Origin: Parazoarcus communis SWub3 = DSM 12120
Lineage (GTDB): Bacteria; Pseudomonadota; Gammaproteobacteria; Burkholderiales; Rhodocyclaceae
DNA: 64,000 nt
Direction of reading: 5' to 3'
Assembly (NCBI RefSeq): GCF_003226565.1
Contig: NZ_QKOE01000013.1
Span: 62,001 to 126,000 of the forward strand
The position numbers and the translations under genes are program-made. Below, piece by piece: positions 1 through 64,000 of this stretch (within the stretch, counting starts at the first letter, position 1; every line of letters starts with the position of its first letter). The notes under the pieces are model-generated. The model was not told the origin of the DNA. It searched no databases and saw only the letters and a program-made list of their open reading frames with translations.

Positions 1-382
1 GAAATGGTTTTAGAATGAAATCCGAAGCGCCACCACGCAGCGCGTCGATCGCGGTCTCCATATCGGCAAACGCGGTAATCAGGATCACGTCACCGCCGAA
101 ACCTTGCTCGCGCAACTCGTGCAGCCACTCGATGCCCGATTTTCCAGGCAAGGCAATGTCGAGGATCAGCAGATCGAAATGCAACCTCGCCATCAGCTCG
201 GTCGCCTGCTCGACATCAGCGGCCGCCTCGACCATGCCACAGCGGCGCTTGAGCGTGCGCTCGAGAAAATGGCGCATGCCCTCCTCGTCATCGACAATCA
301 GCACCGAATGCGCCTGCCAGTTGAACTCGCCTGCGGCGGTCGGCACTGCTACCGTCTGTTCTTCGTCACGCTGCATCGTCAT
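1..382 (-). CDS. Response regulator, receiver domain (partial; C-terminal part lies beyond the window)
   Basis: The reading frame runs off the left edge, so only about the first 127 residues are seen. After a short N-terminal tail comes a CheY-like receiver domain: an acidic pocket in VLIVDDEEGM, a phosphoacceptor Asp in LLILDIALPGKSG, and a Lys at the visible end in DFILKPF. The spacing and wording resemble receivers of NtrC-like (AAA+ sigma-54 activating) regulators, but the output domain is not visible, so a LuxR or Fis-type output is equally possible. The start at 382 (MTMQRDEE) is chosen as the first ATG; an internal ATG at 376 is the alternative. The downstream neighbours hemJ and the SDR gene lie on the same strand, upstream in transcription. 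Confidence 0.8.
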   Translation of the reverse strand, partial: MTMQRDEEQTVAVPTAAGEFNWQAHSVLIVDDEEGMRHFLERTLKRRCGMVEAAADVEQATELMARLHFDLLILDIALPGKSGIEWLHELREQGFGGDVILITAFADMETAIDALRGGASDFILKPF

Positions 383-400
383 TCCTCGTCCCGGCTGCGC

Positions 401-811
401 TCAAAACGGTTTCATCACGACCAGGAATACCACCACAAACAACACCAGCACCGGCACCTCATTGAACACGCGATACCAGACATGGCTGCGGGTATTCCGG
501 CCGGCAGCAAAATCTCGCATCAGCTTGCCGCAATAAAGGTGGTAGCCCACCAGCCCCAGCACGAGCGTTGTCTTGGCGTGCAGCCAGCCACCTGCAAAGC
601 CGTAGCCCAGCCACAACCACAAGCCCAGACCCACGGCGAGGATACCCAATGGGGTCATGAACCGGTACAGCTTGAGCTCCATCAGCGCCAGGCGCTCTCG
701 GGTCGCGGCATCCTCGACCATGGCATGGTTGACGAACAGTCGCGGCAGGTAGAACAAGCCAGCGAACCAGCTGGTCACAAAGATGATGTGCAGGGCTTTC
801 AGGGTCAGCAT
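401..811 (-). CDS. hemJ: HemJ-type protoporphyrinogen oxidase / CopD-like membrane protein
   Basis: A 136-residue inner-membrane protein with about four hydrophobic segments. It begins MLTLKALHIIFVTSWFAGLFYLPRLFV, the typical HemJ (UPF0093) signature, with the conserved His of KALHI that binds haem b in the family, and ends in a long hydrophobic helix (VLVLFVVVFLVVMKPF). HemJ oxidises protoporphyrinogen IX to protoporphyrin IX in bacteria lacking HemG or HemY. Its ATG overlaps the stop of the upstream SDR gene by one base (TGATG arrangement), which suggests translational coupling. Length is normal for the family. Family membership is clear; the enzymatic role is established knowledge rather than something the sequence proves. 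Confidence 0.9.
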   Translation of the reverse strand: MLTLKALHIIFVTSWFAGLFYLPRLFVNHAMVEDAATRERLALMELKLYRFMTPLGILAVGLGLWLWLGYGFAGGWLHAKTTLVLGLVGYHLYCGKLMRDFAAGRNTRSHVWYRVFNEVPVLVLFVVVFLVVMKPF

Positions 812-1716
812 CAGACAGGCGCTCCAGAAGTATCGGATTGGCGGGCGACGGCACGCGCCGCCCTCAGGCCGGCGTCGATCGTGGGATAACGCAGCGCCAC
901 GCGCAGTTCCCCGAGGATGCGACGATTGTCGATGCGCCGCGACTCGGACATGAACGAGAGCGTCATCGGCGACAGCCTTCGGATGATGGCAGCACGATCC
1001 AGGCGTTCAGGCCGCGGCAGATCAAAGGCGTCCGCAACCCGGTCGAAATAATCACCCATGCGCAGGTCGGTATCATCCACCGCGTTGTAGACCCGCGCAC
1101 TGCGGCCACGGAACAGTGCCAGACAGGCCAGACGGGCAAGATCGTCGGCATGGATGTGGTTTGTGAATACGTCCTCGTCCGCACACAACACGGGGTCGCC
1201 ACGGCGCAGGCGTTCCAGCGGCAGGCGATCAGCGGCGTAAATGCCAGGCGCCCTCAACACGCAAGTGCGCACACCCAGGCGTCGCGGCAAGGCACGCACC
1301 TGTCGTTCGGCATCGATTCGCCGCATGGCTCGCGCATTGCCCGGCCGGCATGGCTGGCGTTCATCGATTGCCGCCCCGCCACAATCGCCGTAAACCCCTG
1401 TCGTGCTTATGTATATCAGCTGCTGTGGTAGACTCCCGCGACGGCTGAGTGCGGCCAGCAATCGACGGGTACGCGGATCACTGCGACCTTCGCCTGGCGG
1501 GGGCGCAAAGTGCAGGACGGCATCGGCCAGCCCGGCGATGCGACCAAGGCTGCGCAGGTCGTCCAGGTCGCCCATCAGCGGACACACGCCCAGCGCACGC
1601 AAACGGGCAGCCGCCTCCGGACGGCGCACGAGAGCGAAGACGCGAAAGCGTCTTGCCAGCCAGGGCAGTGCACGCTGGGCAACGTCGCCACAACCGACAA
1701 CAAGAATTCTTTTCAT
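811..1716 (-). CDS. NAD(P)-dependent epimerase/dehydratase (SDR family, YeeZ-like)
   Basis: A 301-residue Rossmann protein. The dinucleotide-binding loop is at the N-terminus (ILVVGCGDVAQRAL; GxGxxA-like, residues 4-17). The segment QLIYISTTGVYGD, around residues 98-110, carries the S/T and Tyr of an atypical extended SDR. The region VFTNHIHADDLARL is the usual conserved C-terminal SDR segment. The substrate is unknown; relatives are annotated as sugar-nucleotide epimerase-like or YeeZ. It is the first gene of a short minus-strand unit with hemJ and is divergent from the flavin-reductase gene, leaving only about 20 bp between start codons, so the two share a very compact promoter region. Confidence 0.75.
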   Translation of the reverse strand: MKRILVVGCGDVAQRALPWLARRFRVFALVRRPEAAARLRALGVCPLMGDLDDLRSLGRIAGLADAVLHFAPPPGEGRSDPRTRRLLAALSRRGSLPQQLIYISTTGVYGDCGGAAIDERQPCRPGNARAMRRIDAERQVRALPRRLGVRTCVLRAPGIYAADRLPLERLRRGDPVLCADEDVFTNHIHADDLARLACLALFRGRSARVYNAVDDTDLRMGDYFDRVADAFDLPRPERLDRAAIIRRLSPMTLSFMSESRRIDNRRILGELRVALRYPTIDAGLRAARAVARQSDTSGAPV

Positions 1717-1737
1717 CGATACATTATCTCACGCACC

Positions 1738-2757
1738 ATGCCGTATCAGATTTCACTTCAACCCAGTGGCCACGCTTTTACCGCCGAGGCCGACCGCACC
1801 ATCCTGGAAGCCGCGCTCGAGGTGGGCTTGCTGTTGCCCTACAGCTGTCGCGACGGTGCCTGCGGTGCCTGCAAGGGCAAGGTTGTCAGCGGTGAAGTCG
1901 AGCTCGGCAGCCATGCAGCAGGCGCCTTGTCCGCCACCGACCGGGACGCTGGCTACACGCTGTTCTGCCGTGCCAGACCGTGTTCGGATCTGGTCCTCGA
2001 AGTCCGCAGCGTGACGCGAGTCGGCGACATCCCGGTCAAGAAGCTGCCCTGCCGGGTGCAGAAGCTCGAACGCCTCGCCGACGACGTCATGCTGATCGAG
2101 CTGAAGCTGCCGGCCAGCGAGCGCTTCCAGTTTCTTGCCGGACAGTATGTGGACATCCTGCTTACCGACGGTCAGCGGCGCAGCTTCTCGATTGCCAATG
2201 CCCCTCATGTCGAAGGCCACATCGAACTGCATGTACGCCTGATCCCCGAAGGCCGCTTCACCGGTCACGTATTCAACGGCATGAAGGAACGCGAGATCCT
2301 GCGCTTCGAAGGGCCACTGGGCAGCTTCTGGCTGCGCGAAGACAGCGGGCGCCCCATCGTCATGATCGCTGGCGGTACCGGGTTTGCCCCGATCAAGGGC
2401 ATGATCGAGCACGCCATCCACAGTGGAATCACGCGGCCGATCAGCCTGTACTGGGGGGCACGCGCTCCGTCAGGCCTGTACATGGACGCACTGGCCCGCA
2501 GCTGGACCGACGCGCTGCCGGGCCTGCGCTACGTTCCGGTCATCTCCGACGGCACGCCAGACGACGGCTGGAGCGGCCGTCGCGGACTGGTTCACGAAGC
2601 CGTGCTGGCCGATTTTGACGACCTGTCCGGGCATGAGGTCTACGCGTGCGGCGCGCCTGCCATGATCGACACTGCGCGCAGCAGCCTCATCACCCAGCGT
2701 AACCTGCCCGAAGACGCCTTCTTTGCCGACGCCTTCACCTTCGCCAACCCGACCTGA
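1738..2757 (+). CDS. 2Fe-2S ferredoxin / FAD-NAD(P)H reductase (CDP-6-deoxy-delta-3,4-glucoseen reductase-like)
   Basis: A 339-residue two-part electron-transfer protein. Residues 1-90 are a plant-type ferredoxin with the cluster motif CRDGACGACKG plus a distal Cys (TLFCRARP). Residues about 100-200 are an FAD-binding barrel with RRSFSIAN, and the remainder is the NAD-binding domain (IVMIAGGTGFAPIKGM; C-terminal YACGAPAMI). This order matches AscD/RfbI-like reductases and oxygenase reductase components. The frame stays open upstream to 1510, but the ferredoxin domain starts at the ATG at 1738 and the upstream stretch overlaps the SDR gene antisense, so 1738 is chosen. No oxygenase partner is adjacent; it may serve as a general reductase. 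Confidence 0.82.
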   Translation: MPYQISLQPSGHAFTAEADRTILEAALEVGLLLPYSCRDGACGACKGKVVSGEVELGSHAAGALSATDRDAGYTLFCRARPCSDLVLEVRSVTRVGDIPVKKLPCRVQKLERLADDVMLIELKLPASERFQFLAGQYVDILLTDGQRRSFSIANAPHVEGHIELHVRLIPEGRFTGHVFNGMKEREILRFEGPLGSFWLREDSGRPIVMIAGGTGFAPIKGMIEHAIHSGITRPISLYWGARAPSGLYMDALARSWTDALPGLRYVPVISDGTPDDGWSGRRGLVHEAVLADFDDLSGHEVYACGAPAMIDTARSSLITQRNLPEDAFFADAFTFANPT

Positions 2758-2783
2758 ACCCCAGCCCGTCAAGATCGCCGACC

Positions 2784-3920
2784 ATGAGCCAGACCACCCT
2801 GCTGACCCGCGAGCCCGTCGTCAACAAAAGCCGGGCGATCACGGCCAACCGCCTGATTGCGCATGGGCCGAACATTGCAGCGGTGGTCGACACGCTGAAC
2901 AGCCTGAAGGAAGACTGGCCAAGCCATCATCCGGTCTTTGTCAGCCTCGGTCGCCTGGTGCCCACGCCGGACATCATGAATTGGTCGGTGCCGGGCAACA
3001 CCATGCTGGAAATCCCGGCGCAAGCGCTGGCCCACCCGCAAACAATCGCGCTGCTGCCGCAGTTGCAGCAGGCCGGCATCAGCATGTGCCTGACGTGGTT
3101 CGTACGGGGGACTGCGCTGCCCCCGGGGGTGGACTGGCGCTTCGTCCTCATCGACGCACGCAAGCACCCCGCCCCCGCCGGTTCCCCGGGGCTGAGCCTG
3201 GCCTGGGGTCTGGCCGACGTGGCGGCGTTCCGCCAGGCCGTTGGTGCGGGCTACGATGGTGCATCGGGCTGGTTCTTCCTGCACGGCAACCCCCCAGCCA
3301 AAGAGCTGTCTCCCGGCCATGCGCAGATAGTCCGGCTGCTGAACCTGGTACGCAACAACGGCGAGATCAAGGACATCGAGGCTGTGCTCAAGCAGGATGT
3401 CGCCTTGTCCTACAAGTTGCTGCGCTACATCAACTCTGCCGGTTTCGGCCTGATGTGCGAAATCCAGTCCTTCCGCCACGCAGTCAGCATCCTGGGCTAC
3501 TCCAATCTCAACAAGTGGCTGTCGCTGCTGCTGGTCACCGCCAGCCGCGACCCCAGCGCACCCGCGATGATGCAGACAGCGATTGCGCGTGGCCGCTTCA
3601 TGGAAGAGATCGGCGGCGGCTTCTTCGACAAGTCCGAGCGCGACAACCTTTTCATCACCGGCGCGTTTTCGCTGCTGCACGTGCTGCTCGGTACCTCGAT
3701 GCAGGCCTTGCTCGATGAGATGCATCTGCCTGCTGCGGTTTCCGATGCACTGCTGCACGATGAAGGCGAATTCGCCCCCTTCCTCAAACTCGCGCGCCAT
3801 TGCGAGAGCTTCGACAGCAGCGGACTGGCCAAAGCCGTTGCGGAGCTGCACCTCGCCCCAGAACAGATCAACCGTGCTCAACTGACCGCGCTCGGTTTTG
3901 CCGACAGCCTGCAAGCCTGA
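2784..3920 (+). CDS. HDOD-domain signalling protein
   Basis: A 378-residue cytoplasmic protein. The N-terminal half looks like a diverged EAL-type fold of the YuxH type (IAHGPNIAAVVDTLNSL, MSMCLTWF, VLIDARK) without catalytic EAL residues. The C-terminal half is an HDOD domain: LLNLVRNNGEIKDIEAVLKQDVALSYKLLRYINSAG, then AVSILGYSNLNKWLSLLLV. HDOD proteins are non-catalytic relatives of HD phosphohydrolases used in signal networks. It lies 26 bp after the reductase gene and 85 bp before an HDOD-histidine kinase, so it probably belongs to the same signalling set. Ligand and partner are unknown. Confidence 0.8.
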   Translation: MSQTTLLTREPVVNKSRAITANRLIAHGPNIAAVVDTLNSLKEDWPSHHPVFVSLGRLVPTPDIMNWSVPGNTMLEIPAQALAHPQTIALLPQLQQAGISMCLTWFVRGTALPPGVDWRFVLIDARKHPAPAGSPGLSLAWGLADVAAFRQAVGAGYDGASGWFFLHGNPPAKELSPGHAQIVRLLNLVRNNGEIKDIEAVLKQDVALSYKLLRYINSAGFGLMCEIQSFRHAVSILGYSNLNKWLSLLLVTASRDPSAPAMMQTAIARGRFMEEIGGGFFDKSERDNLFITGAFSLLHVLLGTSMQALLDEMHLPAAVSDALLHDEGEFAPFLKLARHCESFDSSGLAKAVAELHLAPEQINRAQLTALGFADSLQA

Positions 3921-4005
3921 GCGCCGGCGAGCATTCGTTCACATGGCCGACCTGATCCGGCCGATACAATCGTGCGCATTGTTTCCGCGTCCGAACTCCG
4001 AACTC

Positions 4006-6006
4006 ATGAACCAGGCCCGTCACCGATCTGCGCTGCAGCAACCACAGCCCGACTGCTGTGCGACGGTGCTACGCCTGCTGGCGGCGAGTTCACCCAACTG
4101 GCCGGAGATCGCCCTCGTCACTGCGCGTGACCCTGCGCTGTGCATGCTGCTGCTCAGCGCCGCGCCCTTGTGCCCGCGTGAGCTCGATGACGGCCTCAAC
4201 AGCGTGCTGCGGCACCGGCTGGAAACCCTCGGTGCCGACCTGCTGCGCGCCTGGTTGCTTGGCATGCCCTGCAGCCCGACCCATCAAGGCAATGCCCTGC
4301 TGCTTGCCGAATGCGCCCTGCACCTCGCACTCGAGACCCATTACCCCCGCCCTGATGAAGCCTATCTCGCAGGCCTGTGGTTCAACCTGAGCACAGACCC
4401 GGGCGGCGAAGCTCGCCAGGAGCCAGCTGCACGCATTTCGCTCCAGGCGGACAACCCCCGCCAGATGCTTGCCAGGTTGGTCAGTGATTGCGGACTGCCC
4501 GCGACACTGAGCAACGCACTGGAACTCGGCACACTGCTCGACGAACAGATCGAACAGGCCCACCCCCTTGTCCGCCTGCTGCATGCCGCGCGCCAACTTT
4601 CAACGGACGGCTGGGAACAGCACGTCAGCCGGCTGGCACCGCTCACGGGGCTGCCTGCAAGCAGCCTGACCAGTCTGCGTACCGATGTCGGCTACATCGT
4701 TGCCGGCCATGCCGCCTATCCGCCACCGCCACAACGGGCGAGCGGTGCGATGACCGTGTTCGGCAGCCCGGACAAGGTCATCGCACCGGACAACGAACCG
4801 ATCATCGCAGCCGCGCTTCACGGTCTCATCGTCGCCGGCTTCAGCGACGTCGATGCCGAACAAGCCATCAGACGGCTGGCCATCGCCTGCCCGTTGCTGA
4901 GCGGAGAAGCCCTACCCATCGTGCTGCATCCCGACGACGACGGCGTGCTTCAACCCCTCCTTGGTGCAGCAGATGCCGAGGCTGTGCGGGGGCTTGGTGA
5001 GCTCAGGCTGAGAGTCGAGGATGAGGCCAGCCAGGTCGCACTCGCGCAGCGCAGCGGCGTGCACACGAGCTACTTCCCAGCCACGCGTACCCCGGGCCGA
5101 AGCATGGCCGACTGGCATTTGCAGCGCTGGCTTGGCCGCCGCGGCTTCAGCTGCATCCCCCTGCAGCTCGGCCCGGTCACTGGCGTCGCAGTTGTCGCGC
5201 TCGAGCATGAGCACAGCCTCGGCATCAGCGAACGCTGGCAACTGGGCGAACTGCTCAGTGCTGCCGGACGAGTTTTGCTGACACTTCGCCGTCAGGATCA
5301 CGCCATCGCGGCACGAGAACAGGAACTGCACGCACGTTTCCGCGAGCACGTCCGCCGGATTGCTCACGAAGCCACCAACCCGCTGACGGTGATCAAGAAC
5401 CGGCTGAGCCTGATCGGGCAGGATCACGCCAATGACGGCTCGCTGCAGGAAGACATGTCGCTGCTCAACGCCGAACTCGACCGCATCGGCAATCTCCTCC
5501 GCCAGGCCGGCAACCTTCCTGTCGCAGAACGTGAGCTTGCGAGCTGCAACGTCGTCGAACTGATGCAGGAGATGCGCGCACTGTATGGAGAGTCACTATT
5601 TACCCAACGCGGCATACAACTGGAGTTGCGTGCGGCCAGCGGCACGCCGCCCGTCGCCATGCCGCCCTCGGCACTCAAGCAGGTGCTGCTCAACCTGATG
5701 CGCAATGCCGCCGAAGCGCTGCAACCCGGCGGGCGGCTGTTGCTCGCACTAGCCGGCCAGGTCGTCGTCGACGGGCACGCCTGCGCTGAACTGCGCCTGG
5801 TGGACAATGGCCCCGGCCTGCCACCTGAACGCACCAGCAATCTGTTCGCACCACGACCTAGCGCCAAAGGCGGAAATCACCAGGGAATCGGCCTGTCCGT
5901 GGTGCGTGACATCCTGACGCAATGGAAGTCATCCATCCTGTGTCGTAGCCAGTCAGGCTCAGGCACCACCTTTCAGATTTTCATACCACTAGATCATTCG
6001 CGCTGA
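4006..6006 (+). CDS. HDOD-histidine kinase
   Basis: A 666-residue soluble sensor kinase with no membrane segments. Residues 1-290 resemble HDOD domains (CATVLRLLAASSPNWPEIALVTARDPAL, RHRLETLGADLLRAWLLG). The middle is a GAF-like region. The C-terminus is a kinase core: the phosphoacceptor His in VRRIAHEATNPLTVIKNRL, the N box NLMRNAAEAL, G1 DNGPGLP and G2 GIGLSVV. The frame is open to an in-frame codon at 3898, but an ATG at 4006 sits just after a promoter-like TACAAT at 3965-3970, so 4006 is preferred; 3943 is an alternative. The next gene encodes a REC-containing diguanylate cyclase/phosphodiesterase, a plausible phosphorylation partner. Confidence 0.82.
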   Translation: MNQARHRSALQQPQPDCCATVLRLLAASSPNWPEIALVTARDPALCMLLLSAAPLCPRELDDGLNSVLRHRLETLGADLLRAWLLGMPCSPTHQGNALLLAECALHLALETHYPRPDEAYLAGLWFNLSTDPGGEARQEPAARISLQADNPRQMLARLVSDCGLPATLSNALELGTLLDEQIEQAHPLVRLLHAARQLSTDGWEQHVSRLAPLTGLPASSLTSLRTDVGYIVAGHAAYPPPPQRASGAMTVFGSPDKVIAPDNEPIIAAALHGLIVAGFSDVDAEQAIRRLAIACPLLSGEALPIVLHPDDDGVLQPLLGAADAEAVRGLGELRLRVEDEASQVALAQRSGVHTSYFPATRTPGRSMADWHLQRWLGRRGFSCIPLQLGPVTGVAVVALEHEHSLGISERWQLGELLSAAGRVLLTLRRQDHAIAAREQELHARFREHVRRIAHEATNPLTVIKNRLSLIGQDHANDGSLQEDMSLLNAELDRIGNLLRQAGNLPVAERELASCNVVELMQEMRALYGESLFTQRGIQLELRAASGTPPVAMPPSALKQVLLNLMRNAAEALQPGGRLLLALAGQVVVDGHACAELRLVDNGPGLPPERTSNLFAPRPSAKGGNHQGIGLSVVRDILTQWKSSILCRSQSGSGTTFQIFIPLDHSR

Positions 6007-6058
6007 CTGTTGCATTATCCTGAAAGTGTTACTGCGGATTACCGCTAACCGGGAGAGC

Positions 6059-8236
6059 ATGGTCATACCGGGTGAACAGCCTTTCTTCGCGCCGCCGGGC
6101 CAAGGCCACGAGAGCAGCGATCAATGCCGCATCCTCGTCGTAGACGACGACGATGCGCTGCGACGCACGCTACCGAGGGTACTGGCTCGCGAAGGCCGCC
6201 AGTTCGCAGAGTGCGGCAGCGTTGGCGAGGCGATTGCCATCCTCGAACGCGAACATTTCGCGCTCGTCCTGCTCGATTACCGCCTGCCCGACGCTACCGG
6301 TCTCGACCTGCTCGACTGGCTGACCCATCAGCACCGCGACGAGGCGGTCATCGTCATCAGCGGCGAAGATGCCATCGATGCGGCCATTGGTGCCTTGCGC
6401 GGGGGAGCGGACGACTATGTCCGCAAGCCCTATCATGTTGCCCAGTTGCAGCGGGCGGTCGACAGCACCCTGCACAAGGCGACGCTGGAGCGTGCCAATC
6501 GCGCCATGAGCCAGCGCCTGCGCGCATCCGAACGTTTGCATCGTTTTCTGGTGGAAAGTTCACCGGACCTGATCTTCACGCTCGATACCGAAGGCCGCTT
6601 CAGCTATCTGAATCCACGCGTTCGCCCCCTGCTGGGCTACGAGCGCACCGCCTTGTTGCGGCGCCCGTTCTCGACCTTGGTGATGCCGGAGGACATTGAC
6701 CGCATCAACAGCCTGATGTTTGCCCGCGGCAACACCCCTGGAGAGAGCTTCAATATCGAGCTACGCCTGAGGCGCAGCCGCGACGAGCCAACCGAGGGCA
6801 GCAGTGAGAGCATCACCGTATCGCTCACGGTGATTCCGATGCCGGACCGCGAAGGTCGGCGCTCCACCGGTCTCTATGGCGTTGCCCGCGACATCTCGGA
6901 GCGCAAGCGCGCCGAGGAAATCATCACCTTCCAGGCTTATCACGATCAGCTCACCCGTCTGCCGAACCGGGTGCTGTTCAAGGACCGTCTGGAACTGGCG
7001 ATTGCCCAGGCCCAGCGCCGCACGGGTGCACTGGCCGTGATGTTTGTCGACGTCGATCGCTTCAAGCTGGTCAACGACACCTTCGGCCATGCCGAAGGCG
7101 ATGCCCTGCTGCGTGGCATTGCCGCCCGCCTGTCCAGCACGCTGCGCCGTGGCGATACCCTTGCCCGTCTGGGCGGTGACGAGTTCACGGTGCTGCTGCC
7201 CGACATCAACCACCCTGAAGACGCCGAGACCATTGCCCGCAAGATCGTGGATGCACTGACCCCGCCGTTCCGGCTCAGCCATGGGGATTTCCGCGCGACG
7301 GTCAGCATCGGCATTGCACTGTACCCGCGTGACGGTGACGGCGCCGAAGACCTGACCCGGCACGCCGATATCGCGATGTATCAGGTCAAACGTTCGGGCA
7401 AGAACGCCTTCCGCTTCTTCGATCCCGAGCTAAACACCCATTATCGCGAGCGCATCACCCTCGAGAATGACCTCCGGCTTGCGCTCGAGCGCAGCGAATT
7501 CGAGCTGTACTATCAGCCCCAGATCAGCCTGAAGGGCAAGCGTGTTGTCGGCATGGAGGCGCTGCTGCGCTGGAACCACCCGACCCACGGCCAGATCGGC
7601 CCGGCAACCTTCATACCGGTGGCCGAGGAAATCGGCATGATCGGCGACATCAGCCATTGGGTGCTGGAGCGTGCCTGCGGGCAGCTTGCTCAGTGGCGGG
7701 ATGCCGGCTTCTCCGACCTGCGCATGTCGCTCAACCTGTCGCCGCACGACTTCAGCCGCAAGGATGTGGTGGAGATGGTCACCGAGTGCGTCGAACGCCA
7801 TCGTCTTCCCTCGTCCCAGCTTGAGCTCGAGATCACCGAGAGCATGATGATGCAGGACTCGGCCGGGGTCGCCGCCAAGGTGCGGGCCATGCGCGATGCG
7901 GGGCTGTCGGTGGCCATCGACGATTTTGGTACCGGCTATTCGGCCCTGGCCTATCTGCAGAAGTTTCCGGTCAGCACGCTCAAGATCGACCGCAGCTTTG
8001 TCCGCGACCTGGATGGCCCCTCGACCAATCCGATCATCTCTGCAATCACCGGTATCGCTCGTGGCTTCGGCTTGCAACTGATCGCCGAGGGTGTGGAGCG
8101 CATGGAGCAGGCAGAGACCTTGCGGGCGCTCGGGTGCGACATCATGCAGGGCTATCTGTTCGCTCATCCTGCACCGGCAGAGCAGGCAACCGCCTGGCTG
8201 AACGTTGCACCGGAAATCGACTTCGCTGCCCCCTGA
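6059..8236 (+). CDS. Response regulator with PAS, GGDEF and EAL domains (c-di-GMP turnover)
   Basis: A 725-residue protein with four domains in order. A receiver (residues about 25-140) has acidic VVDDDD, phosphoacceptor Asp in LLDYRLPDATG and Lys in VRKPYH. A PAS domain follows (about 165-285; FLVESSPDLIFTLDTEGRF). The GGDEF domain has intact LARLGGDEFTVLL, and the EAL domain has GMEALLRW, ITESMMM and AIDDFGTGYSAL. Both catalytic signatures are complete, so it could make or degrade c-di-GMP depending on phosphorylation. The start is set at the ATG at 6059, preceded by GGGAG; a GTG at 6026 is in frame but has no such site. The preceding kinase gene lies 52 bp upstream. Confidence 0.9.
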   Translation: MVIPGEQPFFAPPGQGHESSDQCRILVVDDDDALRRTLPRVLAREGRQFAECGSVGEAIAILEREHFALVLLDYRLPDATGLDLLDWLTHQHRDEAVIVISGEDAIDAAIGALRGGADDYVRKPYHVAQLQRAVDSTLHKATLERANRAMSQRLRASERLHRFLVESSPDLIFTLDTEGRFSYLNPRVRPLLGYERTALLRRPFSTLVMPEDIDRINSLMFARGNTPGESFNIELRLRRSRDEPTEGSSESITVSLTVIPMPDREGRRSTGLYGVARDISERKRAEEIITFQAYHDQLTRLPNRVLFKDRLELAIAQAQRRTGALAVMFVDVDRFKLVNDTFGHAEGDALLRGIAARLSSTLRRGDTLARLGGDEFTVLLPDINHPEDAETIARKIVDALTPPFRLSHGDFRATVSIGIALYPRDGDGAEDLTRHADIAMYQVKRSGKNAFRFFDPELNTHYRERITLENDLRLALERSEFELYYQPQISLKGKRVVGMEALLRWNHPTHGQIGPATFIPVAEEIGMIGDISHWVLERACGQLAQWRDAGFSDLRMSLNLSPHDFSRKDVVEMVTECVERHRLPSSQLELEITESMMMQDSAGVAAKVRAMRDAGLSVAIDDFGTGYSALAYLQKFPVSTLKIDRSFVRDLDGPSTNPIISAITGIARGFGLQLIAEGVERMEQAETLRALGCDIMQGYLFAHPAPAEQATAWLNVAPEIDFAAP

Positions 8237-8245
8237 AAGACCAAA

Positions 8246-8261
8246 GCCGGCATGTGCCGGC
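8246..8261. terminator. Hairpin between convergent genes
   Basis: A perfect inverted repeat GCCGGCA-TG-TGCCGGC lies 10 bp after the stop of the GGDEF/EAL gene and 45 bp before the end of the oppositely oriented cytochrome gene. It is flanked by AAA on the left and CTTGTG on the right, so it could end transcription from both sides. The T-run is poor, which lowers confidence. Confidence 0.5.
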
Positions 8262-8306
8262 CTTGTGTCCCTGCGGCCGTCACTACACTGACGACCTACT
8301 GCGTGC

Positions 8307-8615
8307 TTACTTCTGTGCCAGAACCCATTCGACCAGCTTCTTGGCGTCGTCCGCACTGACCTGCGGATTGGGCGGCATCGGAATCTGCCCCCAGGCACCC
8401 ACACCACCCTTCTGCACCTTGGCGGCCAGCGTGGCGACGGCGTCCTTCTGACCAGCGTACTTGGCCGCGACATCCTTGTAGGACGGGCCAACCAGCTTCT
8501 TGTCGACTGCATGACAGGCCATGCAGTTCTTGGCCTTGGCGAGGTCGGCCGAGGCGAAGGCCGGGGCAGCGGAAAGGAGGCCGGCGGCAACCGCAACAGC
8601 TACAAACGCTTTCAT
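8307..8615 (-). CDS. Small monohaem class I cytochrome c (c551/c552 type)
   Basis: A 102-residue periplasmic electron carrier. It has a signal peptide (MKAFVAVAVAAGLLSAAPAFA, cut after AFA), then the haem-binding CMACH motif around residue 31 and a distal Met ligand in QIPMPPNP. The C-terminal helix DDAKKLVEWVLAQ is typical. A GAAGAG ribosome-binding site precedes the ATG at 8615; a longer in-frame start at 8774 would bury the signal peptide and is rejected. Such cytochromes donate electrons to nitrite reductase or terminal oxidases; no partner enzyme is adjacent. Confidence 0.9.
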   Translation of the reverse strand: MKAFVAVAVAAGLLSAAPAFASADLAKAKNCMACHAVDKKLVGPSYKDVAAKYAGQKDAVATLAAKVQKGGVGAWGQIPMPPNPQVSADDAKKLVEWVLAQK

Positions 8616-8782
8616 GTTCTCTTCCTCTTCATGGTGGTGTGAAACATCAGCGGATACTAAACCATGCACCGGGGCATTACCACCGACAAGGCCTCTGTCG
8701 GCAAGCTCCAGGGCGACATTGTTGTATCCATCTGCAAACTCTCGCCCACTATGTCGAAAGTTGGTTGGGAACACTGGCCCGT

Positions 8783-9412
8783 TCAGGCCGGCTCTGCGCG
8801 CAACAAGCCCTGACGTTCGATGAAGTCGATGATCTCGGCCAGTCCCTGCCCGGTCTTCTGATTGGAGAAGATGAAGGGACGCTCGCCACGCATCTTGCGC
8901 GCGTCGCGGTCCATCACTTCGAGCGAGGCGCCGACCAGTGGTGCAAGGTCGATCTTGTTGATCACCAGCAGGTCACTCTTGGTGATGCCTGGTCCGCCCT
9001 TGCGTGGAATCTTGTCGCCGGCCGACACATCGATGACGTAGATCGTCAGATCGGACAGCTCCGGGGAGAAGGTGGCAGCCAGGTTATCCCCACCGGATTC
9101 AACAAAGATGATCTCCAGGCCGGGAAAGGTCCGGTTCAGGCGATCTACCGCCTCGAGGTTGATCGAGGCATCTTCGCGAATCGCGGTGTGCGGACAACCG
9201 CCAGTCTCAACGCCAATGATGCGGTCCGGCGCAAGCGCCTGGTTGCGCACCAGGAACTGCGCATCCTCGGCAGTGTAAATATCGTTGGTGACCACCGCGA
9301 TGTTGTACTTGTCGCGCAGCGCCAGGCACAGGGCCAGGGTCAGCGCGGTCTTGCCGGAGCCCACCGGGCCGCCGATGCCGACGCGCAGGGGCTGGGATGC
9401 AGAAAGGGACAT
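8783..9412 (-). CDS. ureG: Urease accessory GTPase UreG
   Basis: A 209-residue SIMIBI-class GTPase that delivers nickel during urease activation. The P-loop [10 protein letters not shown] is at residues 11-20, followed by the metal-site motif with Cys-Pro-His ([11 protein letters not shown]), [15 protein letters not shown] and the guanine-specificity NKID. The start at 9412 places the P-loop at the normal distance; the frame extends further upstream, but that part overlaps ureF. It is the last gene of the urease cluster, 17 bp after ureF. Confidence 0.96.
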
Positions 9413-9429
9413 GATGGATGCGTTCCGGA

Positions 9430-10137
9430 TCAGCTTCTGAAAAGACGTGAATACTGCGTTTCGTGCCGGCTGCTGGCAAGCGCCAGACCGGGGGTATAGT
9501 TGCTCCATTCGACTTCGGGCAGATCCACTGCCGACGCGACCAGCTCGGGAATACGCTCACCCAGGCCAGCCAGCAGGCGCTGCCCCGCACTCTGCCCCAG
9601 GGGCACGGCCTTGAGTGCCGCCATCACCTGATTTTCCAGCCATGCCCACAGGTAGGCAACAAGCGCATCGGCCACTGGCACCTGCCAGGCCGTCGCAGCG
9701 GCAGTCCACACCGTCGGAAAAGCGGGGGATTCGATCGCCTGCAGGCGGGATGACCAGCCAGGCAAGCCGGACCAGGCATCGAGGTCCACCAAGAGACGGA
9801 CCAGCGAATACCCCATCTGCGCGGTCTCTGCGCGTAGCTCGGAGGTTTCGCGGCTGGCCAGGAAGTCATCGTTCAGCCGCTGCAGCGCAACATCGTCGCC
9901 CGCCGCCCACGCACGCATCTGACACGCCACCAGCGGCGCCTCGAAGCATGCCAGACTGCAGCTGAGCAGATCGCCGATCCACTGCGCTGCGTCCGTCTCG
10001 TTGCGGACACGGCTGCACTCCACGGCCCATTCCAGCCCCTGCGAGTAGGTATAGGCGCCAACCGGCAGGGCCGGGCTGGTCAGTTGCAGCAGACGGACCA
10101 GCGGCAGCAGGCCCGCCCCGGGTACCGGACCGCTCAC
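9430..10137 (-). CDS. ureF: Urease accessory protein UreF
   Basis: A 235-residue, all-helical protein that links UreD and UreG in the urease maturation complex. Recognisable segments are [26 protein letters not shown] near the N-terminus, [21 protein letters not shown] in the middle and the ending YSRLFRS. The conserved C-terminal arm is present and length is typical. Its start overlaps the ureE stop by 4 bp, consistent with coupled translation. Confidence 0.95.
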
Positions 10138-10685
10138 TGCCCGCCCATCATGTGGATGCGCGCGCCACTGCCGTCACCGGGGTGCTGATGACCATGCGCA
10201 TAGGCGCCCGCCTCGGGCTCGAACGGCGCGGTCACCGGCAGCACTTCGGCCCCCAGGCCGGTCAGCATGCCCTCGAGCACATGGTCGGTCTGGATGCGCA
10301 GCCAGCCCTCGCCCAGCTGTACGGCAACATGGCGGTTGCCCAGATGATATGCAGCACGTGCCAGTTCGAAAGCATCCGCGCAACGCACCTCCAGCAAGGA
10401 CTCGGGTGCGGCGACGACCTCGACAATACGACCGTCTCGGGCATGCAGTTTCTGCCCACCGCGCAGGATGGTGCCGCGCGGCAGGAACAGGCCGACCTCC
10501 TCGCCCGACCCCAACTGGGCACGCAACCGGCTCTTGGTGCGATAGCCGAAATCGAGTTCGAGGGTTTCGGTGGCGGCCTTGGGGCCTTCGTACAGGGATT
10601 CGATCAGCAACATGGCGGTATGGACAGTATCAGGCGCCCCAGGCGGGGCAATCCGGGTGGCAGTGGAACGTTCGGCGACCAGCAT
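10134..10685 (-). CDS. ureE: Urease nickel metallochaperone UreE
   Basis: A 183-residue protein. The N-terminal peptide-binding domain contains [18 protein letters not shown] and [11 protein letters not shown]. The metal-binding domain has [13 protein letters not shown] with the conserved nickel His. The C-terminal tail is moderately His-rich ([17 protein letters not shown]) rather than the long poly-His tail of the Klebsiella protein. It donates Ni(II) to UreG. An ATG at 10613 ([10 protein letters not shown]) would trim the first 24 residues and give the more usual N-terminus; I keep the longer form because of the AGGAGG just upstream of 10685. Confidence 0.92.
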
Positions 10686-10758
10686 GATGACCTCCTTTTG
10701 CAGCGAGCGGCGGTGGGTAGCCGCTCCGGACCGGCAAGGCAGCCGCTGCCGCCCTGCG

Positions 10759-12465
10759 TCAGAACAGGAAATACCGTTGGGCCATGGGTAGCTCGGTGGC
10801 GGGCTCGCAGGTCAACAGTTCGCCATCGGCCCGCACGATATAGGTTTCCGGATCGACATCGATGACCGGCATCGCGCCGTTGTGCACCATGTCGGTCTTC
10901 TTCACGTTGCGGCAGCCCTTGACCGCGACCAGGGGTTTCTGCAGCCCGAGCGCGGCAATCGCGGGGTTGGCCAGCGCAGCCTGCGACACAAAGGTCACCG
11001 AGGTTTTCAGCGCCTTGCCGAAGCTACCGAACATCGGCCGGTAGTGCACCGGCTGAGGCGTGGGAATCGACGCATTCGGGTCGCCCATTGCCGCCGCCGC
11101 AATCATGCCGCCCTTCAGGATCAGACTGGGCTTGACGCCAAAGAAGGCCGGCCGCCACAGCACCAGGTCGGCCAGCTTGCCTTCCTCGATTGACCCGACC
11201 TCGTGTGCGATGCCATGGGTAATGGCCGGGTTGATGGTGTACTTGGCGATGTAGCGCTTGATCCGGAAGTTGTCGTTGCCGGTACCTGCATCTTCGGCCA
11301 GCTCGCCGCGTTGCACCTTCATCTTGTGCGCGGTCTGCCAGGTGCGGATCACCACTTCACCCACGCGGCCCATGGCCTGAGAATCCGATGACATCATCGA
11401 GAAGGCACCGGTATCGTGCAGGATATCCTCGGCGGCGATGGTCTCACGGCGAATCCGGCTCTCGGCAAACGCAACGTCCTCGGCAATGGAAGGATCGAGG
11501 TGGTGGCATACCATCAACATGTCCAGATGCTCGTCGATGGTGTTGACGGTGAACGGCCGGGTGGGATTGGTCGATGACGGCAGCACATTGGCGGAACCCA
11601 CCGCCTTGATGATGTCGGGCGCATGACCACCGCCTGCGCCTTCAGTGTGGAAGGTGTGGATGGTACGGCCCTTGAACGCGGCCAGCGTGGTTTCGACAAA
11701 ACCGGATTCGTTGAGCGTGTCGGTATGGATCGCCACCTGGATGTCCATCTCGTCTGCGACGGTCAGGCAGTTGTCGATCGCCGCCGGGGTGGTGCCCCAG
11801 TCCTCATGAAGCTTCAGGCCGATCACGCCGGCCTCGACCTGTTCCTTCAGCGGTGCCGGCAGGCTGGCATTGCCTTTGCCAAAGAAGCCCAGGTTCATCG
11901 GGAAGGCCTCGGCCGCCTCCAGCATGCGATGGATGTGCCACGGCCCCGGCGTGCAGGTGGTGGCATAGGTACCCGTGGCCGGTCCGGTGCCGCCCCCCAA
12001 CATGGTGGTGACGCCCGACATCAGCGCCTCTTCGATCTGTTGCGGACAGATCCAGTGGATGTGGCTGTCGATACCGCCGGCGGTCAGCACCATGCCCTCA
12101 CCGGCAATCACCTCGGTACCGGCACCCACCGGAATCGTGACACCACGCTGAATATCCGGATTGCCACCTTTGCCGATCTTCCAGATACGACCGTCCTTGA
12201 GGCCGACATCGGCCTTGACGATGCCGGTGACCGCATCAACGACCAAGGCGTTGGTAATGATGGTGTCGGCCACCTCGGCGGCCACCTGCTGGCTCTGCCC
12301 CATGCCGTCGCGGATGACCTTGCCACCCCCAAACTTCACCTCTTCACCATAAATGGTGTAGTCCTTCTCCACCTCCAGCACCAGGGCGGTATCTGCCAGG
12401 CGCAGCCGGTCACCCGTGGTGGGACCGAACATCTCCGCATAGGCGCGGCGGGTCATCTTTGCCAT
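10759..12465 (-). CDS. ureC: Urease alpha subunit (catalytic)
   Basis: A 568-residue amidohydrolase that hydrolyses urea to ammonia and carbamate. All active-site residues are visible: His135 and His137 (GIDSHIHW), the carbamylated Lys218 (GLKLHEDWG), His247 (AIHTDTLNE), His273 (HTFHTEG), the mobile-flap Cys320-His321 (MVCHHLD) and Asp361 (MSSDSQAMG). Length matches the family. It starts 1 bp after the ureB stop and is followed, after a 73-bp gap, by ureE. Nothing suggests loss of activity. Confidence 0.98.
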
Positions 12466-12466
12466 G

Positions 12467-12772
12467 TCAGAGCGCTCCCATCACATCGCCATTGAAACCA
12501 TAGACTCTACGTGCGCCATCGAGCGCAACCAACTCGACCGTACGCGACTGACCCGGCTCGAAACGCACGGCCGTGCCAGCCGCAATGTTCAGCCGGTAGC
12601 CACGCGCCTGCGCACGATCAAAAGTGAGCGCGGCATTGGTTTCGGCAAAGTGGTAATGCGAGCCGACCTGAATCGGACGATCGCCGGTATTGGTCACTGC
12701 AAGCGTCAGCGTGGCGCGGCCGACGTTGAGTTCGATCTCGCCGTCACGCGGCATCAGTTCACCCGGAATCAT
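12467..12772 (-). CDS. ureB: Urease beta subunit
   Basis: A 101-residue structural subunit, beginning [19 protein letters not shown], with the conserved stretch [18 protein letters not shown] and ending in the typical [12 protein letters not shown]. It is separate from ureA, the usual bacterial three-subunit arrangement. A 26-bp gap separates it from a small unknown gene upstream and 1 bp from ureC downstream. Confidence 0.96.
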
Positions 12773-12798
12773 GATTGCTCCTGTCTGTTGTCGCTTCG

Positions 12799-13104
12799 TC
12801 AGCCGCCACGGGCGCCAAAGCGGTAATCGCGTATCATCGTCCGCTCGTTCATCGGCCGGGGCGCGTCAGGCACCTCGATCGCTGGCGCCGACCGGACGAG
12901 CAGACGCTCGCGCAGGCAGGCCACCAGGGTCAGCAAGGCTTCGTCCCCGGCCAGCGCCTCAATCTCGTCCAGCACCGCAGCGGCTTCGGCCGGGCCTGCC
13001 TGCAGCTCAGCCAGATTGATGCTTCGATCCAGGCTGCGCCTGACCTGCAGTTTGAAGCGGGCCAGCAGGCGCGCGGTTTCGAGTTCGGCTTCGCTCATCG
13101 ACAT
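12799..13104 (-). CDS. Small unknown protein between ureA and ureB
   Basis: A 101-residue, mostly helical, probably cytoplasmic protein with no membrane segment, signal peptide or Cys/His metal motif that I can see. The N-terminal half is charged ([32 protein letters not shown]), and the C-terminus is Arg-rich ([16 protein letters not shown]). The start at 13104 has a GAGG site 5 bp upstream and overlaps nothing but the 16-bp spacer to ureA; longer in-frame starts would overlap ureA. Its place inside the urease operon suggests a linked role, perhaps accessory or regulatory, but no function can be assigned. Confidence 0.7.
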
Positions 13105-13120
13105 CGGACCTCGAAGGCGT

Positions 13121-13423
13121 TCAGACGATGGGATGGTGTACCGTGACCAGCTTGGTGCCATCCGGAAAGGTCGCCTCGACCTGGATTTCCGGAATCATTT
13201 CGGCCACGCCGTCCATGACGTCGTCCCGCGTCAGCAAGGTGGCACCGTAGCTCATCAGCTCGGCAACCGTCCGGCCATCTCGGGCACCTTCCAGGATCGC
13301 GCAGGTAATGAAGGCCACCGCTTCGGGGTAGTTCAGCTTCAGGCCGCGCGCACGACGCCGCTCGGCCAGCAGACCGGCGGTAAAGATCAGCAGCTTGTCC
13401 TTCTCGCGTGGGCTCAGTTCCAT
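13121..13423 (-). CDS. ureA: Urease gamma subunit
   Basis: A 100-residue structural subunit starting [23 protein letters not shown], with the conserved [23 protein letters not shown] and [12 protein letters not shown] near the end. The size and sequence are typical of stand-alone UreA. It lies 40 bp downstream of ureD and begins the structural part of the cluster. Confidence 0.96.
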
Positions 13424-13463
13424 GACTCTCTCCGCGGCGCAGTCGCGCCGTCAACATGCTTGT

Positions 13464-14333
13464 TCAGGTATTCCAGATACGCGGGATCTGCATTTCGCGC
13501 CCAGTCATTGCCGGTCGCACCGCGGCCCACAGCCGCGCAAACCATGCCCGGCCAGGCTCACAGCCTGGCCCCAGATAACGCGCCACCAGCAGGCCAGGCA
13601 ATAGCGTGACGCCACCACTACCGACTTCAGGCACGATCTCGCGCCAGGCCTCCAGCAGGGCGACATCGACCTTGGGCGACGCCACCAGCAGGCTGCCGCA
13701 CACCGGCTCACCCTGCAGCCCAACCGGCGAATCGAGCAAAGCCGCACCGCCCCCTACCCGGCCACGTTCCAGCCACAAGGGACGCCCATCACGCACCAAC
13801 CTGGTGCGCATCGACAGTTCGCCACGGGTGAAACGCTCTCCGGAACCGGTCCGGCCAAAACACAGCATCTCGCTACCGATAAAGCAGGCATCACCCTGCA
13901 GCTCGACTTCGGTGCTCAGGTCACCCACTGCGCCGTCATAGACGATGCTCTCCTGCGGCAGCCATTCGCAGACAGCCCCAGCTGCAATCTCAATGCGCTG
14001 GCTCAAGCTGCCGCGCGGTCCGGCGCTGCGATACCACTTGCCAGCGCCCGGCGTCGTCAGCAAGGCGTGCGCACCAGCATCGACCCGCACGGAGACGCTC
14101 AACTGATCCCCACCTGCAATCCCTGCGGGTGGATGCACCAGAATGGTGTGACAGACCGCCTCGCCTTCCGGGTAGAGGGGTCGTTGCACCACCAGCGGGC
14201 CAACATGGCTCCGCTCGATCAACGCGGTGCGTTCGCCACGCCGCCCATAGGCAAGACGCAAGTCGGCACGCCATCCACGTGGCGGCACGGCTTCGGACAA
14301 TGGGCGGGTTTCGGACAGGGTCACGGCATTCAT
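13464..14333 (-). CDS. ureD: Urease accessory protein UreD (UreH)
   Basis: A 289-residue maturation scaffold that binds apo-urease and passes nickel from the UreFG complex. Family landmarks are TILVHPPAGIAGGDQLSV, ALLTTPGAGKWYRS and WLPQESIVYDGA. It is the first gene of the urease operon, so the promoter should lie in 14334-14508. That stretch holds an NtrC-type site at 14460-14474. Confidence 0.95.
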   Translation of the reverse strand: MNAVTLSETRPLSEAVPPRGWRADLRLAYGRRGERTALIERSHVGPLVVQRPLYPEGEAVCHTILVHPPAGIAGGDQLSVSVRVDAGAHALLTTPGAGKWYRSAGPRGSLSQRIEIAAGAVCEWLPQESIVYDGAVGDLSTEVELQGDACFIGSEMLCFGRTGSGERFTRGELSMRTRLVRDGRPLWLERGRVGGGAALLDSPVGLQGEPVCGSLLVASPKVDVALLEAWREIVPEVGSGGVTLLPGLLVARYLGPGCEPGRAWFARLWAAVRPAMTGREMQIPRIWNT

Positions 14334-14459
14334 CGGAATCGGTTTAGCAATCCTCGTTCCAGCTCTGAAAAACCAAGCTCAAGGCCTTGTTTTTTCTAGA
14401 CTACATCACGCAGAGGCACAGGCTCGCCAGGCTTCCGTCAGCAAACACGGTGAAAGCTC

Positions 14460-14474
14460 GCACCAATAAGGTGC
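14460..14474. promoter_or_regulatory. NtrC-type binding site upstream of the urease operon
   Basis: The dyad GCAC-N7-GTGC (CGCACCAATAAGGTGCA on the plus strand) fits the enteric NtrC consensus TGCACC-N4-GGTGCA. It is centred about 135 bp upstream of the ureD start, a normal enhancer distance. I found no convincing GG-N10-GC sigma-54 promoter between it and ureD, so the promoter type is unresolved. The 175-bp gap holds no gene. Confidence 0.5.
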
Positions 14475-14508
14475 ATCAGCATGGCGCTTCAGCGCCCCAC
14501 CAGGCACA

Positions 14509-15357
14509 CTACTGTCGAACTTCGTCAGCTTCATCCGCCAGCGCCGCACCCGGCGTGGCACGACACGGATTGATGTCCAGCCCCCCACGCCGGGTGTAGC
14601 GCGCCCACACCGCAAGCTCGGCGGGCTGGCAGCGCGCGAGCAGATCGCAGAACACCCGTTCGACGCATTGCTCATGAAACTCATTGTGCTCGCGAAAGGA
14701 GACGATGTAGCGCAGCAGCCCTTCACGATCAATCGCCGCTCCGGTGTAACGCACGACCACCATGCCCCAGTCGGGCTGGCCAGTGACCAGGCAGTTGGAC
14801 TTCAGCAGGTGCGAGTACAGCGTTTCGCTGACGACAGGGCCGCCCGCCGACAACAGTTCGGGGGCAGGCTGGTAGCGATCGATGGCGATGTCGAGTTCAT
14901 CCAGACAAATACCTTGCGGATAGGCAATGCGACGCTGTGGCCGGTCCGCCAGCGGCAGCACCTCGACGCCAACCGGCCTCCCCGCCGCCGCCGACAAGTC
15001 GCGGGCAATGATGTCCTGCACCTGAGCCGCATCCGCAAAGCGGCTTTGATTGAAGGCATTCAAGTAAAGCTTGAGCGATTTCGACTCGATCAGCCGCGGG
15101 CTGTCGGCCGGCACCCGGAAGCGCGCCAACGCCACCACCGGCTTGCCGCGCGGATTGAGCCAGGACAATTCGTAGGCGTTCCATAGATCTTCGCCGACAA
15201 AGGGCAGCGCATCCGCACGTACGCCGATCTCGTCGCGCTTGAGTTGGCGCTCGATCGGAAACAACAGCTCCGGCGCATAAGTATCACGATAGGCTACCGG
15301 CTTGCCCAGCGGAGAGGCCTCGGCGCCATGAAGAGGGGAAAATTCGGTGTCGTTCAT
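14509..15357 (-). CDS. queF: NADPH-dependent 7-cyano-7-deazaguanine reductase QueF
   Basis: A 282-residue enzyme that reduces preQ0 to preQ1 in queuosine synthesis. It is the long, two-domain (E. coli type) form and has the same length as the E. coli enzyme. The catalytic Cys189 lies in SNCLVTGQPDWG with Asp196 next to it, the QueF motif is ESKSLKLYLNAFN (residues 91-103), and the substrate-binding His is in FHEQCVERVF. The frame is open far upstream to 16251, antisense to the sulP gene; the conserved N-terminus fixes the start at 15357. Confidence 0.96.
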   Translation of the reverse strand: MNDTEFSPLHGAEASPLGKPVAYRDTYAPELLFPIERQLKRDEIGVRADALPFVGEDLWNAYELSWLNPRGKPVVALARFRVPADSPRLIESKSLKLYLNAFNQSRFADAAQVQDIIARDLSAAAGRPVGVEVLPLADRPQRRIAYPQGICLDELDIAIDRYQPAPELLSAGGPVVSETLYSHLLKSNCLVTGQPDWGMVVVRYTGAAIDREGLLRYIVSFREHNEFHEQCVERVFCDLLARCQPAELAVWARYTRRGGLDINPCRATPGAALADEADEVRQ

Positions 15358-15473
15358 GGGCGGAATTGTAGGCGTTTGTCGGCAGACGCAGCACTCCCTC
15401 CCTGTGCCTGGTGCAAGCAGCGAAGGAATGCCAGGGTGCCACCGGGTGCTGCCCGCCGTCTCGGCCAGCAAAC

Positions 15474-15503
15474 TTGCTGCACCGCAACAACTCTTGTTAC
15501 AAT
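15474..15503 (+). promoter_or_regulatory. Candidate sigma-70 promoter for the SulP gene
   Basis: TTGCTG at 15474-15479 and TACAAT at 15498-15503 are separated by 18 bp. This is the only good pair between queF and sulP on the plus strand. It predicts a leader of about 260 nt before the sulP start (see the leader entry). Confidence 0.5.
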
Positions 15504-15768
15504 CGGGCATATCCAATTCGACCTTCGTCGGAGCCCTGCCCGTGTAAGCCTTTCCTCTTCTTGCGAGTCTTCCTGACCTGAGCACGCTCAAGCCCCTGCC
15601 GTCGACTCGCACGAGGCTGCACACGACCGTTCGCACCAGACCTGGTGCCACCCGCCCGTTTCTGACCCATGCACCGCGCCCGTCACGCGGCGGCATCCAC
15701 GCGCGTCCGGTCTCACTGACTCCCAGCACCTGCGTCACAAGCGCAGCACAAGAAGGACCCAAACGACA
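15504..15768 (+). other. Long untranslated leader of the SulP gene
   Basis: About 265 bp between the candidate promoter and the sulP ATG contain no convincing gene. The sequence is GC-rich with many short complementary blocks and ends with a purine-rich GAAGGA site about 14 bp before the start. I do not recognise a known riboswitch class here. Confidence 0.35.
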
Positions 15769-17244
15769 ATGAAATCCTTGAAACAGGACTGGTTCTCCAA
15801 CGTCCGCAACGATCTGCTCGCCGGCCTGGTTGTCGCGCTGGCATTGATTCCAGAAGCAATTGCCTTCTCCATCATCGCGGGTGTCGACCCCAAGGTCGGG
15901 CTGTATGCCTCCTTCTGCATCGCGGTGGTCATCGCCTTCGCTGGCGGCCGACCGGGCATGATCTCCGCCGCCACCGGGGCCATGGCCCTGGTCATGGTGA
16001 CGCTGGTAAAAGACCACGGTCTGCAGTACCTGCTGGCGGCCACCATACTGACCGGCATCCTGCAGATCATTGCCGGCTGGATCCAGCTTGGCACCTTGAT
16101 GCGCTTCGTTTCGCGTTCGGTGGTGACCGGCTTCGTCAATGCGCTGGCCATCCTGATCTTCATGGCTCAGTTGCCTGAACTGATCAACGTCACCTGGCAT
16201 GTTTATGCAATGACCGCCGCCGGCCTGGGCATCATCTACCTGTTTCCCCATGTCACAAAAGCGGTTCCCTCACCACTGGTCACCATCGTGGTGCTGACCG
16301 CCGTCGCCATCGTGCTGGATCTGGACATCCGCACCGTCGGCGACATGGGTGAGCTGCCGGACAGTCTGCCGATCTTCCTGCTGCCCGACGTCCCGCTGAA
16401 CTTCGAAACACTGGCGATCATCCTTCCCTACTCACTGACATTGATGGTCGTTGGCCTGCTCGAATCGCTGATGACGGCCACCATTGTCGACGACCTGACC
16501 GACACCAGCAGCGACAAGAACCGCGAGTGCATGGGCCAGGGCGTGGCCAACATCGCCAGCGGCTTCATTGGCGGCATGGCTGGTTGCGCGATGATCGGCC
16601 AGTCGGTCATCAACGTGAAGTCGGGCGGTCGCGGCCGCTTGTCGACACTGTCGGCAGGCCTGTTTCTGCTTGCCCTGCTGATGCTGCTCGGCGACTGGGT
16701 GGCACGCATTCCAATGGCAGCACTGGTCGCGGTCATGATCATGGTGTCGATCGGTACCTTCAACTGGGCCTCGATCCGCAACTTGCGCGAGCACCCACCA
16801 AGCTCCAGCATCGTCATGGTCGCAACCGTGGCAGTCACCGTCGCCACCCATGACTTGGCTCAGGGCGTGCTGGTCGGGGTGTTGGCGTCCGGCTTCTTCT
16901 TCGCCCACAAGGTGGGCCGCCTCCTCGGCGTCCGCTCCAGTGCAGAAGACGAAGGTCGCCAGCGCCGCTATAGCGTGACCGGCCAGGTTTTCTTCGCCTC
17001 GGCGGATCGCTTCGTTGCCAGTTTCGACTTCAAGGAAGTGATCGACAAGGTTGTCATCGACGTGTCGCGCGCCCATTTCTGGGACATCACCGCAGTCAGC
17101 GCGCTGGACAAGGTCGTGGTGAAGTTCCGTCGTGAAGGCACGGACGTGGATGTCATCGGCCTCAACGAGGCAAGCGCAACGCTGGTCGACAAGTTCGCCG
17201 TGCATGACAAGGACGGCGGTGCCGACCTTCTGACCGGTCATTGA
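15769..17244 (+). CDS. SulP-family anion transporter with STAS domain
   Basis: A 491-residue inner-membrane protein. It has about 10-12 hydrophobic segments over residues 15-395 ([30 protein letters not shown] is the SulP signature). A cytoplasmic STAS domain follows (about 405-485; [22 protein letters not shown], resembling anti-sigma-factor antagonists). Family substrates are sulfate, bicarbonate or organic anions; the sequence alone does not decide. The compact length and the partner universal stress protein 10 bp downstream match bicarbonate- or sulfate-type SulP pairs in proteobacteria. Confidence 0.85.
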
Positions 17245-17254
17245 GGAGCGCAGC

Positions 17255-18121
17255 ATGAACCAACAAGACCGCAAGGTGCTGGCCTGCGTGGACCAGTCCC
17301 ATTTCGCCGATACCGTCGCCGACTACGCCACCTGGGCGTCACGCCGCATGGAGGCGCCGCTGGAGTTCCTGCATGTGATCGACCGCCATCTGGAGCAGGG
17401 CTCCGGTGAAGATCATAGTGGCGCGATTGGCGTCAACGCGCAGGCGCACCTGCTGAACACGCTCAGCGAAAAGGACGCTGCACTGGCACGCAGCCAGCGC
17501 GAGCAGGGCCGGCTCTTCCTGAATCGCCTGCGCGAACGCGCACTCGCCTCAGGCGCCCCGAGCGCCGACATGCGTCAGCGTCACGGCACACTCGACGAAA
17601 CCCTGGCTGAACAGGAAACGGACGTCCGCCTGTTCGTCCTCGGCCGCCGCGGCGCATCGGCCGAGACGACGCAACGCGAGCTCGGACGCAACGTGGAATC
17701 TGTGGTGCGCGCAGTACGCAAACCCATCCTGGCCGTGACCGAAGGTTTCACCGAACCTCGCCGTGTCATGCTGGCCTTTGACGGTAGCGCAGTCACCCGC
17801 AAGGGCGTCGACATGATTGCCGACAGCCCCTTGTTCAAAGGCCTGCCGGTGCATGTGCTGATGTCAGGCAAGGCCGCCGCCGATGGCCCGAAGCAGGTCG
17901 AATGGGCCCGGAGCACGTTGGCTTCGGCGGGCTTCGACGTCGTCGCCGACATCATTCCCGGCGACCCGGAAGCGATCATCGCGCGCGAGATCAGGAAACG
18001 CGACGTCGACATGCTGTTGATGGGGGCCTATGCGCATTCGCCGCTACGCAGCCTGCTGTTCGGCAGCAAGACCAACGGCGTGCTGCGCTCTGCAACAATC
18101 CCAACCTTGCTGCTACGTTAA
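17255..18121 (+). CDS. Tandem universal stress protein (UspA-like)
   Basis: A 288-residue protein with two Usp domains. The first (residues 5-150) starts KVLACVDQSHFADTVADYA and the second (about 165-288) starts RRVMLAFDGSAVTRKG. The second keeps the ATP-binding type signature GAYAHSPLRSLLFGSKTNGVL, whereas the first ends in the weaker GRRGASAETTQRELGRNVE. It is the second gene of a two-gene unit with the SulP transporter (10-bp gap), so it may modulate that transporter or act in stress survival. No membrane segments. Confidence 0.85.
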   Translation: MNQQDRKVLACVDQSHFADTVADYATWASRRMEAPLEFLHVIDRHLEQGSGEDHSGAIGVNAQAHLLNTLSEKDAALARSQREQGRLFLNRLRERALASGAPSADMRQRHGTLDETLAEQETDVRLFVLGRRGASAETTQRELGRNVESVVRAVRKPILAVTEGFTEPRRVMLAFDGSAVTRKGVDMIADSPLFKGLPVHVLMSGKAAADGPKQVEWARSTLASAGFDVVADIIPGDPEAIIAREIRKRDVDMLLMGAYAHSPLRSLLFGSKTNGVLRSATIPTLLLR

Positions 18122-18134
18122 CGTGCAAGCCTGC

Positions 18135-18401
18135 TCACAGGTGCTCCCTCGCGGTCCGGATCAGCGTCACGCCCATGAACATCAGAAACGCCATGATGCC
18201 CATCAGGATCAAGCCGAACACCAGGCCGGCCGCCGACCCGTCAGAGCGGAAGTGTGACGGGTCCGCGACCCCAAGCAGGAAGAGCCACACCGGCGAAAGC
18301 AGCAACACGCCACCGAGGACGATCCCGAGCCGGGGCAAATGGGTGGCAATCCACATCAGGCCCAGCAACACCGGAACCGTGATCAGCACGAACTTGAGCA
18401 T
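18135..18401 (-). CDS. Small membrane protein of unknown function
   Basis: An 88-residue protein with three hydrophobic segments (FVLITVPVLLGLMWIA, LGIVLGGVLLLSPVWLFLLGV and a C-terminal GLILMGIMAFLMFMGV). No signature residues identify a family. It converges with the universal stress gene with 13 bp between stops and lies downstream of a VOC-family gene on the same strand. Confidence 0.65.
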   Translation of the reverse strand: MLKFVLITVPVLLGLMWIATHLPRLGIVLGGVLLLSPVWLFLLGVADPSHFRSDGSAAGLVFGLILMGIMAFLMFMGVTLIRTAREHL

Positions 18402-18480
18402 GACGGCCTCCAGTCAGCAACGCGCAGTAAAGTCTGGCATGTCGTGCGCACCCACATCCCTGCACAAAGGCAACACGCAC

Positions 18481-18870
18481 TCACGCCTGCGGCGACACCG
18501 GCGTACATAGCTCGACCAGAAAGCCGTCAGGATCCGCCACATAGGCCACCGTCTGCCCCCAGGGCATGTCTTCGGGCGCCTGTACCAGGACCGCACCTGC
18601 CGCGACGGCAAGGGCCACTGCCGCGGCAACATCAGGGGTGGTGAACGCAATCTCGAAACAAGGGGCATCCACCGCCGCCTTCGATGGATGCTTGCCCAGT
18701 TCGCGCATCAAGCGCCGTGAGGAGAAGGCCAGGGCCGTGGCGCCGGTATCAAGCTCGCCAAAGTCTCCACTCTCGTGCAGGAACCGGCGCTTGAGGCCGA
18801 ACGCCGCCTCGTAAAAGGACAGCGTTCGGGGCACATCTTCGACGTAGAGAATGGTGTATCCGAAGTTCAT
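18481..18870 (-). CDS. VOC-family (glyoxalase/bleomycin-resistance fold) protein
   Basis: A 129-residue protein with two beta-alpha-beta-beta-beta modules: FGYTILYVEDVPRTLSFYEAAFG at the start and CFEIAFTTPDVAAAVALAVAAGA in the second half, ending QTVAYVADPDGFLVELCTP. The conserved Glu ligand of the metal site is present in FLVELCTP; the first-module metal residue is less clear. The ligand is unknown. The start is the ATG at 18870, preceded by GGGAGCGG. Confidence 0.82.
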   Translation of the reverse strand: MNFGYTILYVEDVPRTLSFYEAAFGLKRRFLHESGDFGELDTGATALAFSSRRLMRELGKHPSKAAVDAPCFEIAFTTPDVAAAVALAVAAGAVLVQAPEDMPWGQTVAYVADPDGFLVELCTPVSPQA

Positions 18871-19052
18871 GGCCGCTCCCGATGATGTTCGAGTACGCAG
18901 CATAGTCCACCCGGCACATGCCTGTCATGGATGACGACATCGCCCGAGGGGCGAAACCGGCCAATCGAGTCATGGTCACTGCAAGCATGCTCGGACGCTG
19001 CAGTGCACAACCGCTATCATCAGCGAATCGTCTCCTGCCTCAGCCACCTGCC

Positions 19053-19385
19053 ATGGAACTCCTCCGCCTCTCGACCCTGTTCGCCCTGACCGCCCTCGCC
19101 GAGATCGTGGGCTGCTATCTGCCATGGCTGGTGCTGAAGCAGGACAAACCCGTCTGGTTGCTGCTGCCTGCAGCGGTCTCACTGGCCTTGTTCGCCTGGC
19201 TATTGACCCTGCACCCGACTGCGGCGGGGCGAACCTACGCCGCCTATGGTGGCATGTACATCGCCGTCGCCCTGCTGTGGCTGCGCTTTGTCGACGGCAT
19301 CACACTCACACGCTGGGACATCGCGGGTGCCGGCATCGCCTTGCTGGGAATGGCAGTGATTGCGCTGCAGCCACGGGCAGGCTGA
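19053..19385 (+). CDS. ynfA: YnfA (UPF0060) small membrane protein
   Basis: A 110-residue protein with four transmembrane helices. It begins [29 protein letters not shown] and contains the family signature [24 protein letters not shown]. YnfA proteins resemble small multidrug resistance pumps, and export activity has been proposed for some. The start at 19053 matches the family N-terminus; the frame is open further upstream without conservation. Confidence 0.92.
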
Positions 19386-19396
19386 GCGTCACACCT

Positions 19397-20227
19397 TCAA
19401 TTACGCTTGAAACGCACCTGCACATCACGCGGCGGGGCGGCATACGGCGCAGAGGTCGCCAGCAGATCGGCACCTGCCACGACATAAGCGGCAGCATTAT
19501 CGGCACGGATGCCACCGGCGGCCACCAGAACAGGACTCAGCCTTTCAGCGCCAACACCTGCGCGACAGGCTGCGACCTGCTCCGGCGTGAACTTCTCCAG
19601 TTGCAGCACATCGGCACCTGCGCGGGCCCAGACCAGGGCCTCCTCCACCGTAGCCACCTCGACGGTGAGTTTACGTTCGGGCTGGACGCGGTGCAGGCGG
19701 GCAACCACCTGCGCCGGTGCTTCATCGACAAACAGGCGATGCTCGGCGAACAACAGTAGCGTTTCGGACAGCCCCAGGCGGTGCATGATCGCCCCGCCTG
19801 CCTTGACTGCCTTGACCGACATCGCCTTGGTGCCCGGTACGTTCTTTCGGGTGCAGGCAACCGCAACCGGCGCCGCGGCGGCCACAATCGCTGCCGCACT
19901 ACTGGCGATGCCGCTCGCCCACTCCATCAGGGTTTGTGCCACCTTCCAGCCTCGCAGCAATGCATCTGCAGGCCCCGATGCCTCCAGCAACTGCACACCC
20001 GGCTCCACTGCAACGCCCGACGGCGTCACCACCACCGCATCAGCACCCGCCAGACACAACAAGGCAACCGCCTCCTCGGTACCGCACACCATCATCGGCA
20101 TGCGGGCATGAAAACGCATCGTCCCCTCGGCGGCGCCAATGGACAAGGACTCGGTCGTCAGATCGCCTGCGGGTACGTCGTCCCGCAATAGCGACGCCAG
20201 TTCGGACTCGGATAGACAGCAATACAT
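19397..20227 (-). CDS. modD: ModD, quinolinate phosphoribosyltransferase-like protein of molybdate operons
   Basis: A 276-residue relative of nicotinate-nucleotide pyrophosphorylase (NadC). Landmarks are LLRDDVPAGDLTTESL at the N-terminus, CTRKNVPGTKAMSVKAVKAGGAIMHRLGLSETLLLF (the phosphoribosyl-site region) and ELRG-like LVAAGGIRADNAAAYV. ModD is repeatedly found as the last gene of mod operons; its reaction is not settled. The ATG at 20227 has AAGGG 6 bp upstream and is chosen over a GTC-separated ATG at 20233. It follows modC, with 29 bp between the modC stop and this start. Confidence 0.88.
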   Translation of the reverse strand: MYCCLSESELASLLRDDVPAGDLTTESLSIGAAEGTMRFHARMPMMVCGTEEAVALLCLAGADAVVVTPSGVAVEPGVQLLEASGPADALLRGWKVAQTLMEWASGIASSAAAIVAAAAPVAVACTRKNVPGTKAMSVKAVKAGGAIMHRLGLSETLLLFAEHRLFVDEAPAQVVARLHRVQPERKLTVEVATVEEALVWARAGADVLQLEKFTPEQVAACRAGVGAERLSPVLVAAGGIRADNAAAYVVAGADLLATSAPYAAPPRDVQVRFKRN

Positions 20228-20256
20228 GACCATCCCTTGAGGCAGCACGCTGCGAA

Positions 20257-21351
20257 TCAACCGAGCAACGCCACCGTCTTGATCTGTGCCCACAAGCGTT
20301 CACCCGTACTGACCGCCAGCTGATCGGCAGAGCGCCGTGTAATCCTTGCCAGCAAAGGTGTTCCGCTTGCATCGAGCCGGACCAGCACATGGGCTGGGGT
20401 GTCGGCATCCACCACTTCCATGACGACCGCGCTCAGCACGTTGGTAATACTGCTGCGTTCGGCAGGCACGCGCGCAAGACTGACATCACGGGCATGCACC
20501 CGGAAGCGCAGGCGCTGGCCGAACGCCTCCGGACGCCGCGCCACCAGCACACTCCCCCCCTCGAAATCGAGACGAGTCAGGTGGTACTGGTCGTCGTGAT
20601 CCCCCACAACCGCTTCCACCACGACGCCGGCATCCTCGGTGAAAGCCGTTGGCAGGTCGAGGCGCGCAAGCGTTTCCACCAGCCCGCCCTGGGCGACCAC
20701 ACGACCTTGATCAAGCAACACCACATGATCAGCCAGACGCGCGACCTCGTCGGGCGAATGGCTGACGTAGAGCACCGGAATGTCGAGTTCGTCGTGCAGA
20801 CGCTCGAGATAGGGCAGGATCTCCTGCTTGCGCTTGAGATCGAGAGCAGCCAGCGGCTCGTCCATCAACAGCAGTCGGGGGCTGGTGAGCAGGGCCCGCG
20901 CCATACCGACACGCTGGCGCTCGCCGCCGGACAGGTTGTCGGGCATGCGCTCGAGTAGATGACCGATGCCAAGCAAGTCCACCGCCTGCCCCCAGGACAC
21001 CTTGCGTGTTGAGGACGCGACCCGTTTCATGCCGAACTCGAGGTTGCGCCGTACCGACAGATGGGGGAACAGGCTGGCCTCCTGAAAGACATAACCGAGC
21101 GGGCGCTTGTGCGTCGGTACGAAAACCCCCGCTGCGCTGTCCTGCCAGCATTCACCATTGACCTCCAGCAAACCGATGCCAGCTTGCTCCAGGCCTGCCA
21201 CACAGCGCAGGCAGGTTGTCTTTCCGGAGCCAGAATGGCCAAACAAGGCCGTCACACCACGTCCGGGCAAATGCAGGTCAACATCCAGGGCAAACCCAGG
21301 ATAGCGCACCTGAAAACGGGCATGGATGCCCTTTTCTTGCGCTCTATTCAT
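20257..21351 (-). CDS. modC: Molybdate ABC transporter ATP-binding protein ModC
   Basis: A 364-residue ATPase of the molybdate importer. Walker A is GHSGSGKTT, the Q-loop lies in [15 protein letters not shown], the signature is [15 protein letters not shown], Walker B is [12 protein letters not shown] and the H-loop [11 protein letters not shown]. The C-terminal 120 residues form a molybdate-binding (TOBE/Mop) regulatory domain ([29 protein letters not shown]). The frame is open to a GTG at 21414; I prefer the ATG at 21351 because the ABC domain begins a few residues later. It starts after modB and precedes modD. Confidence 0.93.
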
Positions 21352-21417
21352 CGTCACCACACCCGTCCGTGCGCACTCGCTCATTTCCAGAAGGATCTCC
21401 GCTTCGCCGATCACGTC

Positions 21418-22101
21418 TCACCCCCGCCAGTTCTGCTTCAACCGGCTGCTATAGAGCGCCAGCAGCACCAGAAACGAGAACAGCAGCATGCCACCAGACA
21501 GCCAGTGGGCCTGGGTATATTCCATCGCTTCGACATGATCGTAGATCTGTACCGACACCACCCGGGTTTTCTCCGGGATGTTGCCGCCGATCATCAATAC
21601 GACACCGAACTCTCCCACGGTATGGGCAAACCCGAGGATGCCTGCGGTTACGAAACCGGGTTTGGACAGTGGCAGTACCACATTGAAGAATGTATCCCAC
21701 GGGCCCGCACGCAGGGTTGCAGCCGCCTCCATCGGACGATTACCGATCGCTTCAAAGGCGTTCTGCAAGGGCTGAACGACAAAAGGCATCGAATAGAACA
21801 CCGACGCGACCACCAGACCGGCGAACGTGAACGGCAGGGTTCCCAGCCCCATGCTCTGAGTCATCTGCCCCACAAAGCCGTTCGGCCCCATCGCGACAAG
21901 CAGGTAGAACCCGAGGACAGTCGGCGGCAACACCAGGGGCAGGGCCACCACCGCACCAATCGGCCCTTTCAGTCGCGACCGGGTACGAGCCAGCCACCAG
22001 GCGATTGGCGTACCGATCAGCAGCAGCAACACCGTTGTCACGCTGGCCAGTTTCAGCGTCAGCCAGATTGCCGCCAGGTCGACATGATCAAGAGGCCCCA
22101 T
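21418..22101 (-). CDS. modB: Molybdate ABC transporter permease ModB
   Basis: A 227-residue inner-membrane permease with about five to six helices ([26 protein letters not shown] at the start). The EAA loop that contacts ModC is [50 protein letters not shown], typical of ModB. It is directly downstream of modA (22 bp). Confidence 0.94.
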
Positions 22102-22123
22102 GCTCCGCTCCTATGCCCGACGA

Positions 22124-22900
<777 letters not shown>

Positions 22901-22926
22901 TTAGTAATTTGGCTGAAACGGCGCGT

Positions 22927-23739
22927 TCAGCCGGTGACTGCCAGAATCACGCTGGATGACTTGAAGAACGCACAAGCCTGAACACCGGGTTCGATACCCA
23001 GCGCCCTGCAACTGTCCCCCGTCACCACGCAGGTCACGCTGCGCCCCGACGGCAGCGCCAGCGTGACCTCGTTGTTGACCGGCCCCTCATGAATCACCGC
23101 CACCTCTCCCCACAACTGGTTTCGGGCAGTGAGCTTCATGCTGCGGTCCATCGATAACATCACCGACGAAGACTTCACCAGCGCGAACACGTCCTTGCCG
23201 ATAGTCAGCCCAAGGTTCTCGGCACTCGCCTTGGTGATGATGGCAACGATCTCGGTGGCGGCATCGAGCCGGATCCGGACCTCATAGTCGACACCGCCAT
23301 CACGCAGGCCGGTGATCGGGCCGGAGAACTGGTTACGGGCACTGGTCTTCATGCTCATCCGCTGCATCAGTTGCTGGAAGCCGCGAATGTCGCAACCACC
23401 GGTCTGGTCCAGCCGCTCGGACAGGCGGTCGAGCGCGGCCTGGTATTCGATCTCCAGTGCGCGGTACATCGCCACCATCTTCTGTCCGTACTCGGTGAGT
23501 TGGGTACCGCCGCCCTGGCGCCCGCCCGTCACCCTGACCACCAGCGGTTCGGGTGCCAGGTTGTTCATGGTGTCGATCGCATCCCACGCTGCCTTGTACG
23601 AAAGCGGCACCGCCTTGGCGGCCTGATTGATCGACCCCTTGCGACCGATCTCTTCGAGCAGGCGGATCCGGGTATCCGAAAGCGCGGTGCCGACATCAGT
23701 CTCGAACGACATGCGGGCGAGGAAACGGGTAGCACTCAT
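22927..23739 (-). CDS. modE: Molybdate-responsive regulator ModE
   Basis: A 270-residue repressor/activator. The N-terminal winged helix-turn-helix (residues about 20-100) has EIGRKGSINQAAKAVPLSYKAAWDAIDTMNN, a recognisable ModE/LysR-like motif. Two molybdate-binding TOBE domains follow (from MKTSARNQFSGPI, about residue 129, and MKLTARNQLWGEV, about residue 200). With molybdate bound, ModE dimers bind TATATA-N6-TATATA-like dyads. Here it is the first gene of modEABCD and is divergent from mop; candidate boxes lie in the intergenic region. Confidence 0.95.
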   Translation of the reverse strand: MSATRFLARMSFETDVGTALSDTRIRLLEEIGRKGSINQAAKAVPLSYKAAWDAIDTMNNLAPEPLVVRVTGGRQGGGTQLTEYGQKMVAMYRALEIEYQAALDRLSERLDQTGGCDIRGFQQLMQRMSMKTSARNQFSGPITGLRDGGVDYEVRIRLDAATEIVAIITKASAENLGLTIGKDVFALVKSSSVMLSMDRSMKLTARNQLWGEVAVIHEGPVNNEVTLALPSGRSVTCVVTGDSCRALGIEPGVQACAFFKSSSVILAVTG

Positions 23740-23746
23740 GCTGCAC

Positions 23747-23775
23747 CTTATTTATATCGTTGAATTTACATAAAG
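23747..23775. promoter_or_regulatory. Imperfect dyad upstream of modE (weak ModE box candidate)
   Basis: CTTATTTATAT and ATTTACATAAAG face each other around a 6-bp spacer, ending 8 bp from the modE start. The inner half-sites TATATC and TACATA are 8 bp apart rather than the usual 6, so this is a weaker match than the box at 23873. If real, it would provide autoregulation of modEABCD. Confidence 0.4.
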
Positions 23776-23872
23776 CCAGAATCATGCCAAACCGGCTTTT
23801 CCTATGGTTGCAGGAATCCAACCACAGTCTATAGAGTCAGCCCTGCCGGACAAAGTCATGACTCCGACAATT

Positions 23873-23890
23873 TATGTAGTTAACGATACA
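23873..23890. promoter_or_regulatory. ModE box in the modE-mop intergenic region
   Basis: TATGTA-GTTAAC-GATACA. Read on the minus strand, TGTATC-N6-TACATA with flanking CGT and AA matches the E. coli modA operator arrangement TATATT-N6-TACATA. It lies about 44 bp before the mop start and about 135 bp from the modE start, so it may control either or both. Confidence 0.6.
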
Positions 23891-23933
23891 ACGCGTTAAA
23901 TTTGCTGCAAAGCTGAATTCTCAGGAGAACGCC

Positions 23934-24362
23934 ATGAAAGTCAGTGCTCGCAATGTATTCAATGGCACCGTCGCCAGCCTTCAGGAAGGCGCGGTCAATG
24001 CCGAAGTCAAGGTTGCGCTTGGCGGTGGCGACCAGCTGACTGCGATCGTCACCATGGACAGTGCGCACAGCCTTGAACTGGCTCCCGGCAAGGCGGTGAC
24101 GGCCCTGATCAAGGCGCCATGGGTCATGCTGATGACCGAGCACGCCGACATCCGCCTGTCTGCGCGCAATTGCCTGACCGGCACGGTCAAGACCGTCGAG
24201 ATGGGCGCGGTCAATGCCGAAGTCACGCTCACCCTGGCCGGCGGCGCCGAGATCTACTCGGTCGTCACCAAGGAAGCCGTCGCCGAGCTGGGCTTGAAAC
24301 CTGGCACCAGTGCCACAGCGGTGATCAAGGCTTCGAATGTGATCCTCGGCGTACCCGCCTGA
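23934..24362 (+). CDS. Molbindin, tandem Mop domains (ModG-type)
   Basis: A 142-residue cytoplasmic protein made only of two Mop/TOBE repeats: residues 1-69 (MKVSARNVFNGTVASLQEGAVNAEVKVALGGG) and 73-142 (IRLSARNCLTGTVKTVEMGAVNAEVTLTLAGG). Proteins of this build form oligomers that store or buffer molybdate/tungstate. AGGAG lies 8 bp before the ATG. The two halves are clearly homologous to each other. It is divergent from modE with a ModE box between. Confidence 0.93.
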   Translation: MKVSARNVFNGTVASLQEGAVNAEVKVALGGGDQLTAIVTMDSAHSLELAPGKAVTALIKAPWVMLMTEHADIRLSARNCLTGTVKTVEMGAVNAEVTLTLAGGAEIYSVVTKEAVAELGLKPGTSATAVIKASNVILGVPA

Positions 24363-24423
24363 TTCACTTTCAGGCACGGGGCATGCTGTATCAGCGCATC
24401 AACTGCAACACGCCCAAGACCTC

Positions 24424-25344
24424 ATGCCCCTGCCAGGACCGCTCACCTTTCTTCGACACCGTTTCACCCCAATGCCAGGCGCCACGACGACATTGCTGGA
24501 CCTGCATTTACGCAAAACACTGAACTGCGCAACGGGTCCCGTATTGCTGGATATCGACCTTAAGATCGAACGCGGCGAAACCGTCGCGATACTGGGACCG
24601 TCAGGCACCGGCAAGACCACCTTGCTGCGCATGATCGCCGGGCTGACAGCACCTGACGACGGCCGCATCACCGCCTTTGGCAAGGACTGGTTCGACAAAA
24701 CCCAGGGTGTGTCACGCCCCCCTCGCGACCGCCGCGCAGGTATGGTCTTTCAGGATTACGCACTGTTTCCGAACATGAGCGCGCTAGGTAATGTGTGCTT
24801 TGCCCAGCGCCGGGGCAGGTCACGCAGCCACGCCCTTGCCTTGCTGGAACGTGTCGGCCTGCAAGCACTGGCCGGGCAACGCCCCGGACAACTTTCCGGC
24901 GGACAACAGCAACGACTCGCCCTGGCTCGCGCACTGGCCGCCGAACCGGATGTCCTGCTACTGGACGAACCCCTGTCGGCACTCGACAATCGCATGCGCG
25001 CCGAACTCCAGGATGCCTTGCTGTCCATGCAGCAGTCGCACCCGACAACCACCTTGCTGGTTACTCACGACCCGGCCGAAGCCCGCCGTCTGGCCAAGCG
25101 GGCGATCGTGCTGGAACATGGGCGTATCGTCGCCGACGGCAATCCCGAAACGATTGTCAGCGCACAGCTCAGGTCTCCAGCACCAAGTTGCGACGTAGAG
25201 GGATTCATCCTTCGCGCCACGCCACAACAGGACGGCAGCGCGATCTATCACATCATCGGTACCCGGCAGCCGGGCAAGGCCTTGCTTCCGGGCAGTCGTG
25301 TCACACTCCATGCACCCCCTGCAACCCCCGACGGCCTCAGCTGA
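24424..25344 (+). CDS. ModC-like ABC transporter ATPase without adjacent permease
   Basis: A 306-residue ATPase. Walker A is GPSGTGKTTLL, the Q-loop VFQDYALFPNMSALGNV, the signature LSGGQQQRLALARAL, Walker B VLLLDEPLSALDN and the H-loop LLVTHDPAEARRLA. The C-terminal extension (about 65 residues) resembles only part of a TOBE domain, shorter than that of ModC. It lies 61 bp after mop on the same strand. No permease gene is adjacent, but the second modA-modB pair at 30.7-32.1 kb lacks an ATPase, so this may be its partner. The start is uncertain (24424 or 24472; neither has a clear ribosome-binding site). Confidence 0.8.
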   Translation: MPLPGPLTFLRHRFTPMPGATTTLLDLHLRKTLNCATGPVLLDIDLKIERGETVAILGPSGTGKTTLLRMIAGLTAPDDGRITAFGKDWFDKTQGVSRPPRDRRAGMVFQDYALFPNMSALGNVCFAQRRGRSRSHALALLERVGLQALAGQRPGQLSGGQQQRLALARALAAEPDVLLLDEPLSALDNRMRAELQDALLSMQQSHPTTTLLVTHDPAEARRLAKRAIVLEHGRIVADGNPETIVSAQLRSPAPSCDVEGFILRATPQQDGSAIYHIIGTRQPGKALLPGSRVTLHAPPATPDGLS

Positions 25345-25384
25345 ACGCCCACAGGCAGACGCGTGGAGCGGACATCATCCCGCT

Positions 25385-26236
25385 TCAGCCCGCCTTGCGC
25401 GCCATCCATAACAACTTCACAGCCGAAATCATCAGAATTACGCCAAGCAAGGCATGAATGGCGGGGGGAGAAATCGCCCCCAGCAGCGCCGCACCCAATG
25501 CGGCGCCACATATGGACCCCAGCGCCAACCCCCGAAACAGTCCATTCGGCACCCTCACGCCCAGGTCACGGCGACGATAGCGTGCAAGCCCCACGAGCAG
25601 GGTCGGCAAACTGATCGCCAGACTCACTGTCCCCGCCATCTTGATGTCGAGCCCGTAAAGCAGGACCAGGGCTGGAATGATCAATTCCCCGCCGGCCACA
25701 CCCAGCAAGCTGCTGACCACGCCAATACCGACACCTGCCAGGAGGCCAGCCACCGCACCATCCATCCCCGACAATGCGAGTCGCCCGTTGCCGAGCAGGC
25801 TGTCGTGAAAAAGCATCACCAGCGCAAGACCTGCCAACAATACCGCAATTGCATGACGCAAATGTCGGGCGTCAAGTTTGCTCGCCAACCCCGCACCCAG
25901 CCAAGCGCCGAGCAGCGCCCCAAGCAGCACGGGCATGGCGACCATCAAATGACTGCCAACACCTGAGCTTCCTTGCGTTACCAATCTGAATATCAGCGCG
26001 GCAGAGACCGTTACCAGACTCACCCGCAGATTGACCATGACCGCCAGCAGCGGCGTGAGACGAAAGAACTGCAACAACACGGGTAAGCGGAACTCGGCGC
26101 CCCCCAAACCAACCAGCCCACCAAGCGTACCAATTGCCGCCCCCCAACCAAGACCTGTCCGGAGGTGGCGGCGGCAGCAGATGTCGTCTCCATGAAGCGG
26201 CAGCGACGTAGAAGGAGTGAGCGTAATCGGTGACAT
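25385..26236 (-). CDS. TSUP-family (TauE/SafE) membrane transporter
   Basis: A 283-residue protein with about eight hydrophobic segments. The N-terminal LGWGAAIGTLGGLVGLGGAEFRLPVLL and the mirrored GVGIGVVSSLLGVAGGELIIPALVLLYGLD are the two TSUP repeats. TSUP proteins carry small anions such as sulfite, sulfonates or thiosulfate. The position inside a molybdate/tungstate region suggests an oxyanion role, but this is inference. A strong sigma-70-like promoter overlapped by three operator half-sites lies directly upstream. Confidence 0.82.
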   Translation of the reverse strand: MSPITLTPSTSLPLHGDDICCRRHLRTGLGWGAAIGTLGGLVGLGGAEFRLPVLLQFFRLTPLLAVMVNLRVSLVTVSAALIFRLVTQGSSGVGSHLMVAMPVLLGALLGAWLGAGLASKLDARHLRHAIAVLLAGLALVMLFHDSLLGNGRLALSGMDGAVAGLLAGVGIGVVSSLLGVAGGELIIPALVLLYGLDIKMAGTVSLAISLPTLLVGLARYRRRDLGVRVPNGLFRGLALGSICGAALGAALLGAISPPAIHALLGVILMISAVKLLWMARKAG

Positions 26237-26265
26237 GTCTTTACGGCCTTCGATAGGACGTACAC

Positions 26266-26295
26266 AGCATATCGAAAACGCATTCGATATGTCAA
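26266..26295 (-). promoter_or_regulatory. Promoter of the TSUP gene
   Basis: On the minus strand TTGACA (26290-26295) and TATGCT (26266-26271) are 18 bp apart, giving a start point near 26258 and a leader of about 20 nt. Both hexamers overlap operator half-sites, the arrangement expected for repression. Confidence 0.6.
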
Positions 26296-26313
26296 CTAAG
26301 ACATATCGAATGC
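26268..26313. promoter_or_regulatory. Three-half-site operator over the TSUP promoter
   Basis: Half-sites CATATCG (26268-26274), CGATATG (26285-26291) and CATATCG (26302-26308) alternate in direction and start exactly 17 bp apart. The right-hand pair sits in a perfect 14-bp inverted repeat, GCATTCGATATGTC at 26280-26293 and its complement at 26300-26313, around a 6-bp spacer. The left pair gives a perfect 9-bp repeat with a 6-bp spacer. There is no U-run, so this is not a terminator. The binding protein is not known; the ModE-like gene just upstream is a candidate. Confidence 0.75.
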
Positions 26314-26412
26314 CAACCGACAGGAGTCCACTGCACCAAGTCTGCAGACCGCACGCACCGACTCAGCGATGCACCACCGACCTTTCCAACGAAATTTGAG
26401 CAGATGCGAACG

Positions 26413-26829
26413 TCACCCGCGATCGGCTGGGGTCTCGACATTGCGCGCTTCCAACCAGGCATGCAGCGCCGCCACCTCTCCCGCAATCGCCGCCTCGGCC
26501 AAAGCCTGCATCCGCCGATAACGACTCAGCACCTCCTCACCAAGCACACTGAGCCGGGCACCCCCACCTCGCGAGCCCCCTTTGTTGGCCTCAACCAGCG
26601 GTAGCGTGAAACAACGATTCATCGAGTCAACCAACAGCCATACTCGCTTATAGCTCATGCCCAGGCGACGGCCCGCCGCGGCAATCGAACCCGTCTCCCG
26701 AATGCTTTCAAGCACGTCTGCCTTGCCCGGCCCAATTGCCACCTCATCCCCAAGAATGATGCGTACTCGGGCACCAATACGAACGTCATCGGCGGGACAG
26801 GCGGCGCCGGGAGCAGCATTTTCGGACAT
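26413..26829 (-). CDS. ModE-type DNA-binding protein lacking molybdate-binding domains
   Basis: A 138-residue protein consisting of one ModE-like winged helix-turn-helix domain: IGPGKADVLESIRETGSIAAAGRRLGMSYKRVWLLVDSMNRCF, then the wing region NKGGSRGGGARLSVLGEEVLSRYRRMQ. No TOBE repeat follows. Such short proteins are often annotated as LysR or ModE N-terminal-domain regulators. The start at 26829 (MSENAAPG) is chosen because it gives the usual N-terminus; the frame continues upstream to 26901. It lies between the TupA-like gene and the TSUP gene, about 115 bp upstream of the TSUP operator. Confidence 0.85.
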   Translation of the reverse strand: MSENAAPGAACPADDVRIGARVRIILGDEVAIGPGKADVLESIRETGSIAAAGRRLGMSYKRVWLLVDSMNRCFTLPLVEANKGGSRGGGARLSVLGEEVLSRYRRMQALAEAAIAGEVAALHAWLEARNVETPADRG

Positions 26830-26968
26830 GAGTCTGGCAAAACAAGAAAGAGGGAGCCTGACTGTGCATGTCACATTGCCCAGGGTCAAGACCTTGGGCA
26901 CGCAAGACTCAAGACACGCGCATCATGTTGTCATCCGGGAAGACTCGGACGCCATCCGCCTCACCCCC

Positions 26969-27838
26969 TTAATACCCTCCGGGAAACGATACCCCCGCAA
27001 CGTCTCGACCATACAACCACGGCCCACCCGCCTGGCGGTCTGCCTCGGCCAATGCAGCCTGCCCCGCTGACGACACCAGATAGTCGACCACCTTGCGGAC
27101 GTCATCACGCACATCTGCCTTGGCCGGATGGGCTTCACCCGGCTCTAGTGCAACATAGGCACGGCGCATGGCTGGGTCACCGCGCAGCAGTAGCGCCATC
27201 CCATCCCCCTGCATCCTGCCAAAGGAGACCGGTATCGCACCGACAACCACATAGGCTCGCTGTTTTGCGGCAAGTTCGAGGATGTCGTGCGACCGCTCCG
27301 AGACATCGAGACGGACCCACTCGGGAGTCGGTGTAATTCCGGCCTGTTTCCACACTCGCTGCACGATCTCGTGGCTGCCTGGGTCACGAAAGGCAATGAA
27401 GGGGGCCCGGACTGCAGCAATGCGCCTGAAAGCCGTCGCCGCATCGCCGGAGCCATGCACACCAGCAGGATCTTCCGCAGGGCCGACGATCGCGTGCTCG
27501 TTATACGCCCAGACCGACATCCGCCCCCCCACACCCCGCGCCTGCAGGGCGAAGGTTTCCGCGCCACCGTGGATCAACAACAGATCCGCATCACCACGCA
27601 CAAACACCGGCAAGATGCCGGCCTTGTTCGCGGCCGCGGCCAAAGTGATGCGAACACCCGTCGCCGCCTCCAGCCGAGGACGCAGCGCATCCCACACACC
27701 GCTCAGTTGAATACCGCCAACCACCGCCACTTTCACCGTTCCAGCCTGGACGACACTGGCGACAGCCACCAGCAACATGCTGACCACAATTCGCAAGCCA
27801 CATGTCCATCCTACGTTTACAACCGTGCTCATTGTCAT
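26969..27838 (-). CDS. TupA-like periplasmic oxyanion-binding protein (tungstate/molybdate)
   Basis: A 289-residue secreted protein with a signal peptide (hydrophobic LRIVVSMLLVAVASVVQAG). The mature domain is of the PBP-like type: KVAVVGGIQLSGVWDAL, then NEHAIVGPAEDPAGVHGSGDAATAFRRIA and APFIAFRDPGSHEIVQRVWKQAGI. These two blocks resemble the VIVGPxxDPAGI and SGTHxxExxxWKxAGI regions of TupA. It follows the TonB receptor gene by 45 bp on the same strand, suggesting an operon that passes a ligand from the outer membrane to the periplasm. No dedicated TupB/TupC is adjacent. Confidence 0.75.
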   Translation of the reverse strand: MTMSTVVNVGWTCGLRIVVSMLLVAVASVVQAGTVKVAVVGGIQLSGVWDALRPRLEAATGVRITLAAAANKAGILPVFVRGDADLLLIHGGAETFALQARGVGGRMSVWAYNEHAIVGPAEDPAGVHGSGDAATAFRRIAAVRAPFIAFRDPGSHEIVQRVWKQAGITPTPEWVRLDVSERSHDILELAAKQRAYVVVGAIPVSFGRMQGDGMALLLRGDPAMRRAYVALEPGEAHPAKADVRDDVRKVVDYLVSSAGQAALAEADRQAGGPWLYGRDVAGVSFPGGY

Positions 27839-27883
27839 GCTCCTGGATCAGGCTGGACCACCATGTCATCCAGCCTCTTGGAT

Positions 27884-30121
27884 TCAGAAATCAAGGGTGA
27901 CCTTGGCCATCAAGGTGCGCGGCGCTCCCGGATAGAAAGCGCTGCCATTACTGGTTTCGTTCGCGTTGTTGTAGCCGATGTAGCGCACATCAAAGAGGTT
28001 GATGACCGCGATGCTGGTGCGCAACGCACCCCATCCAGTCTGCATCCGGTGGCTGACATCCAGATTGGTGACGGTATAGGCCGACATCGTCTCGGTATGC
28101 TCGACATTGGCGTAGCGCCTACCCATGTGATGAACTACCGGCGCCACCGTGACGGATCCGAGCTGCCAGGCCGCGCCCAGGCTGGCCATGATCAACGGCA
28201 CATCCGGCAGCTGCCTGCCTTTGGTCCGCCGGACCGTCGCTGCTGCGGTACGAAGGTCCTCGTCAAAGCGCGAACGCTGCCAGCTGAACGAGCCAAACAG
28301 GTTCACCCCTCGCGCCGCCGCCCATCCTGCAGACAGTTGCAGTCCGTATTGCGTGGCCTTGCCGATGTTCTGGTTGTAGCTCGCGTTGTAGGAGGCGTCA
28401 TATACCGACACCCCTTTGTTGTCATAGCGGGTGTAGTACAGAACCGGCTCGACATAGCCGCCCGCAAAGCGGATGCGTGCCCCCAGGTCCAGCGTATCAG
28501 CCAGTTCCAGTTCGTTGTCGTCCCAGATCTGCTGTTTGGACAGACCCGCAATCGGCGGAGACTGGAAGGCATCGAACGCAGGTGTACCGATGTTGCGCCC
28601 AAGCGCGGCACGAAGATCGACACCGCTTCCCAACGCATGATGAACGCCCAGATAGGGCGCCAACGCTTCGATACTGCTGCTACGCACGCTACGCGCTGCA
28701 ACCACCCCGGAGGACTGGTCAATGGCCGCATTGAATCCGACATCGCCAACACCTGCCGGATTGTAATAGTCGATCGATGGCAGGATGTCCTTCACATAAC
28801 GCAGCCCTCCCTTGACCAGGGTGGGTCCGAAAGTGCGCTCGGCAACGACAAAGACATTGTGCAGATCGTGCCGCCGCGTGACCTCGGCCAGCATGTTCCA
28901 GCTGTGGAAGTTCAGTCCGCCATTGGCGTCAGGCGTATAGTGCTTCCAGCATGTGGGCGGCCCCGGCGGCTCCATGGAGACCCAGCCATAACCGAATGCC
29001 AGCTTTGCCTGCGCCAGTTCGGTGTGCAACTCTGTGGTCACCCCGTAGGTACTGTGATCGATCAACCACTTACGCACGAAGTTTCCGCTGGCATACAAGT
29101 ATTCGCCTTTCTCTTTTGCGTAGAAGGGCTTGACCACCAAGCGACTGTCCTTGCTGAAGGCGTAACTGATTTCAGCAAGAAGGGCTGTCGTCTCGAACGC
29201 TTGCTGATTGTAGCCCTGCCAGTTGGCAAGCTGAGCGCCAGTGGTTCCAGTAGGCACACGGTCGTAATCGACCTTGTCGAACAGGGATTCGTCCTTGGAC
29301 TGGGCATAGGTCAAACCCTTGTAGTTGTCGGCGCTCATCTCGTTGTGACCAAGAAACATCTTCACGTCGAGCGCACCCAAAGCCTGGCTGAGGCCGGCGG
29401 CAAATGTTTCCCGCCGACGTGGCGACTCACCGCCACCCCGCCATTTATTGGCCGAGGTAGCCGATGCGGACAGGAAGAACGCCGTGTCGGACGCCAACTG
29501 CCCACTGTCGACTCGACCAAACACCCTGCGAAAACCGTGATCTCCGGTAGCGAGCGATACCGAACCACCAGGCTGCGCACGTGGCCACAGGATGCGAGTA
29601 TCCAGTTGTCCCACGGTGTCATAAAGACTGAACCGATCCGGTGCGATCGGCCCTTGCGCCAGCGATACGCTAGCAATGTTCTCTGCATCCAGCAGGAACA
29701 GGTAGCCGGGCCCCGCGCCCGGGCCGTTCAAAGGGAGACCTTCGACCGTCCCATTGGCGCCATGTGAAGCAATTTCGCCCCGCACACGCAAACCCTTGTT
29801 GCCACCTTGCTGATTAACCAAGCCCCAGGCATCGATGGTCTGCATTTGCACTCCGGGCAGTTCGGACACCATGCTGTAGGGGTTGGTCGCCCCCTTGCCA
29901 CCAAACAGGTCAATGCCATCTTCACCCACCGCGTAGGTCGTGGACGGCGTATTGGCCACAGGGGCAAACCATTGCCCCATGTGTTCGGCCGTCACGGTGA
30001 CGGCCGGTAGCGTCTGCTGTGCCTGGGCATGACCCGCAACAATCATGCAGGACGCCACGGCAAGCTGCCGGCACACGCCAGCCGCCAAAGAAGACGACTG
30101 ATCGCCGCAATCGAACCTCAT
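27884..30121 (-). CDS. TonB-dependent outer-membrane receptor in the molybdate/tungstate region
   Basis: A 745-residue protein with a signal peptide ending near GHAQAQ. The plug domain includes NPYSMVSELPGVQMQTIDAWG and LRVRGEIASHGANGTVEGLPLNGP. A beta-barrel of about 570 residues follows and ends with the Phe of MAKVTLDF, the barrel-assembly signal. The N-terminal TLPAVTVTAE segment is a possible TonB box. GGGAGAAG precedes the ATG at 30121. Most relatives import ferric siderophores or vitamin B12, so the ligand is uncertain. A ModE-like box about 105 bp upstream and the TupA-like gene downstream suggest a molybdate- or tungstate-related ligand. Confidence 0.85.
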   Translation of the reverse strand: MRFDCGDQSSSLAAGVCRQLAVASCMIVAGHAQAQQTLPAVTVTAEHMGQWFAPVANTPSTTYAVGEDGIDLFGGKGATNPYSMVSELPGVQMQTIDAWGLVNQQGGNKGLRVRGEIASHGANGTVEGLPLNGPGAGPGYLFLLDAENIASVSLAQGPIAPDRFSLYDTVGQLDTRILWPRAQPGGSVSLATGDHGFRRVFGRVDSGQLASDTAFFLSASATSANKWRGGGESPRRRETFAAGLSQALGALDVKMFLGHNEMSADNYKGLTYAQSKDESLFDKVDYDRVPTGTTGAQLANWQGYNQQAFETTALLAEISYAFSKDSRLVVKPFYAKEKGEYLYASGNFVRKWLIDHSTYGVTTELHTELAQAKLAFGYGWVSMEPPGPPTCWKHYTPDANGGLNFHSWNMLAEVTRRHDLHNVFVVAERTFGPTLVKGGLRYVKDILPSIDYYNPAGVGDVGFNAAIDQSSGVVAARSVRSSSIEALAPYLGVHHALGSGVDLRAALGRNIGTPAFDAFQSPPIAGLSKQQIWDDNELELADTLDLGARIRFAGGYVEPVLYYTRYDNKGVSVYDASYNASYNQNIGKATQYGLQLSAGWAAARGVNLFGSFSWQRSRFDEDLRTAAATVRRTKGRQLPDVPLIMASLGAAWQLGSVTVAPVVHHMGRRYANVEHTETMSAYTVTNLDVSHRMQTGWGALRTSIAVINLFDVRYIGYNNANETSNGSAFYPGAPRTLMAKVTLDF

Positions 30122-30225
30122 CTGTTCTTCTCCCTGTTTGATGCACCGGCCGCGCTTCACTTGCCCGACCCATGCAACGAAATCCGCCCCGCACTGAATT
30201 GAGCGAAGCCGGGAAAACTGAACGC

Positions 30226-30243
30226 AATATATATACCTACATA
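30226..30243. promoter_or_regulatory. ModE-like box upstream of the TonB receptor gene
   Basis: AATATA-TATACC-TACATA, followed by AAA. The right half-site is identical to that of the mop box and of the E. coli modA operator; the left differs at one position from TATATA. It is centred about 113 bp upstream of the receptor start. Confidence 0.55.
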
Positions 30244-30422
30244 AAATACAGAACTACTTGAACGAATACCGCATCACTGCCCCGTCTCAGCCCGACCCCG
30301 CTGCAGGGAGATCTGCCACATGCGTGGCGGACTCAATGAAAAGTACACATGAGCGCACTGAACTTCACACCCTTGCCGACTGGCATGACCCACGCCACCC
30401 CACGACCGGCTCTTTGTTTTAT

Positions 30423-30440
30423 TGTTTACATCACTACATA
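30423..30440. promoter_or_regulatory. Second ModE-like box, 300 bp upstream of the receptor gene
   Basis: TGTTTA-CATCAC-TACATA. On the minus strand this reads TATGTA-N6-TAAACA. It overlaps an AT-rich promoter-like patch and faces the inverted repeat at 30511. It is weaker than the boxes at 32548 and 30226. Confidence 0.35.
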
Positions 30441-30510
30441 TAAAATGTTTCATCCGTGACATGCCTGCGCCGTCAGAGAGAGACTTCAAGGTAAGCCCCT
30501 CCCGCTGACT

Positions 30511-30570
30511 CCAGCCATCGCGTTGCCCGCATGCGTCGCTGCGGAGAGCGTAAACGCCTGCGATGGCTGG
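30511..30570. repeat. 11-bp inverted repeat with 38-bp loop (possible structured RNA)
   Basis: CCAGCCATCGC at 30511-30521 pairs perfectly with GCGATGGCTGG at 30560-30570. The loop can extend the stem after a bulge (GTT against AAC) and contains a smaller CGCT/AGCG stem. No U-run follows on either strand, so this is not a standard terminator. Confidence 0.5.
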
Positions 30571-30671
30571 AAACCCTCAGTCTGCACATGCTGCACCGAC
30601 GCGCCGCACGTATGGCGATGGTGCGCTACCTGCATCCACTGGCTGGCGTCCCCCGCCTTGACACACCCCAG

Positions 30672-31364
30672 CTAGACCGCCCCCAAGCGCTTGAGTACCG
30701 CGAACAAACCCAATGACACCAAACCCAGCACCAGCGACAACGCCGCTGCACGCTCGAACTCACCCCCACTGACCGCGTTATAGATTTCCAGCGAAACTGT
30801 CGTTGTGCGTCCTCCAACGTTGCCGCCCAACATCAAGGTGATGCCGACCTCACCGAGCGAGCGCCCCAGGCCCAGCACCAGACCAGCAACCAGTGCACCG
30901 CGGATGTTTGGCAGCAGCACACGAAGGAAGATCTCCAACTCGCCCTTGCCCAACACCCGCGCAGCCTCGGCCAGTCGGCCGGACACCGCCTCCAGCGCGG
31001 ACTGTATCGGCTTGACCACCAGTGGCAGACCGGCGAGCACCGATGCGATCAACACCCCCCAGAACGAGAACACGACCTCAATCGCCCAGTGCTCGCCCAA
31101 CCAACTGCCAACCAGCCCGCGACGACCAAGCAACAACAACAAGACGAAACCGGTCGCCACGGGTGGAAACACCAGCGGCAAGGTCACCAGCGCGTCCACC
31201 CATCCGCGTCCAAACCAACCGCGCTGCGCCAGCGCGTACCCCAGAGCCAGACCGGCCACAAGATGAATCGCAAGCGTGGCCAGCGCCACCTCGGCCGTCA
31301 GACACAGCGCCTGGGCAACCAGAGGTTCAGCCAGGACAGCCTGAATTGACTCAAGATCCAGCAC
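30672..31364 (-). CDS. Second molybdate/tungstate-type ABC permease (ModB-like)
   Basis: A 230-residue inner-membrane permease with about five to six helices. The EAA loop reads EAARVLGKGELEIFLRVLLPNIRGALVAGLVLGLGRSLGEVGITLMLGGN, very like ModB. The start overlaps the stop of the preceding binding-protein gene by one base. There is no ATPase in this operon; the orphan ModC-like ATPase at 24424, or ModC itself, could energise it. Confidence 0.88.
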   Translation of the reverse strand: MLDLESIQAVLAEPLVAQALCLTAEVALATLAIHLVAGLALGYALAQRGWFGRGWVDALVTLPLVFPPVATGFVLLLLLGRRGLVGSWLGEHWAIEVVFSFWGVLIASVLAGLPLVVKPIQSALEAVSGRLAEAARVLGKGELEIFLRVLLPNIRGALVAGLVLGLGRSLGEVGITLMLGGNVGGRTTTVSLEIYNAVSGGEFERAAALSLVLGLVSLGLFAVLKRLGAV

Positions 31365-32131
31365 TACAGACCGTGGCGCGCGAGAATCGCCTTCGCCTCC
31401 GGCGTCTCTAGAAAGGCGGCCAGCTCGCTGACCCCGGACAGTTGACTACGCCCCTCCACCACCCCGGCAACAATGCGGATTTCGCCGTATAGCGCCGGAT
31501 CGATCTCGATGAAGCCGCCGATGCGATCACGCACGCCGATTGCGTCCGTCAGATTGATGAACCCCGCGTCCACCTCGCCGCTGACCAAGTAGGCGGACAC
31601 CTGGGGCACCGTTGCCACTGTCAGCAACCTGTCATTCACCTGGGCACCCAAACCACTATGCTCGAGGTACTCTGCAGCTGCCTTGCCATACACTGCATGA
31701 CGCATATCGGGCAATGCAATGCGGATGAAAGCGGGCTGCGTAATGTCACCAGTCTGGCTCAAAGACCTGCCCTTCGGCCAAGCCAGCACCAGCCGTCCCT
31801 TACCTGCGGAAAGATAACGCTCGAAACGCAACTGCTTGGCTGCATCGAGAAATGCCTGATCACCGAACACCAAGGCCACGCGCTCGCTTTGCACGGCCTG
31901 CGCCATGACCTGCCCCATATTGCCGAAGAAGGATTCGACCTTGATTCCGGCTTGACGCTCAAAGGCCTGGGCAAGTTCGACCACAGGTCGTTTGTAGCCC
32001 GCACCAGCGGCGATGACAAGCGGCTCTGCTGCAAGCGTCGCGTGCAACGGCAGAATCGCCAACAGCATGGCCAGAAACCTGACACATACCAACCACTTCA
32101 GACTGAACCAAGTGACAAGACGTGAACACAC
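31364..32131 (-). CDS. Second periplasmic oxyanion-binding protein (ModA-like)
   Basis: A 255-residue protein with a signal peptide (hydrophobic FLAMLLAILPLHATLA, cut near LAAEP). The mature domain starts LVIAAGAGYKRPVVELAQAFERQAGIKVESFFGNMGQVMAQ, a ModA-like arrangement, followed by RIALPDMRHAVYGKAAAEYLEHSG. It is clearly diverged from the modA at 22124, so a different oxyanion or affinity is possible. It is the middle gene of a three-gene minus-strand operon with an upstream ModE box. Confidence 0.85.
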   Translation of the reverse strand: MCSRLVTWFSLKWLVCVRFLAMLLAILPLHATLAAEPLVIAAGAGYKRPVVELAQAFERQAGIKVESFFGNMGQVMAQAVQSERVALVFGDQAFLDAAKQLRFERYLSAGKGRLVLAWPKGRSLSQTGDITQPAFIRIALPDMRHAVYGKAAAEYLEHSGLGAQVNDRLLTVATVPQVSAYLVSGEVDAGFINLTDAIGVRDRIGGFIEIDPALYGEIRIVAGVVEGRSQLSGVSELAAFLETPEAKAILARHGL

Positions 32132-32176
32132 AATGACCTCCGCCAGGAATAAAGGAAACCTGACTACACAACGCGA

Positions 32177-32467
32177 TCAGCGCGGCATGCAGTCGCTGAA
32201 GCTGTAGAACGACTGCCCGTCGCAATCCTCCCCGACGCGTACGATCCGGTGAATCAACCAGCGCTCGTCACGCAGCAGCCAGGCGGCTACCGACTCCGCA
32301 TAAACGGCTGCAGCGTAAAAATCCTCACCATCGTCCGAGCGGGGCTCCTTCAGCACATAACGATGTGCGTAGTAACACGTCCGTCCGTCTGGGTCGTAAC
32401 CAAACACCCGTTCAGCATCAAGCTCGGCTTCACGAAAGATCTCGTAGGACAAGGGTGGAACCGCCAT
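32177..32467 (-). CDS. Small unknown protein heading the second mod operon
   Basis: A 96-residue soluble protein starting MAVPPLSYEIFREAELDAERVFGYDPDG. It is acidic and rich in aromatics (RTCYYAHRYVLKEPRSDD, YAESVAAWLLRDERWLIHRIVRVGEDCDGQSFYSF). No signal peptide or membrane segment is seen. GGAGGGAT directly precedes the ATG at 32467; the longer in-frame start at 32596 would run through the ModE box and is rejected. It lies 45 bp upstream of the ModA-like gene, so it is probably co-transcribed and molybdate-controlled. Function unknown. Confidence 0.75.
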   Translation of the reverse strand: MAVPPLSYEIFREAELDAERVFGYDPDGRTCYYAHRYVLKEPRSDDGEDFYAAAVYAESVAAWLLRDERWLIHRIVRVGEDCDGQSFYSFSDCMPR

Positions 32468-32547
32468 ATCCCTCCACTGGGCAGGCAACCGACGCCACCA
32501 GGGCTCGCATCCACTACTACGGACACGAGCTTTGTTGACGCCTTTTA

Positions 32548-32565
32548 TATATTGTTGCGTATATA
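32548..32565. promoter_or_regulatory. ModE box upstream of the second mod operon
   Basis: TATATT-GTTGCG-TATATA, flanked by A on both sides. It matches the E. coli modA operator TATATT-GTCGCC-TACATA almost base for base. It is centred about 90 bp upstream of the small head gene, in a stretch that also provides a TATAAA-like -10 on the minus strand. This is the best ModE site in the window. The rest of the 32468-32849 gap holds a weaker TATATA-N6-CAAATA at 32670-32687 and the terminator at 32790. Confidence 0.75.
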
Positions 32566-32789
32566 ACATTGAACACCCCTCTGTAACACCGAGCAATGCC
32601 GGGTTTTTGGCTTAAACCAAGGATTAGCGGCCAAAATCTGGCCAGGATCCTGATCCGGATAAACTTATTTATATACAACAGCAAATAGTATGCCGACCTT
32701 AGAAGCGCGTTCCGCACCTTTCGAATATGTGACCCCTCTACCTACGCCCAGACAACCATGAGATAGAAAGCACCGGAGCGGTAAACGCC

Positions 32790-32813
32790 AAAGGGCCGCA
32801 TGCGCGGCCCTTT
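32790..32813 (-). terminator. Hairpin terminator downstream of the Tsx-like gene
   Basis: AAAGGGCCGC-ATGC-GCGGCCCTTT is a perfect 10-bp stem with a 4-base loop, 37 bp after the stop of the minus-strand porin gene. The A-stem/T-stem design lets it act in both directions. Confidence 0.75.
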
Positions 32814-32849
32814 ACCCTTCGTTTGAAAAACCAGCTTCCGGATGAAGCC

Positions 32850-33722
32850 TTAGAAATGCCACTCCATCTGGAAGGTCGGCGCATCGGTGTCGATACCCGG
32901 CTTCTTCACCCCGGCAGCATTCTTGTAGTTGCCGAACTTGTTGCGCCACAACTCATACCCCACCCCCATCAGGAAGGTGTTCTTCTTGCCAGTCACCATC
33001 TGACCGACATCCACCATCAACGAGGTACGCATCAGGGTTTCGGCCTTGGTGCTGACGCCAGCGTAATCCTTGCCCTTCTCGCTGTTGTAGTTCAGGAAAC
33101 CCTGGAACTTGAGCGGAACGGACGCGGCCTGGAAGGGAATGCCCCACGAAACGTTGAAGATCCACTGCGGGTCGAAGGCAATGTCGCTCTTCGGGCAGGC
33201 GGGTGAACCCAGGCCACAATGGTTCCATTCCTTGCCGTAGAACAGGCTGACGTCAAGGAAGCCCGGTACGTCGAACTTGAGCGTGGGGCCGACAACGAAC
33301 AGGCGCTTGCGCGGTGCAAAACGGGTGTTCTTGGTGCTCAGGTCGAAACCGGCGGTCAGGCCGACCTCCTTTACCGGACCGAAGGCCAGCGAGGTATCGA
33401 AGATCTTGCCCAGGTGCAGTTGATGACGGTAGGTCAGGTAGAACTCGGTCGCCCCATTGTCGCTACCGCTGGCGGGATCCTTCTTGTCCGATTGCAGCAA
33501 GTCGAGGTTGAAGAAGTTCTGCCCGACCGAATAGCCGCTGGCATGCGTCAGTTGAAGAACGTGCTTCTCGACATTGTTGCGGTTATTGGGTTCGGTGAAT
33601 TCGGTGCCATAACGATAGCCGATGAAAGTATCGCTCCAGGTGGCAGCCTGAGCAGCCAGGGGGGAAAGCGACAAGGCGCCCACCAGGGCGAGGGTTTTGC
33701 AGCGCGTCATCGACAGCTTCAT
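32850..33722 (-). CDS. Tsx-like outer-membrane channel protein
   Basis: A 290-residue protein with a signal peptide (cut after AAQAA). The mature part begins TWSDTFIGYRYGTEFTEPNNRNNVEKHVLQLTHASGYSVGQNFFNLDLLQSDKKDP, the pattern of the OmpK/Tsx nucleoside-channel family, and ends in the barrel signal FQMEWHF. Family members form nucleoside-specific or general small-solute channels. It is divergent from an NMT1-type ABC importer that may handle a nitrogen compound, so nucleobase or nucleoside uptake would fit, although this is not shown. A pair TTTGTT-N17-TAATAA upstream on the minus strand is a weak promoter candidate. Confidence 0.8.
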   Translation of the reverse strand: MKLSMTRCKTLALVGALSLSPLAAQAATWSDTFIGYRYGTEFTEPNNRNNVEKHVLQLTHASGYSVGQNFFNLDLLQSDKKDPASGSDNGATEFYLTYRHQLHLGKIFDTSLAFGPVKEVGLTAGFDLSTKNTRFAPRKRLFVVGPTLKFDVPGFLDVSLFYGKEWNHCGLGSPACPKSDIAFDPQWIFNVSWGIPFQAASVPLKFQGFLNYNSEKGKDYAGVSTKAETLMRTSLMVDVGQMVTGKKNTFLMGVGYELWRNKFGNYKNAAGVKKPGIDTDAPTFQMEWHF

Positions 33723-33936
33723 TTGGAACTCCTGAAAGGGCGTAGGGAAAAGTCGGAAGCGCGCACAGATGACACGCTTTTTTAGACCCTAACAGGAGGC
33801 GGACCCGCGTTGTCGAATAGTGATTATTACCTTTACCGTATAATCAAACAAACTCCATCTCATTGTTTATAAAAGAGATATAGATCGCCATATATTCTAA
33901 TGGCATTCACCTTGATGGGACATTTTCCAGCTTGAC

Positions 33937-33951
33937 GCACCTCGTTGGTGC
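33937..33951. promoter_or_regulatory. NtrC-type binding site upstream of the NMT1-type ABC transporter
   Basis: GCAC-CTCGTTG-GTGC inside a perfect 7-bp dyad (ACGCACC, 5-bp spacer, GGTGCGT). It fits the NtrC consensus TGCACC-N4-GGTGCA and lies about 130 bp upstream of a near-consensus sigma-54 promoter, the standard enhancer distance. Confidence 0.65.
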
Positions 33952-34067
33952 GTACTCAAGTTCAATGGAATCATGCGCTTGCAGCCAGAGGCTCTTGCGC
34001 CGCACCATAATCTTGCACGAAGGGGGCGCAGAACACCCGAAACCAGCGATTTCGGTGCATTCTGGCG

Positions 34068-34082
34068 TGGCACGCCACTTGC
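34068..34082 (+). promoter_or_regulatory. Sigma-54 promoter of the NMT1-type ABC transporter operon
   Basis: TGGCACG-CCAC-TTGC matches the -24/-12 consensus TGGCACG-N4-TTGCW except for the last base. GG and GC are 10 bp apart as required. The predicted start is near 34094, about 30 nt before the ATG at 34126. Confidence 0.75.
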
Positions 34083-34125
34083 CAGTTGGAACCATCGCAT
34101 TTTCGCTACACAACTGGAGTTCAAC

Positions 34126-35160
34126 ATGCCCCGCAAGACCTCGCTTTCCCGTCGTTTGTTCCTGTGCGCCGCCACCGCAATGGCGTTTGCCAGCCCGGCA
34201 CTGCACGCCGCCGACCCGGTAAAGCTCAAGTTCACGCTCGATTGGCGATTCGAAGGCCCCTCGGCACCTTTCCTGCTCGCCAAGAGCAAGGGCTATTTCG
34301 CCGCCGAGGGCCTGGACGTCGAAATCGACGCGGGCAATGGCTCAGCGGGTGCACTGACCCGCGTCGCCACCGGCGCCTACGACATGGGCTTTGCCGACTT
34401 CAATGCGCTGATCGAACACGAAGCCAAGACACCAGGGTCGAAGATCCAGGGCGTCTACATGGTGTACAACAGCACGCCGGCCGCGGTACTGGCGCTGAAG
34501 AAGTCCGGTATCAGCAAACCCGCCGACCTTGCCGGCAAGACGCTGGCTGCACCGATCTTCGACGGCGGACGCAAGGCCTGGCCTGCCTTTGCCAAGGCCA
34601 ACGGCATGGCGGTGGATGCGGTCAAGTGGCAGACCGTCGAGCCGGCCATTCGCGAAACCCTGCTCGCCCGCGGCGATGTGGATGGCATTACCGGTTTCTA
34701 CTTCACCAGCGTGCTCAACCTCGAAGCACGTGGCGTCAAACCCGAGGACATCGTCGCCCTGCGCTACCCCGAGAACGGTGTCGAGTTCTATGGCAACACC
34801 GTGATCGCCAGCCCCAAGATGCTGAGCGAGAAGCCCAAGGCAGTGGAAGGCTTCGTTCGTGCGCTGAACAAGGCCATGCTCGAGACCATCGCCAATCCCG
34901 ACGCTGCGGTCGCCTACGTCAAGGAACGTGATCCGCTGATCAATGTGGAACTGGAAACCCGTCGCCTGAAGCTCGCCTTCGACTCTGTGGTGGTCACGCC
35001 CGAGACGCGCAAGCTGGGCCTGGGTGCCGTGGATGCAGACCGCCTCGCACGCTCGGTCACCGATGTCGTCTCCGCCTTCGGCCTGCCGGCCACCCCGGTT
35101 GCGACCGAGTTGTTCACCTCTGCCTACCTGCCGCCGGTCGCCGAGCGCGCCATCAAGTAA
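34126..35160 (+). CDS. ABC transporter substrate-binding protein (NMT1/THI5-like)
   Basis: A 344-residue periplasmic protein with a twin-Arg-like signal peptide (SLSRRLFLCAATAMAFASPALHA). The mature domain begins KLKFTLDWRFEGPSAPFLLAKSKGYFAAEGLDVEIDAGNGSAG, the NMT1/SsuA signature. The family binds nitrate, taurine, sulfonates, riboflavin or pyrimidine precursors; the residues seen do not decide. Nitrogen-type promoter elements upstream suggest a nitrogen source. GGAG lies 6 bp before the ATG. An ATPase and a permease follow. Confidence 0.88.
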   Translation: MPRKTSLSRRLFLCAATAMAFASPALHAADPVKLKFTLDWRFEGPSAPFLLAKSKGYFAAEGLDVEIDAGNGSAGALTRVATGAYDMGFADFNALIEHEAKTPGSKIQGVYMVYNSTPAAVLALKKSGISKPADLAGKTLAAPIFDGGRKAWPAFAKANGMAVDAVKWQTVEPAIRETLLARGDVDGITGFYFTSVLNLEARGVKPEDIVALRYPENGVEFYGNTVIASPKMLSEKPKAVEGFVRALNKAMLETIANPDAAVAYVKERDPLINVELETRRLKLAFDSVVVTPETRKLGLGAVDADRLARSVTDVVSAFGLPATPVATELFTSAYLPPVAERAIK

Positions 35161-35299
35161 GCCCGTCCCACCCGCAAGCCGTCCCCGCGCCGCCCTGATC
35201 CAAGGCTGCGGGATGCCCGGGGCCGGTCGAACACCCTCGACCGCCCCCCACGCAGAAGGAGCGCGCGGGCGCTGCATCGGCGCGCCCGCCACATGCATC

Positions 35300-36079
35300 A
35301 TGGAATTTGTCCGTTTCGAGAATGTCAGCCTGGCCTATCAGCCAGGCAGCCCCTTTGCCATCGAAGATGTCAGCCTCACCATCCGCGAGAACGAGTTCAT
35401 CTCGCTGGTCGGCCCGTCGGGCTGCGGCAAGTCAACGGTGATGAAGCTGGTCACCGGGCTCAAGCCACCCACCAAGGGTTATGTATATGTTGACGGCCGC
35501 CAGGTCGCTGGCCCGCAGAAATGCGTCGGCATGGCCTTTCAGGCCTCCAATCTGCTGCCCTGGCGGACCACGCTGCAGAACGTCATGCTGCCGATGGAAA
35601 TCGTCGAGCCCTACCGCTCCACCTTACGTGCCCAGCGCGCAGAGTATGAAGAGCAGGCACGCGCGCTGCTCAAGCGTGTCGGTCTGGCCGGCTTCGAGGA
35701 CAAGTTTCCGTGGGAGTTGTCTGGCGGCATGCAGCAACGTGCCTCGATCTGCCGCGCACTGATCCACAAACCCCGCCTGCTGATGCTGGACGAACCCTTT
35801 GGCGCGCTTGATGCGTTCACCCGTGAAGAGCTGTGGTGCATGGTGCGTGATCTGTGGCAGGAGGAGCCCTTCACCGTGGTGCTGGTGACCCACGACCTGC
35901 GCGAAGCGGTGTTCCTGGCCGACACCGTATATGTAATGAGCAAGCGCCCGGGCCGCATCCTGGTCAAGCGCGACATTGAACTGCCGCGACCGCGCGACCT
36001 GGAAGTCACCTATACCGAACCTTTCGCCGCCTATGTGCACGAGCTGCGCGAGCACATCGGCCACATCCGCGAATCCTGA
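35300..36079 (+). CDS. ABC transporter ATPase (nitrate/taurine/pyrimidine family)
   Basis: A 259-residue ATPase. Walker A is GPSGCGKSTVMK, the Q-loop MAFQASNLLPWRTTLQNVMLP, the signature LSGGMQQRASICRAL, Walker B LLMLDEPFGALD and the H-loop LVTHDLREAVFLADTVYVMSKRPGRI. The last phrase is typical of SsuB/TauB/NrtD ATPases. The start at 35300 is chosen where the domain begins; the 139-bp gap behind the binding-protein gene holds nothing recognisable. The permease gene follows after 14 bp. Confidence 0.9.
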   Translation: MEFVRFENVSLAYQPGSPFAIEDVSLTIRENEFISLVGPSGCGKSTVMKLVTGLKPPTKGYVYVDGRQVAGPQKCVGMAFQASNLLPWRTTLQNVMLPMEIVEPYRSTLRAQRAEYEEQARALLKRVGLAGFEDKFPWELSGGMQQRASICRALIHKPRLLMLDEPFGALDAFTREELWCMVRDLWQEEPFTVVLVTHDLREAVFLADTVYVMSKRPGRILVKRDIELPRPRDLEVTYTEPFAAYVHELREHIGHIRES

Positions 36080-36093
36080 GCCGGGAGCCCCTC

Positions 36094-36867
36094 ATGCTGT
36101 CACAAAAAACCCTGATCCGGCTCGCCCCCTGGCTGGTCATCCTGTTCTGCGCAATCCTGTGGGAGGCCATCGTTGTCGGCCTGAACGTGCCCGAATTCCT
36201 CTTCCCCTCGCTGTCGGCGGTCTGGAAGGCCACGCTGACGCACTGGGATCCGATCATGATGCACGCCACCCAGACCTTCCTGACCACGATGGCCGGCTTT
36301 GGCATCGCGGTCGTGTTCGGGCTGGCACTGGGTGCGGCGGTGGGCTCTTCTCCAGTCATCTACAAGGCGCTGTACCCACTGCTGGTCGGCTTCAACTCCA
36401 TTCCCAAGGTCGCTTTCGTGCCGGTCCTGGTGGTGTGGTTCGGCATTGGCACCGTTCCCGCCATCCTGACCGCCTTCCTGATCAGTTTTTTCCCGGTGGT
36501 GGTCAACGTCGCCACGGGCCTGGCCACGCTTGAGCCCGAGCTGGAAGACGTGCTGCGCTCACTGGGCGCCAGCCGCCTGGACATCCTGAAAAAGGTCGGT
36601 CTGCCGCGTGCCATGCCCTACTTCTTTGCCTCGCTCAAGGTTGCCATCACCCTGGCGTTTGTCGGTTCGGTGATCTCGGAGACGGTGGCGTCCAACCTGG
36701 GGATCGGCTACCTGATGATGGCGGCCAGTTCGTCGATGGACATGGCCCTGGTGTTTGCCGGCCTGATCGTGATCGGCATCATGGGCGTGGTGATGTACGA
36801 GCTGTTCGCACTGGTCGAGCGCAAGCTGACCGGCTGGGCACACCGCAACCCCAACGGCGCGATGTAA
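36094..36867 (+). CDS. ABC transporter permease (SsuC/TauC/NrtB family)
   Basis: A 257-residue protein with about six transmembrane helices. It carries the typical FNSIPKVAFVPVLVVWFGIGTVPAILTAFLISFFPVVVNV and the EAA loop DVLRSLGASRLDILKKVGLPRAMPYFFASLKVAITLAFVGSVISET. It completes the three-gene importer. Confidence 0.92.
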   Translation: MLSQKTLIRLAPWLVILFCAILWEAIVVGLNVPEFLFPSLSAVWKATLTHWDPIMMHATQTFLTTMAGFGIAVVFGLALGAAVGSSPVIYKALYPLLVGFNSIPKVAFVPVLVVWFGIGTVPAILTAFLISFFPVVVNVATGLATLEPELEDVLRSLGASRLDILKKVGLPRAMPYFFASLKVAITLAFVGSVISETVASNLGIGYLMMAASSSMDMALVFAGLIVIGIMGVVMYELFALVERKLTGWAHRNPNGAM

Positions 36868-36879
36868 GCGAGATGCGTC

Positions 36880-36911
36880 GCGGGGGCAGGCAGTCGCACC
36901 GATGCCCCCGC
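36880..36911. terminator. Hairpin after the ABC permease gene
   Basis: GCGGGGGCA and TGCCCCCGC form a perfect 9-bp GC-rich stem around a 14-base loop, 13 bp after the permease stop and before a convergent LysR gene. No U-run follows, so termination is probable rather than certain. The rest of the gap to 37007 is featureless. Confidence 0.5.
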
Positions 36912-37007
36912 AACCTCGACGACCGGCCAACACAGGCCAGCCGCCTTCATTCAGTCAGCGAATTGCCGACCGTTGAACGTTGAGCGAACACGCTGCGGCA
37001 GGCGCGC

Positions 37008-37964
37008 TCAGGCCACTCGCCGCAACGCCGTACCCGCTGGCGCGCACGCGCGCGCAGCACGGACCACCCGCTCGCGGAACCAGCGGCATTCGGCCGAATG
37101 CTGGCTGCGGTCATGCCACAACAGGTAATAGGACATCGGCGGCAGCTCGGCCGGCGCCGCCACCAGGCTTAACGGCAGCATCGAGGTGTAGTGTTCGGCG
37201 AAGCGCGCTGGTGCGGTGAAGATCAGATCGGTATTGAGCAGCATGAACGGCGCCATGTGAAAATAGGGCACATGGGCAACCACATTGCGCCGCAGTCGTT
37301 CGCGCGCAAGAAATACATCGACCACGCCCCGCTGCCCAACCGAATACGGTGTCGGGATGACATGCTCGGCCGCCAGCCAGTCGCCGATGCTGAGCGGCCC
37401 ACCCGCCAGCGGATGCCCATTGCGCATCAGCACCACCATGCGGTCTTCGAACAGCGGCGCGGTACGCAGGTGATCGGGTGGATTGGGCCAGTTGCCGATG
37501 ACCAGATCCAGCTCACCCGACTCCAGCGCACGCGGGTAGTCCGAATTCTGCGTCATCGAGTGAAAAGCAATCTGCACGCTCGGGGCCTGCTTGTGGACGT
37601 CCGCGACCACTTCGCCGAGCAACATGGCATTGAGGTAGTCCGGCGTGGCCACATTGAAGCTGCGCCGGGAACTGGCAGGATCGAAGCCACGGGGACCTTC
37701 GGCGATGCGCTCGATCTGTTCAAGCACGATGCGCACCGGATCAAGCAGTTCGGCGCCACGCTCGGTTGGCGTCATGCCGCCCCGCGAGCGCACCAGCAAG
37801 GGGTCGCCGGTGATGTCGCGCAGCCGTTTGAGCGCGGTGCTGACCGCCGGCTGGGACAGGTTGAGCCGCCGCGCCGCGCGCGAGACGCTGCCCTCGGTCA
37901 GCAGCACATGCAGCACGCGCAGCAGGTGGGCATCGAGTGAATCCCAGGCACATCCGTTGGCCAT
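37008..37964 (-). CDS. LysR-family transcriptional regulator
   Basis: A 318-residue regulator. The winged helix-turn-helix is at residues 10-70 (LLRVLHVLLTEGSVSRAARRLNLSQPAVSTALKRLRDITGDPLLVRSRGGMTPTERG). The effector domain follows (SFNVATPDYLNAMLLGEVVADVHKQAPSVQIAFHSM, NSDYPRALESGELDLVIGNWPNPPDHLRTAPLFEDRMVVLMRNGHPL). It lies 33 bp downstream of urtE on the same strand and converges with the NMT1-type importer, either of which it could control. The effector is unknown. Confidence 0.88.
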   Translation of the reverse strand: MANGCAWDSLDAHLLRVLHVLLTEGSVSRAARRLNLSQPAVSTALKRLRDITGDPLLVRSRGGMTPTERGAELLDPVRIVLEQIERIAEGPRGFDPASSRRSFNVATPDYLNAMLLGEVVADVHKQAPSVQIAFHSMTQNSDYPRALESGELDLVIGNWPNPPDHLRTAPLFEDRMVVLMRNGHPLAGGPLSIGDWLAAEHVIPTPYSVGQRGVVDVFLARERLRRNVVAHVPYFHMAPFMLLNTDLIFTAPARFAEHYTSMLPLSLVAAPAELPPMSYYLLWHDRSQHSAECRWFRERVVRAARACAPAGTALRRVA

Positions 37965-37997
37965 ACTTTCCTCCAGTACGGGCCAGACGGCCCGGGT

Positions 37998-38690
37998 TCA
38001 GACAGCGAGCGCCTCGCGCACGCCGTCGGCGTCCATATTGCGCCCCTCGCCCCGCATGACGATCTCTCCCCGCTCCATGACGAGATATTGATCGGACAGG
38101 GCACGGGCGAAATCGTAATACTGCTCGACCAGCAGGATGGCCATCTCGCCGGTTTCGGCCAGACTGCGGATGGCGCGCTCGATGTCCTTGATGATGGACG
38201 GCTGGATGCCTTCGGTCGGCTCATCGAGGATCAGCAGCTTGGGACCAAAGGCCAGTGCGCGACCAATCGCAAGCTGCTGTTGCTGCCCCCCTGACAGATC
38301 GCCACCACGGCGCCCCATCATCTGCTTGAGCACCGGGAACATCTCGAAGATGCGCGCCGGGATCGACTCCCCCCGCGGCCGTGTCGCCAGCCCCATCATC
38401 AGATTCTCTTCGACGGTCAGGCGCGGAAAGATCTCCCGCCCCTGCGGCACGAAGCCGATGCCTGCACGCACACGGTTGTACGATGGTGCGCGGGTGATGT
38501 CCTGCGCACCAAAATGGATCGTGCCGCTGGCTGCCGGCACCAGGCCCATCAGCGTCTTCAGCAAGGTCGTCTTGCCCACGCCGTTGCGCCCGAGCAGGGT
38601 GGTGACCTTGCCCACCGGCACCTCGAACGACAGGCCACGCAGGATGTGGCTACCACCGTAGAACTGGTTCAGGTTGTCGACTTTCAGCAT
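37998..38690 (-). CDS. urtE: Urea ABC transporter ATPase UrtE
   Basis: A 230-residue LivF-like ATPase. Walker A is GRNGVGKTTLLK, the Q-loop GFVPQGREIFPRLTVEENL, the signature DLSGGQQQQLAIGRALAFGPKLLILDEPTEGIQPS. It is one of the two ATPases of the Urt high-affinity urea importer. An unusually long 130-bp spacer separates it from urtD. Confidence 0.93.
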   Translation of the reverse strand: MLKVDNLNQFYGGSHILRGLSFEVPVGKVTTLLGRNGVGKTTLLKTLMGLVPAASGTIHFGAQDITRAPSYNRVRAGIGFVPQGREIFPRLTVEENLMMGLATRPRGESIPARIFEMFPVLKQMMGRRGGDLSGGQQQQLAIGRALAFGPKLLILDEPTEGIQPSIIKDIERAIRSLAETGEMAILLVEQYYDFARALSDQYLVMERGEIVMRGEGRNMDADGVREALAV

Positions 38691-38820
38691 GAGTTCATCC
38701 TTTCGGCGTGTCCTGGCTTGTGGCCTCGGAGCCTTGGGTCAGGGAGATGATTAGCAAGAATTGGGCGCAGTTTCTTGAAGGACTGGAGATTGATGCGGCT
38801 GACGCCCACCAAGCAGAAGC
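38691..38820. other. Spacer inside the urt operon between urtD and urtE
   Basis: 130 bp without a gene, in an operon whose other genes overlap or lie close. It has lower GC than its neighbours. On the minus strand one frame reads LVGVSRINLQSFKKLRPILANHLPDPRLRGHKPGHA, with no start codon or ribosome-binding site of its own. It may be a decayed insert or a dispersed repeat; I cannot tell from one copy. Confidence 0.4.
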
Positions 38821-39684
38821 TCAGCGCCCGAGGTAGACCTCGATCACGCGCGGGTCGGCCTGGACCGTGGCCAGATCGCCTTCGGCCAGGACCGAGCCTT
38901 CGCATAACACGGTGACCTTGCCCCCCAGCGCCTCGACAAAGGTCATGTCGTGCTCGACCACCATCAGCGAATGTTTGCCAGCCAGGCTGACGAACAGCTC
39001 GGCAGTGCGCTCGGTTTCGTCATCGGTCATGCCCGCCACCGGCTCGTCCAGCAACAACAGCTTGGGATCCTGCATCAGCAGCATGCCGATCTCCAGCCAC
39101 TGTTTCTGGCCATGCGACAACAAGCCCGCCACCCGGTCCGCAGCCTTGTCCAGGCGGATCTGCTTCATGACCTCGCTGATCTTGTCGCGCTGGTCATCGA
39201 ACAGGCTGGCAAACAGGGTATTGCGCACCCGCTTGTCGGTCTTCATCGCCAGTTCGAGGTTCTCGAACACCGTGTGCCTTTCGAACACGGTCGGCTTCTG
39301 GAACTTGCGCCCGATGCCAGCGTGGGCCACTTCCGGCTCGGTCATCCGGGTCAGATCGATGGTCTGGCCAAAGAAGGCCTTGCCTGAATCCGGCCGGGTC
39401 TTGCCGGTGATCACATCCATCATCGTCGTCTTGCCGGCCCCGTTGGGGCCGATGATGCAACGCAGCTCACCCGCATCGATGGTCAGTGACAGCTTGTTGA
39501 GCGCCCGAAAGCCATCGAAACTGACAGTGATGTCATCCAGGTAGAGGATGACGTTATGCGACAGGTCGAGCTCGCCCGTGACGACGTGACCTGTCGTGGC
39601 CTCGCCCTCCCAGTGTTCGCGGCGGTTCTCGGCTTCCGCCAGTTTGTTGGCGGCAACACGTTCAGGTGCGGTGATCTGGCTCAT
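38821..39684 (-). CDS. urtD: Urea ABC transporter ATPase UrtD
   Basis: A 287-residue LivG-like ATPase with an N-terminal extension of about 45 residues. Walker A is GPNGAGKTTMMD, the Q-loop GRKFQKPTVFERHTVFENLELAM, the signature LSHGQKQWLEIGMLLMQDPKLLLLDEPVAGMTDDE (the UrtD-typical SHGQ form) and the H-loop VVEHDMTFVEALG. Its ATG overlaps the urtC stop by 4 bp. Confidence 0.94.
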   Translation of the reverse strand: MSQITAPERVAANKLAEAENRREHWEGEATTGHVVTGELDLSHNVILYLDDITVSFDGFRALNKLSLTIDAGELRCIIGPNGAGKTTMMDVITGKTRPDSGKAFFGQTIDLTRMTEPEVAHAGIGRKFQKPTVFERHTVFENLELAMKTDKRVRNTLFASLFDDQRDKISEVMKQIRLDKAADRVAGLLSHGQKQWLEIGMLLMQDPKLLLLDEPVAGMTDDETERTAELFVSLAGKHSLMVVEHDMTFVEALGGKVTVLCEGSVLAEGDLATVQADPRVIEVYLGR

Positions 39685-40880
39685 GCCGAAGCTCCCTTGG
39701 TAGCCGTATCCGAAATTTCCCCAGTCTTGCCCTCCACCGCTGCACGGGCAGGCTGAGGTGCGGCTTCAGCGCTGTCGCCAGCCTTGCGCGTCATCAGCTT
39801 GCGCCACAGGCCAACCACGCCATCAGGCAGATAGAGCGTGACTGCGATGAACAGGAAACCAAGGAAGAAAGGCCAGTACTCGGGCACGGTGACGGTGAAG
39901 TAACTCTTGGCCAGATTGACGATACCCGCGCCCAGCACCGCCCCGATCAAAGTGCCGCGTCCGCCGACCGCGGCCCACACCGCGATCTCGATCGAGTTGG
40001 CCGGGCTCATCTCGGAAGGGTTGATGACGCCGATCTGCGACACATACAGCGCCCCCGCCATGCCGCACAAAACCGCCGACAAAGTCCAGATGAACAACTT
40101 GTAGTGCAACGGGTTGTAGCCGATGAACATGACCCGCGACTCGGCATCACGAATCGCGGTCAGGATGCGGCCCAGCCGCGATGTCACCAGGTAGCGGCCC
40201 AACACCAGGCAGGCAATCAGCAAGGCTGCCGACAGCGCGAACAGCATTACGCGCGTTTCCGGCGCGGTGATGTCATAGCCCAGGATGCGCTTGAAGTTGG
40301 TGAAGCCGTTGGTGCCACCAAAACCGGTTTCGTTGCGATAGAAGTACAGCATTGCTGCATAGGTCAAGGCCTGGGTGATGATGGAGAAATACACCCCCTT
40401 GATCCGAGAACGGAAGGCGAACCAACCGAAAATGAAGGCCACCACGCCAGGCAGTGCCATCGCCAGAAAAGCAGCCCATAGAAAACTGTCGGATCCAGCC
40501 CAGTACCAGGGCAGTTCCTTCCAGTCGAGAAAGACCATGAAATCGGGCAAGTCCGACCCATAACTGCCATCGCGACCAATCTGGCGCATCAGGTACATGC
40601 CGAAGGCGTAGCCACCAAGGGCGAAGAACAGGCCATGTCCCAGGCTGAGAATGCCGGCATAGCCCCAGATCAGGTCCATCGCCACGGCCACCACCATGTA
40701 GCACAGGATCTTGCCCAACAGGGTCAGGGTATAGGCAGACACATGCAGCGCATGGCCCTCGGGTAGCACCAGATGGGCCACAGGAATACCAATCCAGGTA
40801 ATCGCGGCGAAGACTGCGAGTGCAATCCAGCCGGTCCTTGGCATGCTCTGAAACAGTCTCACGGTGAATGGGGTGCGCAT
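39681..40880 (-). CDS. urtC: Urea ABC transporter permease UrtC
   Basis: A 399-residue LivM-like permease with about ten hydrophobic segments. It contains DLIWGYAGILSLGHGLFFALGGYAFGMYLMRQIG and the cytoplasmic loop TAIRDAESRVMFIGYNPLHYKLFIWTLSAVLCGMAGALYV. The Ala-rich C-terminal tail is poorly conserved. It lies 119 bp downstream of urtB. Confidence 0.94.
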   Translation of the reverse strand: MRTPFTVRLFQSMPRTGWIALAVFAAITWIGIPVAHLVLPEGHALHVSAYTLTLLGKILCYMVVAVAMDLIWGYAGILSLGHGLFFALGGYAFGMYLMRQIGRDGSYGSDLPDFMVFLDWKELPWYWAGSDSFLWAAFLAMALPGVVAFIFGWFAFRSRIKGVYFSIITQALTYAAMLYFYRNETGFGGTNGFTNFKRILGYDITAPETRVMLFALSAALLIACLVLGRYLVTSRLGRILTAIRDAESRVMFIGYNPLHYKLFIWTLSAVLCGMAGALYVSQIGVINPSEMSPANSIEIAVWAAVGGRGTLIGAVLGAGIVNLAKSYFTVTVPEYWPFFLGFLFIAVTLYLPDGVVGLWRKLMTRKAGDSAEAAPQPARAAVEGKTGEISDTATKGASA

Positions 40881-40999
40881 TGGGGCGCCTCCTGTCTAGG
40901 TACCAAATTTCGTTGTGGGGAAAGCCGTGTCGCCGCGTCCTGCTGACTCAACGGAGACGGTGCCCGGGCACAGCCAGCCACCCGCCGCCGTGAAACCGC

Positions 41000-42619
41000 T
41001 CAGCTATCTGCAAACCGCCCCTTGACCGCGAAAATGCCCTGCGGCCGCTTCTGGATGAAGATGATGATGAACACCAGCACCAGGATCTTGGCGATCACCG
41101 CCCCCGCCCAGCCCTCCAGGAACTTGGCAAATATCCCCAGGCCCAGTGCCGCCCACACCGCGCCGGCCAGCTGTCCAACGCCGCCAAGCACCACCACCAT
41201 GAAGGCATCGACGATATAGCCCTGCCCCATGGCCGGCCCCACGTTGGCAATCTGCGACAGCGCCAGGCCACCCAGGCCGGCGACACCGGACCCAATCGCG
41301 AAAGCCATCGTGTCGACCCGCGCGGTCGGCACCCCGACACAGCCTGCCATCGGCCGGTTCTGGGTGACGGCACGAACGAACATGCCCAGACGGGTCTTCT
41401 GCATCATCAGCCAGATCAACACCAGCACGAACGCGGCAAAACCGACGATCACGATCCGGTTCCATGGCAGTACGACACCGGCAGCCAGTTCGATACCGCC
41501 CGACATCCAGCTTGGATTGGCCAGCTCGAGGTTCTGCGGACCGAACGTGACACGTGCGGCCTGAATCAGGATCAGGGACAAGCCCCAGGTGGCGAGCAGG
41601 CTCTCCAGCGGACGTCCATAGAGGTGGCGCAGTACCAGGCGCTCCATCACCACGCCAACCAGCGCCGCGGTGAAGAAGGCCACCGGGATGGCAGCAATCA
41701 CATACCAATCGAGGTACGCCGGCAAGTGACTGCGAAATACGCTCTGTACCAGGAAAGTGGCGTAGGCACCGATCATCAACAACTCGCCGTGCGCCATATT
41801 GATCACGCCCATCACCCCGTAGGTGATCGCCAGGCCAAGCGCCGCCAGCAGCAGAATGGAACCCAGCGACAGGCCGGAGAACATCGTTCCGGCCGTTTGA
41901 GCGATGGAGATGCGCCGTTCGATGGCGCGGATCGAAGCCTCAGCGGCGGCACGCACTTCGGCGCTGGATTCCACCCACATCGCGTTTTTACCCTCGCCGG
42001 TCTTCTCCAGCAGGGCGGACAGCATGTTCTTGACCGCCGGGTCGGACGAGCCGCCCAGCGCTTCAGCTGCTTTCAGGCGCTTGGCGGTATCGGACGACCC
42101 CAGGTTGATCTTGGCCAGGGCATACTCGAGCACGGTACGGATCGCCTCGTCCTGCTCGGCGGCCAGCGCACGCTCAAGCGCTGGCGTCATGGTTTCGGTC
42201 GCGTTCTCGCGCATCGTGGTCGCTGCAGCGAGACGCTCGGCAGGGCTTGCCGAAAAAAGTGCAAACGCTGCATTGGCCGTCGCAATCGAGCGCCGCAGGC
42301 GATTGTTCAGCGTGATGGTATCGACCTCGGTCACGGCCATCTCCAGCTTGTCGCCAGACGCGGCATCCATCACCTCATCGCCATCCGTGATGACCACACG
42401 CTCGGACACCACGCCCAGATTACCGGCTTCAAGTGCGGAGAGCACACGCCGGGCATCAGCACTACCATCAACGCCCAACGCCTCAATCGCAGCGACACGG
42501 CTGCCAAAATCTCCGGCGAAACCGGCGATCAGCGCCGGATCAAGTGCCGCACGGGCGGGCACGGCCAGACAGGCGAGCGAGACGAAGAGCAGCGCGAGCC
42601 GCATCAGCAATCGGTTCAT
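41000..42619 (-). CDS. urtB: Urea ABC transporter permease UrtB
   Basis: A 539-residue LivH-like permease. A signal-like first helix and about 215 residues of predicted periplasmic, Ala-rich helical sequence precede the membrane domain (from SLGSILLLAALGLAITYGVMGVINMAHGELLMIGAY, about residue 245). This N-terminal extension is a known feature of UrtB and distinguishes it from amino-acid LivH. The start at 42619 has GGAG 6 bp upstream; the ATG at 42631 is weaker. Confidence 0.93.
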   Translation of the reverse strand: MNRLLMRLALLFVSLACLAVPARAALDPALIAGFAGDFGSRVAAIEALGVDGSADARRVLSALEAGNLGVVSERVVITDGDEVMDAASGDKLEMAVTEVDTITLNNRLRRSIATANAAFALFSASPAERLAAATTMRENATETMTPALERALAAEQDEAIRTVLEYALAKINLGSSDTAKRLKAAEALGGSSDPAVKNMLSALLEKTGEGKNAMWVESSAEVRAAAEASIRAIERRISIAQTAGTMFSGLSLGSILLLAALGLAITYGVMGVINMAHGELLMIGAYATFLVQSVFRSHLPAYLDWYVIAAIPVAFFTAALVGVVMERLVLRHLYGRPLESLLATWGLSLILIQAARVTFGPQNLELANPSWMSGGIELAAGVVLPWNRIVIVGFAAFVLVLIWLMMQKTRLGMFVRAVTQNRPMAGCVGVPTARVDTMAFAIGSGVAGLGGLALSQIANVGPAMGQGYIVDAFMVVVLGGVGQLAGAVWAALGLGIFAKFLEGWAGAVIAKILVLVFIIIFIQKRPQGIFAVKGRFADS

Positions 42620-42705
42620 TGCAAGCTCCATCGGATCGTCCGCCCACCGCGGGCGAACTCGGTCAACTCGACGGTGACCAGATCACATCGCCGAAAGTTG
42701 GAAAA

Positions 42706-42757
42706 CGGAAGAAAAACCGGCGTGGCCGGCCGCAGAGCAGCCTGCGGCCGGCCACGC
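42706..42757 (-). terminator. Strong hairpin with U-run between urtA and urtB (attenuator)
   Basis: A perfect 15-bp stem, GCGTGGCCGGCCGCA at 42720-42734 with its complement at 42743-42757 around an 8-base loop, is followed on the minus strand by CGGTTTTTCTT. This is an intrinsic terminator lying 11 bp after the urtA stop, inside the operon. Confidence 0.8.
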
Positions 42758-42767
42758 GCTGAACGGA

Positions 42768-44024
42768 TCAGAGGCCTTGCTTGGCTTCATTCCCGGCGAT
42801 GAACGGACTCCACGGTTGCGCACGGACCGGACCCTTGGTCTTCCACACCACGTCGAACTGACCATCGGCACGGACCTCGCCGATGAACACCGGCTTGTGC
42901 AGATGGTGGTTGGTCTTGTCCATAGTCAGGGTGAAGCCGGAAGGCGACTTGAAGGTCTGACCGCCAATGGCCGCAATGACCTTGTCGGTGTCGGTCGTCT
43001 TGGCCTTCTCGACCGCCTGTTTCCACATGTGGATACCGACATAGGTTGCTTCCATCGGGTCATTGGTGACCACACTGTCAGCATTGGGCACGCCATTCTT
43101 CTTTGCCCACGCCTTGTACTTGGCGATAAAGGCGTCGTTCTCCGGGTTCTTGATCGTCATGAAGTAGTTCCATGCGGCGAGGTGCCCCACCAGCGGCTTG
43201 GTATCCACGCCGCGCAGTTCCTCCTCACCCACCGAGAACGCCACCACCGGCACATCGGTCGCTTTCAGGCCCGCGTTGCCAAGCTCCTTGTAGAAGGGAA
43301 CGTTCGAGTCGCCGTTGATGGTGGAGACCACCGCGGTCTTCTTGCCTTCGGAGGCAAACTTCTTGATGTTGGCGATGATGGTCTGGTAGTCCGAGTGACC
43401 GAAGGGGGTGTAGTCCTCCATGATGTCCGCGTCGGTGATGCCCTTGGTCTTGAGGAAGGCCCGCAGGATCTTGTTGGTGGTACGCGGGTAAACATAATCG
43501 GTACCAAGCAGCACAAAGCGCTTGGCCGAACCGCCCTCTTCGCTCAACAGGTACTCCAGCGCGGGAATCGCCTGCTGGTTGGGCGCCGCACCGGTGTAGA
43601 ACACGTTCTTCTCAAGCTCTTCACCCTCATACTGAACCGGGTAGAACAGCAGGTTGTTGGTTTCCTTGAACACCGGGTTGACCGCCTTGCGCGAAGCAGA
43701 AGTCCAGCAGCCAAATACCACGGCAACCTTATCCTGGCTGATCAACTGACGGGCCCGCTCGGCAAACAGCGACTCACTGGAGGCCGGATCGACCACCACC
43801 GGCTCAAGCTTCTTGCCCATCACGCCACCCTTGGCGTTGATCTCCTCGATCGTCATCAGCGCGACGTTCTTCAGCGCGGTCTCGGAGATCGCCATCGTGC
43901 CCGACAGCGAGTGCAGGATGCCGACCTTGATGGTATCGGCGGCGTGCGCACCGATCGGGGCGCCGATCGCGGCGATGGAGGCGGAAAGGGCCAGAGCCTT
44001 GATGAAGCTGCGACGAGTCTGCAT
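42768..44024 (-). CDS. urtA: Urea ABC transporter substrate-binding protein UrtA
   Basis: A 418-residue periplasmic protein with a twin-Arg-type start (MQTRRSFIKALALSASIAAIGAPIGAHA). The mature part begins TIKVGILHSLSGTMAISETALKNVALMTIEEINAKGGVMG and contains VVFGCWTSASRKAVNPVFKE and the family-typical NNLLFYPVQYEGEE, both diagnostic of UrtA. GGGAG lies 6 bp before the ATG at 44024; the frame remains open upstream without conservation. First gene of urtABCDE. Confidence 0.95.
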   Translation of the reverse strand: MQTRRSFIKALALSASIAAIGAPIGAHAADTIKVGILHSLSGTMAISETALKNVALMTIEEINAKGGVMGKKLEPVVVDPASSESLFAERARQLISQDKVAVVFGCWTSASRKAVNPVFKETNNLLFYPVQYEGEELEKNVFYTGAAPNQQAIPALEYLLSEEGGSAKRFVLLGTDYVYPRTTNKILRAFLKTKGITDADIMEDYTPFGHSDYQTIIANIKKFASEGKKTAVVSTINGDSNVPFYKELGNAGLKATDVPVVAFSVGEEELRGVDTKPLVGHLAAWNYFMTIKNPENDAFIAKYKAWAKKNGVPNADSVVTNDPMEATYVGIHMWKQAVEKAKTTDTDKVIAAIGGQTFKSPSGFTLTMDKTNHHLHKPVFIGEVRADGQFDVVWKTKGPVRAQPWSPFIAGNEAKQGL

Positions 44025-44084
44025 GTGGGTCTCCCAGGTAAGAAGTGGTAGCGCGGTGCTGCGCTGCAACGTCAGATTAGGGAA

Positions 44085-44098
44085 GCGGCCCGCATGCC
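44085..44098 (-). promoter_or_regulatory. Possible sigma-54 promoter upstream of urtA
   Basis: On the minus strand GGCATGCGGGCCGC has GG and GC 10 bp apart, followed by T, and fits the consensus at about 9 of 13 informative positions. It predicts a start near 44073 and a leader of about 50 nt. Without an obvious NtrC site nearby this remains tentative. Confidence 0.35.
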
Positions 44099-44102
44099 GG
44101 AA

Positions 44103-44118
44103 TACGCAAGATTGCGTA
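44103..44118. promoter_or_regulatory. Palindrome upstream of urtA
   Basis: TACGCAA-GA-TTGCGTA is a perfect 7-bp inverted repeat just upstream of the possible sigma-54 element, followed by a further TGCGTA at 44123-44128. It could be an activator or repressor site; the protein is not identified. Confidence 0.45.
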
Positions 44119-44205
44119 GGGGTGCGTATCACCCGTGACAGCCACCGGCGCTGAGGCCCGCGCCAGACGCAGGATTGGGAGCCGCAGAGCGGCTAGATCA
44201 AGGCC

Positions 44206-44604
44206 TCATCGAAAAGGGTCATGAACACGCAGGCTATCCAGTTGCTGGCCATGCTGCATGTCCTCGCTGTACAGGACACGACAGCCCGCCAGTTGCGCCG
44301 CAGCCAGGATCAGGCAGTCCCAATGGGAGTAGCCATAGCGTTCGCCCAGGCGCATGGCCTCGCTCAAGGTCGTGGCGGAAACCGGCACGACCTCGCAGTG
44401 TGCCATCAGGCTGCGGGCGCTGGCATGCGCTGCGGCACGGTCGATCCCGAGCTTTCGCGTACAGATATTGATGAACTCATTGACGACTTGCGTGCTGATG
44501 CAGGGCCGTGCCGCAAGCAAGCCCTCTGCACGGAGGGCCTTGGCCGGATCGTCGGCAAGCAGGTACACGACAACATTGGTGTCCAGAAAAAAACGCTCAA
44601 GCAT
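44206..44604 (-). CDS. PIN-domain toxin (VapC-type RNase)
   Basis: A 132-residue protein with the PIN acidic residues: Asp in FFLDTNVVVYLLADD, Glu in VVNEFINICTRKLG, and Asp in YSHWDCLILAAAQ and SEDMQHGQQLD. These bind metal ions for RNA cleavage. It begins 4 bp after the antitoxin stop. The start at 44604 (MLERFFLD) gives the family N-terminus; upstream in-frame codons overlap the antitoxin gene. Confidence 0.88.
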   Translation of the reverse strand: MLERFFLDTNVVVYLLADDPAKALRAEGLLAARPCISTQVVNEFINICTRKLGIDRAAAHASARSLMAHCEVVPVSATTLSEAMRLGERYGYSHWDCLILAAAQLAGCRVLYSEDMQHGQQLDSLRVHDPFR

Positions 44605-44608
44605 GGGT

Positions 44609-44830
44609 TCAATCACGCTCGTGAAGCGCGTCGCGGTCGATGCGCATGCCCTCCTTCCAGGCACCTCGCAAGCGGCGGAAAACGCTGAAATCCGGCTCTG
44701 CGGGCGGCTCCGCCCGCAGGCGGGCAACCGCCTGGCCTCGCCGGGTGATGACGATCTCCTCCCCGGCCTGAACGGCATCGAGCAGGGCGCTAAACTGAGC
44801 CTTGGCCTCGGCAACGCTCACAGTCAGCAT
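44609..44830 (-). CDS. Phd/YefM-type antitoxin
   Basis: A 73-residue protein. The N-terminal DNA-binding part reads MLTVSVAEAKAQFSALLDAVQAGEEIVITRRGQAVARL, the classic Phd fold. The C-terminal part (DFSVFRRLRGAWKEGMRIDRDALHERD) would wrap the toxin. The pair is likely autoregulated through the palindrome just upstream. Confidence 0.87.
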   Translation of the reverse strand: MLTVSVAEAKAQFSALLDAVQAGEEIVITRRGQAVARLRAEPPAEPDFSVFRRLRGAWKEGMRIDRDALHERD

Positions 44831-44844
44831 GAAACACTCCAATG

Positions 44845-44890
44845 GGTCATCTGAGATGACCATCTTAGAAAACTTCAGGGCGATGTTCAA
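44845..44890 (-). promoter_or_regulatory. Promoter and operator of the toxin-antitoxin pair
   Basis: On the minus strand TTGAAC (44885-44890) and TAAGAT (44862-44867) are 17 bp apart. The palindrome GGTCATCT-G-AGATGACC (44845-44861) begins right after the -10, over the expected start point, as in autorepressed antitoxin promoters. Confidence 0.65.
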
Positions 44891-44985
44891 GAATGCCCGT
44901 GCCAGGGCAGCACAGCTCACCCGCCCAACACCCGACTCAGGCATGATGCACGCCTTGCACAAGATTGCCCGCACAAAGCCACTCC

Positions 44986-45468
44986 ATGTACCCGACCCAC
45001 GATGTAGACGCCCAGTTGCTGCTGGCGACCCTGATTGCCGCCAAACGGCGCCCCGCCGAACTGGTCGAACTCGTTGCCGCAGCCGAATTCCTGGGCTGCC
45101 CGATCAAGTCCGCAAGCCTCTGGACGGCAGCGCTCAAGCGCGCCGTCAGCCACGCCCTGATCATTGCGGACGGCGGCGGTTTCACGCTGACACCCGCGGC
45201 CCAGTCCGTTGTCGCCGGCTTGCCGAAAAAGGCCGACAGTGAGGAACGGGTCTTTCTGGTACGGGAACGGCTGGCACGCTACGAGCCCGCAGCGCCATGC
45301 GCCGAACTGACGCTTGCGGAGGAACAGTTCGAGGATGCCTTGCGCACCCATGCCAGTCACGCTCGCCAGGGGGGTGCCAACCTGTTGATGCCCAAGCCCA
45401 AGCCGGAAGAGAGCGCCCCGCCACGCCGTGGAGGGCGCCGCCCCTACACGGGCAGGTCGCGTCGCTGA
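44986..45468 (+). CDS. Unknown soluble protein upstream of dbpA
   Basis: A 160-residue protein. The N-terminal 100 residues look like a helical, winged-helix-like unit (DVDAQLLLATLIAAKRRPAELVELVAAAEFLGC, LTPAAQSVVAGLPKK). The C-terminal 30 residues are basic and Pro/Arg-rich (PKPKPEESAPPRRGGRRPYTGRSRR), suggesting nucleic-acid contact. The start at 44986 is chosen as the first ATG; a TTG at 44965 is possible. It ends 17 bp before the helicase gene. I do not recognise a named family. Confidence 0.6.
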   Translation: MYPTHDVDAQLLLATLIAAKRRPAELVELVAAAEFLGCPIKSASLWTAALKRAVSHALIIADGGGFTLTPAAQSVVAGLPKKADSEERVFLVRERLARYEPAAPCAELTLAEEQFEDALRTHASHARQGGANLLMPKPKPEESAPPRRGGRRPYTGRSRR

Positions 45469-45474
45469 AACAGA

Positions 45475-45480
45475 TATAAT
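45475..45480 (+). promoter_or_regulatory. -10 element immediately before dbpA
   Basis: TATAATCCGG ends only a few bases before the ATG at 45486, so transcription from it would start at or next to that codon. No good -35 is present. See the finding on a leaderless dbpA mRNA. Confidence 0.4.
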
Positions 45481-45485
45481 CCGGC

Positions 45486-46910
45486 ATGAACTCCATGCCT
45501 GATCGACCCGACGCCCTGCCGGCACAGCCCGCCGCCACCGGCCCCGCCTTCGCCGAGCTGCAACTCGCACCCGAAGTCCTCACCAACCTGAACCAACTGG
45601 GCTATCTGACGATGACGCCCATCCAGGCCGCGTCACTGCCGCTGGCCCTGGGAGGCCACGACCTGATCGCCCAGGCACGCACCGGTTCGGGCAAGACCGC
45701 CGCGTTTGCGCTGCCCTTGCTCGGCAAGCTCAATGCACGCAGCCTGCGCGTACAGGCCCTGGTGCTGTGCCCGACGCGCGAGCTGGCCGACCAGGTCGCC
45801 CAGGAAGTGCGCCGGCTTGCAAGGGCGGCCGAAAACATCAAGGTGCTGACCCTGTGCGGCGGTAGCCCGATCAAGCCACAACTGACCAGCCTGGAGCACG
45901 GTGCCCACGTCGTCGTAGGCACGCCCGGCCGCCTGCTCGACCACCTGCAGCGCGGCAGCCTGGCATTGTCCGCGCTCAACACCCTGGTGCTCGACGAGGC
46001 CGACCGCATGCTGGACATGGGCTTCTTCGACGACATCGTGGCCGTGGCCGAGGCCTGTCCGCCCCATCGTCAGACCTTGCTGTTCTCGGCCACCTGGCCG
46101 GAAGGCGTCGAGCGGCTGGCGACGCGCTTCCTGCGTCAACCACGTACCGTCAAACTCGACCTTCAGCACGACGGCAGCAAGATCCGCCAGCTGTTCTTCG
46201 AAGTCGAGCATCCGCAGCGCCTGGCGGCTGTCGTCCGTCTGCTGCAGCATTTCCGTCCTCAAAGCACACTGGCGTTCTGCAATACCCGACAGCAATGCCG
46301 CGACCTGGTCGAGTGCCTGCAAGCCGCCGGCATTGACGCACTGGCGCTGCATGGCGAGCTGGAACAACGTGAGCGCGATCAGGTGCTGGTTCGCTTTGCC
46401 AACCGCAGCTGCCCGGTACTGGTCGCCACTGACGTCGCTGCACGCGGTCTGGACATCGCCGGCCTGGAGGCCGTGATCAACGTCGATGTCACCCCGGACC
46501 CCGAGATCCACACCCACCGTATCGGTCGCACCGGTCGTGCCGACGCCAGCGGCCTGGCCTTGAGCCTGGCCAGCAGCGCCGATCGCCGCCGGGTGGCGGC
46601 AATCGCCCAGACGCTCGGATTCGAACCGGAATGGCAGCCCCTGGATGCCCTCACGCCGGACGAAGCACCCCTGCTTGCCCCGATGGCCACGCTTCAGATC
46701 CTCGGCGGCAAGAAGGACAAGATCCGCCCGGGTGACGTGCTCGGCGCCCTCACCGGTGAGGCGGGTTTCAGCCGTGAGCAGATCGGCAAGATCCAGGTCA
46801 CCGATGCTTACACCTACGTGGCCGTGAGTCGCGATATCTTTGACCTCGCCCTACGCAGGATCGCGGAGGGCAGAATCAAGGGTCGCAGGGTCAAGGTCAG
46901 AGCTGTTTGA
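45486..46910 (+). CDS. dbpA: ATP-dependent RNA helicase DbpA (DEAD-box)
   Basis: A 474-residue helicase acting in 50S ribosome assembly. Helicase motifs are all present: GFxxxTPIQ-like TMTPIQAASLPLAL, motif I ARTGSGKTAAF, Ia PTRELADQ, II VLDEADRML, III FSATW, V VATDVAARGLDI and VI HRIGRTGRA. The C-terminal DbpA RNA-binding domain is present (LQILGGKKDKIRPGDVLGALTGEAGFSREQIGKIQVTDAYTYVAV), which directs the enzyme to hairpin 92 of 23S rRNA. The ATGs at 45486 and 45495 are both possible starts. Confidence 0.95.
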   Translation: MNSMPDRPDALPAQPAATGPAFAELQLAPEVLTNLNQLGYLTMTPIQAASLPLALGGHDLIAQARTGSGKTAAFALPLLGKLNARSLRVQALVLCPTRELADQVAQEVRRLARAAENIKVLTLCGGSPIKPQLTSLEHGAHVVVGTPGRLLDHLQRGSLALSALNTLVLDEADRMLDMGFFDDIVAVAEACPPHRQTLLFSATWPEGVERLATRFLRQPRTVKLDLQHDGSKIRQLFFEVEHPQRLAAVVRLLQHFRPQSTLAFCNTRQQCRDLVECLQAAGIDALALHGELEQRERDQVLVRFANRSCPVLVATDVAARGLDIAGLEAVINVDVTPDPEIHTHRIGRTGRADASGLALSLASSADRRRVAAIAQTLGFEPEWQPLDALTPDEAPLLAPMATLQILGGKKDKIRPGDVLGALTGEAGFSREQIGKIQVTDAYTYVAVSRDIFDLALRRIAEGRIKGRRVKVRAV

Positions 46911-46957
46911 GTCGCCGGCCAACCCGTGCCCGACGGATGCGAAGCGGAGGACACCCC

Positions 46958-47533
46958 ATGCGTAACATCACCTCATCCAGACTCGGTCGTGGACTGGCTG
47001 CAGCCTTCATCGCCACTGCGCTGACTGCGGCCCCCGCATTGGCCGAAAAGCCCGAATGGGCGGGTGGCGGCAAAGGCAACGGCAAGCAGGAGCAACGCGA
47101 ACCGGGCCGCAAGGACCGTGACGCCGACTACGGCAAACGTGAAGACCGGCGTGACCGGGATGATCGTCACGACCGGCGGGGCGACGATCGTCATCGCGCC
47201 CAGAGTGGCATATCCGTGGATATCCGTTTCGGCGATCGTCACCGCACCATCATCCAGGACTATTACCGCCAGGAGTACAGCCGCGGCCACTGCCCGCCCG
47301 GGCTTGCGAAGAAGGGGAACGGCTGCATGCCCCCTGGCCAGGCAAAGGCCTGGAAGCGCGGTTACCCCTTGCCACGGGAGGTGGTCTATTACGATCTTCC
47401 TCCACGCCTGATCATTGAACTGGGCGCTCCGCCTGCCGGCCATCGCTATGTGCGTGTCGCGGCGGACATCCTGCTGATTGCGGTCGGTACCGGCATGGTG
47501 ATCGATGCCATCGAGGACCTGAGCCGGCTATAA
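46958..47533 (+). CDS. RcnB-like / CigR-type periplasmic protein
   Basis: A 191-residue protein with a signal peptide (cut after AAPALA). A low-complexity, highly charged segment follows (residues 35-85, rich in Arg, Asp and Lys, e.g. KREDRRDRDDRHDRRGDDRH), then the folded part HCPPGLAKKGNGCMPPGQAKAWKRGYPLPREVVYYDLPPRLIIELGAPPAGHRYVRVAADILLIAVGTGMVIDAI. This C-terminal pattern fits the RcnB family, linked to nickel/cobalt homeostasis in E. coli; CigR relatives have other roles. GGAGG lies 7 bp before the ATG. It is 47 bp after dbpA. Confidence 0.75.
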   Translation: MRNITSSRLGRGLAAAFIATALTAAPALAEKPEWAGGGKGNGKQEQREPGRKDRDADYGKREDRRDRDDRHDRRGDDRHRAQSGISVDIRFGDRHRTIIQDYYRQEYSRGHCPPGLAKKGNGCMPPGQAKAWKRGYPLPREVVYYDLPPRLIIELGAPPAGHRYVRVAADILLIAVGTGMVIDAIEDLSRL

Positions 47534-47555
47534 GCCACTCAGGCCCCAGGCTCGG

Positions 47556-48131
47556 TCAGATACCGAACTGCGCTCCGGCGCCCATCAAGGTCGCCACCCC
47601 CAGCACCGCAAAGATGGCGGCGGCGATCGCGTGCACCAGCCGCACCGGCATGCGCTGGGCAATGCGGTCGCCCAGCAGCACTGCCGGCACGTTGGCGATC
47701 ATCATGCCCAGGGTCGTACCCGCCACCACCGCGATAAAGGCCTGGTACTGCGCCGCCAGCGCCACCGTGGCAACCTGCGTCTTGTCGCCCATCTCGGCAA
47801 GGAAGAACGCCACCAGCGTGGTTCCGAACACCCCCATGCGCACGAGCCCGCCTTCATCGTCGTCGATCTTGTCGGGAATCAGGGTCCACACCGCCATCGC
47901 AATGAAGGACAGGCCCAGCACCCAGCGCAGGGTCTCCGGCGACATCAGCGAGGTCAGCCAGGTGCCGACCGCACCGGCCAGACCGTGATTGGCCAACGTG
48001 GCAACCAGAATGCCAATGATGATGGGAACGGGCTTACGGAACTTGGCCGCAAGAATGAAGGCAAGCAACTGCGTCTTGTCGCCGATTTCGGCGAGGGCAA
48101 CGATGCCGGTCGATATCAGGAAGGCGTCCAT
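47556..48131 (-). CDS. GDT1/TMEM165 (UPF0016) cation transporter, probable manganese exporter
   Basis: A 191-residue membrane protein with six helices in two repeats. Each repeat has the conserved ExGDK motif: ALAEIGDKTQLLAFILAAKF (residues 12-31) and FFLAEMGDKTQVATVALAAQY in the second half. Bacterial members such as the Vibrio MneA protein export Mn(II). The presence of a yybP-ykoY riboswitch in the leader supports a manganese role here. The start at 48131 has GGAGACTTG directly upstream. Confidence 0.9.
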   Translation of the reverse strand: MDAFLISTGIVALAEIGDKTQLLAFILAAKFRKPVPIIIGILVATLANHGLAGAVGTWLTSLMSPETLRWVLGLSFIAMAVWTLIPDKIDDDEGGLVRMGVFGTTLVAFFLAEMGDKTQVATVALAAQYQAFIAVVAGTTLGMMIANVPAVLLGDRIAQRMPVRLVHAIAAAIFAVLGVATLMGAGAQFGI

Positions 48132-48140
48132 CAAGTCTCC

Positions 48141-48305
48141 ACAGGCCGGACAAAAAGACGAATGACCACGACACATCCCCGGCCTGTCCGGTGGTGTTCG
48201 TGGTCAAAGGTCTTGCCAAGCACGGGACCCGCTTGCACCATGCCGTGGCCGGCAAGTATGTTGATGCAAGCTCCTTCGCGCGGAAGGAAGGCTACTCCCC
48301 AATGA
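48141..48305 (-). ncRNA. yybP-ykoY (manganese-sensing) riboswitch
   Basis: On the minus strand the leader contains the hallmark GGGGAGTAGC (48290-48300) soon after the predicted start, then CATCAACATACT and, near the 3' side, GGCAAGACCTTTGACC and CCGGACAGGCC, in the expected order. The expression platform may be ACAGGCCGG pairing with CCGGCCTGT (48179-48187 with 48141-48149), which ends just before the ribosome-binding site of the GDT1 gene. This suggests control of translation. Confidence 0.85.
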
Positions 48306-48313
48306 CGCCGCGG

Positions 48314-48342
48314 ATTATATTGAGGTCACACGCCGACGTCCA
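48314..48342 (-). promoter_or_regulatory. Promoter of the riboswitch-GDT1 transcript
   Basis: On the minus strand TGGACG (48337-48342) and TATAAT (48314-48319) are 17 bp apart. The predicted start near 48307 lies a few bases upstream of the riboswitch GGGGAGTAGC motif. Confidence 0.65.
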
Positions 48343-48364
48343 CCACCCGTACCCCACCCGCGCA

Positions 48365-48907
48365 TCAGCCCCCGGCCTCCAGGACTGACGACCCGGACAA
48401 TGGCCACAGCGCCTCGCCCCCGGCCTCGAGATGGCACAGATACACCCGCAGGTCGAACTCGAACTGGTGATAGTCCGGCTCCATATGCGTGCAGAGCTGA
48501 TAGAAGGCCTTGTCGTGATCGCGCACCTTCAAGTGGGCGAGTTCGTGCACGGCAATCATGCGCAGGAAAGGCTCCGGCACGGCACGGAACAGCCCTGCGA
48601 TGCGAATCTCGCGCTTGGACTTGAGCTTGCTGCCCTGCACCCTCGACACCGTGGTGTGCGTACCGAGCGCATGCCGAACCACATGCAGGGTATTGTCGTA
48701 ACACACCTTCGAAAGCGGTTCAGCCTTGCGCAGGTAACGTGCTTTCAGCTCACCGACGTAATCATACAAAGCGCCATCTGTCCGCACCGCGTGGGCGGCA
48801 CCATAGCGGCCTTGCAGCGCGCTCGCGAGCCGGCCTTCCGCCATCAACCGGCGCACCTGCTCGACCAATGCCGGCGGATAGGCGGAGAGGTATTTCATCG
48901 CACTCAT
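48365..48907 (-). CDS. YgjP-like zinc metallopeptidase-domain protein
   Basis: A 180-residue protein with the zinc motif HELAHLKVRDHDKAFYQL (HExxH plus downstream His/Asp) followed by MEPDYHQFEFDLRVYL, typical of the YgjP/SprT-like M48-related group. The N-terminal half is helical. The substrate is unknown. It is 13 bp downstream of the ABC exporter gene on the same strand and separate from the riboswitch leader (promoter side 48342, gene end 48365). Confidence 0.8.
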   Translation of the reverse strand: MSAMKYLSAYPPALVEQVRRLMAEGRLASALQGRYGAAHAVRTDGALYDYVGELKARYLRKAEPLSKVCYDNTLHVVRHALGTHTTVSRVQGSKLKSKREIRIAGLFRAVPEPFLRMIAVHELAHLKVRDHDKAFYQLCTHMEPDYHQFEFDLRVYLCHLEAGGEALWPLSGSSVLEAGG

Positions 48908-48920
48908 GCGTGGGCTGGCC

Positions 48921-50885
48921 TCAGACCGAGGTCACCGGTTTGTCCGCCACGGTCGGCGATGGCAGCGTACGATGGGTCGATTCGGCGAAGCTGGATTCCG
49001 GCTCGACGTTTGCCGTCCCCTCCCCGCTCTCGTCCGCCTCTTCTCCCAGGAAGCCGCCACTCTGATGCGCCCACAGGCGCGCATAAAGGCCACCTTGCGC
49101 CAGCAGGCTACGGTGGTCGCCTTCTTCGACGATCCGGCCCTTGTCGAGGACGATCAGGCGGTCCATTGCGGCAATGGTGGACAGACGGTGCGCAATCGCA
49201 ACCACGGTCTTTCCTTCCATCAGACGGTACAGGCTGGCCTGGATCGCAGCCTCGACCTCGGAATCCAGCGCACTGGTCGCCTCATCGAGCAACAGGATGG
49301 GTGCATCCTTGAGCATCACCCGCGCAATCGCGATGCGCTGCCGCTGACCGCCGGACAGCTTGACCCCCCGCTCACCCACATGGGCGTCATAGCCGCAACG
49401 ACCATGTGGGTCGCTCAAGGTCTGGATGAAGTCGTGCGCCTCCGCGCGGCGGGCAGCGGCAATCATGTCCTCGTCGCTGGCTTCCGGCCGACCGTAAAGG
49501 ATGTTGTCGCGCACTGAACGGTGCAGCAGGGAGGTGTCCTGCGTCACCATGCCGATATGCGCACGCAGGCTGTCCTGTGCCACCGCAGCGATATCCTGAC
49601 CATCGATCAGGATGCGCCCACGCTCGACATCGTAGAAGCGCAGCAGCAGATTGACGATGGTGGACTTGCCAGCACCGGAACGCCCCACGACGCCAATCTT
49701 TTCACCCGGCCGGATCACCAGCGACAAGCCATCGATGACCTGACGCGCCTGTGGCCCCTTGGCCCCATAAGCAAAGCTCACACCCTCGAAGCGAATCTCG
49801 CCACGGCTCACCTTCAGCGCAGGCGCCTGTGGTCGATCCACCACCAGGTGCGGGCGCGCCAGCGTATTGATACCGTCCTGCACCGTACCGACATGCTCGA
49901 ACAGGGACGCCAGCTCCCACATCACCCAGTGCGACATGCCGTTGAGCCGCAGCGCCATCGCGGTTGCCGCTGCCACCGCGCCCACCCCGACCTCGCCCTG
50001 GGTCCACAACCAGAGCGCGGTACCCGCAGTTGACAGAATCAGCCCCATGCTCAAGGTGTGGTTCACCACCTCGATGCCACTCACCAGCCGCATCTGCGCG
50101 TGCACGGTCTGGATGAACTCCTGCATTGCACTGCGGGCATAACCCGCCTCTCGACCCGCGTGAGAAAACAGCTTGACTGTGGCGATATTGGTATAGGCGT
50201 CGGTGATGCGTCCGGTCATCAGTGAACGGGCATCCGCCTGCGCGCGCGACACCCGCGACAAGCGCGGCACGAAAAAACGTAGCGCGGTCACGTAACACAA
50301 CAACCAGCCCAGCATTGGCACCAGCATCCAGGTATCGAAGCTGCCGACCACCACCACCAGGGTAACGAAGTAGATGGTCACGAACACCATGATGTCGGTC
50401 ATGATCAGGCAGGTGTCGCGCACCGCCAACGCTGTCTGCATGACCTTGGCCGCCACCCGGCCAGCGAACTCGTCCTGATAGAAACCCATGCTCTGGCCAA
50501 GCATCAGGCGGTGGAAATTCCATCGCAGACGCATCGGAAAGTTACCGGCCAGAGTCTGGTGCTTGATCATGGTCTGCACCGCCACCAGGGCGATGCTGCC
50601 GACAACAATCGCCGCCAGCAGCATCAGTTTGCTCCCCTCGCTGGCCCACAGTTGCGCCGGCTCAACCGCCGCCAGCCAGTCCACCACCTTGCCAAGCATT
50701 GCAAACAACAAGGCTTCGAAGGCCCCAATGGTGGCGGTCAGCAAGGTCATGCCAAAGATGAAGGGCCGCAAACCGGCGGTACCCGCCCACAGGAAGGCAA
50801 AGAACCCCCGCGGCGGAATCGGCGGTGGCGCTTCGGGATAGGGATCTACAGCTTTTTCGAACAGGCCGAACACAGGGGTCTCCAT
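48921..50885 (-). CDS. ABC exporter, fused membrane and ATPase domains
   Basis: A 654-residue half-transporter. The six-helix exporter domain spans about residues 40-340 and the ATPase about 370-610. Walker A is GRSGAGKSTIVN, the Q-loop GMVTQDTSLLHRSVRDNI, the signature KLSGGQRQRIAIARVM, Walker B ILLLDEATSALD and the H-loop AIAHRLSTIAAMD. Length and motif wording match multidrug/lipid exporters of the MsbA/YddA type. A 45-residue acidic, Ser/Glu-rich tail extends the C-terminus. The start at 50885 (METPVFGLF) is preferred over 50918. Substrate unknown. Confidence 0.88.
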   Translation of the reverse strand: METPVFGLFEKAVDPYPEAPPPIPPRGFFAFLWAGTAGLRPFIFGMTLLTATIGAFEALLFAMLGKVVDWLAAVEPAQLWASEGSKLMLLAAIVVGSIALVAVQTMIKHQTLAGNFPMRLRWNFHRLMLGQSMGFYQDEFAGRVAAKVMQTALAVRDTCLIMTDIMVFVTIYFVTLVVVVGSFDTWMLVPMLGWLLCYVTALRFFVPRLSRVSRAQADARSLMTGRITDAYTNIATVKLFSHAGREAGYARSAMQEFIQTVHAQMRLVSGIEVVNHTLSMGLILSTAGTALWLWTQGEVGVGAVAAATAMALRLNGMSHWVMWELASLFEHVGTVQDGINTLARPHLVVDRPQAPALKVSRGEIRFEGVSFAYGAKGPQARQVIDGLSLVIRPGEKIGVVGRSGAGKSTIVNLLLRFYDVERGRILIDGQDIAAVAQDSLRAHIGMVTQDTSLLHRSVRDNILYGRPEASDEDMIAAARRAEAHDFIQTLSDPHGRCGYDAHVGERGVKLSGGQRQRIAIARVMLKDAPILLLDEATSALDSEVEAAIQASLYRLMEGKTVVAIAHRLSTIAAMDRLIVLDKGRIVEEGDHRSLLAQGGLYARLWAHQSGGFLGEEADESGEGTANVEPESSFAESTHRTLPSPTVADKPVTSV

Positions 50886-50982
50886 GTGGGGATGACGCAA
50901 CAGCCGCGCTCGTGGCACGGTGCGAACCCTGCATTGTGCCCCAACTCACCCTTGCGTCACCCGCCCTCGGAACCCACCGGGT

Positions 50983-53067
50983 TCAGAAATCAACACGTAA
51001 GGACACCCAGTGCCGGCGATCCACCACCCTCTGCATGCGCTCTTCACTGTGCGCACCGTTTAGCGACTGCACGGTGTATGCCAGTTCGCCGCGCAGCGTA
51101 TCCAGACGCAATGCCTTGGCCAGCCGCAGGTCAGTACGTTCGTAGCGTTCGGTCACGGTATTGCGTGACCACTTGATGGCACCAATCCAGTAGTGCACGA
51201 CCGACAGCTCGATGTCATGCGGCAAACGCTGCAGCCACAGCAATGACGTAGCGTTGCGTGGCGCTGACTGCTCTGCCAGTTCGCTATATCGACCGATAGA
51301 GCGCTTGAAATTGCTGCACCCGGTCGTGCAGTTGTAGACAAGATCGTAGCCAGCGTCATTGAGCGACTGACGAATACGGACGTTTGCATGGCCGACGACG
51401 AGAGTGCCAGTATCGACCGGCTGCCAACGCAACTGCAGTTCGTGACCGCGGATACGCAGATCCTCGAGCGCCTGCACCGTGTCGGGTGCCCCCGCCGTGA
51501 TTGAGATCCGCTGATGGTGCCGATCGGAGATCCGCTCATCGAAAAGACGGACATCCAGGCTCGCACGCCACGCTGGCCACCGTCCCAGATAACCCAGGTC
51601 CCAGCTGTCCAGACGCTCGGACGACAGTGACGCGTTCCCTTCGGCCTCGACCTCACCAGGTCCACTCAGTCGCCAGGCTTCGTAATCCAGCGTTCCAGCT
51701 GAACGCCAGGCACGGGCATATCCAAGTCGCACGGTGTGTCCAGGCAACAGGTGAACACTGACACTGGCACGTGGCGCCAGCTTGCTGCCGGCCAGCGAAT
51801 CGTGCTCGTGCGATAGCCCGAGATTGCCAGTAAGCCAGTGTGAAGGCTTCCATTCAAGATTGGCAAACACCCGGCCGACATCACGGCTCACGGTTCCCTT
51901 GCCACGCATCTGGGTGTCGGAGCGCAGGCTGTCCCAGCGCCAACTTGCACCCCAGGCCAACCGTATATCTTCCACCGGTAACAAGGTGTTGACGACTTCG
52001 AGTTCGTGTCTCGTACCGCGATCACCGGCCAGATCGACACGCGAAAAAGGTGCCATCAATCCAGGATCGACAAAGCTGCTGTCAGCCTCGTCGACGCTGT
52101 GTGAGTAACGGACCGACAGATCTGCAGTTTCCGACAGGCTGCGGAGCCACCGCATTTGCAACCAAGAGGAGGATTGTTCGGCATCGCGGACCGGGTCGTC
52201 CGGCTTATATAGTCCAGCGACCGGCAAACCTGACCCATCCTTGTCCCATCGCCCGACAAGGCGACTGCCCTCCACACGACCGAGACCTAGCTCAAAGCGG
52301 GTGCGAGGATCCAATTGCAGATTCACCGCGAAATCGAAGAGTCGCGTCCGGTTGCGATCCTGCCAGTCGGCATCTTCACGTGACACCGAAGATTCATTCA
52401 GGCCATCGTCACGCATCTGCTTGAAGCTCAAACGATAGTCCACACCGTCAGAGAGCTGGCCGCTGCGGCTGAGGTACACATCCCGCACGCCCTGGTTCCC
52501 TGCCCCGACGATCAGCGACGTCCCCTTGGCCAGTGCAGGATCGATGGTGATGATGTTGACGACCCCGAGGAAGGCATTGGTTCCGTATGACGTGGTGTTT
52601 GAACCACGAACCACCTCGATACGCTCGATGTCCTCCAGCGCAACCGGCACCAGTTCCCAGTTCATCCCCCCCCTGAACAAGGGCGAATGCAAGGAACGGC
52701 CATCCACCAGAACCTGCACGCGAGGCGAGAAATCACTGTCGTCGGTGACACCGTGGTAGGCCACCCGTGCCGGCTTGTCGCTCAGGGCATAGGTCTGAAA
52801 GCCTGGCACCAGCCTCATCACATCGCTTAAAGTCCGGGCTGCCGACGCCCTGAGCATGTCTCGATCAATCACTGTGACCGCAGTCGGCGCATCCGCCTGC
52901 TGCTGGGGCAGGCGACTGACCGAGGCGACCACCGGAAGCACATCGAGGAACGGAAGGTCGCTTGCGCCTGCTGAGGACAGACACAGCGCGCACGCCAGCG
53001 CAGCAGCCGGCCGCGGCACCAGTTTGCTTCGAGTCCTGGCCCAGCTTCTTGCCTGTCCGTCAGCCAC
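50983..53067 (-). CDS. TonB-dependent outer-membrane receptor
   Basis: A 694-residue protein. The signal peptide is ALACALCLSSAGASD. The plug contains DAPTAVTVIDRDMLRASAARTLSDVMRLVPGFQTY, VQVLVDGRSLHSPLF and IERIEVVRGSNTTSYGTNAFLGVVNIIT, typical of CirA/BtuB-like receptors. The barrel ends WVSLRVDF. The start is taken as the GTG at 53067 with GGAGGA upstream, because it gives a compact signal peptide. The LuxR-type response-regulator gene ends 147 bp upstream in the same direction, so the receptor may be one of its targets. Confidence 0.85.
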   Translation of the reverse strand: MADGQARSWARTRSKLVPRPAAALACALCLSSAGASDLPFLDVLPVVASVSRLPQQQADAPTAVTVIDRDMLRASAARTLSDVMRLVPGFQTYALSDKPARVAYHGVTDDSDFSPRVQVLVDGRSLHSPLFRGGMNWELVPVALEDIERIEVVRGSNTTSYGTNAFLGVVNIITIDPALAKGTSLIVGAGNQGVRDVYLSRSGQLSDGVDYRLSFKQMRDDGLNESSVSREDADWQDRNRTRLFDFAVNLQLDPRTRFELGLGRVEGSRLVGRWDKDGSGLPVAGLYKPDDPVRDAEQSSSWLQMRWLRSLSETADLSVRYSHSVDEADSSFVDPGLMAPFSRVDLAGDRGTRHELEVVNTLLPVEDIRLAWGASWRWDSLRSDTQMRGKGTVSRDVGRVFANLEWKPSHWLTGNLGLSHEHDSLAGSKLAPRASVSVHLLPGHTVRLGYARAWRSAGTLDYEAWRLSGPGEVEAEGNASLSSERLDSWDLGYLGRWPAWRASLDVRLFDERISDRHHQRISITAGAPDTVQALEDLRIRGHELQLRWQPVDTGTLVVGHANVRIRQSLNDAGYDLVYNCTTGCSNFKRSIGRYSELAEQSAPRNATSLLWLQRLPHDIELSVVHYWIGAIKWSRNTVTERYERTDLRLAKALRLDTLRGELAYTVQSLNGAHSEERMQRVVDRRHWVSLRVDF

Positions 53068-53158
53068 ATCTCCTCCCGACACCTCGGCAAGCAACTCATC
53101 TCTCGAGGCATGACCTGAATCAGCACCACCTCGCGAATGACACCGCGAACCTACCGCT

Positions 53159-53188
53159 TTAGTCGTAGTTCAAGGCTCGCACGACTAA
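53159..53188. repeat. Inverted repeat between the response regulator and the TonB receptor
   Basis: TTAGTCGT (53159-53166) and ACGACTAA (53181-53188) form a perfect 8-bp dyad 14 bp apart, in the 147-bp gap. With flanking GC it could extend to 10 bp. There is no U-run. It may be an operator of the receptor gene or a weak terminator. Confidence 0.4.
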
Positions 53189-53214
53189 GCTGCCAGGTCA
53201 ATCCCCGAAACCAC

Positions 53215-54174
53215 TCAGCCTTCCCGACCAGCACGCAGCTTCGACATCGCCATTGACGCCGCCGCAGTACGGGTCTCGACGCCGAGCTTCTCGAACACGT
53301 GCTCCAGGTGCTTGTGCACCGTGCGTGGACTGGAGCCGAGGATTTCGCCGATGTCGCGGTTGGTCTTGCCACGGATCACCCAGTACAGCACCTCCGCCTC
53401 GCGCGTGGTGAGGCGGAAGGCGGCGATCAGGGCCTCGATGGCGCTTGCGTCGTTCTCCTCACGCAGCACCACCAGCCACTCCTCGTCACCGGTCTGATCA
53501 TGGAAGGAGGCCAGCAACCTGCGTTGACCGTCGGCAGTCACAAGCGCCGTGATTTCCCGGCGTTCGCGACGGGCGAGTTCGGCGTTGTGGATCCAGCTCA
53601 GCAATCGGGGGGGCGCTATCTCGCCAGCCTCGCCGAGATCGGCCTCGAACCAGCTGCGGATCAGTTGCCGTGCCAACGGCGTCTGCCACACCAGCTTGCC
53701 GTCACGCGCACGCACGGCCACCGTCGCCTGGCCGAAGGCGTCGAGCGCACTGCGAGCCTGTTTCATCTGGCGGGCGTTGAGCACGTGAGCAGCAATCCGC
53801 GCCAGGACCTCGGCCGGCTTGATCGGCTTGGTCACGTAATCGGCCCCACCGGCGGCGAAGGCGGCCACCACGTGTTCGGTTTCGGTCAGGCCAGTCATGA
53901 ACAGGATGGGAATCGCACGGGTGGCAAAGTCAGCTTTCAACTGACGGGCGACCTCAAAGCCATCCATCCCGGGCATCACCGCATCGAGCAACACCACATC
54001 CGGCAGGCTCTGACGCGCACGGGCAAGGGCGCTTTCGCCATTGGTGGCCACCAGCACGAGATAACCCGCCTCATCGAGCGCATCGTGCAACAGGGCGAGG
54101 TTCTCCGGCACATCGTCGACAATCAGGACAATGCCGGCCGTGTTGGCATCGGCGGCAAGCGGCGGGGGACTCAT
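53215..54174 (-). CDS. LuxR-type response regulator paired with the NCS1-kinase
   Basis: A 319-residue regulator. The receiver (residues 15-130) has VLIVDDVPEN, the phosphoacceptor Asp in VVLLDAVMPGMDGFE and Lys in YVTKPIKPAEV. A PAS-like linker follows (about 140-245). The LuxR helix-turn-helix at the C-terminus reads FRLTTREAEVLYWVIRGKTNRDIGEILGSSPRTVHKHLEHVFEKLGVETRTAAA. Its ATG overlaps the kinase stop by 4 bp (ATGA), so the two form a tightly coupled two-component pair. Confidence 0.92.
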   Translation of the reverse strand: MSPPPLAADANTAGIVLIVDDVPENLALLHDALDEAGYLVLVATNGESALARARQSLPDVVLLDAVMPGMDGFEVARQLKADFATRAIPILFMTGLTETEHVVAAFAAGGADYVTKPIKPAEVLARIAAHVLNARQMKQARSALDAFGQATVAVRARDGKLVWQTPLARQLIRSWFEADLGEAGEIAPPRLLSWIHNAELARRERREITALVTADGQRRLLASFHDQTGDEEWLVVLREENDASAIEALIAAFRLTTREAEVLYWVIRGKTNRDIGEILGSSPRTVHKHLEHVFEKLGVETRTAAASMAMSKLRAGREG

Positions 54175-57100
54175 GAGGGTGGCTCCTTGCTGCGCAGCAA
54201 CTCGCGCATGGCATCGAACTGGAACTGACGTGCCAGTTCGCGCTGAACACGAACAAACTCTAGGTAGGCCGGATCGAGCGCCTCGATTGCGCTCAGGTGT
54301 TTGAGGATGCCGCGCAGAAAACCAAGCTCGATCAGCTCATCAAGGGCGCGCAGTTCGGCCTCGGGTGGCAGTACCAACTTTGTCACGACAGGCGCGAGCA
54401 CCGCTGCATCCGCTGCGGGGTCGTCTGCCCACACCCATTCCAGCTGCAGACGCTTGCCGATCCAGTCCAGCAAGTCCTCGACCCGGATCGGCTTCAGGAT
54501 GAAGTCCTCAGTACCGATACCGAAATCGTTGTCCAGCCCCTTGTCGAAGGCATTGGCAGAGATGATCGCCAGCGGCGCCTCGTCCAGCCCCGCGGCACGC
54601 AGGCGGCGAATGGTCTCCCAGCCGTCGATGCCTGGCATGGCCAGATCCATGAAGATCAGGTGCGGTCGGAAGCGCGGAACAAGCTCAAGACAGTCGTAGC
54701 CTGACGCGGCCTGGCCCACCTCGAAACCAAGCGGCTCGAGCAGGCTGACCAGCAGCTCCCGATCCACGCGCTCGTTGTCCACTGTGAGAATGCGGCGGCG
54801 CACGCCCTTATAGCCAATGCGCCGGGCACGGGGCAGGGCCGCGGCAGCTTGGGCATCGTGCAGTTGGGGCAGGAACAGACGGATGCGGAACACACTGCCA
54901 CGCCCCGGTGTACTCTCCACCGTCAGCTCACCTCCCATCAGGTCCGTCAGCATCTTGCTGATGGTCAAGCCCAGGCCCGTGCCCGTGGTTGTGCCGCCTT
55001 TGGCGCTGCTACCGCGAGTGAAGGGTTCGAAAATCTGCACCAACTCCTCATCGGCAATGCCAGGGCCGCTGTCTTCGATCTCGAACATGGCCATCTCGCG
55101 ACGGTAGGTCAGCGTCACCCGGACCGCACCACGCGGGGTGAACTTCACCGCATTGCCGATGATATTGATCAGGATCTGGCGCAGTCGCTTCTCGTCGGCG
55201 CGCACCACCTCGGGCAGCTTGCCGACGATGTCGAAAGCAAAGCCGAGACCCTTGTTGCGCGCCTGCAGCTCGAACATGCCGATCAGCTGCTGAATGAATG
55301 CGGGAAAGGCCAGCGGCCGGATGTCGAGGGCAAACTTGCCACTTTCGATACGGGCGATGTCGAGCGTACCCTCAATCAACGACAGCAGATGCTCGCCACT
55401 TTTCTTGATCACGCTGACCGCCTGCTGCCGGTGCGGTGGAATCGCCGGATCACCATCCAGGATCTGCGCGTAACCCAGGATGCTATTGAGTGGCGTACGC
55501 AATTCGTGGCTGATCGAGGTCACATAGCGGCTCTTGGCCTGATTGGCCTGCTCCGCCACCCGACGCGCCGTCTGCAGGGCCTCATCGGTGCGCTGATGGG
55601 ACTCGATCTCCTGCATCAGCAAGCGGGTCTGGCGATTGGACTCTTCCTGCGCCACCTGCCGGCTCTTGTGGGTCAGCACCATCCACCACGCACCAATGCC
55701 GCTCATCAGGAAAAGCGCGGCGTAGGTCTTGATCAGCACGCCCTTGAGCTCACCTTCGGCCACGATCGGCCCCCGCGCCAACAGTTCGTGGTAATACAAG
55801 GTGCCGAGCAGTAGTGCCAGGAAAAGGCTGATCCCCGACAAAAGCATCAGGTAGTGCCCAAGCCCGCCATCGATATATGGCCTGAGCGCACCGGGCAGGC
55901 AGCGTTCAAGCAAACCCGACCACTGCGCAGACAGCCGTGCATGCGGCTTGCACTGGTCCTCGCACCGCGCATCCAGCGAGCAGCACAAGGAGCAGATCGT
56001 GCCCTGGTAGGCGGGGCAGTGGCTGGTATCTTCGGGCTCGAAGTGCTGCCCGCAGATGCAGCACTGCCGTGTCGCCACCCAGGCCTTCCCTTCGTGAACG
56101 GCCGGCTCTGGTGGGCGCGCCAGGTAGTAACGTCCACGCGTCGCCCAGGCGATCAGCGGCGAGACCACCAGCGCCACCGCCATTGCCACAAAGGGCGCAA
56201 ACGGCTGGACACCGGTACCGAACACCCCGATGAAGGTGCACACCGAGAGCAACGAGGCCAGCACCATGGCCCCGACCCCGACCGGGTTGATGTCGTACAG
56301 ATGGCTGCGCTTGAACTCGATACCCTTTGGCGACCAGCCCATCGGCTTGTTGATGACCAGATCCGCCACCACCGCCACCATCCACGAAATGGCGATATTG
56401 GAATACAGCCCGAGCACCTGACCGAGCGCCTGGAACACGTTCATCTCCATCAGCAGCAAGGCGATCAGGATGTTGAACACCACCCACACCACCCGACCGG
56501 GGTGGCTGTGAGTCAGCCTCGAGAAGAAGTTCGACCACGCCAGCGAGCCGGCGTAGGCGTTGGTGACATTGATCTTGAGTTGCGACACGATGACGAACAG
56601 TGCCGTCACCGCCACCGCCCACAGCGCACTGTCGAACACCTTGGAAAACCCCAGCAGATACATCTGATTGGGGTCCACCGCCTTGTCGGCCGCCATGCCG
56701 TCACGCAGCAACAGCCAGGCCAGCAGCGCACCGCCAAGCATCTTCACCACGCCGATCAGCACCCAGCCCGGCCCGCCCAGCACCACGCCAAACAACCAGC
56801 GCCAGCGGTTCTGCTCGGTGCGCGCCGGCATGAAGCGCAGGTAGTCCGCCTGCTCTCCCATCTGCGTGATCAAGGCGATGCCCACCGTCATCGCTGCGGC
56901 GAAAAGATGAAAATCGAACGTCCCGCCCTGCCCCTGCACCCCCGGGTATTGCCACAACCCGGCCAGTGCGTCCGGCTCCTCGCGCAGCAGGAAAAAGAAG
57001 GGCAATGCAAGCAGGAATAGCCATAAAGGCTGAGTCAGGGTCTGCAGCTTGCTGATCACGGTAATGCCGTGAGTCACCAGGGGAATCACCACCAGCGCAC

Positions 57101-57650
57101 AGATCAGATAGCCCCAGGCAGGCGGGATGCCCAGCGCCAACTCCAGCGCATACGCCATGATCGCCGCTTCAAGCGCGAACAGGATGAAGGTGAAGGAGGC
57201 ATAGACCAGTGAGGACAGCGTCGAACCGATATAGCCGAAACCGGACCCGCGTGTCAGCAGGTCCATATCCACACCATGGCGCGCCGCGTACAGGCTGATC
57301 GGCAGACCAGTCAGGAAGATGATCAGGCCGATCGCGAGGATGGCCCAGAAGCTATTGACGAAGCCGTAGCCGACCAGCATGGTCGCCCCCACGGCTTCCA
57401 GCACCAGAAAGGAAGCCGCGCCGAAGGCCGTGTTACCAACCCGGAATTCGGTCCACTTGCGGAAACTGCGCGGCGTAAAGCGCAGCGCATAGTCTTCCAG
57501 CGTTTCGTTGGCAACCCAGGTGTTGTAGTCGCGGCGGATCTTGACCACACGCTGCGGCGCACCGTCACCGACTCCGCCTTGCGCGGATGCGCCCTCCTCC
57601 ACCATGCGGGCGGCGACGCTCGGTTCAGCCATCGGGTCTTGGGCGTTCAT
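54171..57650 (-). CDS. NCS1-family transporter fused to a hybrid sensor histidine kinase
   Basis: A 1159-residue inner-membrane protein. Residues about 45-510 form a complete NCS1 (nucleobase/allantoin/hydantoin/thiamine) transporter-like region of about 12 helices (ETLEDYALRFTPRSFRKWTEFRVGNTAFGAASFLVLEAVGATML at the start). A Cys cluster spans residues 531-568 (CCICG, HCPAYQGTICSLCC, CEDQC), resembling a zinc or Fe-S site. Two more helices lead to the kinase: His716 in SISHELRTPLNSILGYAQ, N box IIGNAVKFTP, G1 EDSGPGI, G2 GTGLGL. A receiver follows (from about 952, Asp1002 in FMDLAMPGIDG). An 80-residue helical C-terminal tail closes the protein. It probably senses or transports a small nitrogenous ring. 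Confidence 0.92.
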   Translation of the reverse strand: MNAQDPMAEPSVAARMVEEGASAQGGVGDGAPQRVVKIRRDYNTWVANETLEDYALRFTPRSFRKWTEFRVGNTAFGAASFLVLEAVGATMLVGYGFVNSFWAILAIGLIIFLTGLPISLYAARHGVDMDLLTRGSGFGYIGSTLSSLVYASFTFILFALEAAIMAYALELALGIPPAWGYLICALVVIPLVTHGITVISKLQTLTQPLWLFLLALPFFFLLREEPDALAGLWQYPGVQGQGGTFDFHLFAAAMTVGIALITQMGEQADYLRFMPARTEQNRWRWLFGVVLGGPGWVLIGVVKMLGGALLAWLLLRDGMAADKAVDPNQMYLLGFSKVFDSALWAVAVTALFVIVSQLKINVTNAYAGSLAWSNFFSRLTHSHPGRVVWVVFNILIALLLMEMNVFQALGQVLGLYSNIAISWMVAVVADLVINKPMGWSPKGIEFKRSHLYDINPVGVGAMVLASLLSVCTFIGVFGTGVQPFAPFVAMAVALVVSPLIAWATRGRYYLARPPEPAVHEGKAWVATRQCCICGQHFEPEDTSHCPAYQGTICSLCCSLDARCEDQCKPHARLSAQWSGLLERCLPGALRPYIDGGLGHYLMLLSGISLFLALLLGTLYYHELLARGPIVAEGELKGVLIKTYAALFLMSGIGAWWMVLTHKSRQVAQEESNRQTRLLMQEIESHQRTDEALQTARRVAEQANQAKSRYVTSISHELRTPLNSILGYAQILDGDPAIPPHRQQAVSVIKKSGEHLLSLIEGTLDIARIESGKFALDIRPLAFPAFIQQLIGMFELQARNKGLGFAFDIVGKLPEVVRADEKRLRQILINIIGNAVKFTPRGAVRVTLTYRREMAMFEIEDSGPGIADEELVQIFEPFTRGSSAKGGTTTGTGLGLTISKMLTDLMGGELTVESTPGRGSVFRIRLFLPQLHDAQAAAALPRARRIGYKGVRRRILTVDNERVDRELLVSLLEPLGFEVGQAASGYDCLELVPRFRPHLIFMDLAMPGIDGWETIRRLRAAGLDEAPLAIISANAFDKGLDNDFGIGTEDFILKPIRVEDLLDWIGKRLQLEWVWADDPAADAAVLAPVVTKLVLPPEAELRALDELIELGFLRGILKHLSAIEALDPAYLEFVRVQRELARQFQFDAMRELLRSKEPPS

Positions 57651-57657
57651 AGGGCAG

Positions 57658-57691
57658 AAAAAAAAGGCGCGATGCAGGAAGCAATCGCGCC
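57658..57691 (-). terminator. Intrinsic terminator of the TolC-like gene
   Basis: GGCGCGAT and ATCGCGCC form a perfect 8-bp stem with a 10-base loop, followed on the minus strand by eight U residues. It lies 30 bp after the tolC-like stop and just before the kinase start, so it separates the two units. Confidence 0.88.
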
Positions 57692-57721
57692 ATTCTATGC
57701 GAGGCCCGGGCGGCGGGATGC

Positions 57722-59161
57722 TTACTTGCCCTGCGCCTTCAGTGCCTCCTGCAACAGGGCCGCCTTGTCGATGGACATCGGCAGCGGCGCCTCAGCCGGG
57801 CACAGCTCGGCCGGATCCACGCCAGCACGGTCCTGACCCAGCTCGGCAGCCGTCGGCATGGCTTCGCGCGAGACCTCGAGTGCAGGCATCAACCGCCCCA
57901 TGCCCGCCAGCGTCCGCGCCTCGGCGACGACCACATCATAGCTGGCGTTGACGTAGGCACGACGGGCCTGGAAGTACTCGTTTTCAGTATCCAGCAAGTC
58001 AAGCAAGGTACGCTGACCGATGTCGAACTGACGACGATAGGCCTCTCGTGCCTTCTCGATCGACAGTTGATGCTGGTCGAGATAGCGCAACTGCTCAACC
58101 AGACGCTGACTATCGTTGTATGCGATGGAGACGGTCTGACGAAGGTCGCGACAGGCCTTCTCGCGCAGGTCGCGGGACTGATTCAGCTGTTCGGCAGCCT
58201 GACGGATACGGGCCTGATCGGCACCACCGCGGAACAGGTTGTAGCTGAATACCAACTCGACCACGCCATCACGGGAGCGGCCATCCGCCCCCTCGAGGTT
58301 ATCGGTCAGACTTTGCCGCGCACGCAGGTCCAGGCGAGGATGGTTGGCTGCGCGCCGGGTCTCGACCAACGCCTGGCCCGCACGAACGTTCTCGACCGCA
58401 GCGTTGATCGACGGGCTGGATTGCATCGCCTCGCGCAAGACCTCCTGCGCACTCGACGGCAAGGGCGCAGAACTGAGTCGCGCGCCGAAAGCCGGCATGG
58501 TCTGCGGCGGCGCCTCACCGACCAGACGCAGATAGCGCGTGCTGACGTCGTGCAGATTGGACACTTCCGTCAGCAGGTTGGACTCGGCCAATGCAACGCG
58601 CCCGGTCGCCTGCTCGAGATCGACCCGCCGGCCGACACCCGCCGATGCACGCTCTGCGATCTGGTCGAACACCTGCTTGTGCTCGACATAGTTCTGCTGT
58701 GCCAGACGGACGAGTTCGCGATACCGCAACACATCACCATAAGCGCGTACCACCTCGAGCGACGCCGACTCGGATGCATCCAGCAGTTCATAGTAGCGAG
58801 CAAGTCGCGCATACCCCATACGCGCCACTTCGTTACGGGTAAAGAAGCCGTCATACACCATCTGATTCAGCGACAGCGAGGCCCCACGACGGGTGTAATC
58901 GTCAGCCTCGGTACCAGGCCGCTTGCGCCACTCATGCCCAACGCCAGCGGTCAGGTCGACCTGGGGATAGTAGCCCCCTTTTGCCACATCCTGCTCAGCC
59001 TCAGCAGCCCGGAAACCATGCCAGCGCGCCTGCACTTCGGGGTTCGTGACAACCGCCTTACGCACCGCTTCACGCAAGACTTCAGGCACTTGCGCGTTGA
59101 CCTGGGCATGAGGCAAGACAGCAGCAAGCGCCAGAAAGACAAGTTTTCGAACCCCGTTCAT
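57722..59161 (-). CDS. TolC-family outer-membrane efflux protein (LapE/AggE-like)
   Basis: A 479-residue protein with a signal peptide (cut near VNAQ). It has two TolC repeats: EVLREAVRKAVVTNPEVQARWHGFRAAEAEQDVAKGGYYPQVDL and EVLREAMQSSPSINAAVENVRAGQALVETRRAANHPRLDLRARQSL, plus the ending segment FDIGQRTLLDLLDTENEYFQARRAYVNASYDVVVAEARTLAGMG. The wording fits type I secretion outer-membrane partners of large adhesins. GGAGGG lies just before the ATG at 59161. The PEP-CTERM, LapG and LapD genes are transcribed divergently from it. Confidence 0.9.
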   Translation of the reverse strand: MNGVRKLVFLALAAVLPHAQVNAQVPEVLREAVRKAVVTNPEVQARWHGFRAAEAEQDVAKGGYYPQVDLTAGVGHEWRKRPGTEADDYTRRGASLSLNQMVYDGFFTRNEVARMGYARLARYYELLDASESASLEVVRAYGDVLRYRELVRLAQQNYVEHKQVFDQIAERASAGVGRRVDLEQATGRVALAESNLLTEVSNLHDVSTRYLRLVGEAPPQTMPAFGARLSSAPLPSSAQEVLREAMQSSPSINAAVENVRAGQALVETRRAANHPRLDLRARQSLTDNLEGADGRSRDGVVELVFSYNLFRGGADQARIRQAAEQLNQSRDLREKACRDLRQTVSIAYNDSQRLVEQLRYLDQHQLSIEKAREAYRRQFDIGQRTLLDLLDTENEYFQARRAYVNASYDVVVAEARTLAGMGRLMPALEVSREAMPTAAELGQDRAGVDPAELCPAEAPLPMSIDKAALLQEALKAQGK

Positions 59162-59444
59162 GCACCCTCCAGACAATTCAATCGATGGATCTCGAACCCA
59201 AACGGTTCGTATCTGCCCCAATCTGGGCAACGCTTTGCATGATAGGGGGAAACTCGGGGTCATGCTGAGGAATACCACACAAGCTCGAGCCAGGCACTGC
59301 GCCGTCGAAACCACGCAAATACGCCATCCGTGACATATACACGCTATTACTTACGCTACAGGCTGCATAATCACCAAAACTCGACATGCCCTCAGGCGTG
59401 GCAATACTGCAACCAGACTGCGGCCACCGCAGCAGGAGATCACC
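59162..59444. other. Divergent intergenic region between the TolC-like and PEP-CTERM genes
   Basis: 283 bp without a gene. A CATAAT -10-like element near 59367 is the only promoter feature on the plus strand that I can point to. Nothing else recognisable. Confidence 0.3.
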
Positions 59445-60164
59445 TTGAAGACATTCACCACCCTCGCCGCGGCAACTGCCCTGCTGACCAGTGCATCCGC
59501 ATACGCTGCACCGCTCGTCTTCTTCGGCGAAGACGAAGGCTTGGGCGAAACGATTGCCCTGAGCTCGACACCGAACGCCGATGCCGCTCGCAACGCCTTT
59601 CTCGCCGCATTGAGTGGCCAGAATGTCGCAACCGAAGATTTTGAAAGCCATCCTTACACCACAAGTTTTACCCCCGGCACGCTGAATGTCGATTTCGGCG
59701 CACTCGGCACTGCAACCCTGAACCAGGGCTATGTCACCAACGACCCCTACGCGGGCCGCTACGCGACCTCGGGCGCGCAGTTCTGGGAGACCTACAGCTC
59801 GAGCTTCACGATCAACTTCTCGTCTGCGGTGATTGGCTTCGGTTTCTACGGCATCGACATCGGCGACTTTCTCGGCACGGTAACCCTGACATTGTCCAAC
59901 GGTAGCGAATTTACCGTTCCGCACAGCATCGACAATCCAGGTGGGTCCGTTCTTTACTGGGGTATTGTCGACACCGAAACCCCCTTTACCAGTGTCACTT
60001 TCGGCAATACCAATGCCGGTGCAGACTGGTTTGGCTTTGATGATTTCACCATCGCGACTGCCGGCCCCGGCAACAGGATTCCCGAGCCCGCGACACTCGC
60101 ATTGCTTGGTCTGGGTCTCGCCGCACTGGGCGCGGGTCGACGCGGAAAGCTGTCTCGGGCATGA
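59445..60164 (+). CDS. PEP-CTERM exosortase-target surface protein
   Basis: A 239-residue exported protein. The signal peptide is TLAAATALLTSASAYAAP. The mature part is Gly/Ser/Thr-rich beta sequence (VIGFGFYGIDIGDFLGTVTLTLSNG, WFGFDDFTIATAGPGN). The C-terminus has the sorting signal PEPATLALLGLGLAALGAGRRGKLSRA: PEP motif, hydrophobic helix and Arg cluster. Exosortase would cleave there and the protein would go to the exopolysaccharide matrix. The start is a TTG at 59445 with AGGAG 7 bp upstream. It is followed by lapG. Confidence 0.9.
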   Translation: MKTFTTLAAATALLTSASAYAAPLVFFGEDEGLGETIALSSTPNADAARNAFLAALSGQNVATEDFESHPYTTSFTPGTLNVDFGALGTATLNQGYVTNDPYAGRYATSGAQFWETYSSSFTINFSSAVIGFGFYGIDIGDFLGTVTLTLSNGSEFTVPHSIDNPGGSVLYWGIVDTETPFTSVTFGNTNAGADWFGFDDFTIATAGPGNRIPEPATLALLGLGLAALGAGRRGKLSRA

Positions 60165-60200
60165 CCCCTCGCAGGTCACAAGACCTGCAGCTGACACCCA

Positions 60201-60225
60201 GCCCACGTCCCTTTCGGGCGTGGGC
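60201..60225. terminator. Hairpin after the PEP-CTERM gene
   Basis: GCCCACG and CGTGGGC form a 7-bp stem with inner CCC/GGG pairing, 36 bp after the stop. It lies just upstream of a TATAAT (60233-60238) that probably serves lapG. The lack of a U-run makes it a weak terminator. Confidence 0.45.
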
Positions 60226-60232
60226 GCGCGCG

Positions 60233-60238
60233 TATAAT
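60233..60238 (+). promoter_or_regulatory. -10 element upstream of lapG
   Basis: TATAATCGG follows the hairpin at 60201 and precedes the lapG start by about 75 bp. It has no clear -35 at the normal spacing. The TATAATCSG form recurs before dbpA and the GDT1 riboswitch. Confidence 0.45.
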
Positions 60239-60313
60239 CGGTCTGGCGCAATGCTGCCTGTCGGCCCCGTGATCCGATAGCGTGCCGCTGCGCACCCACC
60301 CCGAACCGTGCGT

Positions 60314-61036
60314 ATGCGCCCCTTTTCCACTCGCTCCGACCTATGCCGTTCGGCCAGACCTGTCCCGTCGCCTCTGCTGCGACTATGCGCATTTGTGGTT
60401 TTCGCGGCGCTGACCTGGTTCGCAGGCGCAAATACCGACTTCGACCGGATGCAACGCCTGGCCAGCGAGCGCTTCGGCAATCAGGCGGGCGACATGGTCG
60501 GGGCCTGGCGGCGGTTGATTGATGAAAGCCGGGATATTCCCGAGACGGATCAGCTCACCCGGGTCAACCATTTCTTCAATCGCAGCATCCAGTTCGACGA
60601 CGACATCGTCGTCTGGCAGCAGCAGGACTATTGGGCCAGCCCGCTCGAGACCCTGGGGCGCCAGGCCGGTGACTGCGAGGACTTCGCCATCGCAAAGTAT
60701 GTCACCTTGCGCCTGCTGGGCATTCCGAAAGAGCGACTGAGACTGATCTACGTCCGTGCTCGCATCGGTGGTGCGGACAGCCCGGTTTCGCAGGCTCACA
60801 TGGTGCTGGGCTACTTTGCCACACCCACTGACGAGCCCCTGGTCCTCGACAACTTGATCGGCGACATCCGGCCCGCCGCCCGCCGTCCCGACCTGTTCCC
60901 GGTATTCAGCTTCAACAGCGAAGGCTTGTGGGTCGGTGGCGCGGCAGAATCCTCTGCCGATCCCACCGCAAGGCTGTCCCGCTGGCGGGATGTCCTTGCC
61001 AGAATGCGCAGCGAAGGCCTGGAGCTCACGCAATGA
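60314..61036 (+). CDS. lapG: LapG-type periplasmic Cys protease (transglutaminase-like)
   Basis: A 240-residue protein with an N-terminal signal/anchor (LLRLCAFVVFAALTWFAGA). The catalytic triad is visible: Cys121 (QAGDCEDFAIAKY), His162 (SQAHMVLGY) and Asp179 (PLVLDNL). The DDD of SIQFDDDIVVW lies in the region that binds calcium in LapG. LapG cuts the N-terminus of LapA-type adhesins to release biofilms and is held by LapD when c-di-GMP is high. The next gene, 37 bp downstream, is lapD. The GTG at 60308 is an alternative start. Confidence 0.9.
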   Translation: MRPFSTRSDLCRSARPVPSPLLRLCAFVVFAALTWFAGANTDFDRMQRLASERFGNQAGDMVGAWRRLIDESRDIPETDQLTRVNHFFNRSIQFDDDIVVWQQQDYWASPLETLGRQAGDCEDFAIAKYVTLRLLGIPKERLRLIYVRARIGGADSPVSQAHMVLGYFATPTDEPLVLDNLIGDIRPAARRPDLFPVFSFNSEGLWVGGAAESSADPTARLSRWRDVLARMRSEGLELTQ

Positions 61037-61073
61037 CCCCGCTTCCCAAGACATTTTTCGAGGTGTGCCAACG

Positions 61074-63008
61074 ATGTCACTGACCAAGCAACTCTGGATC
61101 GCAATCGCGATGGTGACCCTGCTGTCGCTTGGTGGCAGCCTAGTGGTCAGCACCCTGTCCGCCCGGCAGTACCTGCAGCAGGAGCTGGCGATCAAGAACA
61201 TGGACAACGCCACCTCGCTGGCCCTGTCACTATCTCAGCTGGACAAGGATCCGGTAACCATCGAACTGCAGATCGCATCCCAGTTCGATGCCGGACACTA
61301 TCAGCTGATCCGTCTGGTCGACCCCACTGGCACCCTGCTTGTCGAACGCAAGTACGCTGAACACAACCAGGGCTCACCGACCTGGTTCATGCGCCTGGTA
61401 CCCATCGAAACCCGTCCGGGCCTGGCCCAGGTACTCGACGGGTGGCGGCAGTTCGGTACCCTTACGGTGGAAAGCCATAGCCGCTATGCCTACGAATCGT
61501 TGTGGAATGCCACCCGCCAACTGCTGCTGTGGTTCGCCGGTGGCGGTCTGCTGTGTGGTCTGCTCGGCACCCTGGTACTGCGCTACATCACCCGACCTCT
61601 GGGCTCGATGGTGGAACAGGCCGAGGCCATCGGCGGGCGCCGCTTCGTGACCACCCCCGAACCTCGCACGCTGGAATTCCGCAGTGTCGTACGCGCAATG
61701 AACACCTTGTCCGAGCGCGTACGGACGATGCTGGCTGATGAAGCTCAACGGCTTGAACAGTTGCGCAGGCAGACCCAGTATGACGACCTGACCGGGCTTT
61801 TCAGCCGACAGCAGTTCCTCAACCAGCTCGATGCAGCGCTGTCGCGCAACGATGCCAGCGCTGGAGGCCTTCTGCTCATCACCCGCATCGCCAATCTGGC
61901 CGAGCTCAACCAGCGCCTGGGCCGCACTGCGGCTGATCGACTGCTCGCCACCCTGGCCAGCAAGCTCTCCTCCGTTGGTGAAGCGCATCCGGGCCGCGAA
62001 TGTGGACGCCTGAACGCATCGGACTTTGCCTTGCTCGCCGCAGGCGAGCTCGACGCCATGGCACTCGGAGAAGCCGTCAACGCGGCCTTTCAGACCGCAC
62101 TCACCGCCGACCTGCCGCATACTCAGCTGCTGATCGCGGTCGCGGGCTATGCCGAAGGCGAAGCACGCGGCAGCCTGCTCGCACGTATCGACGGAGGCCT
62201 CGCCGCTGCCGAACACGACGAGCAACACACACTCCAGATCGTCGCCAACCACACCGATCAACCGCTCTACAGCCACCCCGACGAGTGGCGGAAAGCCCTG
62301 ACGCACGCACTGCAAGGGCGTGCGATCAAGCTGGCCGGCTTTCCGGTACTCGGTCGCCAGGGGGAAGTGCTGCACCGCGAAGCACCGGTACGACTGCAAC
62401 TGGACGGTCACTGGTGCAGTGCCGGACGCGTGCTACCCTGGGCCGCACGGCTGGGCCTGGTAGCACGGATTGACGCCCTGGTTGTCGAAGCGGCCTGCGC
62501 CAGACTCGACAGACACCCCGAGATCACCGGCCTGGCAATCAATCTGTCGACCGACGCCCTGCGCGACGCTGCTTTCCGGGACCAGCTGCGCCGCACGGTG
62601 CAAGCCCACCCCACAGCGGCATCACGTCTCTGGATCGACATTCAGGAGATCAGTGCACTACGGCACCAGATGGAGTTCCGCGACCTTTGCCTGACGCTGC
62701 GCCCCCTGGGTTGCAAACTGGGTCTCAAGCATGCCGGACGCAGCTTCTCCCGCTTTGCCGAACTTCATGATGTCGGGCTCGACTACATCAAGATCAGCCC
62801 CGCCTTCATCCGCGGCATCGACCAGTCTCCCAGCAACAAGGCCTTCCTGCGCGGGCTATGTACGATCGCGCACTCGATTGGACTGCTGGCCATCGCCGAA
62901 GGTGTCGGTACGCCGGCCGAAGTCGCCGCACTGCCTGCATTGGGCATCGACGGCATGACCGGCCCCGGCATCACCGCTGAACCCGCCGCATTGAGTGAAC
63001 ACCCCTGA
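61074..63008 (+). CDS. lapD: LapD-type c-di-GMP receptor (degenerate GGDEF and EAL)
   Basis: A 644-residue inner-membrane protein. Two helices (residues 6-28 and about 145-170) flank a periplasmic output domain (LQQELAIKNMDNATSLALSLSQLDKDPVTIEL, SPTWFMRLVPIE). A HAMP region follows, then GGDEF with the signature replaced (RLNASDFALL) and EAL with EAP in place of EAL (VLHREAPVRLQL). Both are thus catalytically dead, as in LapD, which binds c-di-GMP through its EAL domain and sequesters LapG. Start at 61074; GAGG 10 bp upstream. Confidence 0.9.
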   Translation: MSLTKQLWIAIAMVTLLSLGGSLVVSTLSARQYLQQELAIKNMDNATSLALSLSQLDKDPVTIELQIASQFDAGHYQLIRLVDPTGTLLVERKYAEHNQGSPTWFMRLVPIETRPGLAQVLDGWRQFGTLTVESHSRYAYESLWNATRQLLLWFAGGGLLCGLLGTLVLRYITRPLGSMVEQAEAIGGRRFVTTPEPRTLEFRSVVRAMNTLSERVRTMLADEAQRLEQLRRQTQYDDLTGLFSRQQFLNQLDAALSRNDASAGGLLLITRIANLAELNQRLGRTAADRLLATLASKLSSVGEAHPGRECGRLNASDFALLAAGELDAMALGEAVNAAFQTALTADLPHTQLLIAVAGYAEGEARGSLLARIDGGLAAAEHDEQHTLQIVANHTDQPLYSHPDEWRKALTHALQGRAIKLAGFPVLGRQGEVLHREAPVRLQLDGHWCSAGRVLPWAARLGLVARIDALVVEAACARLDRHPEITGLAINLSTDALRDAAFRDQLRRTVQAHPTAASRLWIDIQEISALRHQMEFRDLCLTLRPLGCKLGLKHAGRSFSRFAELHDVGLDYIKISPAFIRGIDQSPSNKAFLRGLCTIAHSIGLLAIAEGVGTPAEVAALPALGIDGMTGPGITAEPAALSEHP

Positions 63009-63015
63009 TCCGCAC

Positions 63016-64000
63016 ATGCTGACCTTGCCCCTTTCCCTCACAGCACGGCTGGAACAGGCACGCGCCCGTGTCGCAGCAGACTGCAAGCCCCTTGACGCCC
63101 CCTATCCCGCCTATGCCGTATTCCTCTCGGTATCGGATGGCGGACAGCGGGCGCATGTCACTCACGCATGTGAGGAGAACTTTGATCAGGCCTGGGGGCA
63201 GGCTTGCATGCAACTGGGTGAGCTGGTCGAACGCCACAAACTGAAGGGGCGATGGCTGCGCATCGACTGGGTGGAGAGCGCGAAACCCATCTCCATGAGC
63301 GCCCTTGACGAGCGTCTGCGAAACACCAAGCGAAACTACTTTCGCCATGGGCTGGCCCTCGACAAAGGCCTGACTCAGGCATACACGGAGCTTGAGCTCA
63401 ACGCCAATGCCATGCTCTATGCCGGCAGCAGCATTCCACATGCGCAGTTCAACCCGAAGAATTTCGCGGTGTATGCGCAACGTCGCCATGGCGCCAGTGC
63501 GCGTTTGCCTGCTCAGCCTGATGAGACACTGCACCTGCTGGCCCTGCAGGGAGTGTTCATCACCGAAGAGGGCGAACTGCTGGCGCTCGGCGGCCCGGGC
63601 CCGGATGCCGGGCGCCGAGCGCTGACACTCACACCGGAGACCACCCTCGCACGAGTGGAGCAGGGGGCCAACTACCTTGCCACCCAGGTCAGGGAGGATG
63701 GTCGCTTCATCTATGGCTGGTTTCCCTGCTTCGACCGCGAAATCGCAAGCTACAACACCCTGCGTCATGCCAGTTCGACCTACGCCATGCTAGAAGCCTG
63801 GGAGCTGACCCGGGACGATGCATTGCTGCAAGCCATCGAACGGGCCCTTGACCATCTGGTCTCGACACTGATCCGGCCTTACACCCTGGCCGACGGCCGG
63901 CAACTGGCCTTCTTGATCGACACCGGGGACGAGATCAAGCTCGGCGGCAATGCGGTCTGCCTGCTTGCATTGGTGAAACACAGCGAGCTCACCGGCTCCG
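63016..64000 (+). CDS. Unknown protein, alpha/alpha-barrel-like (partial; runs off the right edge)
   Basis: At least 328 residues, starting 7 bp after lapD. The N-terminal 130 residues are a mixed region (YPAYAVFLSVSDGGQRAHVTHACEENFDQAWGQACMQLGELVERHKLKGRWLRIDWVESAKPIS). The rest resembles a six-hairpin glycosidase-like or epimerase-like helical toroid (ANYLATQVREDGRFIYGWFPCFDREIASYNTLRHASSTYAMLEAWELTRDDALLQAIERALDHLV). No signal peptide is evident. The family cannot be fixed from the visible part; a role in surface polysaccharide is possible from context. Confidence 0.6.
   Translation, partial: MLTLPLSLTARLEQARARVAADCKPLDAPYPAYAVFLSVSDGGQRAHVTHACEENFDQAWGQACMQLGELVERHKLKGRWLRIDWVESAKPISMSALDERLRNTKRNYFRHGLALDKGLTQAYTELELNANAMLYAGSSIPHAQFNPKNFAVYAQRRHGASARLPAQPDETLHLLALQGVFITEEGELLALGGPGPDAGRRALTLTPETTLARVEQGANYLATQVREDGRFIYGWFPCFDREIASYNTLRHASSTYAMLEAWELTRDDALLQAIERALDHLVSTLIRPYTLADGRQLAFLIDTGDEIKLGGNAVCLLALVKHSELTGS

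Follow-up and report, generated by a model that had tools for sequence, protein, structure and literature searches.

A fused NCS1-like transporter and hybrid histidine kinase in Parazoarcus communis, and its predicted link to urea uptake

A protein that joins a transporter-like half to a hybrid histidine kinase raises the question of what the transporter part recognizes and which genes the kinase controls. Such a protein is encoded in the window, that is, the whole 64,000-nucleotide stretch of Parazoarcus communis SWub3 analysed here. An earlier note, made from the letters alone, had described it as a single chain composed of a nucleobase transporter-like domain, a Cys cluster, two helices, a kinase, and a receiver; the open reading frame (ORF), Pfam, and AlphaFold2 confirm this fusion.

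Domain organization of the fused sensor

The sensor ORF (54171 to 57650, minus strand, ATG start) encodes 1,159 residues. Its NCS1-like transporter domain (residues 34 to 510; 56121 to 57551), delimited by an AlphaFold2 model with structure and profile comparison, is followed by a Cys finger (residues 528 to 570; 55941 to 56069) and by two extra transmembrane helices (about residues 590 to 665; 55656 to 55883) placed by the model and a hydropathy scan, both of which the predicted helix count of 12 plus 2 fits. The C-terminal part consists of HisKA (residues 705 to 771; 55338 to 55538), HATPase_c (residues 819 to 927; 54870 to 55196), and a receiver (Response_reg, residues 954 to 1062; 54465 to 54791), all encoded on the minus strand and all exceeding their Pfam gathering scores. 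The gene of a response regulator with REC and LuxR-type helix-turn-helix (GerE) domains by Pfam (53215 to 54174, minus strand) overlaps the kinase gene by 4 bp, as the earlier note had read; with HisKA, HATPase, REC, and this linked regulator, Pfam identifies the sensor as the hybrid histidine kinase of a two-component system. The transporter-bearing half is present once in its own genome, where the other 89 matches to the sensor begin at residue 653 or later. Downstream of the regulator lies a TonB-dependent receptor gene on the same strand (50983 to 53094). On the other side of the sensor, the stretch 57722 to 63008 encodes a TolC-family outer membrane protein, a LapG-like protease, and a LapD-like c-di-GMP receptor, maybe a Lap-type adhesin control cluster; its LapG and LapD scores fall below the NCBIfam equivalog cut-offs.

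Residues 1 to 656 have no Pfam match even at an E value of up to 10, and a PDB sequence search with the transporter part returned no match; structure and profile comparison were therefore used instead. Residues 31 to 700 were modelled with AlphaFold2 from 42 sequences (pLDDT 72.8, pTM 0.71). Foldseek ranked NCS1 structures first, all top five matches being Mhp1 or CodB (Mhp1 4d1a, E 7.6e-8; CodB, E 1.1e-7), and in VIA, CodB 7qoa (Z 31.7, rmsd 3.4, 393 residues aligned) and Mhp1 (Z 28.1 to 25.4) stood above the best non-NCS1 chain (Z 23.2). By hhalign, a profile of 24 family members matched eight PF02133 proteins over 378 columns with probability 98.2 and an E value of 4.6e-14. The window sensor itself does not match PF02133 at an E value of up to 10; three of four scanned kinase-free relatives pass its cut-off of 23.5 bits (L113, 31.8 bits; L214, 36.4 bits; a standalone Klebsiella protein, 37.7 bits), and the fourth, L112, stays below it. 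No Pfam match to the SLC5 (SSF) domain was found in the N-terminal half at an E value of up to 10, and NCS1 chains outrank SLC5 chains. The modelled domain is thus NCS1-like in fold, in agreement with the first reading. Likeness to the SLC5 protein DUR3 was considered as a clue to the ligand and discarded: maize DUR3 (9vim) scored Z 20.3, level with many LeuT folds, and so carries no ligand information.

Across 156 family members, all ungapped rows agree on residues E266, Q267, D269, K359, N361, and N364. In the profile alignment, K359 falls on the TM8 threonine of NCS1 proteins, a position that we take to belong to the Na2 region of Mhp1; sodium coupling may therefore have been lost in the sensor. 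Taken over 1,500 pairs drawn from 100 long rows, median pairwise identity is highest in the transporter (0.73), followed by the short coil before HisKA (0.72), the Cys domain (0.70), HisKA-HATPase (0.65), the receiver (0.61), and the stretch of two extra helices (0.51). The transporter is thus the best conserved large domain of the family, above kinase and receiver, which argues for a bound ligand and against a mere membrane anchor, the outcome that the earlier note had tied to a loss of transporter-fold residues. The domain may also transport, besides sensing.

The Cys finger and the sensor family

The three Cys motifs of the earlier note are present at residues 530 to 534 (CCICG), 553 to 557 (CSLCC), and 563 to 567 (CEDQC), and the finger holds eight cysteines in all (C530, C533, C545, C553, C556, C557, C563, and C567). 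C530, C533, C553, and C556 are invariant in 156 members; C545, C557, C563, and C567 occur in 155, the sole exception being the kinase-free L113, which is without just these four, so that the poor conservation named beforehand as an argument against a functional cluster was not encountered. The reduced pattern of four cysteines recurs in the standalone Klebsiella protein and in six other urease-linked standalone members, while all eight are retained in the formamidase-linked standalone L112, L285, and L288; the Cys tail of a further one, L289, lay outside the pattern's output. This partition suggests two metal sites, 530/533/553/556 and 545/557/563/567, probably occupied by zinc. Modelled alone with AlphaFold (pLDDT 68.8, pTM 0.43), the finger weakly resembles RING, FYVE, PHD, and ZZ fingers, with a best Foldseek E value of 0.4 and a best VIA Z score of 3.5 (for FYVE 2yw8, a weak match, Z 3.1 and rmsd 1.6 over 38 residues). 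The idea that it senses metal or redox state gained no support, and no evidence of an Fe-S or redox role was found. It occupies the place that STAC has after a transporter, where Pfam detects no domain. Across 229 genomes of the class, with at most 26 candidates scored per genome, the finger was seen at 14 places in 13 genomes, all 13 of which also have family matches, and none was seen outside the sensor family.

Of 398 genomes sampled from the phylum, 54 match the sensor, two of them weakly or in part (G545 through ordinary NCS1-like proteins only, G586 through a 52-residue piece); the class sample gave matches in 19 of 369 genomes, some partial. Near full-length relatives occupy the 80 loci in genome contigs taken as the best 80 of 590, so the fusion is not a chance product. 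In plasmids, tblastn matched 533 records, 504 of them covering at least 80% of the query and 342 in Klebsiella.

The input module is also found with other partners. In L209 and L123 (and, by likeness to L209, in L202), its partner is a kinase that has no receiver, so the family can do without a receiver in that chain; in L115 the partner is a PAS-PAS-kinase-receiver chain, and in L124 (4849 to 8520) a PAS-GGDEF-EAL chain, where urea or amide control of c-di-GMP is possible. Despite the swapped kinase, the module stays beside formamidase in L209 and, again by likeness, in L202. Among the members seen, 12 have no kinase at all, eight of them directly 3' of ureG (including L290, an incomplete frame) and four 5' of fmdA (L112, whose locus also has an amidase, L285, L288, and L289). 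One of these, in Klebsiella (L259, 8941 to 10548), immediately follows ureG and carries the annotation "cytosine permease"; it is a candidate urea permease. Since the Cys cluster is kept whole or in part in the kinase-free members and in the PAS-GGDEF-EAL fusion, sequence comparison assigns it to the permease module; of the reading as a linker, its conservation stands, and its restriction to joining a kinase does not. A more distant PF02133 protein without the cluster (L214, 8949 to 10442), excluded from the 12, has the motif RINVMNLYSGS, which resembles KINVTNAYAGS; it adjoins an apparent carbon-nitrogen hydrolase (by eye) and is maybe an outgroup amide permease.

Taken together, these members may form an NCS1 branch with a lysine in TM8, devoted to urea and short-chain amides and used as the permease of urease or formamidase operons, as a kinase transceptor, and as the input of a c-di-GMP enzyme. 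The two-site Cys finger would couple the branch to its outputs as STAC may in SLC5 transceptors, four cysteines sufficing in urease-linked permeases and eight being kept elsewhere. We give this broader view an even chance of being right.

Urea genes and a predicted operator

The window carries urea importer genes on the minus strand, urtA (42768 to 44024; substrate-binding protein, TIGR03407, 579.1 bits against a cut-off of 492.75, ATG taken from the sequence), urtB (41000 to 42631; TIGR03409), urtC (39681 to 40880; TIGR03408), urtD (38821 to 39684; TIGR03411), and urtE (37998 to 38690; TIGR03410). A urease cluster (8783 to 14333, minus strand) comprises ureG (8783 to 9508), ureF (9430 to 10137), ureC (10759 to 12465), ureB (12467 to 12772), and a minus-strand gene that is ureD-like by eye, with no NCBIfam match (13464 to 14333); its urease alpha subunit is the only one of the genome. 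The distance from the sensor is 10 kb for urtA and 42 kb for ureC. Reference FmdA and amidase sequences had no match among the window ORFs at an E value of 1e-8. Beyond urtE and a LysR-type regulator, genes for a substrate-binding protein, an ATPase, and a permease resemble an ABC importer by eye (33973 to 36867).

In 53 of 55 phylum loci (stretches of up to 19 kb, counted without G000, G107, and fragments, and without L214 to L216, which have no sensor), the sensor has urt, urease, formamidase, or amidase genes nearby; the two others, L182 and L213, are short stretches ending at contig ends. The class sample gave such genes at 10 of 17 loci, including that of the kinase-free L113, and the best 80 of 590 close relatives gave them at 42 of 80, against 0 of 20 control stretches far from the sensor in the same kind of genomes. 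No urea or amide gene was found in the fetched flanks of the other 38 close loci, the three most similar (L032 to L034) among them, many of these flanks ending at contig ends, nor within the stretches of L115, L120, L121, L122, L123, L124, and L127. Annotated loci illustrate the range: Burkholderia vietnamiensis G4 plasmid pBVIE02 has, pointing away from the sensor and regulator genes, five ABC-transporter genes along with those for nitrilase, FmdB, and formamidase; a Klebsiella plasmid has amiF-urtEDCBA; Mitsuaria has urease; and Paracoccus seriniphilus has AmiS/UreI and fmdA. Purine or hydantoin genes are absent at all four. The genomic context thus points to urea and short-chain amides; of the ligands listed in the earlier note, urea agrees with it, and nucleobases, hydantoin, and allantoin do not. 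A neighbourhood is no proof of a ligand, and a urea-derived or nitrogen signal would look alike. A quick tree with 102 members places the window sensor in a 38-row group (SH-aLRT 98), whose rows a script labelled urea-type in 22 cases, neighbour-less in 13, and amide-type in 2, one of these last two (L164) also carrying urease; across the tree, the amide and urea labels require six changes. By this placement, the window sensor belongs to the urea type.

Dyads were sought in the intergenic regions between sensor and urtA, 43 in all (35 amide-type and none from the window's clade), of which the 41 that reached 60 bp were used. ATACG-N8-CGTAT and words overlapping it were present in as many as 12 regions, and five shuffles gave no more than 2. 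The palindrome TACGY-N6-RCGTA has 70 matches in 2.47 Mb of loci, against 4 to 5 in shuffles, and 63 of the 70 lie near the starts of interest (52 at UrtA, 7 at FmdA, 4 at the sensor only), with 7 elsewhere; labels were set by script for sites no more than 600 bp upstream of the aligned start or 150 bp into the gene. It is found at UrtA in 47 of the 62 loci with UrtA. The exact motif is missing at UrtA in the other 15, namely L128, L175, L181, L183, L187, L189, L190, and L194 and seven urea-type loci (L080, L125, L126, L193, L195, L197, and L205), with a near match in L193 and L195. In L033 and L044, the palindrome occurs near the stretch end.

In the window, the predicted operator ATACGCAAGATTGCGTAG (44102 to 44119) is centred about 86 bp before the urtA ATG (44024), and a weaker match (44112 to 44129) overlaps it; no operator was found within about 350 bp before the sensor gene or ureD. 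The 18-base form with up to two mismatches has 4 matches in the window against 3.3 expected from shuffles, which is not significant, so position and conservation carry the weight. The genome (5.0 Mb) has six exact sites, one of them at urtA; around the other five, the ORFs within 1.5 kb, judged by eye, include no evident urea gene.

As a control, we scanned the urtA genes closest to the window's in 70 genomes, a draw taken as the same phylum sample as the 398-genome search; the 30 best were scanned as whole loci (L300 to L329), and 40 lower in the list as about 600 bp upstream plus 100 bp of gene (L330 to L369). In the raw count, the motif was present in 9 of the 28 sensor-bearing genomes and in 1 of the 42 that have no sensor (p 0.0008). 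After hand sorting, done once the result was seen, in which two intragenic hits were removed (L311, no sensor; L327 at 2023, with sensor), the motif stood at the urea-type urtA in all 8 genomes that have a urea-type sensor, in none of the 20 whose sensors are all amide-type, and in none of the 42 that lack a sensor (Fisher 1e-10). In the eight (G000, G107, G715, G596, G728, G738, G575, and G494), the sensor is urease-linked or, in G000, in the window's clade; three of the eight possess an amide-type sensor as well. The motif was found at the amide-type cluster instead in 17 of the 20 amide-type-only genomes. Several of the eight have urtA far from the sensor, by about 100 kb in G107 and 245 kb in G728. 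The palindrome thus links the predicted sensor system to urtABCDE, by which the output that the earlier note had left at the LuxR-type regulator can be given a name.

Proposed mechanism and comparison with known transceptors

Architecture, NCS1 relationship, Cys conservation, gene context, and the conserved promoter palindrome were all established by computation; from context, tree, and palindrome we therefore propose a urea-responsive transceptor kinase that controls urtABCDE, in our judgement the best explanation and a probable one. Urea, or a close short-chain amide, would be bound by the NCS1-like domain, and the ensuing conformational change would be relayed to the kinase by the cytosolic Cys finger, which probably has two zinc sites, and by the pair of extra helices. 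From the kinase, the phosphoryl group would be passed on to the LuxR-type regulator encoded in the overlap, the order of phosphotransfer and the direction of signalling being presumed, and the regulator would bind TACGY-N6-RCGTA before urtA and control the urea importer, presumably by activation rather than repression.

An amide version of this scheme, in which the window sensor too would respond to formamide or acetamide and to urea by cross-reaction only, is unlikely. The family is indeed divided between amide-type and urea-type neighbourhoods, and a review reports, in its account of the Methylophilus fmd cluster, induction by both formamide and urea (PMC10781810); however, where neighbours are known, most of the window's clade is urea-type, genomes that have urea-type sensors carry the palindrome at their urea-type urtA, and FmdA and amidase matches are missing from the window at the threshold given above. 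Urea is also an end product of purine breakdown, and the fold and profile of the sensor domain match NCS1, so the domain could instead sense a nucleobase, hydantoin, or allantoin, with the urea genes controlled within purine or pyrimidine nitrogen use. The four annotated loci without purine or hydantoin genes and the standalone members in urease or formamidase operons speak against this, and we consider it quite improbable. It is very improbable that the transporter is only an anchor and that the real input is the Cys finger, sensing metal or redox state, or a cytosolic nitrogen signal: eight near-invariant cysteines would suit such an input, but the transporter is more conserved than kinase and receiver, and kinase-free permeases retain the transporter together with the Cys part, in its four- or eight-Cys form.

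For soil bacteria, rhizobia, and plasmids of enterobacteria, the family offers named candidates for a sensor, a regulator, and an operator, and next to urease genes it offers a candidate urea permease. The Cys finger is possibly the second small domain, after STAC, by which a LeuT-fold transporter is coupled to a kinase. Among the titles and abstracts of the matches listed, a scope mostly outside subscription journals, no NCS1-kinase fusion or urea sensor kinase of this kind was described. Some urease regulators are known, e.g., ArsRS and CrdRS of Helicobacter. Clusters of the urt and fmd type in Methylophilus and Bradyrhizobium contain the same kinds of genes that adjoin the amide-type sensors. 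In Bradyrhizobium, a urt-like cluster that adjoins genes for formamidase and amidase is reported as probably specific for another amide (PMC3098086); the terms histidine kinase and two-component are absent from the main text of a further description of such clusters (PMC13209695), and the accessible text of these sources names no sensor kinase for urea or amides (PMC10781810, PMC3098086, PMC13209695).

The sensor domain resembles Mhp1 and CodB in fold and in its profile match to PF02133 proteins and differs from them by Lys359 at the aligned TM8 threonine, by the extra Cys finger, and by the kinase. SLC5 transporters share the LeuT fold, and CbrB is of a type different from LuxR-type regulators. 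The CbrA-like principle with an NCS1 sensor, suggested in the earlier note, holds: CbrA of Pseudomonas is presented as an SLC5-STAC-histidine kinase transceptor, with its transporter fused to a kinase via a small cytosolic domain (PMC13022988). Unlike CbrA, the window sensor has an NCS1-like rather than an SLC5 domain, a Cys finger and two helices rather than the four-helix STAC, a receiver in the same chain, a urea or amide rather than a histidine or carbon context, and a LuxR-type regulator beside it instead of CbrB. CrbS is an SLC5-STAC sensor and CrbR a LuxR-type regulator; they serve acetate and acsA, whereas the system here combines an NCS1-like domain with urea and urtA. As far as CrbS/CrbR is described, the two systems are alike in placing a metabolic gene under two-component control by its nutrient. 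Ks-Amt5 likewise reuses a nutrient transporter as a nitrogen-related kinase sensor; it differs in its ammonium transporter domain and in having no linking domain such as PAS, HAMP, or STAC, and its response regulator is given as not yet identified in the account concerned (PMC5764959). Among the matches listed, and as these sources present them, CbrA and Ks-Amt5 are the closest described transceptor kinases.
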